From a bacterium (GTDB taxonomy: Bacteria; UBA4055), in the NCBI GenBank assembly GCA_029559475.1, contig JAKQBN010000030.1:62001-126000 (forward strand): a stretch of DNA of 64,000 nt, in the 5' to 3' direction. Below, in pieces: positions 1 through 64,000 of this stretch (position 1 is its first letter; every line of letters starts with the position of its first letter). The notes under the pieces were generated by a model. That model saw nothing but the letters and a program-made list of their open reading frames with translations, was not told the DNA's origin and did no database searches. The position numbers were made by a program, and so were the translations under genes.

Positions 1-4
1 TTTG

Positions 5-1138
5 CTATTTTACAGTTATGCTGCCCATGCTTTTACTGATCCTGAGGCATTTTTTATTTTTATTGCAGATCCTTATGTCCGAATCAAAATCCATTCCTGA
101 TTTATAATCGGCTTTTTCATCGTTGACCGAAACATAATAATCGTACGATGCCGGATCTTTCAGTCCTACCTCGATATCACCGAAGCTGACTTTAATATCC
201 GAATCGGTTTTACCCGCTATCCTGTGATTTGAAAGTTCGATCTCACCCATATTGACTTCAAGATTCAGATCTGCCTCGGATCCGGAAATCTCCAGATCAC
301 CTGCATTGAGTTCGACATTTATCATATCCAGCTTAGAGTTGCTGATATCTATTCCTCCTAAAGATGATTTCACCTTTATTCTGTCGCCTTTCAGATCGCT
401 GATCTTTACTTCGCCGCTCTGATTGACGATGTCGACCCATGTCACGGTCGATGAACTTATCTTTACATCTCCGACCTGGAATGAGCCTGAAAGCTTCCCG
501 TTAAATCCGCTCAGGTCGAACTCGCCTGATTTATTATCGGCTTTAACAGAGCCGGTTATTTTTTTCAGATTGATATCTCCGGAGAATGTTCTAATATCAA
601 GTACTCCTTCAAAATCCTCGACATTCAGATCGCCGGATTTACTCCTGTAATTTATTACTCCCGATACTCTGCTGATATCCGTGTCCATGTTCTTCCCGTT
701 GAGCAGAAGTTCGCCTTTGATGTCTTTAACGTTAAGATCTCCGTTGTCAAGCGTAACTATGACAGAAACGTTCGCCGGTGTGAATATTGTCAGATATTCG
801 CCGTCCCCGCTTTTTTTCTCAAGCCCTATCTTAAGCTCTTTATTAATTATAGTGACTTTAGCGTCCGGTTTTGAATTTTCATCTGCTTTAAGCTCTGCCG
901 ACCTAAGCTGGTCTTCGGTCATTGATTTCTTGGAAAAATACAGTTCAATGGCTTTATTTTTGGTTCCTATTACGCTCGCATTAAGATTTTTTCCCTCGCA
1001 GGTGATCTGCCTGATACTCTGATTATCGAGAGTGATCTTCTTTATTCCTCCGCCTGTCTGAGTCGTATAATCAGTCGCATACAGCCCGGCCGCGATCACA
1101 ACCGGAATCATGACGGATACTATTCTTTTTATATTCAT
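5..1138 (-). CDS. Secreted DUF4097-like beta-repeat protein
   Basis: Predicted exported protein of unknown function, 377 aa. Residues 1-22 look like a signal peptide. From about residue 95 to 365 the chain consists of short beta repeats of roughly 20 residues with recurring SGD, GDL and GDI turns (for example SGDLNVEDF, SGDINLKKI, AGDLEISGS), the pattern of the DUF4097 / putative adhesin beta-helix family. It is the last gene of a unit with the HEAT-repeat membrane protein (1-bp gap) and the ECF sigma factor upstream. DUF4097 proteins are often found beside ECF sigma/anti-sigma pairs, so a role in an envelope-stress regulon is plausible, but that comes from context only. The stop codon lies at the very edge of the window, so the gene is complete. 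Confidence 0.75.
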   Translation of the reverse strand: MNIKRIVSVMIPVVIAAGLYATDYTTQTGGGIKKITLDNQSIRQITCEGKNLNASVIGTKNKAIELYFSKKSMTEDQLRSAELKADENSKPDAKVTIINKELKIGLEKKSGDGEYLTIFTPANVSVIVTLDNGDLNVKDIKGELLLNGKNMDTDISRVSGVINYRSKSGDLNVEDFEGVLDIRTFSGDINLKKITGSVKADNKSGEFDLSGFNGKLSGSFQVGDVKISSSTVTWVDIVNQSGEVKISDLKGDRIKVKSSLGGIDISNSKLDMINVELNAGDLEISGSEADLNLEVNMGEIELSNHRIAGKTDSDIKVSFGDIEVGLKDPASYDYYVSVNDEKADYKSGMDFDSDIRICNKNKKCLRISKSMGSITVK

Positions 1139-1139
1139 T

Positions 1140-2087
1140 TTATCTTCCTTTTTCGCTGTTTGAATTTATCTCTTCAGCTTTGAATCTGAAGTATTCGCTG
1201 TTTTCGGAAGAAGCGCTTCTTGCCGCTTTGCCGGCATATTCGGAATCGCTTTCTTCGAGAAGCGTAAGAGCCTGGATCCTGTTCGTCTCATCTCTGTCGT
1301 TAAGTACGACCTGATAAAGGGCTTCTCTTACGTCTTTTTCCTTGATCTGATCTCCGAGCATCTTCATAGCTTTTCTTCGGATGATGGGATCAGTATCGTT
1401 CTGCATCGTTTTTATAAGCGTCTCTTTGAACCTCGGATCGCTCGTTTTGTCTATGGCCTTCAATGTTTTCAACTTTACGCCGGTGTTGTTCTCATTCTCG
1501 ACCAGATACTTTAGGGTATTGATGATTGCCGGATCATTCTTCAACCCTTTTATTACTTTATTTGTGCTTACGTTAAAATCTATAGTTATCTCATCGCCGG
1601 ATTCATCTATTTTTAGATTTTCAACTTTATATTTATTCATATCTACATCTTTATATATCGATTCACCGCTTACAACAGCCACATTTTCATAAGGTATCGC
1701 CCCTGTTTTTATGCCGGATTCGATAGGCCCGTTATTATTTTTTTCCTGGCCTTTAAAATGAAACATTGTCGCGTAGAAAGTCAGAAGTATGACCGCCGCG
1801 TACTGTAAAAATCTTCTCCCGTAGTTATTAAGTATATCTGTAAAATTTATCTTTTTATTTTCATTTGATATTGCAGCTGACAATTTTTCTCTGTTCGACT
1901 CCAGAAGTTCATCTGAAGCTTTGGAGAATACATCTTTGTCCAGCATCGCTTTCTCTTTTTTCAACAAATTATAATATTTTTTTAATTCAGGATCGTTTTC
2001 GATCTTTTTTAAAATATTCTTTTTTTCGTCCGCGTTAACGATCTCATCGTAAACCAGATCGAAAATTTTATCTTTTATATTGTCCAT
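1140..2087 (-). CDS. Single-pass membrane protein with HEAT repeats, putative anti-sigma factor
   Basis: A 315-aa protein. Residues 1-90 are charged and helical, and one transmembrane segment lies at about 93-111 (FLQYAAVILLTFYATMFHF). Residues about 184-310 form HEAT-like helical pairs (DPIIRRKAMKMLGD, DETNRIQALTLLEE). The layout (cytoplasmic N-terminus, one membrane span, protein-binding domain outside) and the position directly after an ECF sigma factor gene are those of membrane anti-sigma factors. I see no HxxxCxxC zinc motif of the classical ZAS domain, so the anti-sigma role is an inference from topology and synteny. The start codon lies 14 bases downstream of the sigma factor stop, and a GAGAGGGTG-like Shine-Dalgarno stretch precedes it. 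Confidence 0.6.
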   Translation of the reverse strand: MDNIKDKIFDLVYDEIVNADEKKNILKKIENDPELKKYYNLLKKEKAMLDKDVFSKASDELLESNREKLSAAISNENKKINFTDILNNYGRRFLQYAAVILLTFYATMFHFKGQEKNNNGPIESGIKTGAIPYENVAVVSGESIYKDVDMNKYKVENLKIDESGDEITIDFNVSTNKVIKGLKNDPAIINTLKYLVENENNTGVKLKTLKAIDKTSDPRFKETLIKTMQNDTDPIIRRKAMKMLGDQIKEKDVREALYQVVLNDRDETNRIQALTLLEESDSEYAGKAARSASSENSEYFRFKAEEINSNSEKGR

Positions 2088-2101
2088 TTTTTCACCCTCT
2101 C

Positions 2102-2653
2102 TTATATACTGATATTGTTTTTTATATTCTCGACCGCTCTGAAAAAATACTTTTTCACGGTGCCTTCATTCAAAGACATCGTTTCGGCTATTTCTCTAAA
2201 CTTCATTCCTTCGCAGCTCTTCATATATACTACCGTCCTCTGCTGTAATGAAAGCTTATCGATCTCTTTTTTCACAAGCTCCAGCTTTTCTTCATCCGTA
2301 AGTTCGGGTTCCACGTCAGGTTCCATATCCTGATCTCCTTCTGATGAATGAATGTATTCATTAAATTCCGCATGATCTATCTTTTTATTATACTGTGTAT
2401 AAGCCGTATTGACTGCGATTCTGTACAGCCACGTATAGAACGATGATCTTTTGTTGAACTGTCCAAGGTTGTTGTAGACCTTTATGAACGTGTTCTGATA
2501 AGCGTCGGAAGCGTCGTCTTCGTTCTTCAGTATGTTCAGTAATAGATTCATGATCTGCCTGTCGTATTTCCTTATGAGCCTTTCAAAAGCTTTTCCATCG
2601 CCTTTGACCGCTCTGTTTATCAGCTCGTTCTCTATTTCTTTCAGTTCGTTCAT
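2102..2653 (-). CDS. ECF-family RNA polymerase sigma factor
   Basis: Alternative sigma factor of 183 aa. Region 2 occupies about residues 15-85 (ERLIRKYDRQIMNLLLNIL, DASDAYQNTFIKVYNNL, SSFYTWLYRIAVNTAYT) and region 4 about 125-178 with a helix-turn-helix (MKFREIAETMSLNEGTVKKYF). An acidic linker separates them. The frame extends 27 codons further upstream, but the ATG at 2653 has a good ribosome-binding site (AAGGAAAAGCGA) and the upstream residues do not look like family sequence, so I start there. It is the first gene of a unit with a putative membrane anti-sigma factor and a DUF4097 protein. A candidate ECF-type promoter lies about 100 bp upstream (see 2748-2775), so autoregulation is likely. 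Confidence 0.9.
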   Translation of the reverse strand: MNELKEIENELINRAVKGDGKAFERLIRKYDRQIMNLLLNILKNEDDASDAYQNTFIKVYNNLGQFNKRSSFYTWLYRIAVNTAYTQYNKKIDHAEFNEYIHSSEGDQDMEPDVEPELTDEEKLELVKKEIDKLSLQQRTVVYMKSCEGMKFREIAETMSLNEGTVKKYFFRAVENIKNNISI

Positions 2654-2747
2654 TCGCTTTTCCTTTTTTCCCCGGGGAGCGGTCGACCGCTTTTGCCAGC
2701 CTTCGAGAAGTTCCGGTCGGCCGGCACCTTCCATCGCTTCTCAACCC

Positions 2748-2775
2748 TTAGACCCCTGTTATTTAAAAAAGTTGT
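2748..2775 (-). promoter_or_regulatory. Candidate ECF-sigma promoter
   Basis: On the minus strand the sequence reads ACAACTTTTTT (2775-2765), about 11 nt spacer, then GTCTAA (2753-2748). An AAC-centred -35 with a T-run and a GTC-type -10 is the general form of ECF-dependent promoters. It lies about 95 bp upstream of the sigma factor start and fits autoregulation. This is an eye-read motif without statistics. Confidence 0.4.
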
Positions 2776-2794
2776 CATAATATGTTTTCTTGAT

Positions 2795-5680
2795 TTATTT
2801 ATTTTTGTAAATCTGTCTTTTCTCAAGCTCTTTCTTTACTTCGATCGAAGTATAGCCTTTGCCTGATGCGGCGAGCTCCGGAACGGATCCTTCGAATACG
2901 ATCTTTCCGCCGGACGGCCCTCCTTCGGGACCCATGTCTATCACATGGTCGCAGTTGACTATGACGTCAAGGTTATGTTCGATTATAATTATAGTACTTC
3001 CGGCATCCCTGAGTTCTTTGAGCACATTAAGAAGTCTCTGTATATCTAAAAAATGCAGTCCGGTAGTCGGTTCATCGAGAATATATACCGTTCCGGCTTT
3101 TTTGGATCTCGAAAGCTCTTTCGCGAGCTTTATCCTCTGCGCTTCTCCTCCTGATAATGTCGTTGAAGGCTGCCCGAGCTTGATGTAACCCATTCCCACC
3201 TGCATCAGGGTCTGCATTTTGTTTTTCAAGAACGGGATGTTCTCAAAAAAAACAACTGCTTCCTGTACGTCCATGTCAAGAATTTCATTTATGTTCTTGT
3301 CTTTAAAAGTCACTTCCAGCGTTTCAGAATTATATCTTTTACCTTTACAGACATCGCATTCCACATATACATCAGCCAGAAAGTGCATCTCTATCTTTAT
3401 TACCCCGCTTCCCTCGCATTTTTCGCATCTTCCGCCTTTTACGTTAAAGCTGAACCGGGATTTTGTATATCCTCTCATTTTTGACAGCTTTGTAAGCGCC
3501 ATCACATCCCTTATCGCATCGAATGCTCCTATGTATGTTGCGGGGTTAGATCTCGGGGATCTTCCGATAGGACTCTGATCGATCTTTATCAGCCTGATAT
3601 CCCTTTTCTCGTATTTCATGCCGAGTTTGTCTTCAAGATCAATATCCTTATATTCATAATCGGATTTAAGGTTTGACATATCCTTAAGCTCATCTTTATT
3701 TGACGCCATTGTCTTTAAAGCGTTGAACAAAGAATCCATTACAAGGCTGCTTTTTCCTGCGCCTGACACGCCTGTTACGACCGTCATTTTATTCATCGGG
3801 AATTTAGTCGTAATGTTCTTTAGATTATTGGTTTTACATCCTGTGATGACGATGTTCCCCGAACTTTCGGATTCTTTCAGTTCGATGTTTACGTTCTCGC
3901 GCCTGAAAACATAATCTGATGTATGTGTTTTCGCTTTTTCCAGACCTTTAAATGATCCCGTATAAACTATCTCGCCGCCGTATATTCCCGCCTCTTTTCC
4001 GAAATCAACTATTTCGTCGGCTGTCTCGATCGTTTCTCTGTCGTGCTCGACAACTATTACGGTGTTGCCTTTATTTTTAAGTTGAACGAGATTGTCAAGA
4101 AGTCTCTGATTGTCTTTCTGATGAAGGCCGATACTGGGTTCATCGAGTACGTATATTACTCCTGTCAGCCCGCTCGCGATCTGGCTAGCTAGCCTTATTC
4201 TCTGTGATTCACCGCCGGACAGACTTCTTGCGTTCCTGTCTAAAGTCAGATATTTTAATCCCACATTTACAAGAAATCCGAGTCTCTCCTGCATTTCTTT
4301 CAGAAGTTCTTTTATTATGAAATTCTCCTTTTCGGAAAGACTTTTCGGAATTTCCTTTATGAATTTTAATAGTTTATCTATTTCGAGCTGTGTGATCTCG
4401 TTAATCGTTATTCCGTTCACTTTTACCGCAAGCGATTCTCTCCTCAACCTTTTACCGCCGCATGAACTGCATTCTGCATCGGTCATGAATATTTCATAAT
4501 ACGTTCTCGCCATATTGGATGAAGTTTCGGAATATCTTCTCTGGATCATATTGGCAAGTCCCTCATAAGCGGTCGTAAAAGTACCGTTGAAACTCTTTGA
4601 TGTGTAATTCATCGTAAGCTGCTTTTTTGTTCCGTACATAATAGCCTTTACGACTTCATCCGGCAACTGATTGAACGGTGTATTTGCATCTGATCCATAA
4701 GCTTCGATTATACCTTTTATCTTCCTGTACTCGATATTCTGTCCGGCTATAAAAGGTATGGCTCCGGCGTGAATGCTCTTTTTGGGATATTTAACAAGTT
4801 TGTTAATATCGACACGTTTGAAAAATCCGAGCCCGTGGCAGTCGGGACACATACCGGATGGAGTATTGAATGAAAATGAATTGGGTGAAAGGTCAGGAAA
4901 ACTTATAGAACATTTCTGGCAGTAGTTTTTCTCGCTGTAGAGAGCTTCAGAATCCGTGTCAAGATTCTTTATGATCAGGTTTCCCTGAGAAAGCTTAAGC
5001 GCAGTTTCAATTGATTCAGCGAGCCTGCTTTTGATCTCGTTATTTTTTTTCAGCCTGTCAACTACAACGAACAACTTATGGAATTTTTTCTCATCAACTT
5101 TAATTTCATCTTCAAGCAGATGCTCAGTGTCGTCGATAATTACTCTGACATATCCTTCGGCTTTCAGATAATCGAGCTGGTTCTTCAGATTCCCTTTCTG
5201 TCTCTGGATATATGGTGAAACTACCGAGAATTTTGTATTCTCCTTCATGTTCTTCATAACATCGTCAATGATCTCGTCCACAGACCTGGATGTGACAAGG
5301 TCGCCGCAGTTATGGCAATACTGATGGCCGATCCTCGCGAACATCATTCTTATAAAATCGAATATCTCGGTTACGGTTCCGACAGTAGACCTGGGATTAG
5401 ATGATGATGTTTTCTGCTCTATGGAGATCGCAGGCGATAGTCCTTCGATAGAATCTATCTTAGGCTTTTTCATCACGCCAAGGAACTGTTTCGTATAGTT
5501 AGACAGAGATTCAACATACCTTCTCTGGCCTTCTGTGTAGATCGTGTCGAATGCCATCGATGATTTTCCCGAGCCGCTGATCCCGGTAAAAACTATCAGC
5601 TTGTTTTTCTCAAGCTCTAAATTCACATGCTTGAGATTATGTTCTCCGGCGCCTTTTATAATAAGTTTTTCTGATGCCAT
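2795..5680 (-). CDS. uvrA: Excinuclease ABC subunit A
   Basis: DNA-damage recognition ATPase of nucleotide excision repair; it works with UvrB and loads it at lesions. The 961 aa match the usual length of about 940. Two ABC ATPase halves are visible: Walker A GISGSGKSS near residue 34 and GVSGAGKSS near 655, with ABC signatures SLSGGESQRIRLASQI and TLSGGEAQRIKLAKEL. Zinc modules are CQKC...CPDCHGLG and CEKCEGSG...CDVCKGKRY. I chose the ATG at 5680 (MASEKLIIKGAGEHNLKHV) because GAGGAT sits 5 nt upstream; an ATG 7 codons earlier is less likely. The gene stands alone, upstream of and on the same strand as the ECF sigma operon. A palindrome at 5711-5724 in its leader could be an SOS-type operator. 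Confidence 0.97.
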   Translation of the reverse strand: MASEKLIIKGAGEHNLKHVNLELEKNKLIVFTGISGSGKSSMAFDTIYTEGQRRYVESLSNYTKQFLGVMKKPKIDSIEGLSPAISIEQKTSSSNPRSTVGTVTEIFDFIRMMFARIGHQYCHNCGDLVTSRSVDEIIDDVMKNMKENTKFSVVSPYIQRQKGNLKNQLDYLKAEGYVRVIIDDTEHLLEDEIKVDEKKFHKLFVVVDRLKKNNEIKSRLAESIETALKLSQGNLIIKNLDTDSEALYSEKNYCQKCSISFPDLSPNSFSFNTPSGMCPDCHGLGFFKRVDINKLVKYPKKSIHAGAIPFIAGQNIEYRKIKGIIEAYGSDANTPFNQLPDEVVKAIMYGTKKQLTMNYTSKSFNGTFTTAYEGLANMIQRRYSETSSNMARTYYEIFMTDAECSSCGGKRLRRESLAVKVNGITINEITQLEIDKLLKFIKEIPKSLSEKENFIIKELLKEMQERLGFLVNVGLKYLTLDRNARSLSGGESQRIRLASQIASGLTGVIYVLDEPSIGLHQKDNQRLLDNLVQLKNKGNTVIVVEHDRETIETADEIVDFGKEAGIYGGEIVYTGSFKGLEKAKTHTSDYVFRRENVNIELKESESSGNIVITGCKTNNLKNITTKFPMNKMTVVTGVSGAGKSSLVMDSLFNALKTMASNKDELKDMSNLKSDYEYKDIDLEDKLGMKYEKRDIRLIKIDQSPIGRSPRSNPATYIGAFDAIRDVMALTKLSKMRGYTKSRFSFNVKGGRCEKCEGSGVIKIEMHFLADVYVECDVCKGKRYNSETLEVTFKDKNINEILDMDVQEAVVFFENIPFLKNKMQTLMQVGMGYIKLGQPSTTLSGGEAQRIKLAKELSRSKKAGTVYILDEPTTGLHFLDIQRLLNVLKELRDAGSTIIIIEHNLDVIVNCDHVIDMGPEGGPSGGKIVFEGSVPELAASGKGYTSIEVKKELEKRQIYKNK

Positions 5681-5710
5681 TTTATCCTCTTCCTGATACA
5701 TTAAATAAGC

Positions 5711-5724
5711 AACTAAATATAGTT
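5711..5724. promoter_or_regulatory. Palindrome upstream of uvrA, possible SOS operator
   Basis: AACTA-AATA-TAGTT is a perfect inverted repeat centred about 37 bp upstream of the uvrA ATG. uvrA is a common LexA target, and many LexA boxes are AT-rich palindromes of about this size. The sequence does not match the E. coli or B. subtilis consensus, and no lexA gene or second copy is visible here, so this is only a candidate. Confidence 0.25.
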
Positions 5725-5786
5725 AATCGCTTATAAATAATAAACCTGAATTTAATAATTATTAATTCACATTTCTTTCACAAAAC

Positions 5787-5815
5787 TTGACAAAATCAAA
5801 AATATAGCATATATT
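5787..5815 (+). promoter_or_regulatory. Sigma70-type promoter of the 5954-6307 gene
   Basis: TTGACA (5787-5792), a 17-bp spacer, then TATATT (5810-5815). This is a near-consensus housekeeping promoter pointing at the small secreted-protein gene. It implies a start near 5822 and a leader of about 130 nt. Confidence 0.7.
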
Positions 5816-5864
5816 ATTGTCAGAGAAATTACAATTTAGAGACGAACTTCTATACAAAGAAAAG

Positions 5865-5935
5865 TCCCGTAAAAAACACGGGAGAAGTTTTGTCACCCTA
5901 AATAATTTCTCAAAAAAAATGTGGACCCGAAAGGG
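5865..5935 (+). promoter_or_regulatory. Structured 5' leader with two hairpins
   Basis: The leader between the promoter and the start codon of the next gene holds a TCCCGT/ACGGGA stem with a 7-nt loop (5865-5883). Just before the Shine-Dalgarno sequence is a small CCC-GAAA-GGG tetraloop hairpin (5926-5935). Neither has a T-run of terminator type on the plus strand. A role in mRNA stability or translation control is possible; I do not recognise a riboswitch class. Confidence 0.35.
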
Positions 5936-5953
5936 CTAAAGGAGGATAAAAAA

Positions 5954-6307
5954 ATGAAGTCAGCAACCATAATAATCATCATGTTTTTAACACTCTTATC
6001 ATTCGGAGCAGAAAGAATGAGGCCGCTCGAATCAATGAAGATCGTAATGACCAACGACTCCGGAATGCCGCTCGAAGACGGTTTCTACAATGTTACTTAT
6101 AAAATTTACGACAAATCGAAAGACGGCAAACTTATGTGTGAACAGCAATCAATCGTAGAAGCAAAAAACGGCGTCTGCGTAGTCTGCCATGAACTTTTAA
6201 GAGAACTGGAAAAAAAAGGGTATAAAGAAGTCTGGCTGTCTCTGAAAATAGAGAACTACAAAGAGAACACATTCAGAACAAGGATATTTCTGGAACCATC
6301 TAAATAA
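5954..6307 (+). CDS. Small secreted protein of unknown function
   Basis: A 117-aa protein with an N-terminal signal peptide (MKSATIIIIMFLTLLSFGA). The mature part reads MTNDSGMPLEDGFYNVTYKIYD, which resembles the start of beta-sandwich domains that follow the pattern G-x-PL-x-x-G-x-Y-x-V-x-F-x-I-Y-D in secreted and tail-fibre-like proteins. Two cysteines (VCVVC) sit mid-chain. The start is fixed by a strong ribosome-binding site (AAAGGAGG, 5939-5946); an in-frame GTG at 5921 is rejected. It is a monocistronic gene with its own promoter (5787-5815) and a strong terminator (6343-6370), which suggests high or independent expression. I do not recognise a specific function. Confidence 0.75.
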   Translation: MKSATIIIIMFLTLLSFGAERMRPLESMKIVMTNDSGMPLEDGFYNVTYKIYDKSKDGKLMCEQQSIVEAKNGVCVVCHELLRELEKKGYKEVWLSLKIENYKENTFRTRIFLEPSK

Positions 6308-6342
6308 GCTCCGCCCTAAAATATCTAAAATAATATTAATTT

Positions 6343-6370
6343 AACCTTCCTTTTCAGGAAGGTTTTTTTT
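6343..6370 (+). terminator. Rho-independent terminator
   Basis: AACCTTCC (6343-6350), loop TTTTCA, GGAAGGTT (6357-6364), then a run of T to 6370. The 8-bp stem and T-tract make a strong terminator after the 5954-6307 gene. It ends only 11 bp before the miaA start codon. Confidence 0.9.
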
Positions 6371-6381
6371 ATAATTCAGCA

Positions 6382-7311
6382 ATGAAAAAAGGATATGATC
6401 TAATAGTAATTACAGGCCCTACGGCGACAGGAAAAACCGGACTCGCGGTTTCATTGGCTTCGGCTATCGACGGAGAGATAATCAGCGCCGATTCAAGGCA
6501 GGTTTACAGGGGAATGACGATAGGAACAGGAAAAGATCTCGATGATTACAGCGTAAACGGGAAAATGATACCTTATCACCTCATTGATATATGTGATGCG
6601 GGCGAAGAATACAACCTTTTCAGATACAAAAATGACTTCAGACAAGTTTATAGCGATATAAAAAACCGCGGCATACTTCCTGTTCTTTGCGGAGGTTCAG
6701 GGCTTTATATTGAAGCTGTTTTAAAGGACTACACGCTTCTAAACGTCCCTGTTAACGAATCTCTTAGAGAAGAACTGCGGTCAAAATCAGATATTGAGCT
6801 TGAGAAGATCCTGAATGAACATTTGGTCCCGCATAACATTTCAGACACATCTAACAGAAAACGGCTTATACGTGCGATAGAGATAGCAAAGTATCAAAAA
6901 GATAGCAGTCTGCCCGGTGAGAATTCGCAGACTATGAATTACATAATATTCGCAATTGATTTCGACAGACCGGTACTCAAAAAACGAATTACGGAAAGAC
7001 TAAGACAGAGACTTAAGTATGGAATGATCGAAGAAACAAGGTCGCTTCTGGAAAAAGGTATAACTCAGGATAAACTAATATATTACGGACTCGAATATAA
7101 ATTTCTCGCAGAATACCTTGATGGTCAGTACAATTACAACGATATGTTCCAGAAGTTAAATTCCGCCATCCACAGATTTTCAAAAAGACAGATGACGTGG
7201 TTCAGAAAAATGGAAAGAGACGGTATGAAGATAAACTGGATAGACGGGAAATTGAGTTTACAAGAAAAACTAAATACTGTGCTTGAGATTATGGAGAACA
7301 GGAATGAGTAA
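6382..7311 (+). CDS. miaA: tRNA dimethylallyltransferase
   Basis: Transfers a dimethylallyl group to A37 of tRNAs that read codons starting with U; the first step of ms2i6A formation. The 309 aa are the usual length. P-loop GPTATGKTGLA is at residues 12-22, followed by the substrate motif ISADSRQVYRGMTIGTGK, then LCGGSGLYIEAVL and the C-terminal FSKRQMTWFRK signature. No clear Shine-Dalgarno sequence precedes the ATG at 6382, which sits 11 bp after a terminator T-run; a promoter overlapping the terminator is not obvious. The 3' end overlaps the next gene by 8 bp (ATGAGTAA), so the two are translationally coupled. Confidence 0.96.
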   Translation: MKKGYDLIVITGPTATGKTGLAVSLASAIDGEIISADSRQVYRGMTIGTGKDLDDYSVNGKMIPYHLIDICDAGEEYNLFRYKNDFRQVYSDIKNRGILPVLCGGSGLYIEAVLKDYTLLNVPVNESLREELRSKSDIELEKILNEHLVPHNISDTSNRKRLIRAIEIAKYQKDSSLPGENSQTMNYIIFAIDFDRPVLKKRITERLRQRLKYGMIEETRSLLEKGITQDKLIYYGLEYKFLAEYLDGQYNYNDMFQKLNSAIHRFSKRQMTWFRKMERDGMKINWIDGKLSLQEKLNTVLEIMENRNE

Positions 7312-8011
7312 AGTTATAATACTCACCGGTGCAGGATTATCTGCTGAATCCGGAATAAGAACGTTCAGGGATTCGAACGGATTATGGGAAGAGCACGACG
7401 TAATGGAAGTATGCTCTGTCGAAGGTTGGCTCAGAGACAGGGAGAAAGTGCTGAATTTCTACGACCTGCGGAGAAAGGACTGCGAACATAAAGAGCCGAA
7501 CGCATCCCATTTTATGATCGCTGAAATGCGGCATAAATTCGGAGATTCGGTCTCGATAATCACGCAGAATGTCGACGATCTTCTTGAAAAAGCGGGTTGT
7601 GAAAAGGTAATACATCTTCATGGGGAACTCAGAAAGCTGAGATGCGAAATGTGCGGTCATATTTTCGATATAGGCTACAAATCAATTAAAGACGTTCCTG
7701 AATGTCCTTTATGTAAAAGCCATGGTCTCAGACATCATATAGTCATGTTCGGTGAACCTGCGCCATTCTATCAAAAACTGTATTCAGAACTCATGAATAC
7801 TGAACTTCTCGTTGTGATAGGCACATCAGGCGAAGTTCTTCCGGTAGATCAGTTCGCGTCTTACACAAAGTACTCGATCCTGAACAATCTTGAGCATTCA
7901 ATGGCTATAAACCACATGATATTCACTCACACTTTTTACGAAAAAGCAACGACCGCAGCTCCTAAGATCAAAAAACTGATCGAAAAATATTTCGAGACCG
8001 GAAAAATATGA
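7304..8011 (+). CDS. Sir2-family NAD-dependent protein deacylase
   Basis: NAD-dependent lysine deacylase, 235 aa. Seen: NAD-binding GAGLSAESGIRTFRD at residues 9-23, TQNVD near 88, catalytic His106 in HLHGEL, and the zinc site CEMC (114, 117) with CPLC (134, 137). The motif NFYDLRRKD places Tyr53 and Arg56 in the YxxR arrangement that binds acidic acyl groups in SIRT5 and CobB (class III), so desuccinylase or demalonylase activity is expected as well as deacetylation. I chose the ATG at 7304, inside the miaA stop region (8-bp overlap), over an earlier in-frame start because the glycine-rich NAD motif then begins at the usual distance. It is cotranscribed with miaA. Confidence 0.93.
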   Translation: MSKVIILTGAGLSAESGIRTFRDSNGLWEEHDVMEVCSVEGWLRDREKVLNFYDLRRKDCEHKEPNASHFMIAEMRHKFGDSVSIITQNVDDLLEKAGCEKVIHLHGELRKLRCEMCGHIFDIGYKSIKDVPECPLCKSHGLRHHIVMFGEPAPFYQKLYSELMNTELLVVIGTSGEVLPVDQFASYTKYSILNNLEHSMAINHMIFTHTFYEKATTAAPKIKKLIEKYFETGKI

Positions 8012-8110
8012 ACCCGCCTGAAATCAGTTCAGAAAACAGCGGAATTATACTATATAGCTTAGATCGACAATAAATTCAAGCTATCCTTACTTTCTCCATA
8101 TCAAAATGAC

Positions 8111-8150
8111 AGACAGCTCTGAACTGGACATTTCAGGCTGTCTTTTTCTT
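8111..8150 (+). terminator. Rho-independent terminator after the Sir2 gene
   Basis: AGACAGC plus CTGAA pairs with TTCAG plus GCTGTCT (8111-8143) with one bulged T, followed by TTTTC. It lies between the converging Sir2 and lpxD genes. Confidence 0.75.
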
Positions 8151-8152
8151 TG

Positions 8153-8185
8153 ATACTTTCTTTTCGGACAAGCAAAAGAAAGTAT
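8153..8185. repeat. Perfect 12-bp inverted repeat
   Basis: ATACTTTCTTTT (8153-8164), 9-nt loop CGGACAAGC, AAAAGAAAGTAT (8174-8185). It resembles dispersed CTTTTGCTTG/AAAAGAAAGTA-type intergenic repeats I know from other bacterial genomes. Only one copy is visible in this window. It lies in the convergent intergenic region before lpxD. Confidence 0.6.
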
Positions 8186-8242
8186 GAAAAACCATCATTG
8201 CGCTTGAATTACAACTCGATTCAAGGCGGAACGCTTATTAAT

Positions 8243-9274
8243 TTAATTCTCTTTACTGTTTTCTTCCAATGCTTTAACGGCTTTTTCAATATCTTTGACC
8301 TTATAGATCAGATCCGGAAGTCTGCCGAGACATGCGTCGATCTTCCTCTGCTTTGCGATCTCCCTTGAAGGAGTACCTGTAACAATACTCCCATCCTTCA
8401 GATTCCCGGCTATCCCTGCCTGAGCTCCGATCATAACTCCGTTGCCGATCGTAATATGCCCGACAAAACCTACCTGACCGCCGATCATGCAGTGAGAACC
8501 TATCTTCGTACTTCCTGAAACACCTGATTGTGCCGCCATGACAGTATTTTCCCCGATCTCAACATTATGGGCTATCTGAAGCAGATTATCAAGTTTAGCG
8601 CCTTTTTTAATCACTGTCGAGCCTAAAGTAGCTCTGTCAACGCAAGTATTAGCACCGATTTCTACATTATCTTCGATAACAACATTGCCTACTTGAGGTA
8701 TTTTGTCGTATTCCGACTGATTAGGAGCGAATCCGAACCCGTCGCTGCCTATAACCGCCCCGTTCTGAATGATCACATTATTGCCTATCACGCAATTCTC
8801 GCGTATAGAAACATTTGAATAGATTATCACATTATTCCCGATCTTCACGTTCTGCCCGATCGTGACGTTCGGCTGTATCTGGACATTGTCTCCTATCACG
8901 CAGTTTCTGCCGATTGAAACAAAAGCGCTTATAGAAGGATCTATTCCTATCACTGAGCCGTCTGAAATGAATGACATTCTGTTAACGCCTTTTTCAGCGG
9001 GCGGTACTGGAGGATGGAATGCGATTAGCACCTTTAAAAAGGACTGATACGGATTCTCCGATCTTAAAAGCGGAATATTCCTGTCGGTTTTAAAATCCTT
9101 CGGGACAATGACTGCTCCCGCGTTCGTAGTTTCTATCTGATGGAAATACTTCGGATTATGGAGAAAAGCTATTTCTGAAGCTTTAGCCGAATCTATCTTA
9201 GCTATGTCGGTTATATCGATTTCCGGATACTCGGTTGTACTTCCTATGATTTCAGCTATAATATTCAGCTTCAT
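8243..9274 (-). CDS. lpxD: UDP-3-O-acylglucosamine N-acyltransferase
   Basis: Adds the second, N-linked hydroxyacyl chain to UDP-3-O-acylglucosamine in lipid A synthesis. The 343 aa fit the family. The N-terminal uridine-binding domain (1-100) contains ASEIAFLHNPKYFHQIETTNAGAV-type sequence. A long left-handed beta-helix of hexapeptide repeats follows (IGRNCVIGDNVQIQPNVTIG and on). The catalytic-type His lies in LLQIAHNVEIGENTV near residue 239. It is the last gene of an envelope operon: only 2 bp separate it from the PorX-like gene. Its presence shows that the organism makes lipid A and so has an outer membrane. Confidence 0.96.
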   Translation of the reverse strand: MKLNIIAEIIGSTTEYPEIDITDIAKIDSAKASEIAFLHNPKYFHQIETTNAGAVIVPKDFKTDRNIPLLRSENPYQSFLKVLIAFHPPVPPAEKGVNRMSFISDGSVIGIDPSISAFVSIGRNCVIGDNVQIQPNVTIGQNVKIGNNVIIYSNVSIRENCVIGNNVIIQNGAVIGSDGFGFAPNQSEYDKIPQVGNVVIEDNVEIGANTCVDRATLGSTVIKKGAKLDNLLQIAHNVEIGENTVMAAQSGVSGSTKIGSHCMIGGQVGFVGHITIGNGVMIGAQAGIAGNLKDGSIVTGTPSREIAKQRKIDACLGRLPDLIYKVKDIEKAVKALEENSKEN

Positions 9275-9276
9275 TT

Positions 9277-10839
9277 TTATCCCCTGTTTTTTCTTTTTAA
9301 TATCATTACCGGAAGTATAACTTCCTCAAGGCTTACACCGCCGTGCTGAAATGAATTCTTTATCTGCCTGTAAAAATCGTTAAGTCCCTTTTCGAAAACA
9401 AAACAGTGATCTTCTTTCGCTAGTATTATATTCATCCCCTTAAATGAGGAAGGCATTTTATAATCCGCGGGTTTCTGCCAGAAAAAAGTCTGTTTTTTAT
9501 TCGACGTTGTCAGATTCTTACCGAATTTCAGGCGCAATCCGCTGCTGATAAAACCGTCACCGGACACCTTGGTGTATTTATTGATAAGTTTTGCACCGTG
9601 ATCCGTCGTGATGACTATCCTGAATCCCATTTCGCCGAGACTCGTTATGATCCTTAACAGAGATGAGCTGCTGAACCAGCTTTTTATTGTCGAACGGTAC
9701 GAACTCTCGTTGAACATCATTTCGCTGACCAGTTCGCCCTTCTTTTTATCGTGAACAAGAAAATCCACCATGTTCACTACCAAAGCGAAAAGAGTAGTAT
9801 CCCTGAGTTCATTCATGCCGGATTCGATCTTAGCGAATTCATCTATCCTGTAAGCTTTACTGTATTTCAGCTTTCTGCCCAGATCTAATCCTGAACTGAT
9901 CAGTTTTTTTTCTAAAAGCTCTTTTTCGAACCTGTTGCTGCTTGACTCGTCATCGTAATTCACGTTCGAGAATTCAGGATGTTTTTCTTCTATTTCAGAT
10001 GGAAATAATCCTGAGAATATTGCGTTCCGCGCGAACTGGGTCGCAGTAGGCAATATCGAATAGTATGACTCCTTGATAATTGAAAAATTTTCCTTTAAAA
10101 CCTCCTCTATCACGCTCATCTGATCGTAAGGCAGACAGTCTATTACGATAAAAGCAGTTTTCTCAGCCTCAAGATCAGGAAGAACGAATTTATCGAGAAC
10201 TTCATTTGAAAGAACCGGTCTCTCCGACTGATCCGAAATCCATTTATGATAATTTTCCTGAATGTAATTACCGAAAGTCATGTTCGCGCTGCGTCTTAGA
10301 TCATCAAAAGTCTCCGCGAGATTAATGTCCTTTATCTCGTCAAGCCTTAAATTCCATCCGGTGATCATGTGATTTATAGTTATCCAGCCGTTGAAATCGG
10401 GATCTTTGTCTATCATTCCCGAAATGACTTTATAATTCTTTATGTAATTTTTCGACATGTTATCGCTGATCAGATCTTCTTTTTCAAGATTTTTTCTGAT
10501 GCTGAGATATAGCTGGAGAGGACTGACCGGTTTAGTCAGATAATCGTCGATCATATTACCTACCGCTTCAAGAAAAATACCCTCTTCTTCAGATTTTGTC
10601 ACCATCACAGCTTTGATATCTCCGTCAGCCGCTTTTATCTGCCGCAAGGTCTCGAGTCCGTCCATCCCGACCATCATTTCGTCGAGTATTACAAGATCGA
10701 AATCTTTCTGTTTTACAAGCCTGATCGCGTCGTACCCGTTAGTAGATGTCTCGAGCTCATAACCCTTGCTTACCAGATACAGTATATGTGGTCTTAAAAG
10801 AGATATTTCATCATCTACCCACAGGATCTTTCCCGTCAT
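9277..10839 (-). CDS. PorX-like response regulator with PglZ (alkaline phosphatase superfamily) domain
   Basis: A 520-aa two-domain protein. Residues 1-120 are a CheY-like receiver with acidic pocket D9-D10, phospho-acceptor D53 (VILDEMM), T81 and K103 (DDYLTKPVSP). After a helical linker, residues about 225-515 form a PglZ domain of the alkaline phosphatase fold (FIVIDCLPYDQM, ILPTATQFARNAIFSG, VITTDHGAK). This architecture and length are those of PorX, which in Bacteroidota regulates type IX secretion genes and whose PglZ domain cleaves oligonucleotides. The start ATG overlaps the stop of the DUF4292 gene (ATGA), and lpxD follows by 2 bp. No PorY kinase or T9SS structural gene is in the window, so the link to T9SS is unproven here. 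Confidence 0.85.
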   Translation of the reverse strand: MTGKILWVDDEISLLRPHILYLVSKGYELETSTNGYDAIRLVKQKDFDLVILDEMMVGMDGLETLRQIKAADGDIKAVMVTKSEEEGIFLEAVGNMIDDYLTKPVSPLQLYLSIRKNLEKEDLISDNMSKNYIKNYKVISGMIDKDPDFNGWITINHMITGWNLRLDEIKDINLAETFDDLRRSANMTFGNYIQENYHKWISDQSERPVLSNEVLDKFVLPDLEAEKTAFIVIDCLPYDQMSVIEEVLKENFSIIKESYYSILPTATQFARNAIFSGLFPSEIEEKHPEFSNVNYDDESSSNRFEKELLEKKLISSGLDLGRKLKYSKAYRIDEFAKIESGMNELRDTTLFALVVNMVDFLVHDKKKGELVSEMMFNESSYRSTIKSWFSSSSLLRIITSLGEMGFRIVITTDHGAKLINKYTKVSGDGFISSGLRLKFGKNLTTSNKKQTFFWQKPADYKMPSSFKGMNIILAKEDHCFVFEKGLNDFYRQIKNSFQHGGVSLEEVILPVMILKRKNRG

Positions 10840-11576
10840 AATGATACCTCCGCGAACCCTGCAGGATTTTCATTTATATCCATTTTAGTATAAAATAGAG
10901 TAAGTTTAGTTGGCGGATTGAAAGTCCTGAACCTTATCCTTTTAGGCATAATATAGCCGTTATCCGAACTGAAATAATCGTATTCGCGCTTGAACATAAG
11001 CTCGCGTTCGTAATACTGCGAAACTTCCGTAATGAGAAAATTCTTATTGACCGTAACGAACTGATATTCTTTTTCGTTCAATTCTATTCTGAAATTTATC
11101 CTGTCTTTTTCCCTTCCCGTTATTTTAAAAGGGACTTCAGAAGGTTCATAGCATAAGAGCGAGTTCTTAAGTTGAGAAACAGTAATATCCATTCCCGTTA
11201 TTCTTTTTACGGAATTCTCACCGCTTTGCCCGGTGATCAGGATTTTATTGAAGTAATTGACAGCCTTTACTGAGTCTTTATTAATAAACAAAACAGCTTC
11301 AGTCTCGCCGACAAGCCCGTTGATCTCTATATATACTGTGTCGTTCCTGGAAATATAAAGATATCCGCTCGACTGATTTTTATCAGAGGGTGTTGAGTAA
11401 GAAAAATCAAATTTCCCCGACACCGATCTCAGTTTTCCGTAATTTTGATTAATTACGTACAGGATCTGATCTTCGCTTGCAGTATCCAGGTCGTATTCCT
11501 TTAAATTCATTCCGCTATAAAAGCAGCCTGTAATAAATAACGTCAGCAGCAATACTATTAAAAACTGCGCTTTCAT
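10836..11576 (-). CDS. DUF4292-family outer-membrane lipoprotein
   Basis: A 246-aa lipoprotein with signal peptide and lipobox FITGC (Cys18). The rest is a LolA/LolB-like beta half-barrel as in the DUF4292 family: LRSVSGKFDFSYS, GYLYISRNDTVYIEINGLVGE, then LLCYEPSEVPFKI. Known relatives sit beside TPR proteins in Bacteroidota. Its ATG follows directly on the TPR gene stop and its own stop overlaps the PorX-like start (ATGA), so translation is coupled on both sides. A function in lipoprotein or envelope-lipid handling is inferred from the LolA-like fold. Confidence 0.8.
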   Translation of the reverse strand: MKAQFLIVLLLTLFITGCFYSGMNLKEYDLDTASEDQILYVINQNYGKLRSVSGKFDFSYSTPSDKNQSSGYLYISRNDTVYIEINGLVGETEAVLFINKDSVKAVNYFNKILITGQSGENSVKRITGMDITVSQLKNSLLCYEPSEVPFKITGREKDRINFRIELNEKEYQFVTVNKNFLITEVSQYYERELMFKREYDYFSSDNGYIMPKRIRFRTFNPPTKLTLFYTKMDINENPAGFAEVSL

Positions 11577-12995
11577 TTACAGAGCCGCCTTTAGTATAAG
11601 GCTGCTTTTTAAAATTATATCCGAAATCATTATCGCTGTCTTGTTTATCTGAATGTTATCGATCTCACCGGCTTTGTTTAGTGCTTTTTTAATAACTTTC
11701 AGATGCTCTAAAAGCTCTTCGGAACTTGGATCGTTCAGCACGTCGGCATTCTCAAAGATCCCGTCCATTATTTTCTCGGCTTCTTCGATTTTACCTGATT
11801 TATAGTAAATCCAAGCTTTTGTATCGAGAAAAGTAACGGATCCCGGCCTGTTTTTTAGAGCTTTCTCGATATATTCGGCCGCTTTATCCAGATCCTTAGA
11901 ATTCTGTGCAAGCTGATATGAGTAATTATTAAGAAGCTCGGCATTCTCCGGGTCTTTTAATATGCCTTCCTTATAAGCTTCAAGGCATTCAGCTTCCATT
12001 TTGTATCTGCTGAAAACCGTTGCCATTATCTGATAGAGATAAGTTCCTTCGGGAAATCTTTTTTTCAGGCCGTTATAAACTGTTTTTGCTTTTAGAACAT
12101 CTCCGGATTTCACGTAAAGCTCGGCCAGCTGAAGCAAGAGGGAGCTTTCCGGATATTCTTTAATGCCGTCCAATAGAGTGTTCCTGGCTTTTGTAAAATC
12201 ACCTTTTTCAGAATACAGCTCGGCGATATCGGCAAAATATTCAGGCTCTCCGTAGGTTATTCTTGTCATTTTCTCCAGCATTTCCGCGGCTTTGTCGAAC
12301 TTTTTATTGAAAATATACTCATCAAATGCGTAACGGTAAATAAGATAAGGCAATTCAGGCTGATCTTTTTCTAGACTTGCGATAATTTCCGATATCTTCT
12401 CCGTATTGCCGTCAGCTCTGGAACAGATCTGCATTTTTATCATAGAAAAATAAAGATCATACGCTCTGCCGTATTTATTCTCAAGAGCGCTGTTTATCAT
12501 ACTTTTAAATTCGTTGTTGTCGGAGAATAAATTCAGCCTGTCATTAATTTTCTGATTCAGAACTGCGGCTGCAGTAATGATCTCTTTATCTTTGAGCATC
12601 CCTGCAAGAACTGAATCAAGAACTGTTTCAGCACGTTTTTTATTTCCTTTCTTAAATTCATACAGATAGAGATATATACCCGACCTGCCGAGATCGAATC
12701 CTTTATCAAAAAGATCGTTAAGTATATTATATCCCTCCACGGGTTCATCTGACCTGATGAGCTCAAGCGCAAGATTGATCCTTATGTGATCCGATCCCGT
12801 TTCGCTGTAGGCTTTATCGAAATATTTCTTTACGCTTGCCGTATTTGCAGCCTGACTGCTGAGTATACCCCACAGATAATCGGACACCACAGGCCTGTTG
12901 TAATTGAAATAACTTTTTTTCGTCACGGCAAACGATGATGAAGCTATCAGGGCTAAAATAAATGCCAGCAATGTTCTTTTATTCATTTTTATCAT
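11577..12995 (-). CDS. Secreted TPR-repeat protein
   Basis: A 472-aa exported tetratricopeptide-repeat protein: signal peptide in residues 1-26, then helical repeats from about 60 to 430 (for example ADIAELYSEKGDFTKARNTL, LQLAELYVKSGDVLKAKTVY, AELLNNYSYQLAQNSKDLDK, AWIYYKSGKIEEAEKIMDG). TPR arrays act as protein-binding scaffolds, here most likely in the periplasm. Its start overlaps the lipoprotein gene upstream by 17 bp; a second ATG three codons later (12986) is also possible and neither has a clear Shine-Dalgarno sequence, in line with coupled translation. It is the second gene of the lpxD operon. Confidence 0.85.
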   Translation of the reverse strand: MIKMNKRTLLAFILALIASSSFAVTKKSYFNYNRPVVSDYLWGILSSQAANTASVKKYFDKAYSETGSDHIRINLALELIRSDEPVEGYNILNDLFDKGFDLGRSGIYLYLYEFKKGNKKRAETVLDSVLAGMLKDKEIITAAAVLNQKINDRLNLFSDNNEFKSMINSALENKYGRAYDLYFSMIKMQICSRADGNTEKISEIIASLEKDQPELPYLIYRYAFDEYIFNKKFDKAAEMLEKMTRITYGEPEYFADIAELYSEKGDFTKARNTLLDGIKEYPESSLLLQLAELYVKSGDVLKAKTVYNGLKKRFPEGTYLYQIMATVFSRYKMEAECLEAYKEGILKDPENAELLNNYSYQLAQNSKDLDKAAEYIEKALKNRPGSVTFLDTKAWIYYKSGKIEEAEKIMDGIFENADVLNDPSSEELLEHLKVIKKALNKAGEIDNIQINKTAIMISDIILKSSLILKAAL

Positions 12996-13608
12996 ATACC
13001 GATATCATTACACTGTTACCTTCGACAACCACTGAGGACGATTTAAAATCCTCTCTGAATCGTACCGTAATCTGTACCGATTCTTTGTATTCGATGAACT
13101 TGATCTTTGTCACATGTGCTTTATTATAAATATATTTTTTTACCGAAGGGCTGAATTTACCTTTATAAAAAGTTATATTGAAAAAATTATCCCCCGAAAA
13201 AAATGTCGTAATGTTGTTCTTAGGATTGTCGCCTTTAAAATTCAACAGCATGAGAATACCGTTGGTTTTCTCGGAAATCTCTAAACCCGAAACGGTATAG
13301 GCAGCCTTATCCGGAGCTACAAAGCTTACTTGATCTTCTGTAATATCAGGTTCGTCTTTTAGCTCATCTGACGCGGATTCTTTTTTCATATCGGTTATTG
13401 GCCGGGGAGCTGCAGAAGTTTTTTCGGGAATAACCTCTTTTTTTTCAACGGGATATTCTACTTTCACCTGTTCTTTTTTAGCGGGTTCTTTTTCCCGCCC
13501 GGTTATTTCCTGTTTATTATCTGGATGATCACCAACTGCCGGTTTTAAAGCCGAGCACGCTGTAAAGATCAAAAATCCCGCTGCAATTATCATCGCTATG
13601 TACTTCAA
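12979..13608 (-). CDS. Lipoprotein with AMIN-like C-terminal domain
   Basis: A 209-aa lipoprotein (signal peptide, lipobox FTAC with Cys18). Residues 25-105 are a Lys/Glu/Pro-rich low-complexity linker (KEPAKKEQVKVEYPVEKKE). Residues 108-205 form a beta domain like AMIN domains (VSGLEISEKTNGILMLLNF, VTKIKFIEYKESVQITVRF, VEGNSVMISVY), which bind peptidoglycan or envelope partners. The linker would let the domain reach from the membrane to the cell wall. The start codon is TTG at 13608 with AAGGCGG just upstream. It is the first gene of the lpxD operon. The AMIN assignment is by pattern and not certain. Confidence 0.65.
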   Translation of the reverse strand: MKYIAMIIAAGFLIFTACSALKPAVGDHPDNKQEITGREKEPAKKEQVKVEYPVEKKEVIPEKTSAAPRPITDMKKESASDELKDEPDITEDQVSFVAPDKAAYTVSGLEISEKTNGILMLLNFKGDNPKNNITTFFSGDNFFNITFYKGKFSPSVKKYIYNKAHVTKIKFIEYKESVQITVRFREDFKSSSVVVEGNSVMISVYDKNE

Positions 13609-13664
13609 TTTCCGCCTTCTACTTTATTTTACACAACTTAAACTTTTGTAATATACTAAAGTTT

Positions 13665-16600
13665 TTACTTTTCCGCTTTATTTTCTTCAATGCTTTTTAA
13701 AAGATCATTAACAGAATCGAGACCATGTTTATATCCGATCTTCTCGAAGACCTTTTTAGCCTTTACAGCATATTCTTCAGCCTTAAAATCATCCTTAAAA
13801 TTGTCGAAATATGTATATGCTAAATTGTAAAGGGCTTTACCTTCAGAATGAATGTCATTATGCTTTTTTGAATATTCAATCTGGAGTTTATAATATTTGA
13901 GGCTTTCAGCAAGTTTGCCGGTCTCCGCGTAGCAGTTAGCCAGATTACCGTAGCTGTGGCCTACCATTTCTATGTTGCTTATCTCTTCTGAGAATTTTAG
14001 ATTCGCTTTATATATCTGAATCGCTTTGCCGTATTCTTTTTTATAAAAATACGCATCTCCTCTGTTGTCATTAACGATAGCCAATTTCAGTTTATTTCCT
14101 GTTTTATTCAAGATAACTTCTCTCTGATCGCAAAGTTTTATCACTTCATCATATTTCTTTTTTTCAAGCCTTATGTTTGATAGAGACTGCAAAAGGCTTT
14201 CTTTAAGCTCTATTTTCGATGTCCTTTCCACGAGCTTTATTCCTTCCATAATGTGTTTCTCGGCTTTTCTGAAATCTCCTTTAACATAACTGACCTTTGA
14301 AAGCCCGTCTATCGCCCTCATGACAATATTATAATTATGTATCTTCTTTGCTTCAATAAATACTTTCTCATAATATGATTCCGCTTTCATCATATCTCCG
14401 GTCTGCCCATAAGACGAAGCAATGTTCTGTAAAGCAGTGAGTTTTTCATTGATCAGGCTGAATTCTTCTGATATCCTTATCATATCTTCGTATATTTTAA
14501 CCGCTGATTTGAATTCTCTTTGTTTGAAGAATTTCATAGCGAATACGCTAAGAGCCCAGACTTTTAACCTGATATCTTTCGTTTTATCTGAAAGGTACTC
14601 CAACCTCAGAAGCATTTTTAAAAGTTTGTTACTGTCTCCCAGGTAAAAGTATGAAGTCGCTGCATCAATAAGTCCTTCCAATTCTATGTCGTCTGTTGCG
14701 AACGAAGTCATTTTTTCAAATTCAGCAGCTGCATTTTTATAATCCGAAGCCCTTTTTAGAATATTTACCTTTTTAACCTGTGCTTTCTGATATAATTCAC
14801 TGCCCTGTTCGGAATTTTCCATAATTTTCTCTGTAATAGCTATTACTTCGCTTCTCTTTTCCATCATTTTCAGCAATTCGATATCAATAAAATAGCTTTC
14901 AAGTTTATCTTTAGTACTCATCTTATATTTTCTGAAAAGCTTAAGGTAATTGAATGCCTCTTTGTAACTGAATTTGTTTTTCGCTGATTCAGCTGATTTC
15001 AGAAGATAGAATTTTGCCTTGTCCTTGTCGAGAGTATTCCTGTAATGAAAAGCAAGCAGTTCGTAAGCGGCCGCCAGATTGTCTTTATGATTTTTTTCGT
15101 AAAGCTGAGCTATTCTCAGATGGTATTTTCTCCTAAGCGAGAATAAAAGCGTCTCGTAAGCGACTTCCTGAGTTATGGCGTGCTTGAAAAGATATTCGTT
15201 ATCTGCAGATTCTTCGAATATCGTAAGATCGACCTTTGTAAGATCGAACAGGCTGTCTTTTATATCGAGCCTTTCAGATATTTCTTTAAGATTCTGAAGT
15301 TGCTTAAGAATGTCGAACTGAAAGATTCGGCCTATTACGGAGGCTATTTTCAGAATTGTTTTGCTGTTCTCATCAAGCTTATCTATCCTGGAAAGAACGA
15401 TGTCGTTCACATTATCCGGTATCTTTATCGATCTGATCGAAGGCTTGATCCTGTATTTTGTTCCGACCTGATCTGATATTACTGGAACAAGATCACCGTC
15501 GTTCTTCAGACCCAGAAGTATTTCCTCCATAAAAAACGGATTACCCTTCGTTTTCTGATGAATATCTTTATATATCCTGTCAGGAATGTTAATAAGACTG
15601 AATTTATTTAAAAGAAATTCCCTGCCTTCTTCATATTCGAGATTATTGAGCTCGATATTATAAGATTTCTTATTTTCTTCAAACCTGCACATTATGGTGT
15701 CAGGCCTGAAAACAAAATTAATACATCCGGAGTTAGATCCCGGATCATAAATATTCAGAAGATCATGGAAAAAATCCGATGAAGATGAATCTATCCAATG
15801 AGAATCCTCAAGATATAAAACAGCTTTATCTTCAGAAATTATCTTATTGAATATAGATAGTGCTATTCCTGTAAATAAATCTTTTAATCCCGGATCAGGA
15901 TCATCTGAACTACTTTCCTTCCACGATAAGAATGAGGAATACAGATCTGTGTTCTCCTCTTCTCCAATAGATTTCATCAGTGATCTCAACTTCTTTAACT
16001 TAAGATTCAGCGGATCCAGAATATTTACTCCGGCGAATTCAGCTATAAATTCTTTAACCGCAAAGAAAGGATTGTTTTTCGTATATGAAAGGCAGCCGAC
16101 AAGATAACACCGGGAACTTTTCTCCCTTTCTTCAATAAGCCTGCTAACAAGAACTGATTTTCCCAGTCCCGCTTCGGCTTTAATGTTTATCAGAACAGCT
16201 TTTCTTTTTTTTACAGCTTCCCAATACATTTCCTGCTCTTTTTTCCTTCCGATCAGCTTTATTTTTTTATGCTTTTCTGTTTCTGTGAACGTATTGAAAT
16301 CATACGCAGAAAAAAGTTCAGCTACGCCTTTCAGATTTAATTGTCTCTCAGGACCGGTATTTATTCCGGAGATCCTCTCTTTGATCTTTGATGAAATGAT
16401 CACTTCATTTATTCGGGCTGAAGCCATCAGTCTTGCGCTGATGTTAACTGTATTTCCTATAACGGTAAATTCTCTTCTGTCTGAAGCTCCTACAACTCCG
16501 AAATAAATATTACCGTTGTTTATGCCCGCTTTTAAATCTATGCCTGAAGGTTTATTAAGCTTGATCTCCTGAATAGCTCTCAAAGCGTATTCTTCATTCT

Positions 16601-17516
16601 TCTCTGTAGCTACCGGAGCGCCAAAGAGAGCTATAATTTTATTCCCCTTATCGCCCATATCGATCTTATTTATAAAGCCCTGATATTTTTTTACTGTCGA
16701 TGATGTTAAAGAATAGAACTCATTGAGAAGTCCGTAATTAAAATCGCTGTCATATTCTACTCCCGTAAAGTTCATAAAAATCACAGCGCAGTTCCTAAGT
16801 TCCCCTTTTTCCAATGCGCCCGCATCTTCCCTGACTATCAGTTCATCGTCTATAAAAGATTTATACCATTCGTACTCTTTCTTATCTGATCTTTTCAGGA
16901 TAGTTCTGTTTGATTTCTTCCCTTTTGAAAACTCTTCAATATCAAGTTCGTAAAAACTGTCTCTTTTTTTACATTTTCCGGCAGCTTTTTTCATACCTCC
17001 CGCAATTATTATTTCACCCTGAACCGCGTGATGTTCGCATTCACAGGCTGTATCGAGAGTATCTCCGGCAATGAAATACTGTTTATTTTCATTTCCGAGC
17101 ATTCCTATAATTGATTCACCGTAAGCGATCCCGATCTTCATTTTAATAGAACAGTCACCTGCTATGGTTTTTATTTTATAAAATCTCCTTACTGCAGCCT
17201 GCATATCGACAGCTGTTAGAACTACGTCCTCCTTATTTATCTGCTCAGGGAAAAATACTGTTATCGCGTCACCACCGAATTTATATACTGACCCGCCTCC
17301 GAGAGTAACTATACCGATCAGATCCTCGAATACTTCATTCAATATTCTCGATATTTCTTCAGATCCTTCTTTTCCTTTTGCTGTCAGCTTTTCCGACAGC
17401 TGCGTGAAACCTGAGAGATCTGCGAACATTACAGAACCTTCTATACGTAAATAGCCGTTCTTTTTAATTTCTTCGTAAACATCGGCGAAATGTTTAGGTA
17501 CATATTTTGACAACAT
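13665..17516 (-). CDS. Soluble-type class III adenylate cyclase (C1-C2-AAA ATPase-TPR)
   Basis: A 1283-aa protein. Two cyclase domains: C1 (about 20-190) has the metal-binding Asp33 (FADLSGF) and Asp83 (KFGGDAI) but no transition-state Asn/Arg. C2 (about 240-405) lacks the first Asp (Asn249) but has Lys284, Thr351, Asn358 and Arg362 (IGNTVNISAR). Together they make one complementary active site; the Lys/Thr pair points to ATP and class IIIb. Next is an AAA/STAND ATPase with Walker A AEAGLGKS near 447-454 and YLEDSHWID (Walker B). TPR repeats fill about 840-1270. This is the layout of mammalian soluble adenylyl cyclase. I prefer the ATG at 17516 (AGGA upstream) to 17543, since a promoter -10 at 17545-17550 would put the transcript start at about that codon. 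Confidence 0.88.
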   Translation of the reverse strand: MLSKYVPKHFADVYEEIKKNGYLRIEGSVMFADLSGFTQLSEKLTAKGKEGSEEISRILNEVFEDLIGIVTLGGGSVYKFGGDAITVFFPEQINKEDVVLTAVDMQAAVRRFYKIKTIAGDCSIKMKIGIAYGESIIGMLGNENKQYFIAGDTLDTACECEHHAVQGEIIIAGGMKKAAGKCKKRDSFYELDIEEFSKGKKSNRTILKRSDKKEYEWYKSFIDDELIVREDAGALEKGELRNCAVIFMNFTGVEYDSDFNYGLLNEFYSLTSSTVKKYQGFINKIDMGDKGNKIIALFGAPVATEKNEEYALRAIQEIKLNKPSGIDLKAGINNGNIYFGVVGASDRREFTVIGNTVNISARLMASARINEVIISSKIKERISGINTGPERQLNLKGVAELFSAYDFNTFTETEKHKKIKLIGRKKEQEMYWEAVKKRKAVLINIKAEAGLGKSVLVSRLIEEREKSSRCYLVGCLSYTKNNPFFAVKEFIAEFAGVNILDPLNLKLKKLRSLMKSIGEEENTDLYSSFLSWKESSSDDPDPGLKDLFTGIALSIFNKIISEDKAVLYLEDSHWIDSSSSDFFHDLLNIYDPGSNSGCINFVFRPDTIMCRFEENKKSYNIELNNLEYEEGREFLLNKFSLINIPDRIYKDIHQKTKGNPFFMEEILLGLKNDGDLVPVISDQVGTKYRIKPSIRSIKIPDNVNDIVLSRIDKLDENSKTILKIASVIGRIFQFDILKQLQNLKEISERLDIKDSLFDLTKVDLTIFEESADNEYLFKHAITQEVAYETLLFSLRRKYHLRIAQLYEKNHKDNLAAAYELLAFHYRNTLDKDKAKFYLLKSAESAKNKFSYKEAFNYLKLFRKYKMSTKDKLESYFIDIELLKMMEKRSEVIAITEKIMENSEQGSELYQKAQVKKVNILKRASDYKNAAAEFEKMTSFATDDIELEGLIDAATSYFYLGDSNKLLKMLLRLEYLSDKTKDIRLKVWALSVFAMKFFKQREFKSAVKIYEDMIRISEEFSLINEKLTALQNIASSYGQTGDMMKAESYYEKVFIEAKKIHNYNIVMRAIDGLSKVSYVKGDFRKAEKHIMEGIKLVERTSKIELKESLLQSLSNIRLEKKKYDEVIKLCDQREVILNKTGNKLKLAIVNDNRGDAYFYKKEYGKAIQIYKANLKFSEEISNIEMVGHSYGNLANCYAETGKLAESLKYYKLQIEYSKKHNDIHSEGKALYNLAYTYFDNFKDDFKAEEYAVKAKKVFEKIGYKHGLDSVNDLLKSIEENKAEK

Positions 17517-17544
17517 AGTCCGATCCTGTTTTTGTTTATTCATG

Positions 17545-17573
17545 AAAATACATTAATATTAGTGTCAATTCAA
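17545..17573 (-). promoter_or_regulatory. Candidate promoter of the cyclase gene
   Basis: Minus strand: TTGAAT (17573-17568), 17-bp spacer, TATTTT (17550-17545) preceded by TG. A TTGACA also overlaps this stretch but lacks a good -10. Transcription would begin near 17538, which supports the downstream start codon at 17516. Confidence 0.4.
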
Positions 17574-17591
17574 CTTTAAAATATATAATAT

Positions 17592-17717
17592 GCGAGACAT
17601 AATTCATATAAAAACGGATAACGTTTACCCCTCTTTACCAGCCGGTACGAAATCAGCTATAAAGTGGCGATCGGCCTGATGAGGCAGGGTCAGTTTTGAG
17701 ATGAAGTTATGTCGAGC
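17592..17717. mobile_element. MITE-like element, copy 1 (126 bp)
   Basis: Imperfect terminal inverted repeats: GCGAGACATAATTCA at the left, TGAAGTTATGTCGAGC at the right. Read on the minus strand it aligns over its whole length with the 125-bp element at 45993-46117. The two share an internal block (GCGATCGGCCTGATGAGGC on the plus strand here) and a central ACC/GGT stem. It has no coding capacity. It lies between the 3' end of polA and the cyclase promoter. Its ends match each other less well than those of the other copy, so it is probably older. Confidence 0.75.
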
Positions 17718-17737
17718 TATAAACCTTATTGAAAAGG

Positions 17738-20431
17738 TCAGTGCGCATCAAGCCAGTTATCGCCTATCCCGATATTAACTTCGAGCGGAACCGACAACTC
17801 GACCGCATTTTCCATTTCGTTCCTAATGAATGCTGAAAATTTATCAACGATGTCTTCTCTTACTTCAAAAACCAATTCGTCATGTATCTGAAGCAGCATT
17901 TTTGCTTCGTAGCCGTCCATCTTTGAATCTATCCTGATCATAGCCATCTTTATAATATCAGCCGACGCTCCCTGAATAGGCGCGTTGACCGCCGCTCTGA
18001 CCGCAGCACTCTTAATGTTTTTGTTGGACGATCTGATCTCGGGGATCTCCCTTTTTCTGCCGAACATGGTTTTGACATAGCCGTACTGCTCTATGAAAAG
18101 TGTTGTATCGTCAATATATTCTTTGATCTTGCTGAACTGTGAAAAATACAGGTCAATGAAATCTGATGCTTCCTGAAAGCTGATCCCCATGTCTTCGCTA
18201 AGCCCGAATTTCGTTTTTCCGTAAAGAACCGCAAAATTCGTGGTTTTTGCTCTTGATCTCATTTCTTTTGTAACTTCATCAATGCTGACACCGTATAATT
18301 TCGATGCGGTAGCCTTATGAATATCAACACCCTGCCTGAAAGCTTCGGTAAGATTTTCATCTCTGCACAGATGCGCAAGAATTCTCAATTCTATCTGGGA
18401 ATAATCCGCAGAAATAATTTTATATCCGGGTTTCGGAATAAAAGCTGTCCTGATCTTTTCCCCGACCTCATTCTTGATAGGAATACTCTGAAGGTTCGGA
18501 TTCGCCGATGAAAGCCTGCCTGTTGTGGCTATATGCTGCAAAAACGTCGTATGTATCCTTCCGGTCGGCTTGTAAACATACTTTAAAAGTCCTGCGGCAT
18601 AAGTGTTGTTCAGCTTTGACAACTCCCGGTACTTCAAAAGATAATCAGCTATCGGCATTCCCTCATACGCGAGCTTTTTTAATACGGCGTGATCAGTTGA
18701 AAATGTCCCGCTTGTGCCCTTTCTCCCGCTTTTCATGTTCAGCTTCTCGAACAGTACCTGGCTGAGCTGCTTTGGAGAATCAAGATTGAACTCTTCTCCC
18801 GCAAGCATATAAATAGTCTTTTCAAGTTCCTTTGCCGCCGAAGCCATCTCTTTTGAAATATTTTCAAGAACCGGCTTTTCGATCCTGATGCCGTACCTTT
18901 CCATGATGAAAAGAACTCTTAAAAGCGGTATTTCCATATCGTAAAATATTTTTTCGATCTCTTCATCCGAGTGTATATCTTCTTTGATCTTAAATGAACT
19001 TCTGAAAATAAGCTCTGATTTCTCGCATTCAGTTATCTTTTTTTCAAAGCCAGTTTCTTTTTCTTCTATCGCAAAATGATTAAGGTAATTTCTTGCTATC
19101 CCTGAAAGGTCATGGTTATTAACGCCGCTCCTGACCAGAAAATCTCCAAGAAGAATATCGAATAAAGCGCATTTAACTTCAAATCCGTAATTTTTCAAAG
19201 CGTGAAGGACTCTTTTCAGGTCATAGCCTATCAGAGTGATATCGCTGTCGTCGAGTATTTCCTTAAAATCCGTGAGAAAGTCACCTATAGAATCTTTATC
19301 TTCCGAATCAAAAAGGCTCATCTGTTCATTTGCCTCTTTGAAATCTTTGCTGACAAAATAAGATTCATACTCTTTTAAAGAAATTGAAATGCTTTTAATT
19401 TTTAATTCGAGAAGATAATCTCCTTCAATATCCAGCCTCATTGAAAACTTTGCCGATTTTTTTATCCTCTTTATTAGCTGATCTACATCCTTTTTTTCCG
19501 CGATCGTATGGAAATCATATTTGCTGTGGTCATATCTGTCAGCCTTGGTGCGCTCTGTCTGAACTCCCTGCTTTTTTTCAAGATATTCGAGAAGACGCTT
19601 CATATTGAGCTTATAAAAATAATCTGCCAGTTTCTCAAAATCGTAGCTTTTGATGTGAAGTTTTTCCTCGTCAAGTTCGACTTCGAGATCTGTTTTTAAG
19701 GCTACCAGCTCCGCTGAAAGTTTGATAATATCTTTACTGTTAAGAAGTGATTCTCTTACGGCATTCCCGCCCACTTTATCAATATTTTCGAAAATTCCTT
19801 CAATAGTTCCGTGTTCCTGAAGCAGCTTTATCGCAGTTTTCCTTCCGACTTTAGGCACTCCCGGAATATTGTCTGATGTATCTCCGGTAAGAGTGAGAAA
19901 ATCTTTTATCTGTTCGGGATAAAGCTCGAACTTCTGCTTAACCCCTTCCCTGTCGTATATGGTCTGATCCTTTGGGTCGTAAACGAAAACCTTATCGTTC
20001 ACAAGCTGGGCAAGATCTTTGTCGGATGAAAAAATATAAACCGTGTATCCTAAATCAGGCGCGATTTTGCTTATAGCTCCAATAAGGTCATCAGCTTCGA
20101 AACCTTCTCTAGAGATGGTCTGGATCCCTGTGGCTTCGATCATTTCGTACAGAAGCGGGATCTGATTCCTCAGCTCCTCCGGCATTTTCTCGCGGGTAGC
20201 TTTATATTCTGGATATAGATCGTGTCTGAATGTGGGGGCGGCAGTGTCAAGAACGATCGCCATATACTCCGGAGCTTCATTCTCGATCAGGTTGAAGAAT
20301 GATGAGAAGAATCCGTATAACGCGGATACATTAAAGCCTTCCTTAGTTATCAGCGGCTTTGCTCCAAATGCAAAAAACGCCCTGTATATCAGGCCGTAGC
20401 CGTCTATAAGATATAATTTTTTCTCATTCAA
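17738..20431 (-). CDS. polA: DNA polymerase I
   Basis: Repair and Okazaki-fragment polymerase, 897 aa. The 5' nuclease domain (1-290) has DGYGLIYRAFF, DTAAPTFRHDLYPEYK, GFEADDLIGA and GDTSDNIPGVP. The middle 3'-5' exonuclease region (300-490) looks degenerate: a possible DxE (D334, E336) remains, but the second motif reads GYDLKRV where E. coli has GQNLKYD, and the third YxxxD motif is missing. The polymerase domain (520-897) is intact: SADYSQIELRILAH (A), RSRAKTTNFAVLYGK (B), QIHDELVFEV (C). The start codon is TTG at 20431; the nearby ATG is out of frame. AAGG lies 7 nt upstream. Proofreading is probably lost, as in several other bacterial Pol I enzymes. Confidence 0.96.
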   Translation of the reverse strand: MNEKKLYLIDGYGLIYRAFFAFGAKPLITKEGFNVSALYGFFSSFFNLIENEAPEYMAIVLDTAAPTFRHDLYPEYKATREKMPEELRNQIPLLYEMIEATGIQTISREGFEADDLIGAISKIAPDLGYTVYIFSSDKDLAQLVNDKVFVYDPKDQTIYDREGVKQKFELYPEQIKDFLTLTGDTSDNIPGVPKVGRKTAIKLLQEHGTIEGIFENIDKVGGNAVRESLLNSKDIIKLSAELVALKTDLEVELDEEKLHIKSYDFEKLADYFYKLNMKRLLEYLEKKQGVQTERTKADRYDHSKYDFHTIAEKKDVDQLIKRIKKSAKFSMRLDIEGDYLLELKIKSISISLKEYESYFVSKDFKEANEQMSLFDSEDKDSIGDFLTDFKEILDDSDITLIGYDLKRVLHALKNYGFEVKCALFDILLGDFLVRSGVNNHDLSGIARNYLNHFAIEEKETGFEKKITECEKSELIFRSSFKIKEDIHSDEEIEKIFYDMEIPLLRVLFIMERYGIRIEKPVLENISKEMASAAKELEKTIYMLAGEEFNLDSPKQLSQVLFEKLNMKSGRKGTSGTFSTDHAVLKKLAYEGMPIADYLLKYRELSKLNNTYAAGLLKYVYKPTGRIHTTFLQHIATTGRLSSANPNLQSIPIKNEVGEKIRTAFIPKPGYKIISADYSQIELRILAHLCRDENLTEAFRQGVDIHKATASKLYGVSIDEVTKEMRSRAKTTNFAVLYGKTKFGLSEDMGISFQEASDFIDLYFSQFSKIKEYIDDTTLFIEQYGYVKTMFGRKREIPEIRSSNKNIKSAAVRAAVNAPIQGASADIIKMAMIRIDSKMDGYEAKMLLQIHDELVFEVREDIVDKFSAFIRNEMENAVELSVPLEVNIGIGDNWLDAH

Positions 20432-20477
20432 GATAATACCTTTTTTTTAACCTTGGTGGAAAATAAGTTTTAATAGC

Positions 20478-20498
20478 CTGTTTTGCAATCTAAAACAG
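20478..20498 (-). terminator. Possible stem-loop between the SUMF1 gene and polA
   Basis: CTGTTTT, 7-nt loop, AAAACAG directly after the stop codon of the 20502-21968 gene. On the minus strand it is followed by an A/T-rich but interrupted stretch, so termination would be weak. Confidence 0.35.
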
Positions 20499-20501
20499 AG
20501 T

Positions 20502-21968
20502 TTATTTAATGCTTCTGACCATTCTGAAGCCTATATAAAAATATTTGTCATTGGGATTGTAAAGATTTCTGCAGCATACTCTTGCGCATTTTTCGTAATT
20601 GAACCAGCTTCCTCCTCTTATCACTCGAAGAAAACCTTTTACCGGACCTGTAGGATTGGATAAATTCTTTATATCATCCGGATAAACATCATACCAGTCC
20701 CAGCACCACTCGCTGACGTTACCTGTCATATCGTATAATCCAAGTTCATTAGCCTTCATTCTGCTTCCAACTGAACATGTTGATTCTTTTGCGGTTTTCG
20801 TATAGACAGCCACTTCTTGTATCCTGTCGCTTCCGCTGTATAAATATTTATGGGATTTCTTTCCTCCTCCGGACGCATATTCCCATTCTGCTTCGGTAGG
20901 AAGCCTGTAGCCGTTCGCTTTAAAATCGCAGACAATATCGCTGCCGGTACCTGTATAACATTTCTGCAATCCCTCCGTCTCGCTCATTTTGTTGCAGAAT
21001 TTTACTGCGTCGTACCAGCTTACGTTCTCTACGGGAAGACTGTCACCTGTAAATTCCGAAACGCTTTTTCCCATTATATAATTCCATTCGGCCTGAGTTG
21101 TCTCATATTTACTGATATAAAAACTGCTGACGGACACTTTATGAATTGGAAGTTCATCAGTGCAGCCCTGACTTCCACCCATTTCAAAAGAACCTCCTTC
21201 GACAAGAACGTATTCGCCTCCAATATCCGGTCCCGGTTTCAATTTCACGTTTCTTTTTACAGCTGTTCCCTGTTCTATTATGAACTCTTCACTGTAACTT
21301 TTATGGCCTTTCTTTTTTATTTTGAGCTTATAAACTCCGGCCGGCAGATTGGAAAAAGTCCTGTTACCGTAACATGAGTATTTATTGAACCCTTCCTCCC
21401 ACAACTCCGTGAAACAGCTGTCAGGCGAAGTCGTGATCTGAACTGACCCGACGGGATAATCAGGATACATCATTATCGTTTTATCTTCTTTATCAGACAG
21501 ACTGACGGTCTTTTCTAAGGTCTTTGTGCTGTCCATTTCCACTTTCAACCTGTATTCACCCGGCTGAAGTTTAATTCTTTCATATTCTTTTGTAAACTCT
21601 CCGTTGATAAATACTTTCACCTTCTTAAATGTGTTGATAGTAAGCGTCGCCCGAACATCTGCGAAAACATATTTCTTTCGTGTTTCAGGCGCTTTAACAA
21701 CCAAAGTTTCTTCAATTTCTGGAAAACCTTTGATCGAAAGCGATACTTTATGCCTGCCCGCAGGATATTCGAATTCTACAGGAGTTATTCCTATCTCTTC
21801 ATCAGCTATATAAACTTCCGCGCCTTCAGGTTCAGAAATGATAATGACTTTGGCTATCTGAACAGTAAATACCGGCTTTTTCATTTGATCCTGAGATGTA
21901 TTTAACGAATCCTGCGCGGACATTGTCAAAAACATTCCCGATATTAAAAACGGCAACAATAATCTCAT
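20502..21968 (-). CDS. Exported PEGA / SUMF1-domain protein (paralogue A)
   Basis: A 488-aa exported protein with signal peptide 1-18. Three PEGA-type beta modules follow: about 42-95 (SEPEGAEVYIADEEIG, YPAGRHKVSL), 105-160 (VKVFINGEF) and 175-240 (NLPAGVYKLKIKKKGHKSY). The C-terminal 250-487 is a formylglycine-generating-enzyme-like (SUMF1) fold: VEGGSFEMGGSQ, PVENVSWYDAVKFCNKMSE, GYRLPTEAEWEYA, MTGNVSEWCWDWY, RVIRGGSW, GFRMVR. The RGGSW stretch lacks the CxxxxC copper/active-site pair of true FGE, so protein modification by that chemistry is not expected. Unlike four of its relatives at 25-33 kb it lacks the extra N-terminal module. It stands alone upstream of polA and divergent from ruvX. 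Confidence 0.85.
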   Translation of the reverse strand: MRLLLPFLISGMFLTMSAQDSLNTSQDQMKKPVFTVQIAKVIIISEPEGAEVYIADEEIGITPVEFEYPAGRHKVSLSIKGFPEIEETLVVKAPETRKKYVFADVRATLTINTFKKVKVFINGEFTKEYERIKLQPGEYRLKVEMDSTKTLEKTVSLSDKEDKTIMMYPDYPVGSVQITTSPDSCFTELWEEGFNKYSCYGNRTFSNLPAGVYKLKIKKKGHKSYSEEFIIEQGTAVKRNVKLKPGPDIGGEYVLVEGGSFEMGGSQGCTDELPIHKVSVSSFYISKYETTQAEWNYIMGKSVSEFTGDSLPVENVSWYDAVKFCNKMSETEGLQKCYTGTGSDIVCDFKANGYRLPTEAEWEYASGGGKKSHKYLYSGSDRIQEVAVYTKTAKESTCSVGSRMKANELGLYDMTGNVSEWCWDWYDVYPDDIKNLSNPTGPVKGFLRVIRGGSWFNYEKCARVCCRNLYNPNDKYFYIGFRMVRSIK

Positions 21969-22100
21969 ATTCGTACCAACTGGGCAATTTATATTAGTTC
22001 ACTACTTTTAATATAATAAAGTCTTACGTTAAAACCTAATAAAATATTTCTTTTTTTCACTACATTTGATATATTGATGTCAAATTATGCAGGGAGCGTG

Positions 22101-22511
22101 GTGTCCAGGATTTTAGCTATAGATTACGGTGATGTGAGGATTGGTCTTGCACTAACCGACCCTTTAAAGATAATTTCATCGGGCTATAAGACAATAAAAA
22201 ATGAAGGCGATGAAAAAATCATCGATGCTTTAAAAGCCATAATTCTTTCAGAAGAAGTTGAAAAGATAATACTCGGACACCCTGTAGGTCTCGACGGGAA
22301 TAAGACGAAAAAGACCGTTCAGGTTGAGCAGTTCGGGGAAAAACTGAAACTCCTCGGAAAGGAAATTATTTTATTTGACGAGAGTTTTTCGTCAAAGAGG
22401 GCGCATCAGATTATCCACGAAATGGGGAAAAAGACGGGAAATAATAAGGAAATGATCGATATGCTGGCTGCTCAGGTGATCCTTGAAGATTATTTGAGGT
22501 CAGTACAGTGA
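22101..22511 (+). CDS. ruvX: Putative pre-16S rRNA nuclease / Holliday junction resolvase-like protein
   Basis: YqgF/RuvX-family RNase H-fold nuclease, which processes the 16S rRNA 5' end in E. coli; 136 aa, the normal size. Seen: first-strand acidic motif LAIDYGDVRIGLALTD, LGHPVGLDG, LFDESFSS and the C-terminal acidic DMLAAQVILEDYL. I take GTG at 22101 as the start because AGGGAG lies 4 nt upstream and the protein then begins MSRILAIDYGD, as family members do. Earlier in-frame TTG (22074) and ATG (22077) codons are possible. It opens a four-gene unit; its stop overlaps the next start (GTGA). Confidence 0.92.
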   Translation: MSRILAIDYGDVRIGLALTDPLKIISSGYKTIKNEGDEKIIDALKAIILSEEVEKIILGHPVGLDGNKTKKTVQVEQFGEKLKLLGKEIILFDESFSSKRAHQIIHEMGKKTGNNKEMIDMLAAQVILEDYLRSVQ

Positions 22512-23548
22512 AAGATATTTTTTCTCAATATAAAGCGCCTGATAACATGAAAAGTTCTGACGGATCATCGAGATACGCTTTCGTCACTTTTTTGATGATG
22601 AACGACAGCTATCTGGCCTCAGCGCTTCTTATGGCATACGGGCTGAAAAATCAGAACTCTCAGGCCGATACTGTCTGTATGGTGACAGAAGAGATAGATG
22701 ATGATACCTTGATCCCTTTAAAAATGATCTATGATCATGTAATCCGGGTAAAAAGGATATTTATTCCTCATAAAGAAAGGAAAGGAAGAGAAGACAGGCC
22801 TCTCTGGTTCACCCGGCTGAACTCACTTCTGCTTGGTCCTGACGGAAATTACGGATTAAAATACGAAAAGGTCTGTATCCTTGACGCTGATGTTTATCCG
22901 ATAAGGAATTATGACACCTTATTCAGTGTCCCGACACCTGCCGGAATGCTGAATGAAAAAAAATCCAACTGTCTCGAGTGGGATGATAACGGGAAGTACA
23001 TTTATCCCGAATCAATAAAAAAGGAAGGCAAATGGAACTGGCATAAGATCTATGAGCCTGTCGCCCCTCACGGTTCGCCTATCCCGAAAGAGGTAACTGA
23101 CCGTCCGCTTCATGATCCCTCTAATCTTGGTCTGAACGGCTCAATTTATGTTTTCGACACAGATGCGAAAGAGCTTGAAAGCATAGTTGAAGATGTTGAA
23201 AAACCTGAGATTAAAAGGCTTGTCGGCGACTTGTTCAAATGGCCGGACATGCAGTATTTTACGATTAGGTGGTCAGGACAGTGGCACAGCATCGACATAA
23301 AATTCAGTTCGTTCAACGGTTATCCTTCTTTGAAATATCTTTGCGGATGTCATTATTCCGGTTTTAAACCGTGGTATTTCAAGCAGAAAGGCCTGAAGAA
23401 CTATATGGAGCATGAAGATTTCATTTTCTGGTATAAGAATTATATCTCCATGCTTGAAAATTATCCTGAAATGCAAAATATTAAAAGGCTTGTTAATATC
23501 AAAAAAAATATTTTGAGCCTCGGAGTAATAAATGATAAAAAAACCTAA
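22508..23548 (+). CDS. Glycogenin-like glycosyltransferase (GT8 type)
   Basis: A 346-aa GT-A fold glycosyltransferase. FVTFLMMNDSYLASALLMAYGL at the N-terminus and the metal-binding DxD at D126-D128 (ILDADVYP) match glycogenin/galactinol synthase-like GT8 enzymes, as do NGSIYVFD and the late HYSGFKPW motif (His for the nucleotide diphosphate). The sugar and acceptor cannot be told from sequence. The start is GTG overlapping the ruvX stop by 4 bp; the 3' end overlaps the epimerase gene by 17 bp. The neighbouring epimerase suggests that the two act on the same cell-surface or storage glycan. Confidence 0.85.
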   Translation: MKDIFSQYKAPDNMKSSDGSSRYAFVTFLMMNDSYLASALLMAYGLKNQNSQADTVCMVTEEIDDDTLIPLKMIYDHVIRVKRIFIPHKERKGREDRPLWFTRLNSLLLGPDGNYGLKYEKVCILDADVYPIRNYDTLFSVPTPAGMLNEKKSNCLEWDDNGKYIYPESIKKEGKWNWHKIYEPVAPHGSPIPKEVTDRPLHDPSNLGLNGSIYVFDTDAKELESIVEDVEKPEIKRLVGDLFKWPDMQYFTIRWSGQWHSIDIKFSSFNGYPSLKYLCGCHYSGFKPWYFKQKGLKNYMEHEDFIFWYKNYISMLENYPEMQNIKRLVNIKKNILSLGVINDKKT

Positions 23549-24548
23549 GATCTTCATAAGCGGAGTAGCCGGATTTTTGGGCAGCCATCTTGCGGATATA
23601 TTCATAGCTGAAGGCTACAAAGTTGCAGGCTGCGATAACCTTATCGGCGGATATCTGGATAATGTTCCGTCTGAAGTGGAATTTTACCAGTATGACCTGA
23701 ATTTCCATAATTCCGTTGTAAAGATCACGAAAGACTGCGATATAATTTTTCACTGCGCCGCTACTGCCTATGAAGGTTTGAGCGTATTCAGCCCTTATTT
23801 TGTAACTAAGAACATAGTTGAATCCTCCGTCTCTCTGATAACGGCGGCGATCGCGAACAAGGCTGAACGATTTGTTTTCTGTTCATCAATGGCAAGATAC
23901 GGAACTCAGGACAAAGTTCCTTTTACGGAAGATATGACGCCAAAGCCGCAGGACCCGTACGGGATTGGCAAGTTCAGTTCGGAGCTGTTCTTAAGAAACC
24001 TCTGCGAAACTCACGGTATGGATTACGTCATAGCAGTTCCTCATAATATTATCGGGCCTCGTCAGAAATATGACGATCCCTACAGGAATGTTGCCAGCAT
24101 TATGATCAACCTTATGCTTCAGGGCAGACAGCCGATCATTTACGGCGACGGCGAGCAGAAAAGATGTTTCAGCTTTATTCAGGACGACATTGATATACTC
24201 TACAGGCTGGCTTTTGAAAAAAGCGCGGTCGGCGAAGTGATCAATATCGGTCCTGACGATGAGTTCGTAACTATAAATCAGCTTGCCGGTTGTATAGCTG
24301 AGATTATTGATTTTCAGCTTGATCCTATATATGAAAGGTCAAGACCGCAGGAAGTGGTCCTGGCAAACTGCTCGGCTGAAAAAGCGAGAATGCTTTTCGG
24401 ATATACACCTAAAACAAGGCTGAAGGACGGGTTGAGATCAATGGTAGAATATATAAAAACCAGAGGACCTAAGCCTTTCAAATATCACATCGATCTTGAA
24501 ATAATAAACAGTAAAACGCCGGACACATGGAAAAACCGGAAATTCTAG
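23532..24548 (+). CDS. NAD-dependent sugar-nucleotide epimerase/dehydratase
   Basis: Extended short-chain dehydrogenase of 338 aa. Rossmann motif GVAGFLGSHLAD at residues 10-21, catalytic Ser in CSSMARYG and the YxxxK pair in DPYGIGK near 145, NIIGPRQKY and IIYGDGEQKRCFSFIQD in the substrate part. This is the UDP-glucose 4-epimerase / dTDP-glucose dehydratase branch. RCFSFIQDD (rather than RDYIHV) is a variant of the usual epimerase motif, so the exact sugar is unclear. It overlaps the glycosyltransferase gene upstream (17 bp) and the pseudouridine synthase gene downstream (22 bp). Confidence 0.88.
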   Translation: MIKKPKIFISGVAGFLGSHLADIFIAEGYKVAGCDNLIGGYLDNVPSEVEFYQYDLNFHNSVVKITKDCDIIFHCAATAYEGLSVFSPYFVTKNIVESSVSLITAAIANKAERFVFCSSMARYGTQDKVPFTEDMTPKPQDPYGIGKFSSELFLRNLCETHGMDYVIAVPHNIIGPRQKYDDPYRNVASIMINLMLQGRQPIIYGDGEQKRCFSFIQDDIDILYRLAFEKSAVGEVINIGPDDEFVTINQLAGCIAEIIDFQLDPIYERSRPQEVVLANCSAEKARMLFGYTPKTRLKDGLRSMVEYIKTRGPKPFKYHIDLEIINSKTPDTWKNRKF

Positions 24549-25201
24549 CTCAAACGGCTGATTATGCCGTTATTTTTAAACCGGCAGGCCTTCCCTGTCA
24601 GCTTAAATCAGCATTCTCAGGTTATACTCTTGAATCAGAATTAAAACTCAAGCTGGGTAAGAATAAAATATTCTTTCCTCACAGGCTCGATAAGATCACA
24701 TCGGGACTTCTGATAGTAGCATTCGATAAAGATACTGTCGAATTTTTTAATAATGAGATCAGAAATAAACGACTCGGAAAATATTATCTTGCGCTGACTG
24801 AATCGAAGATAAATGATCCTCATACTCTTATAGGTTTACAAAAAAGATATATTAAAGTACACGATGACAATAGCGAGATCGTCAGAAGCGGAGGGCTTCC
24901 GTCATTTCTAGAAATTCTGTCTGTTGAACCCGCACCGGGAAATAATGAATGTTTTCATGTGCTGATCAGGCTTCTGACAGGCAGGATGCACCAGATCCGC
25001 GTTATGCTTGCGGATATGGGGATACCGTTATGCGGTGACAGGCTTTACAATCCCGGATCAAAATATAAAGAATTTTATCTTGAATCAATAGTGCTGAAAT
25101 TCACTGATCCGGAAAATATTGAACAGCGTTTTTATTATAAAAACCCTAAGAGAATAATTGAAATAAGCGAAACTATAAAAGCTTTTTTAAACACTTTATG
25201 A
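24527..25201 (+). CDS. RluA-family RNA pseudouridine synthase
   Basis: Converts specific uridines in rRNA or tRNA to pseudouridine. The 224 aa comprise the catalytic domain without an S4 domain. Catalytic Asp55 is in HRLDKITSGLL; the FKPAGLPCQ motif lies near 17-25 and the C-terminal GRMHQIRVMLADMGIPLCGD motif near 150. The target site is not predictable. It is the last gene of the ruvX unit and ends 10 bp before the convergent SUMF1 gene; I see no terminator hairpin between them. Confidence 0.92.
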   Translation: MEKPEILAQTADYAVIFKPAGLPCQLKSAFSGYTLESELKLKLGKNKIFFPHRLDKITSGLLIVAFDKDTVEFFNNEIRNKRLGKYYLALTESKINDPHTLIGLQKRYIKVHDDNSEIVRSGGLPSFLEILSVEPAPGNNECFHVLIRLLTGRMHQIRVMLADMGIPLCGDRLYNPGSKYKEFYLESIVLKFTDPENIEQRFYYKNPKRIIEISETIKAFLNTL

Positions 25202-25211
25202 CGGGATTTTA

Positions 25212-26528
25212 TTATCTCCTTACCGATCTTGCTATCCTGAACCCGCCATCACTGTCGGCAGATTCAGGTCCGGAGTGTGTGCGGGATTTATATCCTAAGT
25301 CGCTGAAAACCGGATCACTTTTATAGCTGCTGCCTCTCAGTACCCGGGAATATACATTTGGATCGCTTCCGTCCGCTCCTGTAGGATCGGTCTGATATTC
25401 GCTTTTATAATAATAACACCAGTCCCAGCACCATTCATAAACATTGCCGGTCATATCGTAAATTCCGAGTACATTCGGTCTTTTTGTTCCTGCGGGATGA
25501 CTTCTTCCGTCTGAGTTTGAATAATGCCATGCGACTTCATCAATAATATCACTTCCGCTGTATTTATATCCTAAATAAATTGGTCCTCCGCCGGCAGCAT
25601 ATTCCCATTCAGCTTCGGTCGGCAGTCTGTATCCGTTTGCGGAAAAATCGCATTTTATATTCTCGCCACTGCCGCTGTAGCATTTTTTTAGACCTTTCTT
25701 TTCGCTTAGTTTATTGCAGAACTCTACAGCATCATACCATGTTATGCTGTCAACAGGGAAATTGAATTCAGACTGTTTGAAACTCCCCTCTCCGGTTACT
25801 GAATTATAGATCTCCTTTGTAACTTCGAACATGCCTATGTAGAAATCGCTCAGAGTCACTTTATGTAACGGTTTTTCTAATTCCTCATTATTGTTTCCCA
25901 TAATGAAAGTACTGCCTTTTACCAGAACTTCCGAACCGTAATCCCTTTCAAGGTCCACATTGAACAACGTACTGTCCGTATTGACTTCGATCTTTTTGTT
26001 CATTTTATAATAACCCGGCCCTGATACCGACAGTTCATGCGTACCTGTTCTTAACTTTATATTTCTTCCGTATCGTATAGGTTTCCCGTCAACCGATATC
26101 TCAGAATTTTCAGGCTTTCCTGTAAAATTCACGGACAGTTCTGTGATCTTCATTTCTTCTCCCGTGCCTCTGATCTCAATACCGTAAACAGTATTAGAAT
26201 TCAGACTGAAAGGAAATGCGTGTTTTTTTGTATCATAACCTTCTTTTTTGAAAATTATATCCCTGCTGTCCTGCTGCATATAAACAAAGTATATACCGTC
26301 CCTGTAATCGTGTTTTTCGTATCCCTGACCGTCGAACTGAAGATCTGAGATATCGCTATAGACCTTCAGGATCGCACACCACTGCCCGAATATATCTTTT
26401 TGACCGTATTTTTGTGCCGAAAGGTCACCGGTGATCTGCTCTATATTTTTTGCGATCTCGAACTGAGCCCCGAATGATACACCTGCCATTAATAATACAA
26501 TACTGACTGATAATAGTTTAAAGCTCAT
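25212..26528 (-). CDS. Exported SUMF1-domain protein (paralogue B)
   Basis: A 438-aa protein with signal peptide 1-21. Residues 22-140 form the N-terminal module shared with three relatives (QFEIAKNIEQITGDLSAQKY, GQWCAILKVYSDISDLQF, GIYFVYMQQDSRDI). One PEGA-like unit is at 150-200 (VDGKPIRYGRNIKLRTGTHEL), then a SUMF1 domain at about 206-437 (FIMGNNNEELEKPLHKVTL, GYRLPTEAEWEYAAGGG, MTGNVYEWCWDWC, RVLRGSSY). It has the fewest PEGA units of the set, and its C-terminal RVLRGSS stretch has no cysteine. The start at 26528 overlaps the stop of the upstream paralogue (ATGA); a longer in-frame start at 26615 would lie inside that gene and is rejected. Confidence 0.85.
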   Translation of the reverse strand: MSFKLLSVSIVLLMAGVSFGAQFEIAKNIEQITGDLSAQKYGQKDIFGQWCAILKVYSDISDLQFDGQGYEKHDYRDGIYFVYMQQDSRDIIFKKEGYDTKKHAFPFSLNSNTVYGIEIRGTGEEMKITELSVNFTGKPENSEISVDGKPIRYGRNIKLRTGTHELSVSGPGYYKMNKKIEVNTDSTLFNVDLERDYGSEVLVKGSTFIMGNNNEELEKPLHKVTLSDFYIGMFEVTKEIYNSVTGEGSFKQSEFNFPVDSITWYDAVEFCNKLSEKKGLKKCYSGSGENIKCDFSANGYRLPTEAEWEYAAGGGPIYLGYKYSGSDIIDEVAWHYSNSDGRSHPAGTKRPNVLGIYDMTGNVYEWCWDWCYYYKSEYQTDPTGADGSDPNVYSRVLRGSSYKSDPVFSDLGYKSRTHSGPESADSDGGFRIARSVRR

Positions 26529-28483
26529 TTTATGACGTCCGAAAAATTTCTTGCGACTCTGAAACCTTTTATCACGCTTCTGCTCTCGGGACTGCCCGAA
26601 TATCTGCCGGTGCATTTTAAGTATCCGTCAGTAACATTATCCATCCAGTGACCGCCCCTCAAAACTCTTGGCGTTATATCCTTTGAATCAGGTCCTTTCT
26701 GGTCTGCTGATTCTGCATCTGAATAGTAATCATATCTGTCCCAGCACCATTCTTCCATATTGCCGCTCATATCATAAATACCGAGCTCATTAGGTTTTTT
26801 ACCCGCAACCTTCTTTGTTGATTTATCATTATTCCCTGCATACTCTGCAACTTCATTAATGTCTTTGCTTCCCGAATATTCAAACCCTTCGCTTTTATTT
26901 CCGCCCCTCGCGGCGTATTCCCATTCGGCTTCGGTAGGAAGCCTGTAACCGTCTGCTTTGAAATTACATATGATATTGTCGCCTGAGCCGCTGTAACACT
27001 TTTCCAGCCCTTCTTTCTCACTCAGTTTATTGCAGAATTCTACAGCCTCATACCAGCTTAACTGATCAACAGGATTATTTTCACCTTTGAATTCGCTCGG
27101 ATTCTTCCCTGTCAGCTCCTGATATTGAGCCTGGGTAACTTCTGTTTTGCTTATATAATAATCATTTAATGTTACATCGTGGGGCGGGCCCTCGTCGCTC
27201 CACATATTGCTCCCCATTTGAAATTTACCTCCCTCGACGAAAACAAAATCCTTTCCTGCGTCATAACCTTCTTCAAGTTTAATTTTCTTATTTATTTTAG
27301 CATCTTTCGTGACTATAACATCTTCAGCAGCTGTTTTAAAACCCTTTTTGCTGACTTTCAGCCTGTATGTGCCGGCAGGTACATTTGAGAAGGATTTTGA
27401 CCCTGTGGACGTATATTTTTCTCCTCCTGCCTCAGAAAGTTCGATATTTGCGCCTTCAGGTATTACTGTTATTTGTACCGTTCCTGTAAAAATCTGAGGG
27501 AAAAGATCTATGGTCTTTTTTTCGTTCCTTTTTAGGCTTATTTTTTTTTCAACAGGCTGAACTTTACTCATTTCAATTTTTACAGAGTGTTCTTTTGGCG
27601 GCAATTTTATATTTTTATATTCTGTGATCTGTTGCCCGTTTAGATATACTTTCGCTTTTTCATGCGTGTTTATTGTCAAAGTTGCTCGTATATCGGCTAA
27701 TTGGTAAGTTTTTTTCGTCTCCGGCCTTTTGATAATTACTGTTTCCTCTATATCTTCGTAGCCTTCAGGAGCATCAATCCTGATCCTGTATGTTCCTTCG
27801 GGATGATATGCCGGCAATGGAGTTTCGCCGATCCTGATGCTGTCGATATAAACAACAGCGCCGGGGGGATTTGAGTTTATCTCGAACTTGGCATTTTGGA
27901 TTTTTTCAAGTTTATATTCGAACATTGTTTTATCGGTGCTGACTTCAATTATTTTCTTATAAGTTTCATATCCTTCGCTTATTACTTTCAGTTCATGTTT
28001 TCCGACAGTTGTTTTTATGCTTTTTACACTGCCTTTTTCACTTCCGTCAAGAAATATGTTCGAATTTTCAGGCTCACCGATAAGGTTTATGGTAATATCT
28101 TCGATCTTTTTTTCTTCCCCGACTCCGGAAACTTCCAGAATATAAACCTTGTTGGATGCAAGCTGACGGGGGAACTGGTGTTTGAGAGAAATAAAGTCTG
28201 TTTTTATGAACTCGAGCATGCGGCTGCCGGGCTGCATGTAAACATGATAAATTCCATTGCCCATGTATTCCGACTTATCTAATGTCATGCTCTTGAAAGC
28301 AAGATTTTCAATATCTGTCTTGACCTTTAAGATCGCCACATAGTCGCCGTTATGATCCTTATAGCCGTATCTTTGGGCCGTTATACTGCCTGTATCCTCG
28401 TAAACATCCTTCACGATCTTGAATTGTGCTGAGAAGGTCAATACTGTTATAAGAAATATTAGTATAAGCTTAACTTTTTTCAA
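26525..28483 (-). CDS. Exported PEGA / SUMF1-domain protein (paralogue C)
   Basis: At 652 aa, the largest of the set. Signal peptide 1-19; N-terminal module 20-140 (QFKIVKDVYEDTGSITAQRY, YVAILKVKTDIENLAF). Four PEGA-type units follow at about 143-190, 205-265, 275-330 and 347-405 (NPPGAVVYIDSIRIGETPL, KVYLNGQQITEYKNIKLPP, IPEGANIELSEAGGEKY). SUMF1 domain 410-650: FVEGGKFQMGSNMWSDEGPP, ISKTEVTQAQYQELTG, GYRLPTEAEWEYAARGG, MSGNMEEWCWDRY, RVLRGGHW. No FGE-type cysteine pair. It ends by overlapping paralogue B (ATGA). A 120-bp gap with an AACTTT-GA-AAAGTT palindrome precedes it, so it could have its own promoter. Confidence 0.87.
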   Translation of the reverse strand: MKKVKLILIFLITVLTFSAQFKIVKDVYEDTGSITAQRYGYKDHNGDYVAILKVKTDIENLAFKSMTLDKSEYMGNGIYHVYMQPGSRMLEFIKTDFISLKHQFPRQLASNKVYILEVSGVGEEKKIEDITINLIGEPENSNIFLDGSEKGSVKSIKTTVGKHELKVISEGYETYKKIIEVSTDKTMFEYKLEKIQNAKFEINSNPPGAVVYIDSIRIGETPLPAYHPEGTYRIRIDAPEGYEDIEETVIIKRPETKKTYQLADIRATLTINTHEKAKVYLNGQQITEYKNIKLPPKEHSVKIEMSKVQPVEKKISLKRNEKKTIDLFPQIFTGTVQITVIPEGANIELSEAGGEKYTSTGSKSFSNVPAGTYRLKVSKKGFKTAAEDVIVTKDAKINKKIKLEEGYDAGKDFVFVEGGKFQMGSNMWSDEGPPHDVTLNDYYISKTEVTQAQYQELTGKNPSEFKGENNPVDQLSWYEAVEFCNKLSEKEGLEKCYSGSGDNIICNFKADGYRLPTEAEWEYAARGGNKSEGFEYSGSKDINEVAEYAGNNDKSTKKVAGKKPNELGIYDMSGNMEEWCWDRYDYYSDAESADQKGPDSKDITPRVLRGGHWMDNVTDGYLKCTGRYSGSPESRSVIKGFRVARNFSDVIK

Positions 28484-28510
28484 TTTTTACTTCCATAAAC
28501 GATAAATTAT

Positions 28511-28524
28511 AACTTTGAAAAGTT
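28511..28524. promoter_or_regulatory. Palindrome in the gap before paralogue C
   Basis: AACTTT-GA-AAAGTT, a perfect 6+2+6 inverted repeat, lies about 30 bp upstream of the 26525-28483 start, in the largest gap (about 120 bp) within the paralogue array. It may be a regulator site or promoter element; there is no further evidence. Confidence 0.3.
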
Positions 28525-28602
28525 AATAAAAGAATTTAGATTTTGCAAATAAATAGATTAATATGTATTAAAGCATTGCCACCGGTACAGAATTGTTAAG
28601 TT

Positions 28603-29982
<1,380 letters not shown>

Positions 29983-30021
29983 AAACATCTGTCCATATAA
30001 ATTAGAACTTGCGAAACGGAA

Positions 30022-31845
30022 CTATGGATGACGAACTACACGAAAGCCGGTAGTAAAGATCTTTTTGTCAGGAGGATAATAGTTCTGGAGGGTGATCAGG
30101 CTGCCAGACTCGTCACCGGCTGAGCATCCGCCGCGAACAACCCTGATAGAGCCGTCTGCGTACCCGTCCCAGCACCATTCTTCAACATTTCCGCTCATGT
30201 CATGAATTCCAAGTTCGTTCGGTTTTTTCGTTTCTACGGGTTGAATGACGCCGTTTTCAGTATTGTTAAAACACCATCCGACATCGTTTATTGAATTGCT
30301 TCCTGAATATTTGTATCCTCCGCTCCTTTTCCCGCCTTTCGCCGCATATTCCCATTCTGCTTCGGTAGGAAGCCTGTAGCCGTTCGCGCTGAAATCGCAA
30401 ATAATGCCTGAGCCGGACCCGCTGTAACATTTCTGCCGCATTTCCGTTTCGCTCAGTTTGTTGCAGAACTCGACCGCTTCGTACCATGTAACTGATTCCA
30501 CAGGCAGATCATCCCCTTTCGATCTGCTCGGATCATTTCCCATTAAAGTTTTCCACTGGGCTTGTGTCACCTCCGTTTTTCCTATATAAAAATCGCCAGC
30601 CTTATAGCCCTGAACCAACACATAATCTGAGCCGGGTTCGAGCTTAATGCCCTTTTTCTCGAACGCATCTGCAGTCAGGTTAATTTCCTGAGTTACGTTC
30701 TTAAAGCCTTTTTTGCTTACCTTAAGATTATATACACCGACTGGTATATTTGAAAAAGTTTTTGAACCTTTATCAGAATATTTCTCCCGTCCGTCTTCAG
30801 TCAGTTCTATTTTAGCATCCGGCGGAATTACTTCTATCCGAATCGTTCCGGTTGAGATGACAGGAAAAAGATCAAGTGTTTTGTTTTCTTTCTTTTTGAG
30901 TATGAATATTTTTTCAAGAGGTTTTGATTTGTTCATTTCAACTCTGACCACGCACCTCTGCGGCGTTAATTTCAGATCTATAAGCTCGGTCAGCTGCACG
31001 CCGTTAAGATATACTTTAGCGTTTTCGTTCGTATTAATTGTCAGTGTGGCTCTAATATCGTTAAGCTGATATTTCTTTTTCGTTTCAGGCGTTGTTATTT
31101 CAATAGCCTCCTCGATATCTTCGTAATTTTCGAATGAAAGTCTTATTCTGTATGTTCCCGGAGGATAAAATGTTGAGACCGGCGTTCTTCCGATCTGAAC
31201 TCCGTCTATATACGCCTTTGCTCCGGCAGGTTCGGAATCAATCAGGAGAGAGGCTTCTTCGATCCTTTCCATTTTATATTTGAACAACGTATTTGCTGGT
31301 TTAACTTCTATTGTATCAACAACCGATCGGAAGCCGTCTTTTGAAATTTTTAATTCATGCCTGCCTACCGAAGCCGTCAGATTCGATATGCTGCCTTTAT
31401 CCTCGCCGTCAAGAAATATGACCGCATTCTCAGGCTCAACAAGAATATTTATGGTTATATCTTCCATTTGCTGTTGATCGGCTACGCCGTTAATCTCGAT
31501 CATATAAACCGTATTCGATTTCAGTTTGAAAGGAAATTCATGATTTTTTGGTATATAGCCGTCCTTTTTGAACTTGATATTCTTTGTTTCAGGCTGAAGA
31601 TATACGAGGTATATACCTTCCTGGTAATAATCGTGTTTTTCATATCCCATGCTTTCAAACTGCAGCTCTTTAACATTCGTGTGAACTTTCAAAATCGCGC
31701 ACCAGTTGCCGTTAACGTCTCTGTAGGCGTACTTCTGAGCTGCCGGATCACCTGAGAGCCCGGTAATATCTTTTACGATCTCGAACTGGGCGGAAAAAAC
31801 CAGTGATACTATTAAGAAAATGAATATGGTTCTTATTACTTTCAT
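30022..31845 (-). CDS. Exported PEGA / SUMF1-domain protein (paralogue E)
   Basis: A 607-aa protein with signal peptide 1-19, N-terminal module 20-140 (QFEIVKDITGLSGDPAAQKY, GNWCAILKVHTNVKELQF) and four PEGA-type units at about 143-400 (PENAVIFLDGEDKGSISNL; SEPAGAKAYIDGVQIGRTPV; KVYLNGVQLTELIDLKLTP; IPPDAKIELTEDGREKYSD). A SUMF1 domain runs from about 405 to 605 but is shortened at its start: it goes from YVLVQGYKAGDFYIGKTEVTQ straight into the fold and misses the usual GGxFxMG segment. GYRLPTEAEWEYAAKGG and MSGNVEEWCWDGY are intact. The RVVRGG stretch carries one Cys but no CxxxxC pair. It is 22 bp downstream of paralogue F. Confidence 0.86.
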   Translation of the reverse strand: MKVIRTIFIFLIVSLVFSAQFEIVKDITGLSGDPAAQKYAYRDVNGNWCAILKVHTNVKELQFESMGYEKHDYYQEGIYLVYLQPETKNIKFKKDGYIPKNHEFPFKLKSNTVYMIEINGVADQQQMEDITINILVEPENAVIFLDGEDKGSISNLTASVGRHELKISKDGFRSVVDTIEVKPANTLFKYKMERIEEASLLIDSEPAGAKAYIDGVQIGRTPVSTFYPPGTYRIRLSFENYEDIEEAIEITTPETKKKYQLNDIRATLTINTNENAKVYLNGVQLTELIDLKLTPQRCVVRVEMNKSKPLEKIFILKKKENKTLDLFPVISTGTIRIEVIPPDAKIELTEDGREKYSDKGSKTFSNIPVGVYNLKVSKKGFKNVTQEINLTADAFEKKGIKLEPGSDYVLVQGYKAGDFYIGKTEVTQAQWKTLMGNDPSRSKGDDLPVESVTWYEAVEFCNKLSETEMRQKCYSGSGSGIICDFSANGYRLPTEAEWEYAAKGGKRSGGYKYSGSNSINDVGWCFNNTENGVIQPVETKKPNELGIHDMSGNVEEWCWDGYADGSIRVVRGGCSAGDESGSLITLQNYYPPDKKIFTTGFRVVRHP

Positions 31846-31867
31846 ATTTTAAGTTCTGCCTTTTTTT

Positions 31868-33334
31868 TCATGGAAGCCGCACTACACGAAACCCGATGTG
31901 GGAGCTTTTATATCGCATAGTGCTGCTGTCGCGCGATGTAAACCGGCTTTGAATTGCGTCCACCAGCCATGAACCGCCCCGAATAACGCGCGTCGCCCCT
32001 TCTATGTCCCAGTCCCAGCACCATTCCCACACGTTTCCGCTCATATCGTATATTCCGATCTCGTTAGGTTTTTTAGTAGCTACAGGTTTCGATTTTATTC
32101 CTGAATTCAGGTTGAACCATCCGACTTCTTCTATCGAATCGCTTCCGGAAAACTTATATCCCATACTCCGGCTTCCGCCTTTCGCAGCGTATTCCCATTC
32201 AGCTCCGGTAGGCAGCCTGTAGCCGTTCGCTTTGAAGTCGCATTTTATACTTGCCCCTGAACCGCTGTAGCATTTCTGAAGGCCTTCCATTTCACTCAGT
32301 TTATTGCAGTATTTTACAGCATCACTCCAGCTTATAGTCTCGACCGGAAGATCCTCCCCTTTGAACTCGCTCGGATCATTTCCCATCACAGCTTTCCACT
32401 GGGCTTGAGTCACTTCGGTTTTGCCGATATAGAACTCTCCTGTTCTAAAACCCCGCACAAGAATATAGTCTCCTCCCGGCTCATTGGTCTTATCATTACT
32501 AACGCTCTTTAAATCTTGTATATCTGACTGTGAGTCTGAATTTGAATTTTTGAGGACATATGATCTTTTTGTTTCAGGCCCTTTTATTTCGATAGTCTCC
32601 TCGAAATCTTCATAGCTGCCGAGTGATAGTCTTACCCTGTATGTCCCTTCAGGGTAAAATGATGAGACCGGAGTTTTCCCGATCTGAACTCCGTCAATAT
32701 ATGCGATTGCTCCGCCCGGTTCTGAATCAATTACGATTACAGCTTCCGCTATTCTGTCAAGTTTATATTTGAACAATGTGTTCTTCGGATCGACATGTAT
32801 CGTTTCGGTTCGGGACTGATAACCATCCTTTGTTATTTTTAATTCGTGACGGCCTACGGATGTATTCAGACTTATTATTCCGCCCTTTTCATCTCCGTCG
32901 AGAGTGATGATAGAATTTTCAGGTTCAACGAGAATGCTGATGGTAATCTCTTCTATCTTTTGTAATTCTCCTGCGCCTTTGAGTTCGAGCATGTAAACAG
33001 TATTCGGTTTCAGTTTGAACGGGAAGTTATGGCTTTTTGTGATACTGCCTTCTTTTTTAAACTTGAGATTCTTAGTATCAGGCTGAAGATATACAAGATA
33101 AACTCCTTCACCTCTATAATCGTGCTTTTCATAGCCTATCCCTTCGAACTGAAGATCTTTTACATCAGTGTGAACCTTTAAAATTGCGCACCACTGGCCG
33201 TTGACATCCTTGTAGCCGTACCTTTGAGCCGTGAGGTCGCCGGGAAGTTCCGTAACATCCTTCACTATCTCAAACTGGGCAGAGAACGACAATGCTGCTA
33301 TAAAAAATATTAGTATAAACTTAATCTTTTTCAT
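31868..33334 (-). CDS. Exported PEGA / SUMF1-domain protein (paralogue F)
   Basis: A 488-aa protein with signal peptide 1-19 and the N-terminal module at 20-140 (QFEIVKDVTELPGDLTAQRY, GQWCAILKVHTDVKDLQF). Two PEGA units lie at about 143-250 (PENSIITLDGDEKGGIISL; SEPGGAIAYIDGVQIGKTPV), then a short Ser/Asn-rich linker and a SUMF1 domain at about 272-486 (YILVRGFRTGEFYIGKTEVTQ, GYRLPTGAEWEYAAKGG, MSGNVWEWCWDWD, RVIRGGSW). Like E it misses the GGxFxMG segment. The two central PEGA units of C and E are absent, as if removed by recombination. I start at the ATG at 33334 (MKKIKFIL) and not 6 codons earlier. It is the first of five tandem paralogues, 24 bp after the FlgT/NTF2-like gene. Confidence 0.86.
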   Translation of the reverse strand: MKKIKFILIFFIAALSFSAQFEIVKDVTELPGDLTAQRYGYKDVNGQWCAILKVHTDVKDLQFEGIGYEKHDYRGEGVYLVYLQPDTKNLKFKKEGSITKSHNFPFKLKPNTVYMLELKGAGELQKIEEITISILVEPENSIITLDGDEKGGIISLNTSVGRHELKITKDGYQSRTETIHVDPKNTLFKYKLDRIAEAVIVIDSEPGGAIAYIDGVQIGKTPVSSFYPEGTYRVRLSLGSYEDFEETIEIKGPETKRSYVLKNSNSDSQSDIQDLKSVSNDKTNEPGGDYILVRGFRTGEFYIGKTEVTQAQWKAVMGNDPSEFKGEDLPVETISWSDAVKYCNKLSEMEGLQKCYSGSGASIKCDFKANGYRLPTGAEWEYAAKGGSRSMGYKFSGSDSIEEVGWFNLNSGIKSKPVATKKPNEIGIYDMSGNVWEWCWDWDIEGATRVIRGGSWLVDAIQSRFTSRDSSTMRYKSSHIGFRVVRLP

Positions 33335-33358
33335 ATTTACACTTCTGCTCAAAAAAAT

Positions 33359-35578
33359 CTAAAAACTGAAATCTGTAATTCCTATTATACTTCCGTCCGG
33401 ATTTTTTTCCGGCTGCCAGGATCTGACATATATCTTCGGCTTTTTAGGATCGCCTAAATCCATCATCAGGAAGAGATAGCCTTCATCTGCGTAATTTGAG
33501 GAATAATAATTCTGCTTTATCTGGATGCCGTATATCCTTTCACCGTTTCCTGCTTTTTTAATATCCGTGCTGTCGAACTGAATGTTGATGAATTCGTTCG
33601 ATTTGAATGCCGATCTCAGATTTTCAATATACTCGCTCTTGCTCAGCTTTGTATATCTTACTTTATCCTTGATCTGGTTCTGCATCTCGCCTATGTTCTT
33701 GGTCGGGTCGGGGTTGAGCATCTTTCCGATTATAATGATCGCGTTCTCGGCAAAAATATTATTTATGTAATCAAGCTGTTTAAGGCAGTATGCGGTCTTG
33801 TAGAACTCCATGAACTGAATGATCTGCATTTTCTCGGCGGCTGTGGCGAATGCGTCGCTTTTTTTAAGAATGTCGCCTATTGAAGTGTTTGACAGGCTGA
33901 ACGAAAGATGGTCTATAAGAAGGTCTTTGTTGAATATGATGTTGACATCCTCCATCGTGGCTTTCGTATTGCCTTTGTGGGTGAATTTCATCGGAATGGA
34001 TCTGACCGTTATCTGATCGTTGACGATAGCGGTTTTTAAATCGAAAGTATCGGACATCATCCTGGCGTTGCCGTATTTTATTATGGAATTGAACGTCTTT
34101 AAGCCTTCGGGAGTGAAGAATTTATCAATCCCTTCGTATTTGCATGACTTTATCGCTTTTACGATCTCGGCGGTGATTGAATTGCAATTGTCGATCTGAT
34201 CCTGACTTAAGTCTGTTGCCTCGTAATTCTTCTTCTCGGCAGGTTCGATCTTAGGTAAAACACTGTCCTGTACATTAGAATTATTAACGGCAGACACATT
34301 ATTGATCCTGAAATTCTCGACTTTTACAACAGGTTCAGAAACGACCGGCTTTGCCTGTTTTGCGTTCAGAGGGACGATTATTCTCGAAGTTTCGAATCGC
34401 GCTCCTGCCACGCCTTCTATCACCCGATTGAGCGATTTATTAATGCAGCTTTGCTTTTCGTACCTGTATTCGACATCGAATCTAATCCTGTCAAGATTCT
34501 TTGCGTACTCTCCGTAGAATTCGCAGCTTCCCGTTCCGTTCCTTACCGGCTGTTCTATGCTTGAGTCGCTACCCATAAAATACCTGTAGTCAAGATCCTG
34601 AACAGGGCTGTTTCTGAACTTTGCCGTGAAATACACCGTTTTTGAATCTTTTTCTTCCCTGATGTCATTGATCTCGAAACTTAAAGATTTCATTATCGAA
34701 TTTATCTTATCGGGCAATGCGAGAGCAAGCATTTTACCGGAAAATTCTTCGGGAAGATCATTTATCTTTATGTTCTTGTAGTACGGATAGCTTCTTAAAA
34801 GAGACAGCCCCCAGTAATAATATCTGACTGCGCTTCCGACATTTAGATCCTTTTCGTGCTTTACGGCCATTCCGAGATACTCTCCGATCATTCTCACTCT
34901 TTGATCGAACATCTTCGGCAACTCGTCTTTTTTTATATATTTTAATACTGTCTCGCCCTCGGTCTTCCTTTTAAAATACTGGTCGAAATCTGTTCTGTAT
35001 GTGCATATATTCGATCTGGTGTAATCGAAAAGATCTTCGCTTTCATCAATCAGATCTGCAAAATTATCTTTTATATCAACAGCGATATTCTCGATAAGCT
35101 TATCAGTAGCTCCGTCTTCGGCTTTTTTCGCGCTTTTATCCGACATCTCCCCGAAATAATACTGTCCGGACAGCTTAATATTTTCAATGCTGTCAGCGCT
35201 TTTTTTCTTGAGCTCTTCGGATAGTTCTTTCAATTTTCTAAGAACTTCATCCTCATTGATGTCGAAAGTGACAACACACTTAATATAGCCTTCGTTCCTG
35301 TCGAGAACCGGATATTCTTCTTTTACATTTCTAACATCTGCCTCGATCTTTGCGACGATAATGTCTTTCTGAAGCTCATAATCTTTTATAACAGTTTCGC
35401 TTGAAATGAACATCGCGAAGTTCTCAAGTCCGTTCCTTACAGCTTCCTTTTTAAACTTTTCCTTTGCTCCCGAAATAGAAAGATCATCCCCGAACCTGCC
35501 TTCAGCCGTACCCTGAATATTTTTCGGCCAGACTGAAAATAATAAGCTAAGTATCGCTACAAGTACCGTTTTTTTCAT
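33359..35578 (-). CDS. Exported protein with FlgT/LPP20-like N-domain and NTF2-like C-terminal part
   Basis: A 739-aa protein with an N-terminal signal peptide (1-18). Residues about 22-115 (NIQGTAEGRFGDDLSISGAKE, EAVRNGLENFAMFISSET, GYIKCVVTFDINEDEV) resemble the FlgT-N/LPP20 fold, in which a conserved helix follows the AxxEAxRNA-type motif. The middle (130-440) is unassigned. Residues about 455-735 look like one or two NTF2-like domains, ending with YADEGYLFLMMDLGD and IYVRSWQPE, a signature I know from Bacteroidales proteins encoded near PEGA/SUMF1 genes. It lies between the LPP20 gene (26 bp upstream) and paralogue F (24 bp downstream), so it very likely belongs to the same system. Function unknown. 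Confidence 0.75.
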   Translation of the reverse strand: MKKTVLVAILSLLFSVWPKNIQGTAEGRFGDDLSISGAKEKFKKEAVRNGLENFAMFISSETVIKDYELQKDIIVAKIEADVRNVKEEYPVLDRNEGYIKCVVTFDINEDEVLRKLKELSEELKKKSADSIENIKLSGQYYFGEMSDKSAKKAEDGATDKLIENIAVDIKDNFADLIDESEDLFDYTRSNICTYRTDFDQYFKRKTEGETVLKYIKKDELPKMFDQRVRMIGEYLGMAVKHEKDLNVGSAVRYYYWGLSLLRSYPYYKNIKINDLPEEFSGKMLALALPDKINSIMKSLSFEINDIREEKDSKTVYFTAKFRNSPVQDLDYRYFMGSDSSIEQPVRNGTGSCEFYGEYAKNLDRIRFDVEYRYEKQSCINKSLNRVIEGVAGARFETSRIIVPLNAKQAKPVVSEPVVKVENFRINNVSAVNNSNVQDSVLPKIEPAEKKNYEATDLSQDQIDNCNSITAEIVKAIKSCKYEGIDKFFTPEGLKTFNSIIKYGNARMMSDTFDLKTAIVNDQITVRSIPMKFTHKGNTKATMEDVNIIFNKDLLIDHLSFSLSNTSIGDILKKSDAFATAAEKMQIIQFMEFYKTAYCLKQLDYINNIFAENAIIIIGKMLNPDPTKNIGEMQNQIKDKVRYTKLSKSEYIENLRSAFKSNEFINIQFDSTDIKKAGNGERIYGIQIKQNYYSSNYADEGYLFLMMDLGDPKKPKIYVRSWQPEKNPDGSIIGITDFSF

Positions 35579-35604
35579 TTGAGTCCTGCTTTATAAATTA
35601 AAAC

Positions 35605-36717
35605 TTACTTTAAAATCGCCATTACTCTGCATTCGCCTAAAAACTTCTGAGTTTTAGCAGCATCGGCTATCTTAGCAGCATCGGCATCCGACAGAACTAT
35701 ATCGGCCTTGTTTTCGCCTTTCACTCCGACCGCTTTGATTATTAAAGGATTACTGCCAATACGTGTATTCTCTTTAGCTTTGTTCATATCTTTTAAATAA
35801 CCGATCATTCCCTGCTGAGTCGCAAAGCTTTCCGACACCATTGAGCTTCCGTAAACTTCCGTTCCGGCCTGGCTGAATACTTTAGGCGCAAGGGCAGGTC
35901 TGACATCAACGCCTTTACAGTCTATTATAAGCCCGGTATAAGCAGCTGCTCCGGTTGAAGAGACTATATCTGAAAGTTTATATGTCGCTTCAGGCACGAT
36001 CGGATATTCTTCATCAAAATCCATGTTATCCATAAGAACCGACGCGAATCCCGGTATAGGCTGAAGATTGTCGCCGAGTTTTACTTCGCAAGTGATCTCC
36101 ACGCTGCCGTCGTCAAAGTATTTTTCGCTGCCTTTTACGGTATGGGCATTTTTTACTATCCCTTCAGCAAGCGCATCGATCTTGTCCATCTCGACAGCTC
36201 CGTCCTTCATCATTGATGCTGAGGCCAGATAAAGTCCTTTTGTCCTTTCGAGGATCTTTCTTTTTGCGTCAAGTTCTGCCGCCCTTAAAGCCATCGGTCT
36301 TGCTTTTCCTGCGCCGATCCCGGTTACCTGAACGACTTTTCCCGCCCAGTCCAGATCGCCGAGACTCATTTCCACGGTCATTTCAACAGTTCCGTCTTCT
36401 TTATATACGGGAGCTCCGACAAGCTCATAATATTTCGCTATCCCCTCAGTCTTTGTTGTTATCACATCTGAAGTGGTCATAGCTTCGCTGACCGTCGTCT
36501 CGCTTGTAACATACATTCCTTTCAGTTCTTCGATTATTCTCCTTACCGCATCCATTTCGGCGGCCCTTAATGCCCCGAACCTCCTCTGGGCAGCATTTTT
36601 GTGATCAGGATTCGGCATTCCTACGCCTGTAGCAGTAACTTTTCTTCCGATCATGTCAACCTGTGCAAATGCCGCCATTACTGTCAAAAGCAGCACGATG
36701 TTAAATAACTTTTTCAT
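35605..36717 (-). CDS. Exported LPP20-family protein with two LPP20 domains
   Basis: A 370-aa exported protein with signal peptide 1-18 and no lipobox Cys, so probably periplasmic and not a lipoprotein. Two tandem LPP20-type domains are visible at about 25-125 (VTATGVGMPNPDH, RRFGALRAAEMDAVRRIIEELKGMYV) and 128-220 (VQVTGIGAGKARPMALRAAELDAKRKILERTKGLYL). The C-terminal third contains TGLIIDCKGVDVRPALAPKVF, typical of related FlgT-associated envelope proteins. It is the first gene of the SUMF1 array and starts only 25 bp after the rpoD stop, so it probably shares a transcript with the sigma factor. Confidence 0.8.
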   Translation of the reverse strand: MKKLFNIVLLLTVMAAFAQVDMIGRKVTATGVGMPNPDHKNAAQRRFGALRAAEMDAVRRIIEELKGMYVTSETTVSEAMTTSDVITTKTEGIAKYYELVGAPVYKEDGTVEMTVEMSLGDLDWAGKVVQVTGIGAGKARPMALRAAELDAKRKILERTKGLYLASASMMKDGAVEMDKIDALAEGIVKNAHTVKGSEKYFDDGSVEITCEVKLGDNLQPIPGFASVLMDNMDFDEEYPIVPEATYKLSDIVSSTGAAAYTGLIIDCKGVDVRPALAPKVFSQAGTEVYGSSMVSESFATQQGMIGYLKDMNKAKENTRIGSNPLIIKAVGVKGENKADIVLSDADAAKIADAAKTQKFLGECRVMAILK

Positions 36718-36742
36718 AATTTTCCTCTACCTGATTATATTT

Positions 36743-37612
36743 TTATCCTAAATAAGCCCTGAGAGCTTTTGACCTAGACGTATGCCTAAGTCTTCTGATA
36801 GCCTTTTCCTTGATCTGGCGAACGCGCTCTCTCGTCAGCTCGAACTTTGCGCCGATCTCCTCAAGCGTAAGCGGATGGTCCTGATCTATTCCGAAATATA
36901 GCATTATTACTTCTTTTTCACGATTGGTCAAAGATTTTAGAGCAATATCTATTTCTTCCCTTAATGAATCGTCAAAAAGCTGTTTGTCCGGAGAAGGCTG
37001 TTTATCTTCTTTGAGAACATCCAGAAGCCTGTTATCCTCGCCCGGTGCGAATTCCGCATCTATTGAAAGGTGCTTACCGGATATCTTAAGAGTGTCTGTA
37101 ACTTCGAGCTCTGTAGTCTCAAGAGCTTCTGCGATCTCCTCGGGTGTCGGTTCCCTCTCGAATTTCTTCTCAAGGCTTGTCATTGCTTTTGTGATCTTGC
37201 TGAGAGCTCCGACTTTATTTAATGGAAGCCTTACCACCCTCGACTGCTCTGCTAAAGCCTGCAGTATCGCCTGTCTTATCCACCAGACGGCGTATGAAAT
37301 GAATTTAAATCCTTTAGTTTCATCGAACCTGTGCGCTGCTTTGATCAACCCCATATTACCTTCATTTATAAGGTCGATCAGGCTCATTCCCTGATTCTGA
37401 TACTGCTTGGCGACCGATACCACAAAACGAAGATTGGCCCTGACAAGTTTTTCCAGTAATTTATCCTTGTCCGGACCATCCTCATGCATTTTTCGCGAGA
37501 GTTCAACCTCTTCTTCGGCATTTAAAAGATCTTCTTCACCTATCTCCTGGAGATATTTGTCAAGAAGCTGATTTGACCTTACCGGCCCGCTGTTCCCGTT
37601 TGTTGCGCCCAA
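36743..37612 (-). CDS. rpoD: Primary (RpoD/SigA-type) RNA polymerase sigma factor
   Basis: A 289-aa sigma-70 factor without region 1.1, of the length and sequence type of the Bacteroidota housekeeping sigma. Region 1.2 is [20 protein letters not shown]; region 2 is [20 protein letters not shown] and [20 protein letters not shown]; region 3 follows [14 protein letters not shown]; region 4.2 is [20 protein letters not shown]. The start codon is TTG at 37612 with GAGGGGAGGG 4 nt upstream; 18 residues before KYLQEIG is the normal distance. It lies between htrA (about 40 bp) and the LPP20 gene (25 bp), which is an unusual neighbourhood. Confidence 0.93.
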
Positions 37613-37651
37613 ATAGCCCTCCCCTCATCAGGTTATCAAGCGCCTTATTCA

Positions 37652-39166
37652 TCAGGGTTTCACGAGCACATAATCCTTTACACCGTTCCTGATGAACTTG
37701 ACGATGAAATTATCTTTTCTGCCCTTCAGCTTCGAGACCGCTTTTCTGAGATCATCTACCTTTGCGATCTGGAAGTGCTCTCCGGAAACTATGACCTTAT
37801 CGATCACATCTCCCTCCTGCAGTTTTCCGGAAAGAACGGACTTGTCATCAATATCGGTTACAATTACGCCATTATCAATAGAAATATTATACTTTTTTTT
37901 GGTTTCGCCGTCAATGTTCTTTACGCTTAATCCGAGAAGGTCTTCCGATTCTTTTTCCGTTTTGACCTCCGGCTTATCGGCCGTCAGTGATGATCTGTCG
38001 CCCAGTTTTACAGAAATGTTCTTTTCTTTTCCGTCCCTTAATATCTTAAAATCGATCTTCTTGCCGGGGCTGTAAGCGGCAAGGTCGAATCTGAACTGTT
38101 CAAGATTCCTGATCTTTTTACCGTCCATTTCTATAATTATGTCGTCGGCTTTAAATCCCGCATCTTCAGCCGGTGTGTCTTTTTCAACAGTGGCTACAAG
38201 AACACCCTCCTGATTTTCTTTAAGTCCAAGGACTTCTTTTTCAGCCGGATTTATTTCTTTTGGCATTATACCCAGATAAGCTCTTTTAACTTTACCGTCA
38301 GTCATCAGGTTTTCTGAGATCTTCTTAGCCATGTTCACCGGGATGGCGAAACCTATACCCTGAGCCACGGCGTTAACTGCGGCATTGATCCCGATCACTT
38401 CACCTTTTATATTAAGAAGAGGACCGCCGCTGTTACCGGGATTGATCGCCGCGTCTGTCTGAATAAAATCCTGAAATACAGGTCCGTTCTGTAGTCCGAT
38501 ACCTGCTCTGTCTTTAGCGGATACAACGCCTACTGTTACGGTTTTCTCGAGGCTGTAAGGCGAGCCTATCGCTACAACCCAGTCGCCCACCCACAGTTCA
38601 TCGGAATCGCCAAGCTTTGCTATCTTGTTGTCATCGAATTTCTTATCGACTTTTATAACAGCGAGATCAGTTTCAGGATCGGTTCCGATTATTTTTGCTT
38701 CCAGTTCATCGCCTGTGTTCAGCCTTACTATGATCTTATCTGCTTTTTCTACTACATGGTTGTTCGTCATTATAAAACCATCGGTAGTGTAAATGAAGCC
38801 TGATCCCTCGCCCTTCTGTATCTGCTTTCTTGTTTTCGGCTGCTGCTGCTGACGGGGCACTCCAAAGAAATTGTCGAAGAAAGGATCGGATTCAAAAAAT
38901 CTGTCGAAAGGTGAGGTGTAATTGTATTCGAAGCTTCTTTCTGTTTTAATGTTTACGACTGCAGGCATCACATCTCTTGCTATTACCGCGAATCTTGAAT
39001 GCCCATATCCTGTATCATATATGTCCTGAACACCTGAGGAAGGTCCGGTTGACGATCCTGTTATGCCTGACGCTGATACTTTATCGGTATAATCGAATTT
39101 TGCTGTAAGCAGAACTCCTAGAAGAAGGAAAACTCCCGCTATGATCAGATTCTTTATTATTTTCAT
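37652..39166 (-). CDS. Periplasmic serine protease/chaperone of the HtrA (DegP/DegQ) family
   Basis: Envelope quality-control protease, 504 aa. An N-terminal signal anchor or signal peptide (IIKNLIIAGVFLLLGVLL) precedes the trypsin-like domain with the triad His in MTNNHVVEKAD, Asp in ETDLAVIKVD and Ser in PGNSGGPLLN. A Gln-rich LA-type loop (RQQQQPKTRKQIQ) is present. Two PDZ domains follow: AYLGIMPKEINPAEKEVLGL and on, and LLGLSVKNIDGETKKKYNIS and on. I start at the ATG at 39166 with AGGAGAG upstream; a start 21 codons earlier adds a hydrophilic tail before the signal sequence and is rejected. It lies between clpB and rpoD on the same strand. Confidence 0.94.
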   Translation of the reverse strand: MKIIKNLIIAGVFLLLGVLLTAKFDYTDKVSASGITGSSTGPSSGVQDIYDTGYGHSRFAVIARDVMPAVVNIKTERSFEYNYTSPFDRFFESDPFFDNFFGVPRQQQQPKTRKQIQKGEGSGFIYTTDGFIMTNNHVVEKADKIIVRLNTGDELEAKIIGTDPETDLAVIKVDKKFDDNKIAKLGDSDELWVGDWVVAIGSPYSLEKTVTVGVVSAKDRAGIGLQNGPVFQDFIQTDAAINPGNSGGPLLNIKGEVIGINAAVNAVAQGIGFAIPVNMAKKISENLMTDGKVKRAYLGIMPKEINPAEKEVLGLKENQEGVLVATVEKDTPAEDAGFKADDIIIEMDGKKIRNLEQFRFDLAAYSPGKKIDFKILRDGKEKNISVKLGDRSSLTADKPEVKTEKESEDLLGLSVKNIDGETKKKYNISIDNGVIVTDIDDKSVLSGKLQEGDVIDKVIVSGEHFQIAKVDDLRKAVSKLKGRKDNFIVKFIRNGVKDYVLVKP

Positions 39167-39231
39167 TTTTCTCTCCTGGTTTATTTTTGCGTCATTTATA
39201 CAATTCATTTTATATTTTTGTTCTTCCAATT

Positions 39232-41787
39232 TTAAAGTAATGTGCTCAGTTTTATTTCATCACCCGTTTTTATCTCCCCGCAAAGAAGCTTAACCGATAG
39301 ATTATTAAGCACAGTTTTCTCTATAAGTCTTTTTAAAGGCCTTGCGCCGAATACAGGGTCATATCCTTTTTCTGTCAGGTATTCCTGCGAAGCTTTGTCT
39401 ATTATAATTTTGATATCTCTTTCTGCCAGCCTCTTATTTATATCAGAAAGAAGCCTGTCGGTAATTTGAAGTATCACATTTCTGCTCAGCTTATTGAATA
39501 CGATTATATCATCTATCCTGTTCACGAATTCAGGTTTAAGAACTCTTTTGACCATCGAAATCAGCTCTTCCTTTTTCTGAACTGAAACTTCTTCTATACC
39601 CACGAACTGGTCTGAACCTAAATTAGATGTCATAATTATAATTGTGTTCTTGAAATTAACAGTCCTTCCTTTATTATCTGTCAGCCTGCCGTCGTCAAGC
39701 ACCTGAAGCAGAATATTAAATACCTGCGGATGGGCTTTTTCTATTTCATCGAACAAAACTATCGAGAAAGGTTTTTTCCTTACAGCATCGGTTAGCTGTC
39801 CGCCCTCATCGTAGCCGACATATCCCGGTGGAGGTCCGATAAGCCTTGTCACTGAAAACGATTCCATATATTCGCTCATATCTATCCTGATCATTGCGGA
39901 ATCTGAATCGAACATGAATTCGGCCAGCGCTTTGGCGAGCTCGGTTTTTCCCACGCCTGTTGAACCTAAGAAAATAAATGAGGCGATCGGTCTGTTCGGA
40001 TCTTGAAGTCCCGCTCTGTTCCTGCGTAAAGCTTCGGAGACAACTTTAAGCGCTTCATCCTGCCCTTTTACCCTCATACCGAGCAGTTCTTCCATCTTGA
40101 GAAGCTTATCCTTTTCGCTTTCTAGAAGCTTATTTACCGGGATATGCGTCCAGCGTGAAATGATCTCCGCGATCTCGTTCTCTCCGATCTCTTCTTTGAG
40201 CATTTTTCTTCCGGACTGAAAACTTTCCATTTTAGAAGTAGCTTCATCAAGCGTTTTCTTGACGGCAGGGATTTCCTGATACCTTAATCTTGATACTTTT
40301 TCAAGTTCGCCGCTCCTTTCTGCCGCTGATTCTTCATTTTTCAAGCTGTCGAGTTTCTTCGTATTCTCCCTTATGACAGTAATGAATTCCTTCTCCTGTT
40401 CCCAGTGAACCTTGAGTTCATTCACCTGAGACTTGAGTTCGGCGATTTCCTTATTGATGTCTTCAAGTCTTTCTGCGGATTTCTTGTCCTTTTCTTTGCT
40501 GACGGCCTGCTTTTCGATCTCCAGCTGAATTATCTTTCTCTGAAGCATCTCGATATCTTCTGGCATAGATTCGATCTCAAGCTTCAGTTTCGCTGCAGCC
40601 TCATCAATTAGGTCGATCGCTTTGTCAGGCAGAAATCTATCGGAAATATATCTTGAAGACAGCTTCGCGGCTGAGATCAAAGCTCCGTCGGATATCCTGA
40701 CCCCGTGATGAACTTCGTACTTATCCTTGATCCCCCTCAGGATAGATATTGTATCTTCGACCGACGGCTCTTCGATCAGAACAGGCTGAAACCTTCTTTC
40801 AAAAGCCGCGTCTTTTTCAATATACTTTCTATACTCCGATATAGTGGTCGCGCCGATCACCTTGATCTCTCCTCTCGCAAGGGCGGGTTTCAGCATGTTC
40901 GAGGCATCCATAGAGCCTTCAGCCGCGCCTGTCCCGACAAGCGTATGCAGCTCGTCTATGAACAGTATCAATTTCCCTTCTGATGCCTCCACTTCTTTCA
41001 GGACAGCTTTCAGCCTTTCTTCAAATTCTCCTCTGAACTTTGCTCCGGCAATTAGAGCTGCGAGATCAAGCGCAACAATTCTTTTGTTTTTCAGATTTTC
41101 AGGCACATCTTTTCTTACGATCCTGTGCGCTATACCTTCGGCAATAGCCGTTTTTCCAGTTCCCGGTTCACCGATCAGAACAGGATTATTCTTCGTTCTT
41201 CTGGTCAATATCTGAAGTACCCTTCTGATCTCTGCGTCTCTACCGATGACAGGATCAAGTTTTTCCTGCTCCGCAAGCTCGTTCAGATCCCGCGTATATT
41301 TCTTCAATACTTCGTATTTCGCTTCCGGGTCGGCATCCTTTATCTGCTGATTTCCCCTGACAGACTTTAAAAGTTTAAGTATGGTGTCATGGTCAAGTTC
41401 AAGCTCATTGAAAATTCTGTAGAGAGATCCTTTTTTCTCTTTCAATACCGAGATCAATATATGCTCAAGGCTCAAATAGTCATCACCCATATCTTGAGCT
41501 ATTTTGAAGGATATCTCAAGTATTTCATTAAAACCTGTTGAAAGATACAGATGAATTGCGCCTGAATTAACTTTCGCAAGTTTTGACAGTTCCGTCTCGA
41601 CCTTTGACGATACAATCGCAAGCTCAACTCCCGCCCTTTTCAGAAGAGTAGTGATAATATTCTCATCTTTTAACACATTAGATATAAAATGAAGCTCGTT
41701 GATCTCCGGGGACTTCCTTTCCCTGGCAGTATTCATGGCGTCATTCAAGTATTCCTGCACTTTTATTGTCATCTTTTCGTAGTTCAT
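39232..41787 (-). CDS. clpB: ATP-dependent disaggregase ClpB
   Basis: Hsp100 chaperone that rescues aggregated proteins together with DnaK; 851 aa, as usual. N-domain 1-150; first AAA+ domain with [15 protein letters not shown] near 205 and the DELHTLVG Walker B; a long coiled-coil M-domain at about 400-520 ([20 protein letters not shown]), which separates ClpB from ClpC/ClpA; second AAA+ with [18 protein letters not shown] start at the ATG at 41787 with AAAGGAG upstream ([17 protein letters not shown]), not 20 codons earlier. It heads the same-strand array clpB-htrA-rpoD-LPP20-SUMF1 and is divergent from the AT-rich secreted protein gene. I could not identify a heat-shock operator with confidence. 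Confidence 0.96.
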
Positions 41788-41886
41788 GTCAGACTCCTTT
41801 AGCCTTAGTTTACCATTCGGAGTAAATAAGTGCAAGTTGTATGCCAAACAAAAAAGATTTTTGATTTGCTTTTATCGGGCAAAATC

Positions 41887-41892
41887 TATAAT
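41887..41892 (+). promoter_or_regulatory. Possible -10 element of the 41932 gene
   Basis: A perfect TATAAT 40 bp before the start codon. The best -35 at 15-16 bp spacing (TTTGCT/TTGCTT) is poor, so this is a weak promoter or needs an activator. Confidence 0.3.
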
Positions 41893-41931
41893 TTACAGGT
41901 ATCAAATAATCTAAAACTTGCGGAGTATGAA

Positions 41932-43719
41932 ATGAAAAATCTAACAGTTTACACAGCTCTGATAATTCTGCTGATCTTTGCTTTAATTTCGCCTTCCGAA
42001 TACCTTAATGCACAACAACTAAATCTTAACATTATGGATACATATCTAATGTCTGATTCTGGAGCAAATATAAGAGGTCCTCAAGGAACAACTCTTGATG
42101 TTATGTTAATTAATAATAATGATACTATAAGACACACTAATATATTTCCTGAAAATGGAATGATTTTCATTAATAATGCTTTAACAGGCATAAATGATGA
42201 TAATTATACTCCTTCTAACACAGATTTCATTAAAGTTGTAGGAAATAATGTTGTTTATAGTCCAAAAGTTAGCGAAACAAAGGGCAATAATAATAACAAT
42301 TATACTGTAAAAGTTTTTAATTCTAAAGGAGAACTTGTATCAAATGTTGTTCCAAATAAACATGAAGGTTATATTACTGCTCATTTTGATGGTAATGGTG
42401 TTTCTAGTGGAAAATATTTTTTTCAAGTTAATGATGGAAATAAATCAATTTCCCAAGGATTTTTATTTAATAAAGATAATTCTTCATCTGTAATTCCTTC
42501 TAATGTAATTGAAGAAATGAATAATAGTAAAGTTGAGAATAATTATGGAAACTCAAAAGGGTCTTCAAAATTTAGAGGAACTGTTGAAGCTCATTTTACT
42601 TATACTCCAAATGAAGCTGTTGATGCTCCTATAGAATATCAACATGAACCTAAAACTTTTGTTGAGTATATTGATGTTGCTGAAAGTGGAGATACTGATT
42701 ATTTTCCTTATCACATACTTTCATCTTTAGAACAATATTTAGATGCATATTTTCAAGTAAATAATGTTCATACTAATTTACCTATTGCAAATGCTAATGC
42801 TAGATTATTAAACGGAGAAAAAGAAATTATTGGTTATGTGACTGCTGATAGTGAAGGAAAATTTTCTATTACAGGATTACCTTGTGATTCTACTTTTTGT
42901 GTTCAAGTTTCTGATGAAAATTTAAGAGGGATAGAGTATGATATTAGGATTCCTCCAAGAATAAGAATTAATGATGTATGTAATCAACCTTATTTAGGAA
43001 TTATTCCTGGTGATGGTGTTCATAAAATTGGTTTGGTTGTTGAACCTAGTGATTTTGTTGGAAAGTCTAATGGAACAAATATTAATAATCCAAGTTTAAC
43101 AATAGAAAGAGCTTTAGAAGGACAAATTCGTGTTGATACGATTAATGGAGATGGACTTGTGTTAAGAGATTATGTTATGGGAGATAAGATAAAAGTTTAT
43201 AATCCAACTTCAGAGCAAGTAAATGCTATGGAAAAAACTGCAAAAGAAATATTTGGTGGAACAAATATAAATGATTATTTTACAATTGTTGACACAGCAA
43301 GAATTGAACCTGGAGATATTTATAATTATATTACAGGAGATGAAAATGCAGGAATTAATTGGATTGGTAATGATGAAGATAGAACTGCTACTTGGGAGAA
43401 AAATATGTATAATAATAATGGAAAGATGTTTGCCAACATGTGTGTGGGTGGAGAAAGTAAATGTACTGGTTCATCAAGTGGTGTACACGAATTAATGTGG
43501 TATTTATACACTGATTGTGTTTTTAGTGAAGATAGTCCAATAAATCCTGAAGGTGGAAATATTGGAATAAATGACCCATTATCTGTACAATATAGAAATG
43601 AAATAAATAAATCAAAGTATAAATTTGGAACTAATACTGGTGAATGTAGTGATTATTATATCAATGTTGAAAAATTTGATAGTTCATCAAATCCAACTAA
43701 TGTCCTTATATTAAAATAG
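41932..43719 (+). CDS. AT-rich secreted protein with degenerate metallopeptidase-like motif
   Basis: A 595-aa exported protein with signal peptide 1-29. Residues about 115-165 (VKVFNSKGELVSNVVP, SSGKYFFQVNDGNKSISQGF) look like the FlgD-Ig/T9SS-type-A beta fold, but the segment is internal, not C-terminal. Residues about 280-360 resemble a carboxypeptidase-regulatory-like domain (VTADSEGKFSITGLP). Near the end GVHELMWYLYTD places His519-Glu520 in what would be an HExxH zinc motif with the last His replaced by Trp523, so it is probably a dead or unusual peptidase. The start at 41932 has GGAG 8 nt upstream. Composition is far more AT-rich and Asn-rich than all neighbours, a sign of foreign origin. 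Function unknown. Confidence 0.7.
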   Translation: MKNLTVYTALIILLIFALISPSEYLNAQQLNLNIMDTYLMSDSGANIRGPQGTTLDVMLINNNDTIRHTNIFPENGMIFINNALTGINDDNYTPSNTDFIKVVGNNVVYSPKVSETKGNNNNNYTVKVFNSKGELVSNVVPNKHEGYITAHFDGNGVSSGKYFFQVNDGNKSISQGFLFNKDNSSSVIPSNVIEEMNNSKVENNYGNSKGSSKFRGTVEAHFTYTPNEAVDAPIEYQHEPKTFVEYIDVAESGDTDYFPYHILSSLEQYLDAYFQVNNVHTNLPIANANARLLNGEKEIIGYVTADSEGKFSITGLPCDSTFCVQVSDENLRGIEYDIRIPPRIRINDVCNQPYLGIIPGDGVHKIGLVVEPSDFVGKSNGTNINNPSLTIERALEGQIRVDTINGDGLVLRDYVMGDKIKVYNPTSEQVNAMEKTAKEIFGGTNINDYFTIVDTARIEPGDIYNYITGDENAGINWIGNDEDRTATWEKNMYNNNGKMFANMCVGGESKCTGSSSGVHELMWYLYTDCVFSEDSPINPEGGNIGINDPLSVQYRNEINKSKYKFGTNTGECSDYYINVEKFDSSSNPTNVLILK

Positions 43720-43749
43720 ACTTAGATCTCAGAAACGATATAAGAGGAA

Positions 43750-43775
43750 ACCGTCGAAGAAGGCGGTTTTTTTAT
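43750..43775 (+). terminator. Rho-independent terminator
   Basis: AACCGTC, short loop GAAGAA, GGCGGTT (one G-T pair), then TTTTTTATTTT. It follows the stop of the AT-rich secreted protein gene by about 30 bp. Confidence 0.75.
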
Positions 43776-43790
43776 TTTGGATCAATTCTA

Positions 43791-43819
43791 TTGACAATCT
43801 CTAATATATTTATTACATT
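43791..43819 (+). promoter_or_regulatory. Promoter of the toxin-antitoxin operon
   Basis: TTGACA (43791-43796), 17-bp spacer, TACATT (43814-43819). The start would be near 43826, inside the operator repeats described next. Confidence 0.7.
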
Positions 43820-43837
43820 GTATTACAAATGATTACA
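43812..43837. promoter_or_regulatory. Operator: three ATTACA repeats at 10-bp spacing
   Basis: ATTACA occurs at 43812, 43822 and 43832, exactly one helical turn apart, covering the -10 element and the start site. A palindrome TTGTA-T-TACAA (43818-43828) is embedded. Ribbon-helix-helix antitoxins bind such short repeats cooperatively to repress their own operon. Confidence 0.6.
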
Positions 43838-43848
43838 AAGGAGTTAAT

Positions 43849-44067
43849 ATGAATACCACTGTGACCGTAAGACTGCCCGACAACCTCGCGACTTCACTCG
43901 ATGCGATCGCCAAAATTACCGAAAGATCAAGGTCTTTTCTTATCAAAAAAGCGATAGAATCATATATTGAAGAGCAGGCCGATCTTCAGATAGCTCTGGA
44001 CAGGCTTAGAGACACTTCCGATACGGAAATATCCGCCGAGGATCTCAAGAAAAGTCTGAATGTATAA
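43849..44067 (+). CDS. Ribbon-helix-helix antitoxin (CopG/RelB type)
   Basis: A 72-aa antitoxin. The N-terminal RHH fold is visible: beta strand TVTVRLPDNLA, helix TSLDAIAKITE, turn RSRS, helix FLIKKAIESYIEEQ. The acidic C-terminal tail (about 48-72) would wrap the toxin. It should neutralise the RelE-like protein encoded next and repress the operon through the ATTACA repeats upstream. AAAGGAG precedes the ATG. The reading frame overlaps that of the toxin by 8 bp, the standard toxin-antitoxin arrangement. Confidence 0.92.
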   Translation: MNTTVTVRLPDNLATSLDAIAKITERSRSFLIKKAIESYIEEQADLQIALDRLRDTSDTEISAEDLKKSLNV

Positions 44068-44311
44068 AATAACTTTCAAGAATTCCGTTACTCAGGATCT
44101 TAAAGGAATAGATAAAAAACAGATCAAGAGAATTCTGGATAAGATAGCGAAAGACCTTGCAGATAAACCTGAAAGCTGTCCTGAACTGAAAGGCAAGTTC
44201 GCAGGCCTAAGAAAATTCAGGATCGGAGATTACAGGATAATTTTTACGATCAAAGATATGCAGACGGTGTTGGTCTTGAGAATAAGGCACAGAAAAGAAG
44301 TGTATGAGTAA
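44060..44311 (+). CDS. RelE/ParE-superfamily toxin
   Basis: An 83-aa toxin. The family pattern is clear: YKITFKNSVTQDLKGIDKKQ, the LKGKFAGLRKFRIGDYRIIFTI core and the C-terminal VLRIRHRKEVYE, with the basic and Tyr residues that RelE-type mRNA interferases use. RelE-like endoribonucleases cut mRNA in the ribosomal A site; ParE-like gyrase inhibition cannot be excluded from sequence alone. It is intact, coupled to the antitoxin gene upstream, and followed after 36 bp by moeA on the same strand. Confidence 0.92.
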   Translation: MYKITFKNSVTQDLKGIDKKQIKRILDKIAKDLADKPESCPELKGKFAGLRKFRIGDYRIIFTIKDMQTVLVLRIRHRKEVYE

Positions 44312-44347
44312 ATTCTCGAAAAAGAATTACCATTTAACGGAGCAAAA

Positions 44348-45529
44348 ATGATAGAAATACAAAAAGCGCTTGAACTGATAACCGAGAACTGCCGGACTAT
44401 GCCTAAGATCGAACTGCCTGTTCATGAGTGCCTCGGTTATGTCTGTGCAGAAGATCTTTATGCTAAACTCGATATGCCGCCTTTCGATAAATCATCAATG
44501 GACGGATACGCTTTCAAATGGCAGGACAGTAAAATCGAATACATTAATGATGGGATCATAGCCGCGGGAGATTCTTTCGACGAGCCGATTGAGGAAGGCC
44601 ACTGTATAGCGATTATGACAGGCGCGCCTCTGCCTTTCGGGGCCGATACTGTGATCCCTGTAGAGATCACGGAAAAAGCCGGTGATAAGATCAGATTTAC
44701 TTATCCCGCAAAAAAATGTGCCAATGTCAGTTATAAGGCCGAGGATATAAAAAAGGATGCTCTGATATTTCCTAAAGGTAAGATTATAAGAACCCAGGAC
44801 ATAGCCTTAATTGTCGCCTCGGGATATTCTAAAGTTAAAGTTTCTTCGCTGCCTGAGATCGCTATTCTGAATACAGGCTCGGAGATAATTGAACCGGGAG
44901 AACCTCTGGACTACGGGCAGATCTATAATTCCAACGGAACAATGCTTTCAATTATGGCTCAGAATATCGGCATAAACGCTGAATATTTAGGCATTGCAGC
45001 CGACGACGAAAAAAGCCTTAAAACGATGCTTTCTATCGGTCTGAAAAGCGATATACTACTTATTTCAGGCGGAGTATCTATGGGAGAGTTCGATCTCGTT
45101 CCGAAAGTTCTTCTCGACCTCGGCGTAAAACAGATATTCCACAAAGTCAGGATAAAGCCCGGCAAACCCGTTTTCTTCGGTAAAACGGACAAGTGCCTTG
45201 TTTTTGGTCTTCCCGGCAATCCGCTTTCGAACTTTGTCGGCTTTGAGCTGTTCGTGAAAACGGCCGTCAGAAAAATGACAGGATCGGAAATTGTTCTTCC
45301 GGTTTTCAGCGAAGGTATCATATCTTCACAATTTAAACATAGAGCCGATAGAAAGAACTTTTATCCCGCTGCGCATAAGAATAATGACGGTAAAATTATT
45401 GTCACTCCGGTGATCTCGCACGGCTCCGCCGACATTTCATCACTTTCCAAATCAAATTGCTTTATGATAGCTGATATAGATAAACTGGAATATTCACCGG
45501 GCGATAAAATCCAATTTCTGGAGGTTTAA
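44348..45529 (+). CDS. moeA: Molybdopterin molybdenumtransferase
   Basis: Inserts molybdate into adenylated molybdopterin, the last step of Moco synthesis. The 393 aa are normal. Domain III/I motifs: MPPFDKSSMDGYAFK at residues 37-51, GDSFDEPIEEGHCIAIMTGAPLP-type sequence near 75-98. The MoCF-binding domain has ILNTGSEIIEPGE, YNSNGTMLS, ISGGVSMGEFDLVP and VFGLPGNPLSNFV. A C-terminal domain IV is present. The only partner visible here is the MOSC gene that follows by 1 bp; other moa/mob genes must lie elsewhere. It implies that the organism has molybdo- or tungsto-enzymes. Confidence 0.95.
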   Translation: MIEIQKALELITENCRTMPKIELPVHECLGYVCAEDLYAKLDMPPFDKSSMDGYAFKWQDSKIEYINDGIIAAGDSFDEPIEEGHCIAIMTGAPLPFGADTVIPVEITEKAGDKIRFTYPAKKCANVSYKAEDIKKDALIFPKGKIIRTQDIALIVASGYSKVKVSSLPEIAILNTGSEIIEPGEPLDYGQIYNSNGTMLSIMAQNIGINAEYLGIAADDEKSLKTMLSIGLKSDILLISGGVSMGEFDLVPKVLLDLGVKQIFHKVRIKPGKPVFFGKTDKCLVFGLPGNPLSNFVGFELFVKTAVRKMTGSEIVLPVFSEGIISSQFKHRADRKNFYPAAHKNNDGKIIVTPVISHGSADISSLSKSNCFMIADIDKLEYSPGDKIQFLEV

Positions 45530-45530
45530 T

Positions 45531-45980
45531 ATGAAAGGGAAAATTGTATCTATCAACATTTCCGATGAAAAGAAGAAACCCAAGAAGCCGATAAGTTCAG
45601 GCAAACTTATCGAGAATGTAGGACTAGAGGGAGATGCATACAACAAATCGGGACCGAGACAAATATCTATTACTTCAATGGAACTTCTAAAAGAGCAGAC
45701 CCAATGTCCGCGCGTTGGCAAGGGCGAGGATTTTATTGTCGGACCCGGAAATTTCTCAGAGACTCTGACAGTCGAAGGAATGGATCTTTCGGCTATTAAT
45801 ATCGGCGATGTTTTTACGGCTGGAGAAACGAAGTTCAGGATCTCGATGAAGGGAATGGAATGCTGGGAACACTGTCCCTGGAATAAAGAAAAAGGTGAAT
45901 GTCCGCTGCCCAAGCACTTCCTGTTCGCCGAAGTGATAAAATCCGGCGAGATCAAGGCTGGAGATGGAATTTCAAGTTAG
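45531..45980 (+). CDS. MOSC-domain protein
   Basis: A 149-aa stand-alone MOSC (Moco sulfurase C-terminal) domain protein. Typical features are GLEGDAYNKSGPRQISI near 30-47, the FSETLTVEGMDLSAINIGD motif, and the cysteine-containing end MKGMECWEHCPWNKEKGECP. Small MOSC proteins are thought to carry or transfer sulfur or the molybdenum cofactor. It starts 1 bp after the moeA stop, so it belongs to the same transcript and to Moco metabolism. Confidence 0.9.
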   Translation: MKGKIVSINISDEKKKPKKPISSGKLIENVGLEGDAYNKSGPRQISITSMELLKEQTQCPRVGKGEDFIVGPGNFSETLTVEGMDLSAINIGDVFTAGETKFRISMKGMECWEHCPWNKEKGECPLPKHFLFAEVIKSGEIKAGDGISS

Positions 45981-45992
45981 TCTATGATTCGT

Positions 45993-46117
45993 GCGAGACA
46001 TAAGTTCACCTATAAACGGACCCTGCCTCATCAGGCCGATCGCTAGTTTGCAGCAGTTCGCGCACCTGCAGGTAAAGATAGTAACGGGATCCGTTTAAAT
46101 CTGAACTTATGTCTCGC
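45993..46117. mobile_element. MITE-like element, copy 2 (125 bp), perfect 16-bp TIRs
   Basis: Left end GCGAGACATAAGTTCA (45993-46008) and right end TGAACTTATGTCTCGC (46102-46117) are perfect inverted repeats. After a 4-bp mismatch the pairing continues as TAAACGGA/TCCGTTTA. A palindrome ACCTGCAGGT sits in the middle. The element at 17592-17717 aligns to it end to end in the opposite orientation. It has no coding capacity. I see no clear target-site duplication in the flanks. A non-autonomous transposon is the best reading; no transposase with these ends is in the window. Confidence 0.8.
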
Positions 46118-46125
46118 AACATTAC

Positions 46126-46144
46126 CGACTGAGGTTATCAGTCG
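46126..46144. repeat. Short perfect hairpin
   Basis: CGACTGA, loop GGTTA, TCAGTCG. It lies 8 bp beyond the right end of the inverted-repeat element; no T-run follows on the plus strand. Confidence 0.6.
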
Positions 46145-46300
46145 AGTTATATATATTGAGAAACGGGAGTGCATCCTAGCCTTGTTGTAGGTACGTGTTG
46201 ATCTCAAACAAGCTATTGAACGGATGGCTGCAGGATGAGATCATGAATGAAGTTATATAAGGTGTATTCCTATCCGTTTAGAAAAATTATATGACGAGAC
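46141..46300. repeat. Second imperfect palindromic element
   Basis: Nested pairings can be drawn: AAACGG (46161-46166) with CCGTTT (46274-46279), CATCC (46172-46176) with GGATG (46233-46237), GCC (46179-46181) with GGC (46226-46228), and TTGTT with AACAA inside. The outer ends (GTCGAG.. and ..CGAGAC) resemble each other in inverse orientation, and AAACGG/CCGTTT recalls the inner part of the neighbouring element's ends. It may be a decayed relative of that element or a structured RNA. Confidence 0.4.
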
Positions 46301-46339
46301 CCTATTTAGCGGAATAAACAAACCGCATCATTTTCTCAC

Positions 46340-46368
46340 TTGCAAAATTCACATAATTTGACTATATT
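46340..46368 (+). promoter_or_regulatory. Promoter of dnaX
   Basis: TTGCAA (46340-46345), 17-bp spacer, TATATT (46363-46368), about 30 bp upstream of the dnaX ATG. Confidence 0.55.
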
Positions 46369-46399
46369 TTCAGTCCTTTAAAAAACGGCAGGGAAGATA

Positions 46400-48088
46400 A
46401 TGAGCTATCTCGTTATAGCCAGAAAATACAGACCCCTAATATTCGAAGATGTGATCGGACAGGAACACGTAACGACCACGATCACGAACGCGATAAAGAA
46501 CAACAAAGTCCACCACGCCTATCTGCTCACAGGACCGAGAGGAGTGGGAAAAACAACTATCTCAAGGATCCTTGCCAAATCGCTGAACTGCGAAACCGGA
46601 GTAACACCGCGGCCGTGCTGTAAATGCAGGAACTGTCTTGAAATAGACCAGGGGATCAGCCTCGATGTAAAAGAGATAGACGGCGCTTCCAACAGAGGGA
46701 TCGACGAAATAAGGGACCTAAGAGACGATATTAAATTCTCACCTGCTTCGAGCAGAAAGAAAATATATATAATCGATGAAGTTCACATGCTCACAAATCA
46801 GGCGTTCAACGCTCTTTTAAAGACGCTTGAAGAGCCTCCGGAACACGCGGTATTCATATTCGCCACAACAGAAGCCAACGAAGTTCCGGCTACAATACTA
46901 TCCAGATGCCAGAGGCACGATTTCAAACGAGTGGAGATACCGGTATTAACAAAAGCTTTGAAAACCATCTGCGAAAAAGAAGGCGTCTCGATCGATGATG
47001 AATCATTGATAATGATTGCAAAAAGCGGTGACGGATCTGTAAGGGATTCACAGTCGACACTGGATCAGGTAATAGCCTACGCCGGAAATAGCGTAACCGC
47101 TCAGCTGACCTACGAAGCTCTCGGACTGCCCGGACTCGATATGTTTTTTGATTTTCTCGATATTGCCATATCAAAAAACACAGGTTCACTACTGACATTT
47201 ATTGACGGGATATTCGGAAAAGGTCTGCACATAATCTCGTTCGTAAAAGGTCTGATGGAATTCTACAGAGACCTGCTAATCTTAAAAACAGTAAAAGACG
47301 CACGAATCCTCGACATGACCGGCGAGAACGTGATCCGGCTTGAAAAATATACTCAGAAATTCGGTGAAAAGGACATGCTGATGTTCTTAGACATACTCAG
47401 CCAGTCTGTTTCCAGACTCAAATCATCGCCTTACCAGCGGATGGAATTCGAGCTTATTCTCTTAAAAATACTTCATCATGAGCCTGTAACCGAAATAGAA
47501 ACTATACTACAAAAACTTTCTCTGATAGAAGGCGATCAGGAGATAAGCATAGATGAAATTGTAAAAGATGTTTCTTCTCGCCTGAACCTTCAGTCTGTTC
47601 AGACCCCTGCAGAAATTTCCGCTAAACAGGCAGAGATCAAAAAAAAAACTCCTGAAACAGTAGCGGAATCTGCCACACCGGATTCAGAAATAAAATTCGG
47701 ATTGAAAGAGATCACAGACAGATGGAAAGAATTTATCGCTTACGTTTCAGAAAGCAATTCGAAACTCAATTTTCTTGAATATGGAGTGCCTTTCAATCTC
47801 AAAGACAACCGGAAACTCGAAGTAAAATTCGATCCTAAAGATAAAATATTCATGAATCTCTGCGACTCGAAAAAAGAAGAAATAGAAAAGGAATTCGCAG
47901 CTTTTTATAAAGTTGATGATTTCAAAATAACTCTTATTAGAAGCGATGTAAAGGACAGCGAAAGAATAATTGAGATAATACCCAAAAAGAAAAAAACCGA
48001 TGATGAAAAAAAGAACGACCTTCTAAAAGAAGCTCCGCAGCTGAAATTTTTATTTGAAGACCCGTTCAATTGTAAATTTGTAGATTAA
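46400..48088 (+). CDS. dnaX: DNA polymerase III subunits gamma/tau
   Basis: Clamp-loader ATPase of the replicative polymerase, 562 aa. Walker A GPRGVGKTTISRILAK near 45-60, zinc-binding cysteines CCKCRNC preceded by CETG, Walker B IIDEVHML, sensor 1 TILSRCQRHDF. The C-terminal part (370-562) holds the linker and a tau-like domain with Lys-rich ends. I see no obvious slippery A-run like the one that makes the short gamma form in E. coli, though AAAAAAAA-like stretches exist near 47640 and 48000. GGGAAG precedes the ATG. It is first in dnaX-ybaB-recR, a widely conserved order. Confidence 0.95.
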   Translation: MSYLVIARKYRPLIFEDVIGQEHVTTTITNAIKNNKVHHAYLLTGPRGVGKTTISRILAKSLNCETGVTPRPCCKCRNCLEIDQGISLDVKEIDGASNRGIDEIRDLRDDIKFSPASSRKKIYIIDEVHMLTNQAFNALLKTLEEPPEHAVFIFATTEANEVPATILSRCQRHDFKRVEIPVLTKALKTICEKEGVSIDDESLIMIAKSGDGSVRDSQSTLDQVIAYAGNSVTAQLTYEALGLPGLDMFFDFLDIAISKNTGSLLTFIDGIFGKGLHIISFVKGLMEFYRDLLILKTVKDARILDMTGENVIRLEKYTQKFGEKDMLMFLDILSQSVSRLKSSPYQRMEFELILLKILHHEPVTEIETILQKLSLIEGDQEISIDEIVKDVSSRLNLQSVQTPAEISAKQAEIKKKTPETVAESATPDSEIKFGLKEITDRWKEFIAYVSESNSKLNFLEYGVPFNLKDNRKLEVKFDPKDKIFMNLCDSKKEEIEKEFAAFYKVDDFKITLIRSDVKDSERIIEIIPKKKKTDDEKKNDLLKEAPQLKFLFEDPFNCKFVD

Positions 48089-48105
48089 CTCAGGAGTAGT
48101 AGTAT

Positions 48106-48438
48106 ATGGCAGGAATGAACATGGATATGAGCACCCTTTTAAAACAGGCTCAGAAAATGCAGGAGGATATGCAGAGATCGCAGGAACTTCTGGAAACACA
48201 GGAAGTGGAAGGAAAAGCGGGCGGCGGAATGGTAAAGGTTCGCATGAACGGCAAAAAGAAGATACTTTCTATTAAGATCGATCCTTCAATAATCGATCCC
48301 GAAGACGCGGAAGGTCTTGAAGATCTGATCACCGCGGCGGTAAATCAGGCGGCGGAAGAAGCTGATAAACTTTCAAATGATGAAATGACGAAGATCGTAC
48401 CTAAACTTCCCAGCGGATTCAAGATCCCCGGATTCTAA
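48106..48438 (+). CDS. ybaB: YbaB/EbfC nucleoid-associated protein
   Basis: Small DNA-binding protein of 110 aa. The family features are an N-terminal helix rich in Gln/Met/Lys (LLKQAQKMQEDMQRSQELLE), then VEGKAGGGMVKVRMNGKKKILSIKI and a helix DLITAAVNQAAEEADKL. It binds DNA as a dimer and is linked to recombination through its neighbour recR. It starts 17 bp after the dnaX stop; its stop codon overlaps the recR start (TAATG). Confidence 0.95.
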   Translation: MAGMNMDMSTLLKQAQKMQEDMQRSQELLETQEVEGKAGGGMVKVRMNGKKKILSIKIDPSIIDPEDAEGLEDLITAAVNQAAEEADKLSNDEMTKIVPKLPSGFKIPGF

Positions 48439-49037
48439 TGACTGAAACATCTGAAATACTTGAAAATCTAGTAACTTCGTTTGCGAGACTTCCCGGGATC
48501 GGAAAAAAATCCGCTCGCAGGCTGGCTTATTATATAATAAACTCTGACGAAAAAGTAGCAAGTGAATTCTCAGCCGCTCTTATTGACGCAAAAAAGAAGC
48601 TCGGCCTATGCAGGATATGCTACAATCTGACCGAAAATGAAACATGCGATATCTGCAGGGATCCGAAACGAAGCGGCGGTGTGATCTGCGTAGTTGAGAA
48701 CTTCAGCGATCTTTATCTTTTTGAAAGAACAGGAATGCATAAAGGCACATATCACGTGATAGGCGGGCTGATAAATCCGCTCGAAGGGATAAATCCCTCG
48801 TCTCTAAAACTGTCTCAGCTTTTCGAAAGAGTTGAAAAACAAAAGCCCGATGAAATAATTATCGGACTCAACAGATCTGTCGAAGGCGATACGACCGCAC
48901 TTTATATCGCTGAGAAACTGAAAGACAGCAGTGTCAAAATTTCAAGGCTCGCTACAGGGATTCCGGTCGGCGGAGAGATCGAATATACTGATGAGATCAC
49001 TCTCAAACAGGCATTCAGGGACAGAAAGGATATTTAA
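48438..49037 (+). CDS. recR: Recombination mediator RecR
   Basis: Component of the RecFOR pathway that loads RecA at gaps; 199 aa as usual. N-terminal helix-hairpin-helix LARLPGIGKKSARRLAYY-like (residues 12-28), zinc finger CRICYNLTENETCDICRD, then a Toprim domain (ICVVENFSDLYLFE, EIIIGLNRSVEGDTTALYIA) and the C-terminal RLATGIPVGGEIEYTDEITL motif. It overlaps ybaB by 1 bp and ends the dnaX operon; the next gene has its own promoter. Confidence 0.96.
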   Translation: MTETSEILENLVTSFARLPGIGKKSARRLAYYIINSDEKVASEFSAALIDAKKKLGLCRICYNLTENETCDICRDPKRSGGVICVVENFSDLYLFERTGMHKGTYHVIGGLINPLEGINPSSLKLSQLFERVEKQKPDEIIIGLNRSVEGDTTALYIAEKLKDSSVKISRLATGIPVGGEIEYTDEITLKQAFRDRKDI

Positions 49038-49056
49038 AACCTGGTAATCAGATGAC

Positions 49057-49085
49057 TTGACTTTAACCAAGTCCTTAGTTATTTT
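49057..49085 (+). promoter_or_regulatory. Promoter of the aminotransferase gene
   Basis: TTGACT (49057-49062), 17-bp spacer, TATTTT (49080-49085), 37 bp before the start codon. A GACTTG/CAAGTC hairpin overlaps the -35 and spacer; it may act as a weak recR terminator or an operator. Confidence 0.5.
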
Positions 49086-49121
49086 CCGCTCATTATAAAT
49101 TAACTGTTTACGGAGTATAGA

Positions 49122-50318
49122 ATGGGAAAACTGAAAATATCATCGAGAAATGAAATAATGCAGGCAAGCCCGATAAGAAAGCTTGCTCCTCTGGCTGTAA
49201 AAGCAAAAGCCGAAGGCGTTCACGTTTATCATCTGAACATCGGACAGCCGGACATAAAGACGTCTCAAAAAATGATAGACGCATATCATAACATTCCTGA
49301 AGTGATCGAGTACGGTCCGAGCGAAGGTCTTCATTCATACAGAAAAAAACTCGTGCAGTACTATAAAAAAATGAAGATAGATGTAAACGAATCGAATATT
49401 TTTATAACTACGGGCGGAAGTGAAGCAATAATATTTACGCTTTTATCAGCGCTCTCACCGGGCGATGAAGTCATAATTCCCGAACCGTTCTATACAAATT
49501 ATAACGGATTCGCAGTAATGGCAGGAGTTAACGTGGTTCCTGTTACAACAAATATCGAGAACGGATTCGACCTTCCCGATATGAAAGAATTCAAAGCTAA
49601 ACTTACTCCGAGAACAAAAGCGATAGTTATATGTAATCCGGGCAACCCGACAGGTGCCGTATTCAAAAAGGAAAGGCTTCAGGAACTCGTCGATTTTGCG
49701 AGAAAGCATGACCTTTACGTCATCTCCGACGAGGTTTACAGAGAATTCACATACGACTGTAAAGCAACATCTATACTTCAGTTCGATGATTTTGAAGAGA
49801 ACGCGGTTATGATCGATTCGACATCGAAAAGATATTCAGCCTGCGGTTCAAGAGTAGGATGCATCGTCACCCGCAATAAGGAACTTCTCGGTCTCGTTCT
49901 TAAATTCGGTCAGGCCAGACTTTGTCCGCCAAGTGTGGATCAGCAGGCTGCTGAAGCCGCTGTCGATACACCGGATTCATACTTCGAAGAAGTTCACAAA
50001 GAATATACGAAAAGAAGGAATGTCGCATATAAAGAACTGAAGAAGATCCCCGGAGCCGAGGTCCCTATGCCCATGGGAGCTTTTTATATGGTCGTCGGGC
50101 TTCCTATTGACGATGCCGATGATTTCGCGAAATGGCTTTTAACGGATTTCAGACATAATAAAGAAACCACTATGGTAGCTCCGGCTTCAGGTTTCTACGC
50201 TACGCCGGGTCTTGGAAAAAATCAGATAAGAATAGCTTACGTTCTAAAAGAAGCAGATCTGATAAAAGCCATCAATATACTTAAGATCGGACTTGAAGAA
50301 TATAAGAAAAAGAAATAG
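49122..50318 (+). CDS. PLP-dependent class I aminotransferase (aspartate aminotransferase-like)
   Basis: A 398-aa fold-type I aminotransferase. HLNIGQPDIKTSQ near 36, ITTGGSEAI, CNPGNPTGAVF near 170, VISDEVYREFTYD, and the PLP-lysine in DSTSKRYSACGSRVGC near 230. SKRYSACGSR is the form found in the Bacteroidota-type aspartate aminotransferases. Substrate range (aspartate, aromatic amino acids or others) cannot be fixed from sequence. GGAG lies upstream of the ATG, and a promoter is visible at 49057-49085. The next gene starts 14 bp after its stop. Confidence 0.92.
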   Translation: MGKLKISSRNEIMQASPIRKLAPLAVKAKAEGVHVYHLNIGQPDIKTSQKMIDAYHNIPEVIEYGPSEGLHSYRKKLVQYYKKMKIDVNESNIFITTGGSEAIIFTLLSALSPGDEVIIPEPFYTNYNGFAVMAGVNVVPVTTNIENGFDLPDMKEFKAKLTPRTKAIVICNPGNPTGAVFKKERLQELVDFARKHDLYVISDEVYREFTYDCKATSILQFDDFEENAVMIDSTSKRYSACGSRVGCIVTRNKELLGLVLKFGQARLCPPSVDQQAAEAAVDTPDSYFEEVHKEYTKRRNVAYKELKKIPGAEVPMPMGAFYMVVGLPIDDADDFAKWLLTDFRHNKETTMVAPASGFYATPGLGKNQIRIAYVLKEADLIKAINILKIGLEEYKKKK

Positions 50319-50332
50319 ATTGAAAGGGTTAG

Positions 50333-50599
50333 ATGTTCGGAAATAACAACCCGCAGAGGCAGTTTTCATACACTTCGTCAAAAAGCGTGAAGGTCGATAG
50401 AAACAAAGATATTCGCGACAGGATGAAAATTTCCTCGTTTTCGCTGCAGGATAAAAAACCTGATAAGAAAAGACTGATTCTTTTTGTAATAATGCTGCTT
50501 TTAGTAGTCGGGTTTATAATTTACATCGGATATTCTCCCGCTGATACCGACAGCTTAATAATACAGGAAAACGAACTGGAAAAAGTTAATGGACAATAA
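50333..50599 (+). CDS. Small single-pass membrane protein of unknown function
   Basis: An 88-aa protein. Residues 1-45 are hydrophilic and basic (KSVKVDRNKDIRDRMK); one transmembrane helix lies at about 48-67 (LILFVIMLLLVVGFIIYIGY); a short acidic tail follows. The basic N-terminal side should be cytoplasmic. It has a GAAAGGG ribosome-binding site and sits between the aminotransferase gene (14 bp) and the YkgJ-type gene (11-bp overlap), so it is a real, translationally coupled gene. I do not recognise a family. Confidence 0.7.
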   Translation: MFGNNNPQRQFSYTSSKSVKVDRNKDIRDRMKISSFSLQDKKPDKKRLILFVIMLLLVVGFIIYIGYSPADTDSLIIQENELEKVNGQ

Positions 50600-51098
50600 T
50601 CAGTACTATTTTGACGCGTATTTTGATTTTATAAATTTTGTTGACGAGAGAATAGCGGAACTGGAAAAGATCCATTCAAAGAATCTTGTCTGCAAAAAGA
50701 AATGCTGCTTCTGCTGTATGAACACAACCGTGCTGCCCATTGAATTCTTTTCTATCCTTTCCAAAATAAAACTGTCAGGGAAAAAACCTGAACTTACAAA
50801 TGAAAGCTGCGCTTTTTTGAAAAATTCACTGTGTCAGATCTATCAGATAAGACCCTTGATCTGCAGGACCCACGGACTTCTGCTTGCATACGGAAAGGAC
50901 GATGATCCGCTTGCAAAAGACGTAACTTTCTGCGAACTGAATTTCACAAAAAGCATTCCTAAACTGACTGAAAAAAATGTTCTCGATATGGATGAACTGA
51001 ATATCGAGCTTGTCAGGCTGAATGAAAAATTCTTAAAATCCTACGATGGGGAATTGCCCGAGCGTATGGAACTTTCCGATATAATAAAATACCTATAA
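50589..51098 (+). CDS. YkgJ-family cysteine cluster protein
   Basis: A 169-aa protein with the YkgJ/CxxCxxCC-type metal-binding pattern: CKKKCCFCCMNTTVLPIEF at residues 37-55, then CAFLKNSLCQIYQIRPLICR and a later FCELNF. The cysteines probably bind zinc or an Fe-S cluster; the family function is unknown. The start overlaps the small membrane protein gene by 11 bp. The 3' end overlaps the convergent acyl-CoA synthetase gene by 6 bp, so no terminator fits between them. Confidence 0.9.
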   Translation: MDNNQYYFDAYFDFINFVDERIAELEKIHSKNLVCKKKCCFCCMNTTVLPIEFFSILSKIKLSGKKPELTNESCAFLKNSLCQIYQIRPLICRTHGLLLAYGKDDDPLAKDVTFCELNFTKSIPKLTEKNVLDMDELNIELVRLNEKFLKSYDGELPERMELSDIIKYL

Positions 51099-53777
51099 TT
51101 CTTTCTCAACTTCAACCGTCGAGTCATCCTGTCTTTCCAGAAGAATAAAATCCCGTTTTTTGAATAAAGCTATCATTCTTTGATTATCTGAAGTAGTCTG
51201 AGCGTATATTTTCCTGATCCCCCATTTTTTTGCAATCTCTATGCAGAAATCAGTTATTATCCCGCCGAGATCCTTGTTCTGCCACTTATCAGTTATTAGA
51301 ATAGCGTACTCAGCTGTATTATGCTCCGGATCCGAAATAAGCCTGCCTACGCCCAGCAGTTTCTTCCTGCCTTCTTCTTCGATCTCCGCTACAATGGCTA
51401 TTTCCCTGTCATAATCTATATAACAGTATCTTGTAGCAACATCATGGGAAGACCACTGGAAAAAATATCTGAAACGTGAGTAAATGGATTCTTTAGAACA
51501 GCTGCCCAGCAGTTCAAGCCATAAAGGTTCATCTTCAGGTTTGATCGGTCTTAAAATAATGTTCTTATTATCGGCTTTGATCTTATCATTAACGAATTCT
51601 TCCGGGTATGGTTTCAAAGCCAGATGCGAATATTTTTCGATATTTTTGCCCGACATTTCAAGATCTACAACAACTCTCGAATCAAGAGCGTAAACTCCTT
51701 CAGGTCCGGCAATAAGAGGATTTATGTCTAACTCAGTGATCTCGGGATAATCGGCGGCAAGATATGAAAGTCTTATCATTACTTCGATTAGCTTATCTAT
51801 ATTTACGGGCTGCTTTCCCCTGTAGCCTTTAAGAAGAGGCCATATTTTGAGGTCTTCGAGCATCCTTCGCGCCAGTCTTTCGTTCAAAGGTGGAAATCCG
51901 AGAGACCTGTCGCTGAATAATTCGGCAGTAACTCCGCCCGAACCTACTAAAATTACTGTGCCGAAAACCGAATCTTTCTTGATTCCGAGGATAAGTTCGA
52001 CCGAATCCTTCATTTTTACCATCTTCTGGACTGTAACTCCTTCAATGTGCGCTTCAGAACATTTTTCTTTTACGCTGGAAATTATCTTTTTATGCGATAA
52101 ACGTGCCGTCTGATCAGAATTTATATCTACGATCACTCCTCCCGAATCTGATTTGTGAGTAATATCCGGTGAATTGATCTTGAATACAACGGGATAACCT
52201 ATCCTGTTGGATATCTTCACTGCTTCATTTTCGTCTTTTGCGTTAACGGGCATTGTAACGTTAATGTCGTACGCAGAAAGCAGTTTTTTTGAATTTTCTT
52301 CGGACAGAATTTTTATTTCATTCTGCGTTATTGCCCTGAATTCTTCCCTTATCTTTTTTCTATTCAGAGAAAAACTGACAGGGATATCTCTCGGTGTTTC
52401 ATATAAAGTTTCCAGATTCCTTGAATATTCCACCAGTGTCATAAAAGCCCTGACAGCCTGCTCAGGTGTTTTATATGCCGGTATTCCGTTATCATTAAGT
52501 ATTTTGACGCCTTCGCTCATGTTCTTTCCGCCAAGCCATGACGCGAGTATAGGTTTTTTTGTTGTTTCCTGAAGTTCACCGATAGCCTTTGCCGTATTTG
52601 CAGGATTGGTCATTGCCTGAGGAGTTAGAATAACAAGGACAGCATCGCAGTTTTTATCTTCAAGAACGACTTTTACTGCTTTTGCGATCCTTTTGGATCT
52701 TGCGTCTCCCAGAACATCTACAGGATTTCCGTGCGACCATTGTTCGGGCAGGTTCTCGTTCAGAACTGCCATAGTTTCTTCACTTAGTCTGGCCAGTTTA
52801 CCCTTTGAATCTATAAGGGCATCAGTAGCCATTACTCCTGGTCCACCCGCGTTCGTAATAATGCCCAGTCTCGATCCTTTCGGGAATCTGTTCCTGGCTA
52901 TAAGTTCTGCGCAGTCGAAAATCTCTCCGATATCATAGACCCTCGCCAACCCTATCCTTCTGAAGGCCGCGTCATAAACGTTATCTTCGGATGCAAGAGC
53001 ACCGGTATGCGATGCCGCAACAGCTGCGGATTCGGGAAATCTTCCCGCTTTATATACTATTATAGGCTTTGAACGGGCGAAGGCTCTTGCTGCAGTCATA
53101 AATTTACGCACGTCGTTTACGGATTCTATGTAAAGAATAATCGATCTGGTGTTCTCATCCTCTCCGAAATAATCAATGAGGTGCCCGTAATCGACGTCGA
53201 TCGTATTTCCTATAGAAACAAAACTTGAAAATCCGATCTTTTCCTCTTTTGCCCAGTCAAGAACCGAAGTGCAGAGAGCTCCTGATTGAGAAATAAAAGC
53301 GATATTTCCCTTATCGGGCATATTTCCTGCGAAGCTTGCGTTCAGGCCGATCCCGGGAATGATAACACCCAGGCAGTTCGGTCCAATTATTCTCATATTT
53401 TTAAATCTTGAACGTTCATTTTTTATCATTTCCTCGAGCTGTCTGCCTTCTTCGCCTGTTTCTTTAAATCCTGATGACATTATGATTATCCCGGATATTC
53501 CCGCCTCTCCGCATTTCCTGACCCATTCCGGAACGGTTTTCGCGGCTGAACAGATTATTGCAAGATCGGGTTTTTTCGGAAGGCTTTCCAGATCAGGAAA
53601 ACACGGCATTGCCATTACAGCCTCTATATCCTGATTTATGGGGTAAACAACTCCCTTATATCCGCTTCCCGCTATGTTCGTCAGAACTTTTCCGCTTACG
53701 CTGTTAGGATTAGAAGATACTCCTATAAGAGCAATTCTTTTCGGGTTGAATATACAGTCGAGATTATGAACGTTCAT
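51093..53777 (-). CDS. ADP-forming acyl-CoA (acetyl-CoA) synthetase fused to a GNAT domain
   Basis: An 894-aa fusion. CoA-binding domain 1-135 (PKRIALIGVSSNPNSVSGKV), ligase CoA domains 140-440 with the phospho-His in AASHTGALASEDNVYDAAF near 255, ATP-grasp domain about 490-700 (GYPVVFKINSPDITHKSDSGG), and a C-terminal GNAT acetyltransferase at about 730-890 (LLGVGRLISDPEHNTAEYAI, NKDLGGIITDFCIEIA). Such proteins either make ATP from acetyl-CoA or act as protein lysine acetyltransferases (Pat/AcuA-like). I start at the ATG at 53777 because GGAG is 9 nt upstream; the ATG at 53786 has no spacing from it. A strong terminator and tRNA-Phe lie upstream. Confidence 0.93.
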   Translation of the reverse strand: MNVHNLDCIFNPKRIALIGVSSNPNSVSGKVLTNIAGSGYKGVVYPINQDIEAVMAMPCFPDLESLPKKPDLAIICSAAKTVPEWVRKCGEAGISGIIIMSSGFKETGEEGRQLEEMIKNERSRFKNMRIIGPNCLGVIIPGIGLNASFAGNMPDKGNIAFISQSGALCTSVLDWAKEEKIGFSSFVSIGNTIDVDYGHLIDYFGEDENTRSIILYIESVNDVRKFMTAARAFARSKPIIVYKAGRFPESAAVAASHTGALASEDNVYDAAFRRIGLARVYDIGEIFDCAELIARNRFPKGSRLGIITNAGGPGVMATDALIDSKGKLARLSEETMAVLNENLPEQWSHGNPVDVLGDARSKRIAKAVKVVLEDKNCDAVLVILTPQAMTNPANTAKAIGELQETTKKPILASWLGGKNMSEGVKILNDNGIPAYKTPEQAVRAFMTLVEYSRNLETLYETPRDIPVSFSLNRKKIREEFRAITQNEIKILSEENSKKLLSAYDINVTMPVNAKDENEAVKISNRIGYPVVFKINSPDITHKSDSGGVIVDINSDQTARLSHKKIISSVKEKCSEAHIEGVTVQKMVKMKDSVELILGIKKDSVFGTVILVGSGGVTAELFSDRSLGFPPLNERLARRMLEDLKIWPLLKGYRGKQPVNIDKLIEVMIRLSYLAADYPEITELDINPLIAGPEGVYALDSRVVVDLEMSGKNIEKYSHLALKPYPEEFVNDKIKADNKNIILRPIKPEDEPLWLELLGSCSKESIYSRFRYFFQWSSHDVATRYCYIDYDREIAIVAEIEEEGRKKLLGVGRLISDPEHNTAEYAILITDKWQNKDLGGIITDFCIEIAKKWGIRKIYAQTTSDNQRMIALFKKRDFILLERQDDSTVEVEKEL

Positions 53778-53814
53778 TTTTTTCATCTCCGTTTTGAGAT
53801 TTTTCTAAAAGACA

Positions 53815-53842
53815 AAAGGCTTTGATCTCTCAAAGCCTTTTT
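53815..53842 (-). terminator. Terminator after tRNA-Phe
   Basis: AAAGGCTTTGA (53815-53825), loop TCTC, TCAAAGCCTTT (53830-53840): an 11-bp perfect stem with T-runs on both strands. It ends the tRNA transcript and also insulates the divergent side. Confidence 0.9.
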
Positions 53843-53848
53843 ATCTTC

Positions 53849-53924
53849 TGGTGCCTCCTCGCGGAATTGAACCACGGACACAAGGATTTTCAGTCCTTTG
53901 CTCTACCGACTGAGCTAAGAAGGC
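53849..53924 (-). tRNA. tRNA-Phe (GAA)
   Basis: A 76-nt tRNA on the minus strand. The acceptor stem GCCTTCT pairs with AGGAGGC (one G-U), D-arm GCTC/GAGC, anticodon stem AAGGA/TCCTT with loop CTGAAAA (anticodon GAA), variable loop GTGTC, T-arm CGTGG/CCGCG with TTCAATT. Discriminator A and CCA are encoded. It follows rpoC and has its own promoter. Confidence 0.97.
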
Positions 53925-53947
53925 ATCAATTATCGGTACGGGGTCTA

Positions 53948-53976
53948 AATATACAATTATTTCAATACCTTGTCAA
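53948..53976 (-). promoter_or_regulatory. Promoter of tRNA-Phe
   Basis: Minus strand: TTGACA (53976-53971), 17-bp spacer, TATATT (53953-53948), then a GC-rich discriminator (GACCCC). The start would be about 17 nt before the tRNA 5' end. GC-rich discriminators are typical of stringently controlled stable-RNA promoters. Confidence 0.75.
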
Positions 53977-54008
53977 GCAACTTTTCGCTCATTTCAAGGC
54001 TCGGAGAA

Positions 54009-57000
54009 TTAATTTCTGTAACCGTCCTCTTCGGGTTCTTCTTCTACTGATTCCTCTTCGAATTTATTCTTTACTGTTATGTAGTTATACTTTGCTAGTC
54101 CGGTTCCGCAGGGGAGAAGATTACCCATTATCACGTTCTCCTTAAGTCCTTCGAGGTAATCGGTGGAAGACTTGATGGCAGCATCTGTAAGTACCTTCGT
54201 AGTTTCCTGGAATGATGCCGCTGAGATGAACGAATCCACCTGAAGGGCAGCTTCAGTTATACCGAGAAGAAGAGGCTTGTACGTAGCGGGTCTTGCGGGT
54301 CTGAAAACTATCTGTTTCTTGCCTTCTTCGGACAATTTTTTATTCCTGTTCTCGACTTCATAAGTAATTAGCATCTCGCCTGTTTCGAATTTTGAGTCTC
54401 CCGTATCTGTAATTATTACTTTATCATATATCTCGGAGTTGTTCTTTGAAAGAACGAATTTACTTACTTTATCACCTTCAAGGAAAGAAGTATCACCAGG
54501 ATTTACTATCTGAACCTTCTGGAGCATCTGCCTTACGATCACCTCGATATGCTTGTCGTTCGGATTCACTCCTGAGCCTCTGTAAACCTCCTGGATCTGG
54601 TTGACTAGGAAGTGCTGAACTTTCGTAGTTCCCAGGATCTGAAGAATATCATCCGGTTTTATCGAACCTTCAGTAAGTTTTTCTCCCGCGTAAATAATAT
54701 CGCCGTCGTGAACCAGAATATGCTTTCCTCGCGGAACGTTGTAGGTTCTTACTTCGTTTCCGTTTAGATCTTCGACCATTATGATCTGTGAAGTTCCTTT
54801 AAAATCTCCGTATTTTACAACGCCGTCGATCTCAGACAAAATCGCGGGATCTTTCGGATCACGGGCTTCGAAAAGCTCACTTACCCTCGGCAGACCTCCG
54901 GTGATATCCTTGGTCTTACCCTGGCTTCTCTGCATTTTGATCAGGATCTGGCCGGCTTTTACCTTGTCGCCGTCGTCGATCTGGAGAGCACCGCCTGAAG
55001 GAGGCAGATATTTCGCGATCTCGTTCCCGTTCTTGTCCACTATGAAAATAGTCGGTTTCAGTGATCTTTCCTTAGGCTCGATCATTACTTTATACTTCAG
55101 TCCGACCTTATCATCAACTTCGGTCTTGAAAGTCGAACCTTCGACTATATCCTTGAATTTAACTTTTCCGTTCTTCTGCGATAAAATCACGTAGCTGTAA
55201 GGATCCCATTTGAACAGGATCTGGCCTTTTGTGACCTTTTCTTTGTCAGAGACCAGAAGTGTAGCTGAATACGGAAGTTTTTCGCTCATTACTTCTTTTC
55301 CGAATTCATCGATAAGCCTTAACACTCCGTTCCTTCTGATAACTATGTGACTTTTTTCATAATTTACGGTTTCGACATCAACAAGCTCGATGATACCGTC
55401 GTATTTCGCGAACTCTTCAGATTTTATAGTAGCGATATCAGCAGAACCCCCGACATGGAACGTTCTCAGAGTAAGCTGTGTACCGGGCTCCCCGATTGAC
55501 TGCGCTGCCATGATCCCGACTGCTTCTCCGATAGAAACAAGATTTCGTGTAGTCAGATTCTGGCCGTAGCATTTTGCGCAGATGCCTTTTTTCGATTCGC
55601 ATGTAAGAACCGATCTTATTTTTACTTTCTCAACATTGTGATTTACAATCTTCTTAGCTATGACCCTGTCGATCAGCGTTCCGGCTTCGCAGATTATCTC
55701 TCCGTCGGGATTTTCGCTGAAATCAACAACATCTTCAGCTAGAACCCTTCCATAGATCCTGTCCTCGAAGTTCTCGAGAACTTTATCGCCTTCTTTCAGA
55801 TCTGAGATATCTATTCCCATGATAGTATGGCAGTCCTCTTCTGTAACAACAACATCGTGAGCCACATCGACAAGTTTTCTGGTAAGATAACCGGCGTCTG
55901 CCGTTTTTAAAGCTGTATCCGCTAGACCTTTCCTTCCTCCGTGAGTCGAAATAAAGTAGTCAAGTATTGAAAGTCCATCTATAAAGTTCGTCTTTATAGG
56001 ATTCTCGATTACAGAGTCTGACGACACTTCAATGTTTTTCTGAGGTTTCTGCATTAGTCCCCTGATACCGCAGATCTGTTTGATCTGTGTTCTGGAACCC
56101 CTTGCTTTCGAGTCCATCATCATGAATACAGGGTTGAATCCGCCTTTATCCAGCCTGAGGTTATCGTACATGTCCTGTTCTATCTTATTTGTGGCTTTTG
56201 TCCATTCGTCAACTACCTTATTATATCTTTCCGTATCAGTTATCTGACCTTCATCGTATGATTCCTTGATCAGTTCGATCTTTTTCTCAGAAGATCTTAA
56301 CACTTTATCTTTTAGGGGAGATATCACGAAATCGTCAAGTCCAATTGATATTCCGGATTTGGTTGCGTATTTATATCCGAAGTCCTTAAGCCTGTCGAGG
56401 AACAGGGCGGTTTTACTGAATCCGACCTTTTCTATCGCTTCCTCAATTATCTTCTCGACCTTTGAGCTTATCATAGTTTCATTATAAAATTTGCTCTTTG
56501 TAAGTTCCTGCGGAAGCACTTCGTTAAAAAGTATCATTCCGGGCGTAGTGTCGATAAAATCGCCTCTGAAAAAATATTTTATGTCGCTATGATAACTTAT
56601 CGCGCCGAAGTCGAGAGCCAATTTAATTTCATCGATGTTGGAGAATATTTTCGGGTTTTTATCTCTTTCTGCGTTTCTTTTTGTCATATAATAGATCCCG
56701 AGAACCATGTCCTGCGTAGGATAAGCTATAGACCTTCCGGTAGCCGGATGAAGCAGATTGTGTGATGCCATCATCAATAGACGGGCTTCGAGTTTCGCCT
56801 CTGGTGAAAGAGGAAGGTGAACAGCCATCTGGTCACCGTCGAAGTCGGCGTTGAAAGCTTTACATACGAGCGGATGCAGCTGGATCGCTTTTCCTTCTAT
56901 CAGAACAGGCTGAAATGCCTGAATACCAAGTCTGTGAAGAGTCGGAGCCCTGTTGAGAAGTACGGGATGACCGTCAACCAGGTTTTCAAGAAGTTCCCAT

Positions 57001-58700
57001 ACTTTATCGGTACCTTTCTCGATCTCTTTCTTCGCATTCTTGATCGTCGTAACATTAGGATCGTATTCGATTAGTTTTCTAATAAGGTAGGGCTTGTATA
57101 ATTCAAGAGCCATTTCTTTCGGCAGCCCGCACTGGTGAAGTTTAAGCTGAGGACCTACAACGATAACGGAACGGCATGAATAATCCACCCTTTTACCAAG
57201 AAGATTGCTTCTGAACCTACCCTGTTTTCCTTTAAGTGAATCGGAAAGCGATTTTAAAGCTCTCTTACCGTCACTTCTCACAACATTGTTCTTTCTGCCG
57301 TTGTCGAACAGAGAATCTACGGCTTCCTGTATCATCCTTTTCTCGTTCCTTACGATCACTTCAGGCGCTTTGATCTCGAGCATTTTCTTCAGACGCTTGT
57401 TCCTTATAATAACCCTTCTGTAGAGATCGTTCAGATCCGATGTGGCGAACCTTCCGCCTTCCAGAGGTACCAGCGGTCGAAGTTCGGGAGGGATCACAGG
57501 AATAACGTCCAGAACCATATATTCAGGCTTGTTAGTTTCCATGTTGTTTTTAAAGGATTCAACAACATTGAGCTTTTTAAGAATATCCTGTTTGTTCTGC
57601 TCAGATGTTTCTTCCTCGATCTTTTTTCTCATTTCGGCTGAAAGCTGCTTTATATCCGTATCTTTCAGCAGCAGCCTTACTGCCTCAGCGCCGATCTCCG
57701 CTTTGAACTGGTCATATGAAGAATATTCATTTTCATACAGCTCTACTTTCTCGATCAGAGAGTTATAATCGCTTTCTGACATCAGCGACTTGTATTTCAG
57801 GTCTTTGACGGTGCTGACGAACTTGAGATTCACTACGTCTCTAATCAGTTTATCGAAAATAAGCACATCTTTTTTATCTTTGACAGGAATAGATCTGATA
57901 TCCTTGTCATGATCTACGAATTCAGCAAGGATCTGCATGAAGTCATAATCATCGTAAAGGATCGAATATATCCTTTCACGGATGTCTTTTTCTCTGTATT
58001 TATCAGCTACGAACCTTTCGATCATATCCTCTATTTCGTTTACTCTTTCAGACAGTCTTGTGTAAACTTTTTTCGTATGATCGTTCTCTTCGAAATTTCC
58101 GTAAAATTCTTTCAGAACAACGTTTGTCGCTTCTTTTTGCGAATCGTCCTTAATAGAAAGATATAACAGCTTTTCAAGTTCGGTAATGAATTTGTGGTAT
58201 TTTTCGAGATAGCTTTTATTGTATCTTTCGATTAAAAGCTGGTAGTCTTCAACGATTTTTCCCGGTTTAATGACTACGTACTTTTCATAATATATTATCT
58301 GTTCAAGCGTTTTAACAGTATAGTCTAAAAGATTACCTATCTTAGAGGGAAGCGAGCGGAAGAACCAGATGTGAACGACCGGAACTGCAAGCTTTATGTG
58401 ACCGATCCTCTCTCTTCTTACGCTTCTTCTGTTGACTTCGACATTACATTTATCGCAGACTATACCTTTATATCTTGAACCTCTGTATTTTCCGCAGGAA
58501 CATTCCCAGTCTTTCTGAGGCCCGAAGATCCTTTCGCAGAAAAGACCGTCCCTTTCCGGTTTATATGTTCTGTAGTTCACAGTTTCGGCTTTAGTAACCT
58601 CGCCTTTACTTGTTTTTAAAACTTCATCGCTTGATAAAAGTTTTATCGAGAACTTTGAAAAGGCTTTATGAAGAACATCTCTTTGACGCAATCTTGGCAT
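54009..58700 (-). CDS. rpoC: RNA polymerase subunit beta-prime
   Basis: Largest RNA polymerase subunit, 1563 aa. N-terminal zinc site Cys67, Cys69, Cys82, Cys85 (CSCGKYRGSRYKGIVCDKC); catalytic NADFDGDQMAVHLP; trigger-loop region with GEPGTQLTLRTFH; second zinc site CESKKGICAKCYG. The opening (SGEVTKAETVNYRTYKPERDG) is of the Bacteroidota type, but the protein is over 100 residues longer than typical Bacteroidota or E. coli RpoC, so lineage-specific insertions are present. The ATG at 58700 has CAGGAG upstream and lies 55 bp after rpoB. The tRNA-Phe gene follows. Confidence 0.97.
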   Translation of the reverse strand: MPRLRQRDVLHKAFSKFSIKLLSSDEVLKTSKGEVTKAETVNYRTYKPERDGLFCERIFGPQKDWECSCGKYRGSRYKGIVCDKCNVEVNRRSVRRERIGHIKLAVPVVHIWFFRSLPSKIGNLLDYTVKTLEQIIYYEKYVVIKPGKIVEDYQLLIERYNKSYLEKYHKFITELEKLLYLSIKDDSQKEATNVVLKEFYGNFEENDHTKKVYTRLSERVNEIEDMIERFVADKYREKDIRERIYSILYDDYDFMQILAEFVDHDKDIRSIPVKDKKDVLIFDKLIRDVVNLKFVSTVKDLKYKSLMSESDYNSLIEKVELYENEYSSYDQFKAEIGAEAVRLLLKDTDIKQLSAEMRKKIEEETSEQNKQDILKKLNVVESFKNNMETNKPEYMVLDVIPVIPPELRPLVPLEGGRFATSDLNDLYRRVIIRNKRLKKMLEIKAPEVIVRNEKRMIQEAVDSLFDNGRKNNVVRSDGKRALKSLSDSLKGKQGRFRSNLLGKRVDYSCRSVIVVGPQLKLHQCGLPKEMALELYKPYLIRKLIEYDPNVTTIKNAKKEIEKGTDKVWELLENLVDGHPVLLNRAPTLHRLGIQAFQPVLIEGKAIQLHPLVCKAFNADFDGDQMAVHLPLSPEAKLEARLLMMASHNLLHPATGRSIAYPTQDMVLGIYYMTKRNAERDKNPKIFSNIDEIKLALDFGAISYHSDIKYFFRGDFIDTTPGMILFNEVLPQELTKSKFYNETMISSKVEKIIEEAIEKVGFSKTALFLDRLKDFGYKYATKSGISIGLDDFVISPLKDKVLRSSEKKIELIKESYDEGQITDTERYNKVVDEWTKATNKIEQDMYDNLRLDKGGFNPVFMMMDSKARGSRTQIKQICGIRGLMQKPQKNIEVSSDSVIENPIKTNFIDGLSILDYFISTHGGRKGLADTALKTADAGYLTRKLVDVAHDVVVTEEDCHTIMGIDISDLKEGDKVLENFEDRIYGRVLAEDVVDFSENPDGEIICEAGTLIDRVIAKKIVNHNVEKVKIRSVLTCESKKGICAKCYGQNLTTRNLVSIGEAVGIMAAQSIGEPGTQLTLRTFHVGGSADIATIKSEEFAKYDGIIELVDVETVNYEKSHIVIRRNGVLRLIDEFGKEVMSEKLPYSATLLVSDKEKVTKGQILFKWDPYSYVILSQKNGKVKFKDIVEGSTFKTEVDDKVGLKYKVMIEPKERSLKPTIFIVDKNGNEIAKYLPPSGGALQIDDGDKVKAGQILIKMQRSQGKTKDITGGLPRVSELFEARDPKDPAILSEIDGVVKYGDFKGTSQIIMVEDLNGNEVRTYNVPRGKHILVHDGDIIYAGEKLTEGSIKPDDILQILGTTKVQHFLVNQIQEVYRGSGVNPNDKHIEVIVRQMLQKVQIVNPGDTSFLEGDKVSKFVLSKNNSEIYDKVIITDTGDSKFETGEMLITYEVENRNKKLSEEGKKQIVFRPARPATYKPLLLGITEAALQVDSFISAASFQETTKVLTDAAIKSSTDYLEGLKENVIMGNLLPCGTGLAKYNYITVKNKFEEESVEEEPEEDGYRN

Positions 58701-58755
58701 TCTTAACTCCTGTTTTTAGTACCGATTGAGTTTTGGTTTTCACGATTTAACTGGT

Positions 58756-61700
58756 TTATTCCAGTTTTACATCGAGATTCAATCCGTAAAGCTCTTTTAT
58801 CAGCACGTTGAAAGCTTCAGGTATACCCGGTTTGGGAATTTCCAGTCCTTTGACTATAGCTTCATAGACTTTCGTTCTTCCGTTAACGTCGTCGGACTTA
58901 TATGTTAACATCTCCTGCAGAATATGAACTGCTCCGTAAGCTTCTAGAGCCCATACCTCCATCTCGCCGAACCTCTGACCGCCGAACTGAGCTTTTCCTC
59001 CGAGCGGCTGCTGGGTTATCAGCGAATACGGTCCTATAGATCTTGCGTGAAGTTTATCTTCAACAAGATGTGAAAGTTTGAGCATATAGGTTACGCCTAC
59101 AGTGATCTCCTGATGGAATTTTTCTCCTGTGAGACCGTCGTAAAGAACGGTCTTTCCTGATAGAGGAAGCTTTGCTTCTTTGAGTTTTTTCTTTACATCC
59201 TCCAAAGTAGCTCCGTCAAAAACCGGGGTCGCGTATTTCTCTCCGAGCATCCTTCCGGCCCATCCCAGATTCGTTTCGAATATCTGTCCGGGATTCATCC
59301 TTGAAGGAACACCGAGAGGGTTAAGGATTATATCGACCGGAGTACCGTCTTCCATATACGGCAGATCTTCTACCGGAACGATCCTGGAAACGATACCTTT
59401 GTTCCCGTGTCTTCCGGCCATTTTATCGCCGATCTGTATCTTTCTTTTTTTAGCGATATAGACTTTCACTAGCTGAATTATTCCCGGGGGAAGCTCATCG
59501 CCGTAAAGCATTCTCTGCCTGTCTCTCTGATAATCCACGTTCAGCTGATCGACGATCATCGAATAATTGGTAATGATCTCCGAAACCTTTTCGTTGATCT
59601 CATCGCTGTCGGTCCATTCAGTTGATATATTCGAATCTTCAATGTTTAATTTAAGGAAAGACTTCTGAGTCACCTTTTCATTCTTCCCGAGAACGACTAC
59701 TCTTGTTCCCTTTTCTTTCTGAAGACATACAACGTCGCAAAGTATCTGCTTATCCTTTAAAAGCGCGTAAAGTTCGGCGGATCTTTCTTCTTCGAGAAGA
59801 GCCAGATCGTCATCGTACTTTTTCTTAAGCTTTTTCATTTCGTCTTTTTCTTTGCTTTTGCGGACAGCGTCCTTTTTCTTTCTCGAGAAGATCTTAGTCT
59901 CTATGACTATACCTTTATCTCCGGGAGGAACTTTAAGTGATGCGTCTTTTACCTCTCCTGCTTTTTCACCGAAAATAGCTTTTAGAAGCTTGTCTTCGGG
60001 TGTAAGATTGACCTCTCCTTTCGGAGTGACTTTACCGACCAGTATGTCGCCGGGATAGACCTCTGCGCCGATTCTGATTATTCCGCCGTCGTTAAGATTC
60101 TTGGTCGCTTCTTCGCTTACGTTCGGGATCTCTCTGGTAAGTTCTTCTTCACCTCGTTTAGTTTCTTTTACGCTTGTTTCGTATTCTTTGATGTGTAGGG
60201 ATGTGAAAACGTCCTCTCTTACCATTCTTTCGCTTAATATGATCGCATCTTCAAAATTATATCCGTTCCATGACATGTACGCGACAAGCACGTTTTTTCC
60301 AAGAGCTAGCTCTCCGTTGTCCGTAGCTGCGCCGTCCGCGAGAATATCGCCAGGTTTTACTTTATCGCCCACGTTCACGATGGGAACATGATTAACGCAT
60401 GTATCCTGGTTCGTTCTGAAGAATTTAATGAATTTGTAATATATTTCATCGGGATCTTTTGGATCTTTTTTCTTTGTGACTTTTACCGTACATCCTTTTG
60501 CGTCGATCCTGCTTACAACACCTTCAACTGTGGATTCTACCATCGCCTTGGAGTCAACAGCGATCTTTCTTTCCATTCCTGTACCTACGATAGGAGCTTC
60601 TGTCTGTAGAAGAGGAACGGCCTGTCTCTGCATGTTCGAACCCATCAGTGCCCTGTTGGCATCATCGTTCTCAAGGAATGGGATCAGATTGGCTGCTGCT
60701 GATACCACCTGTGTAGGTGAACAGTCCATATAGCTGATCTGGTGAATATCATTTCCTAATTTTACGCCTTCTGTAGCGTGTGCCACCGGAAAATCACCCC
60801 TGTATCTTGATAAAATAGATTCTGGAGTTATGAAACTGCCTTTTTCATCTAAAGGTGCATTCGCCTGGGCTATAAGATTTCTGTCTTCTTCGTCAGCCGT
60901 AAGGAATTCTATCTCGTTGGTAACTCTTCCCTTTTTCACTTTCCTGTAAGGCGTTTCGATAAATCCCATCTCGTTGACTCTCGCATATGTAGCAAGTGAG
61001 GAGATAAGACCGATGTTCGGTCCTTCTGGGGTTTCTATCGGGCAAAGCCTTCCGTAGTGTGTGTAATGAACGTCCCTTACTTCGAATCCGGCTCTGTCTC
61101 TTGTAAGACCTCCGGCTCCAAGTGCGGAAAGCCTTCTTTTGTGAGTGATTTCGGCAAGAGGATTAACCTGATCCATAAACTGAGAAAGCTGGTTGGTACC
61201 GAAGAAAGCGTTTAATACGCTTGAAAGTGTTTTTATATTTATCAGATCTGCTATGGCTAGTTCTTCTTCAGGTTTTGCCAATGACATTCTTTCTTTTATC
61301 GTTCTGCTCATTCTGGAAAGTGCAATTCCGAACTGATTCGCCAGCTGCTCGCCTACGGTTTTGATCCTTCTGTTTCCTAGATGATCGATATCGTCAACTA
61401 TCTTTTTTCCGTTCTTGATCTCTAGAACTTCCTGAACTATCGAAATTATATCGAAGTCCGTTATCAGGATTGTATCGAGATAAGACTCTTTTATCATGTT
61501 GAAAATGTCTTTTTTGTCAGCGTCTTTAGTTTTTTCGAGTGCCTTGATTACTTTTTCAACGGGGAACAACTGATAATTATCGGAAGCAACTTTCAGCCTG
61601 ACCATTCTCTTCTTGTTCATTTTTCTGAAGTAGTTCAGAAGTGCGTCCATTCTGTGGTCCATCTTCTGATTGATCCTGTACCTTCCCACATCGCCGAGAT

Positions 61701-62748
61701 CGTATCTTTTATCGTCAAAGAACATTCTGTCAAAATGCTTTCTCGCCGTGTCAATATCTGGAGCCTCGGTGGATCTCAGCTGCTCGTATATGAACATCAG
61801 GGCATCATCCTGATTGGTTGTGATGTCTTTACTTAAAGTGTTCAGAAGAAGGTTGAATTTCAGCCTTTCTTTCGGTTTAACGATAGATATCTGGCTTACT
61901 TCGTTCTCGTAAAGAACATCAAGCTGCTGAGCAGTAAGTTTGGTACCTATCGGGAGAATGAGCGGCTGTCCAGCATGACCTTTTTCCGGAGTTTTGGGGT
62001 TTGTGATGATAATTTCTTTAAAAAGTATCTTGCCTACAAGCTCGGGCAGATTTTTTTTATTCAGCTTAATCTTTTCTGACAGATCGAACATCGAATAGAT
62101 CTCTTCATTCGAAGAAAATCCCATCGCTCTAAGAAATATGGTTACAGGGAATTTCTTTTTCCTGTCGATATATACCTGCAGAGAGTCATTTATCGTCGTC
62201 TCGAATTCGAGCCACGAACCTCTGAAAGGTATTATTTTTGCAGAAAATAGCGTGGTCGAATTTGGGTGAACTCTTGATGAAAAGAACGCTCCCGGAGATC
62301 TGTGAAGCTGAGTTACTATAACCCTTTCAGCTCCGTTGATTATAAATGTGCCTTTCGGGCTCATCATGGGAACTGTTCCGAAATATGTTTCGGACTCTAT
62401 GGTCTGCTGATACTCGTCAGAATCGTCGGCTTTCTTTGAAAGCCTGAGCCTCACTTTTAAAGGTGCACTGTATGTAGCGCCGATCTCCTGGCATTCTACC
62501 ACGGAGTATTTCGGCTGGCCTACGGAATAATCGATATATTCAAGCAGATATCTTTCTCTTGTGTCAGTTATCGGAAATGTGTTCTTAAAAGACTGGTGAA
62601 GGCCGGAATTTCTTTTTTTGTTTCCCTTGATGCTCTTTTGAATGAACGTGTCAAAAGACGCCAGCTGAAGCTCGAGAAGGTTCGGCATTTCAAGAACTTC
62701 ACCGATCCTCGAAAATGAAATTCTTTTACCGTTTTCGCTTTTCTTCAA
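58756..62748 (-). CDS. rpoB: RNA polymerase subunit beta
   Basis: Second RNA polymerase subunit, 1330 aa. Recognisable: the rifampicin-site region FFGTNQLSQFMDQVNPLAEITHKRRLSALG-type sequence, GLTRDRAGFEVRDVHYTHYG, NVLVAYMSWNGYNFEDAIILS, KMAGRHGNKGIVSRI and the C-terminal GGQRFGEMEVWALEAYGA. The rifampicin pocket residues (Gln, Asp and Ser/His positions in SQFMDQVNPLAEITHKRR) look wild-type, with Ala-Glu-Ile where many species have SEL/AEL. The start codon is TTG at 62748 with AGGAGG 7 nt upstream. Two hairpins separate it from rplL, which allows separate control of ribosomal protein and polymerase synthesis. Confidence 0.97.
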   Translation of the reverse strand: MKKSENGKRISFSRIGEVLEMPNLLELQLASFDTFIQKSIKGNKKRNSGLHQSFKNTFPITDTRERYLLEYIDYSVGQPKYSVVECQEIGATYSAPLKVRLRLSKKADDSDEYQQTIESETYFGTVPMMSPKGTFIINGAERVIVTQLHRSPGAFFSSRVHPNSTTLFSAKIIPFRGSWLEFETTINDSLQVYIDRKKKFPVTIFLRAMGFSSNEEIYSMFDLSEKIKLNKKNLPELVGKILFKEIIITNPKTPEKGHAGQPLILPIGTKLTAQQLDVLYENEVSQISIVKPKERLKFNLLLNTLSKDITTNQDDALMFIYEQLRSTEAPDIDTARKHFDRMFFDDKRYDLGDVGRYRINQKMDHRMDALLNYFRKMNKKRMVRLKVASDNYQLFPVEKVIKALEKTKDADKKDIFNMIKESYLDTILITDFDIISIVQEVLEIKNGKKIVDDIDHLGNRRIKTVGEQLANQFGIALSRMSRTIKERMSLAKPEEELAIADLINIKTLSSVLNAFFGTNQLSQFMDQVNPLAEITHKRRLSALGAGGLTRDRAGFEVRDVHYTHYGRLCPIETPEGPNIGLISSLATYARVNEMGFIETPYRKVKKGRVTNEIEFLTADEEDRNLIAQANAPLDEKGSFITPESILSRYRGDFPVAHATEGVKLGNDIHQISYMDCSPTQVVSAAANLIPFLENDDANRALMGSNMQRQAVPLLQTEAPIVGTGMERKIAVDSKAMVESTVEGVVSRIDAKGCTVKVTKKKDPKDPDEIYYKFIKFFRTNQDTCVNHVPIVNVGDKVKPGDILADGAATDNGELALGKNVLVAYMSWNGYNFEDAIILSERMVREDVFTSLHIKEYETSVKETKRGEEELTREIPNVSEEATKNLNDGGIIRIGAEVYPGDILVGKVTPKGEVNLTPEDKLLKAIFGEKAGEVKDASLKVPPGDKGIVIETKIFSRKKKDAVRKSKEKDEMKKLKKKYDDDLALLEEERSAELYALLKDKQILCDVVCLQKEKGTRVVVLGKNEKVTQKSFLKLNIEDSNISTEWTDSDEINEKVSEIITNYSMIVDQLNVDYQRDRQRMLYGDELPPGIIQLVKVYIAKKRKIQIGDKMAGRHGNKGIVSRIVPVEDLPYMEDGTPVDIILNPLGVPSRMNPGQIFETNLGWAGRMLGEKYATPVFDGATLEDVKKKLKEAKLPLSGKTVLYDGLTGEKFHQEITVGVTYMLKLSHLVEDKLHARSIGPYSLITQQPLGGKAQFGGQRFGEMEVWALEAYGAVHILQEMLTYKSDDVNGRTKVYEAIVKGLEIPKPGIPEAFNVLIKELYGLNLDVKLE

Positions 62749-62803
62749 ATTTAGTCCTCCTGCTTTTTTAGATTTTTATTCAGGGACTTTCCCGCGCGCA
62801 AAT

Positions 62804-62848
62804 AAAAAAAAGCCCAACATATACTTTAAAGTAGTTATGTCTGGCTTT
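62804..62848 (-). terminator. Terminator/attenuator hairpin just before rpoB
   Basis: Minus strand: AAAGCCAGACATA pairs with TATGTTGGGCTTT (one mismatch, one G-U) around a loop that itself contains TACTTTAAAGTA, followed by TTTTTTT. It would reduce read-through from rplL into rpoB. It lies about 55 bp before the rpoB start. Confidence 0.75.
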
Positions 62849-62925
62849 GATTTAATGAACATTTTACGCCCGGTTTAATGTTATGGTTACTGATTACGGA
62901 TAACAGCGGTTTTTATAAGACAGAA

Positions 62926-62957
62926 AAAGTTATTCCCGCTTTGTCGAGAATAACTTT
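62926..62957 (-). terminator. Terminator/attenuator hairpin after rplL
   Basis: AAAGTTATTC and GAATAACTTT form a perfect 10-bp stem with a 12-nt loop; on the minus strand TTTTTC follows. It lies about 33 bp after the rplL stop. In E. coli an attenuator sits at the same place in the operon. Confidence 0.75.
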
Positions 62958-62989
62958 CCCTTTATTAAAGGTCTATACATGAAATGCTG

Positions 62990-63355
62990 TTATTTAAGAT
63001 CAGCCTGTCCGCCTGCTTCTTCTATTTGAGCTTTCATTTTCAGAGCTTCTTCTTTCGGTACTGATTCTTTTACTGTGCTCGGGCATTTGTCGACCAGGTC
63101 TTTCGCTTCTTTCAGTCCGAGGCCGGTCATCTCTCTGATCACCTTGATGACCTGGATCTTTTTATCTCCAGAAGAAATAAGCATTACGTTAAAATCTGTC
63201 TTTTCTTCTTCCTGAGCAGCTTCTGCGGCCGCTGCAGGTCCGGCAACCATAGTAGGCGCTGCCGCTGTTACACCGAATTTTTCTTCGATCGCTTTAACAA
63301 GCTCGGACAGCTCCATTGCTGTCATTTTTTCCAGTTTACTTAATATTTCCTGCAC
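62990..63355 (-). CDS. rplL: Ribosomal protein bL12 (L7/L12)
   Basis: Stalk protein of the large subunit that recruits translation GTPases; 121 aa. The N-terminal dimer helix [22 protein letters not shown], an Ala-rich hinge ([16 protein letters not shown]) and the C-terminal factor-binding domain ([25 protein letters not shown]) are all present. It starts about 31 bp after rplJ and precedes the two hairpins in front of rpoB. Confidence 0.98.
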
Positions 63356-63386
63356 GAAATCCTCCGTTACGGTTTTTTATTATAAT

Positions 63387-63902
63387 TTACATATTCTCTT
63401 TTTTCGTTTTTACTGCATCCAGCGTACGGGCCAGTTTTGCCATAGGTTCGTTAAGCACGCTTGCTATCATAGATAACAGAGCATTCTTCGACGGCAGGTC
63501 TTTGATCACGGACATTTTGCCGGCGGGATAGAATTCGTTTTCGAACATACAGCCTTTTATGACGAGTTTTTCATTCTTTTTGGCAAAATCGAAAAGTATC
63601 TTTGCAGGCGCCGACGGATCTTCAAAAGCGAAAGTCACGGAATTGGGTCCTTTAAGTATCTTCTCAAAATCCGCGCTGTATTTGGTTCCTTCAAGCGCTT
63701 TGTTGACGAGAGTATTTTTGAATACTTTCATCTCCGATTTTGTCGATCTCAGGTCTTTTCTCAGACGCGATATGTTCTCAACATCTATGCCGTCGTACCT
63801 GGTGATATAGAAAGCGGAAGAGGACTGCAGTTTCGTTCTGATCTCGTCGATAACTTTCTGTTTCTCAATAACCTGTTGTTTTACGATTGTAGCTTCAGTC
63901 AT
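63387..63902 (-). CDS. rplJ: Ribosomal protein uL10
   Basis: Base of the L12 stalk, 171 aa. Pattern: FYITRYDGIDVENISRLRKDLRST, MKVFKNTLVNKALEGT, GPNSVTFAFEDPSAPAKILF and the C-terminal helix MIASVLNEPMAKLARTLDAV that binds L12. A ribosome-binding site (GGAGAAAAAA) precedes the ATG at 63902. The gap to rplA is only 34 bp, too short for the long L10-binding leader known from E. coli, so autoregulation, if present, must work differently or from further upstream. Confidence 0.97.
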   Translation of the reverse strand: MTEATIVKQQVIEKQKVIDEIRTKLQSSSAFYITRYDGIDVENISRLRKDLRSTKSEMKVFKNTLVNKALEGTKYSADFEKILKGPNSVTFAFEDPSAPAKILFDFAKKNEKLVIKGCMFENEFYPAGKMSVIKDLPSKNALLSMIASVLNEPMAKLARTLDAVKTKKENM

Positions 63903-63936
63903 TTTTTTCTCCGATAATAATGTTAGCGGCCCGGAA

Positions 63937-64000
63937 TTAACCGATCAGAGCCGTCAGCGAATTTCTGTCAATTTCGTAACCTAAACCCATCGTTGAAGAT
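63937..64000 (-). CDS. rplA: Ribosomal protein uL1, C-terminal end (partial)
   Basis: The last 20 codons run off the window edge. The minus strand reads SSTMGLGYEIDRNSLTALIG and then TAA. SSTMGxGxxID is the conserved C-terminus of L1, and the gene order rplA-rplJ-rplL-rpoB-rpoC fits. Confidence 0.9.
   Translation of the reverse strand, partial: SSTMGLGYEIDRNSLTALIG

What the first reader, a model, noticed from the sequence alone, without database searches (positions are those of the whole stretch)
25212..36717. Operon of five PEGA/SUMF1 paralogues led by LPP20 and FlgT/NTF2-like genes: candidate uncharacterised envelope system
Seven same-strand genes with short gaps (about 20-40 bp, one ATGA overlap and one 120-bp gap) encode only exported proteins: an LPP20-type protein, a FlgT/NTF2-like protein, then five proteins that join an N-terminal beta module, PEGA units and a SUMF1 fold. 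A sixth member lies at 20502-21968. PEGA modules are thought to bind cell wall or surface structures; SUMF1 folds serve as scaffolds in GldJ/GldK of gliding/type IX secretion. A set of co-expressed, exported, diversified SUMF1 proteins looks like a multi-subunit envelope assembly. The assembly idea is inference; the gene content and order are seen directly.
Basis: partly seen in the sequence, partly recalled or inferred. Interest (0 to 1): 0.75.

Follow-up and report, generated by a model that had tools for sequence, protein, structure and literature searches.

The report
Envelope receptor array with hypermutable relatives
The seven genes are an accessory set of exported proteins: five carry a binding head on a repeat-domain stalk, two are conserved partner proteins, and in related bacteria the same kind of head is rewritten at random by a diversity-generating retroelement, so this looks like a receptor set diversified here by gene duplication rather than by that machine.

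Summary
Four of the five SUMF1 proteins, not five, carry the N-terminal beta module, and the overlapping gene starts at 26528. The neighbourhood is conserved. FlgT/NTF2-like and beta-PEGA genes sit together in at least 45 of 79 loci from Bacteroidota, Cloacimonadota and other phyla, and an LPP20-like lipoprotein often precedes them. The closest solved protein, by profile and by predicted fold, is TvpA, the Treponema denticola retroelement variable protein. In six related genomes a diversity-generating retroelement (DGR) cassette sits in or beside this same module. In two near-identical strains, 21 of 28 differences over 6.5 kb fall in the 116-bp variable region of the head, all at template adenines. 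The window's own genome has no reverse transcriptase, and its heads show no significant adenine bias. Its paralogues are nonetheless most divergent exactly at the variable-region equivalent (37% against 56% in the head core). Best reading: an accessory envelope ligand-binding display system, diversified here by paralogy. Ligand and side of the outer membrane are unknown.

The parts
35605..36717 (-). LPP20-type exported protein, 370 aa: two LPP20-like units plus a C-terminal domain (residues about 225-370) shared with a tandem pair of lipoproteins found across the family (G000:C18); no lipobox cysteine
   Evidence: PF02169 37.1 bits; C-terminal domain in 13 of 13 family genomes; remote PDB matches Tp0624 1e-5 and FlgP 1e-3
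33359..35578 (-). FlgT/NTF2-like exported protein, 739 aa: LPP20-like units, helical and beta middle domain, NTF2-like C-terminal part (probably two units). Anchor gene of the conserved module
   Evidence: model pLDDT 82.9; NTF2 fold, Z about 14 for residues 571-727; 297 relatives in genome contigs
31868..33352 (-). PEGA-SUMF1 paralogue B: beta module, 2 PEGA, linker, SUMF1 head (likely ATG start at 33334)
31868..31990 (-). variable-region equivalent of B (RVIRGGSW...GFRVVRLP)
30022..31845 (-). PEGA-SUMF1 paralogue C: beta module, 4 PEGA-like units, SUMF1 head; structure modelled
30022..30144 (-). variable-region equivalent of C (includes the lowest-confidence stretch of the head model, residues 575-587)
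28603..29988 (-). PEGA-SUMF1 paralogue D: no beta module, PEGA units, SUMF1 head
28603..28725 (-). variable-region equivalent of D
26525..28483 (-). PEGA-SUMF1 paralogue E: beta module, 4 PEGA-like units, SUMF1 head; stalk groups with that of the G005 PEGA-barrel protein
26525..26668 (-). variable-region equivalent of E
25212..26528 (-). PEGA-SUMF1 paralogue F: beta module, 1 PEGA, SUMF1 head; start codon overlaps the stop of E (ATGA)
25212..25346 (-). variable-region equivalent of F
20502..21968 (-). sixth paralogue A: PEGA units plus SUMF1 head, no beta module. Vertically conserved next to polA in congeners G001 and G002 (67-68%) and in G003 (54%); core gene, not part of the accessory set
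36743..37612 (-). flanking rpoD-like sigma factor gene, 25 bp upstream of LPP20; marks the insertion point, which is free of the set in congeners
24527..25201 (+). flanking RluA-type pseudouridine synthase gene; other border of the accessory set

Best explanation
The gene set encodes an accessory ligand-binding display system of the cell envelope. Each PEGA-SUMF1 protein is a receptor: a beta module and PEGA repeats form a stalk, and a C-type-lectin-fold head of the TvpA kind, catalytically dead, binds a ligand through its C-terminal ~40-residue face. The LPP20 and FlgT/NTF2-like proteins are the conserved envelope partners that organise or anchor the receptors; in many relatives a PEGA-beta-barrel protein appears to supply an outer-membrane anchor. 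In several relatives the head of this same module is hypermutated by a diversity-generating retroelement. Here no retroelement is present, and a repertoire is held instead as tandem paralogues. Shown: gene content, conservation, DGR linkage and activity in relatives, predicted fold, absence of a detectable reverse transcriptase in this MAG. Inferred: ligand binding, anchoring by LPP20/FlgT-NTF2, paralogy as substitute for hypermutation. Unknown: ligand, and whether the heads face outside or the periplasm.
For: (1) Conserved module: beta/PEGA genes next to FlgT/NTF2 in 34 of 79 loci and within four genes in 45; LPP20-like genes, mostly with a lipobox, directly upstream in about a dozen Bacteroidales loci; same locus beside rpoD in another genus, G005; also in the distant genome G057. 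(2) Head: best PDB profile match TvpA 2y3c, 2.8e-66, against FGE 2e-41 and PorK 3.6e-31; fold Z 24.6 against 16.9-17.2. (3) DGR link: L168, L169, L141, L178, L179 and L176 have DGR RT plus HRDC accessory gene in or beside the module; template-to-variable-region changes lie at template adenines only, over 99-130 bp; L168 vs L169: 21 of 28 differences in the 116-bp variable region, all at template A. (4) The syntenic G005 heads carry an adenine-biased signature against a proxy template, p=8.6e-6 and 0.0017, absent from their head cores. (5) Paralogues in the window are least alike in the variable-region equivalent, 37% against 56% in the head core. (6) No paralogue has both FGE copper cysteines.
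Against: The own genome has no RVT_1 match, no template-like fragment, and the six window heads show no significant adenine bias, so past DGR action at this locus is not shown; the region could be variable simply because it is a surface loop. Only 6 of about 75 relatives with the FlgT/NTF2 gene have a DGR at the module, so the module usually works without one. No lipobox or membrane anchor is seen in the window proteins, no PEGA-barrel protein of this kind was found in this genome, and the barrel calls elsewhere rest on weak Pfam scores and C-terminal sequence. Co-transcription and physical interaction are untested.
Confidence: 0.6

Rival explanations
1. Structural envelope or secretion scaffold: the SUMF1 proteins are GldK/GldJ-like subunits of a ring or gliding/type IX secretion complex.
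For: SUMF1 fold shared with PorK (Z 17.2); the genome encodes an SprA_N protein and the window a receiver-PglZ protein of PorX type, so a type IX system probably exists.
Against: GldK/GldJ scores far under cut-off; TvpA a much closer relative; no GldL/M/N-like gene in the set; the whole set is absent from two congeners, which a core secretion part should not be; no T9SS C-terminal domain hit among the NCBIfam results.
Confidence: 0.1
2. Static multi-subunit envelope structure (surface layer, stalk or adhesive filament) in which paralogues are non-interchangeable structural parts and head variation has no recognition role.
For: Tandem co-oriented genes and distinct stalk lengths; PEGA repeats; LPP20 relatives such as FlgP form ring-like disks (PDB matches; ring role from general knowledge).
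Against: In relatives the same head is actively hypermutated, which suits recognition better than structure; heads differ on near-identical stalks in G005.
Confidence: 0.2
3. Envelope-side immune sensors: the heads recognise phage or rival proteins and the LPP20/FlgT-NTF2 partners relay a conflict response.
For: TvpA-type heads occur in DGR-diversified putative conflict systems (PMC7159879; PMC10907252, title and abstract); another SUMF1 protein in this genome starts with a caspase-like sequence (L058 12439-13911; domain call is by eye).
Against: No effector gene is present in or beside the set; all proteins appear exported.
Confidence: 0.1

Closest known systems
TvpA (Treponema denticola variable protein 1, PDB 2y3c)
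   Same: SUMF1-type C-type-lectin head, closest by profile and fold; C-terminal variable face ending GFR
   Different: TvpA is diversified by a DGR and has no PEGA stalk in the solved chain; the window heads have no DGR and no adenine bias
Diversity-generating retroelements of Bacteroidota and Cloacimonadota (loci L168, L169, L141, L178, L179)
   Same: Same beta-PEGA-SUMF1 target architecture, with FlgT/NTF2 next door in L168, L169 and L141
   Different: RT, HRDC accessory gene and template repeat were not found in the window's genome
GldK/PorK and GldJ (type IX secretion)
   Same: Exported SUMF1-fold proteins
   Different: Far below family cut-offs; no lipobox; no PEGA stalk in the family models
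Formylglycine-generating enzyme / SUMF1
   Same: Pfam PF03781 fold
   Different: Copper-binding cysteine pair missing in all six; only D keeps one
LPP20 / FlgP / FlgT
   Same: LPP20-type alpha-beta units in both leading genes
   Different: No flagellin in the genome; fused to NTF2-like domains or to a family-specific C-terminal domain
beta-PEGA-Fib_succ_major proteins (L111, PF09603; similar C-termini in L101 and L147)
   Same: Same stalk in the same gene neighbourhood
   Different: A different head family replaces SUMF1

Membership tests
Diversity-generating retroelement locus | DGR reverse transcriptase in the genome | tested here: not met
   No RVT_1 match in G000 (92% complete) nor in congeners G001/G002; present in G003, G004, G007
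Diversity-generating retroelement locus | Template repeat homologous to the head C-terminus | tested here: not met
   All 18 SUMF1 matches in G000 are long open domains, with no 48-aa fragment of the kind seen in G003:C8 and G004:C40
Diversity-generating retroelement locus | Adenine-restricted variation in the variable region | tested here: inconclusive
   Against a proxy template from G003:C8, A-F give p 0.064 to 1; the syntenic G005 heads give 8.6e-6 and 0.0017
TvpA-type C-type-lectin variable-protein fold | Sequence and fold closest to DGR variable protein TvpA | tested here: met
   Profile 2.8e-66, Z 24.6, rmsd 1.9 over 199 residues
GldK/PorK (TIGR03525) | Equivalog score 350 bits | tested here: not met
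   Best 102.2 bits
Formylglycine-generating enzyme | Copper-binding cysteine pair (human C336/C341) | tested here: not met
   Neither or only one present in A-F
FlgT flagellar H-ring protein | FlgT Pfam domains and a flagellar context | tested here: not met
   No Pfam hit for the 739-aa protein; no flagellin in the genome
LPP20 (PF02169) | Score above Pfam gathering cut-off | tested here: met
   37.1 against 25.9 bits for 35605-36717
LPP20 (PF02169) | Lipoprotein signal | tested here: not met
   No lipobox cysteine in the N-terminus as read from the sequence; about a dozen of the Bacteroidales counterparts have one
PEGA (PF08308) | Score above gathering cut-off | tested here: met
   25 to 122 bits in all six paralogues, cut-off 20.8
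NTF2-like fold | Cone-shaped alpha-beta fold | tested here: met
   Z about 14 to many NTF2-like chains for residues 571-727

The most novel reading that the evidence does not exclude
An undescribed envelope receptor system (LPP20, FlgT/NTF2-like, PEGA stalk with interchangeable C-type-lectin heads) spans the FCB group and Delongbacteria-like lineages. It exists in two states: heads hypermutated by a DGR, and DGR-free arrays of diverged paralogues that preserve a repertoire in the genome, with the window being the second state.
Probability: 0.4. Interest if true: 0.8.

Novelty: new variant of a known kind. Interest (0 to 1): 0.62.

Why it matters
Most cellular DGR targets are known only as exported proteins with binding domains (PMC8144416). 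This module names conserved partner genes, a stalk family and exchangeable heads, and provides natural pairs with and without the retroelement. It makes testable what such heads are displayed on, what they bind, and whether paralogue arrays replace hypermutation. The FlgT/NTF2-PEGA part occurs in cultured Bacteroides and Odoribacter species, so it can be tested in laboratory strains.

Tried and rejected
GldK/GldJ scaffold (scores far under cut-off). Catalytic FGE (cysteine pair missing). Flagellar FlgT (no flagellin). Live DGR in this genome (no RT; no adenine bias). Recent foreign origin by composition: G+C of the set is 0.419 against 0.406 for the window, so uninformative. Promoter and terminator scans gave numbers near chance (33 vs 26, 10 vs 11), so no operon boundaries were inferred. 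The tree of head cores is too poorly resolved to date the duplications (10 of 16 inner branches open). A plasmid search with the NTF2 domain gave no match. Further DGRs in relatives (L175, L177, L180, L181, L186-L188) were checked; no PEGA stalk was detected in their SUMF1 targets, so they are not counted. L185 has an RT but no SUMF1 target was found in the stretch read. The N-terminal part of the FlgT/NTF2 model found no clear solved relative by fold; that is a limit of a whole-chain search, not proof of a new fold.

Full report
Observation. The seven ORFs are present at the stated coordinates on the minus strand, with gaps of 6-119 bp and one ATGA overlap at 26525-26528. Pfam confirms LPP20 in the first gene and PEGA plus FGE-sulfatase (SUMF1) in the last five and in the sixth member at 20502-21968; the 739-aa second gene has no Pfam hit. 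Four of the five (B, C, E, F) carry an N-terminal beta module; D and A do not. rpoD lies only 25 bp upstream of LPP20 and RluA borders the other end.

Distribution in close relatives. The window lies in a 2.28-Mb, 92%-complete MAG. A genome of another genus of the same family, G005, is record UBP11_UBA4055. G005 keeps the set at the same place beside rpoD: two PEGA-SUMF1 proteins, LPP20 (65%), FlgT/NTF2 (58%) and a PEGA protein with a C-terminal beta-barrel-like domain. G003 and G006 have divergent versions. In two congeners, G001 and G002, no such full-length FlgT/NTF2 protein was found; in G002 rpoD and RluA are separated by about 270 bp holding only a small ORF, while paralogue A is kept in both, beside polA where the contig reaches that far (G001). 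The set is therefore accessory and A is core.

Distribution in distant relatives. A scan of 84,980 species genomes with the NTF2-like domain found 297 relatives; the best 80 are in Cloacimonadota, Neomarinimicrobiota, Latescibacterota, Delongbacteria, Chlorobiota and many Bacteroidales including cultured Bacteroides and Odoribacter. Of 79 loci, 34 have a beta/PEGA gene directly adjacent, 45 within four genes, 40 on the same strand within two. These are lower bounds, since many contigs end nearby, and the sample is the best-scoring part of the relatives. An LPP20-like gene, usually with a lipobox, lies directly upstream in about a dozen Bacteroidales loci. The beta-PEGA stalk ends in one of three domains: a SUMF1 head, a Fib_succ_major head, or a probable outer-membrane barrel. 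The barrel assignment rests on weak Pfam scores and C-terminal sequence.

The head. A profile of the PEGA-SUMF1 proteins hits TvpA of Treponema denticola, a DGR variable protein, at 2.8e-66, ahead of FGE at 2e-41 and PorK at 3.6e-31. The AlphaFold model of paralogue C (pLDDT 82) matches TvpA at Z 24.6, CarF 23.6, PorK 17.2, FGE 16.9 and the phage protein Mtd about 11.9. Parts of the variable-region equivalent (residues 575-587) are the least confident stretch of the head. No paralogue has the FGE copper cysteine pair; only D keeps one cysteine.

DGR link. In L168 and L169 (Bacteroidota) a beta-PEGA-SUMF1 gene is followed by an HRDC accessory gene, a DGR reverse transcriptase, a template repeat and the FlgT/NTF2 gene (L169 starts inside the SUMF1 gene); in L141 a SUMF1 gene, the same cassette, a PEGA protein and FlgT/NTF2 follow each other. 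L178 (genome recorded as Candidatus Stygibacter frigidus) and L179 (Salinivirgaceae) have PEGA-SUMF1 targets followed by the same cassette; L176 has RT and template upstream of an LPP20-like lipoprotein and FlgT/NTF2. Template-to-variable-region changes lie only at template adenines over runs of 99-130 bp in L168, L169, L141 and L179; the template of L178 was not found, probably beyond the contig end. L168 and L169 are 99.57% identical over 6,464 bp: 21 of 28 differences fall in the 116-bp variable region, all at template adenines, and 7 elsewhere. This is direct evidence of recent DGR action on this head. About 18 of some 75 relatives searched have such an RT; six have it at this module.

The window's state. 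The own genome and both congeners lack RVT_1 matches; sister genera G003 and G004 have DGRs with SUMF1 targets. Measured against the G003 template as proxy, the G005 heads show adenine-biased change (20/33 A vs 15/87 other, p=8.6e-6; and p=0.0017) while their head cores do not; the six window heads do not (p 0.064 to 1). The template is from another genus, so this test is weak for diverged heads. Between window paralogues the last 40 residues average 37% identity against 56% for the head core and beta module and 46-54% for PEGA. In G005 two paralogues share a stalk that is mostly 84-99% identical in DNA but have heads only 52-77% identical, which suggests exchange of heads on a common stalk or fast change of the head.

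The partners. The FlgT/NTF2 model (pLDDT 83) has two N-terminal helix-strand units resembling LPP20, a middle domain and an NTF2-like C-terminal part; the profile hits LPP20 protein 4kzs at 7e-6. The LPP20 gene remotely matches Tp0624 and FlgP. No flagellin was found. An SprA_N protein exists in the genome, so type IX secretion is probable, but the set shows no membership in it.

Conclusion. The best explanation is a receptor display module whose heads are DGR-diversified in some relatives and held as paralogues here. Conservation and DGR linkage are shown; ligand binding, anchoring and repertoire function are inferred. The library search found no paper holding PEGA domain with LPP20 or with SUMF1; one DGR paper mentions PEGA, in a different context. 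Subscription papers and supplements were not searched.

Noticed in passing
9277-10839: Response-regulator receiver plus PglZ domain protein, the architecture of PorX of type IX secretion; the genome also has an SprA_N protein (G000:C60:16373-17599).
   Followed up: partly
13665-17543: Guanylate/adenylate cyclase, AAA ATPase and TPR protein of 1292 aa.
   Followed up: no
41830-43719: 629-aa protein without any Pfam match.
   Followed up: no
20502-21968: Paralogue A is conserved at the same locus in G001, G002 and G003 (next to polA in G001 and G003), so one PEGA-SUMF1 gene is core while the others are accessory.
   Followed up: yes
L057 6358-11951 (G000:C25) and L058 10148-13911 (G000:C79): Two further places in the same genome with a 280-aa FlgT-N-like protein near a SUMF1 protein; the C79 one starts with a caspase-like sequence (KYALVIGN).
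   Followed up: partly
L083 (G003:C8), L084 (G004:C40), L184 (G003:C346): DGR cassettes with SUMF1 targets in sister genera of this lineage.
   Followed up: yes
L059 7632-9438 (G000:C18): Tandem pair of proteins carrying the C-terminal domain of the window's LPP20 gene, found across the family; this domain remotely matches Treponema Tp0624.
   Followed up: partly
L134 (Odoribacter laneus): A cultured species with several consecutive PEGA genes beside FlgT/NTF2, a parallel paralogue array; some stretches read as N.
   Followed up: no
L111, L101, L147: The same beta-PEGA stalk carries a Fib_succ_major head (Pfam-confirmed in L111, similar C-termini in the other two) instead of SUMF1.
   Followed up: partly
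L071 8647-12698 (G000:C62): Tandem near-repeat of a gene pair (SUMF1 protein of 302 aa plus a 349-374-aa lipoprotein-like gene).
   Followed up: no
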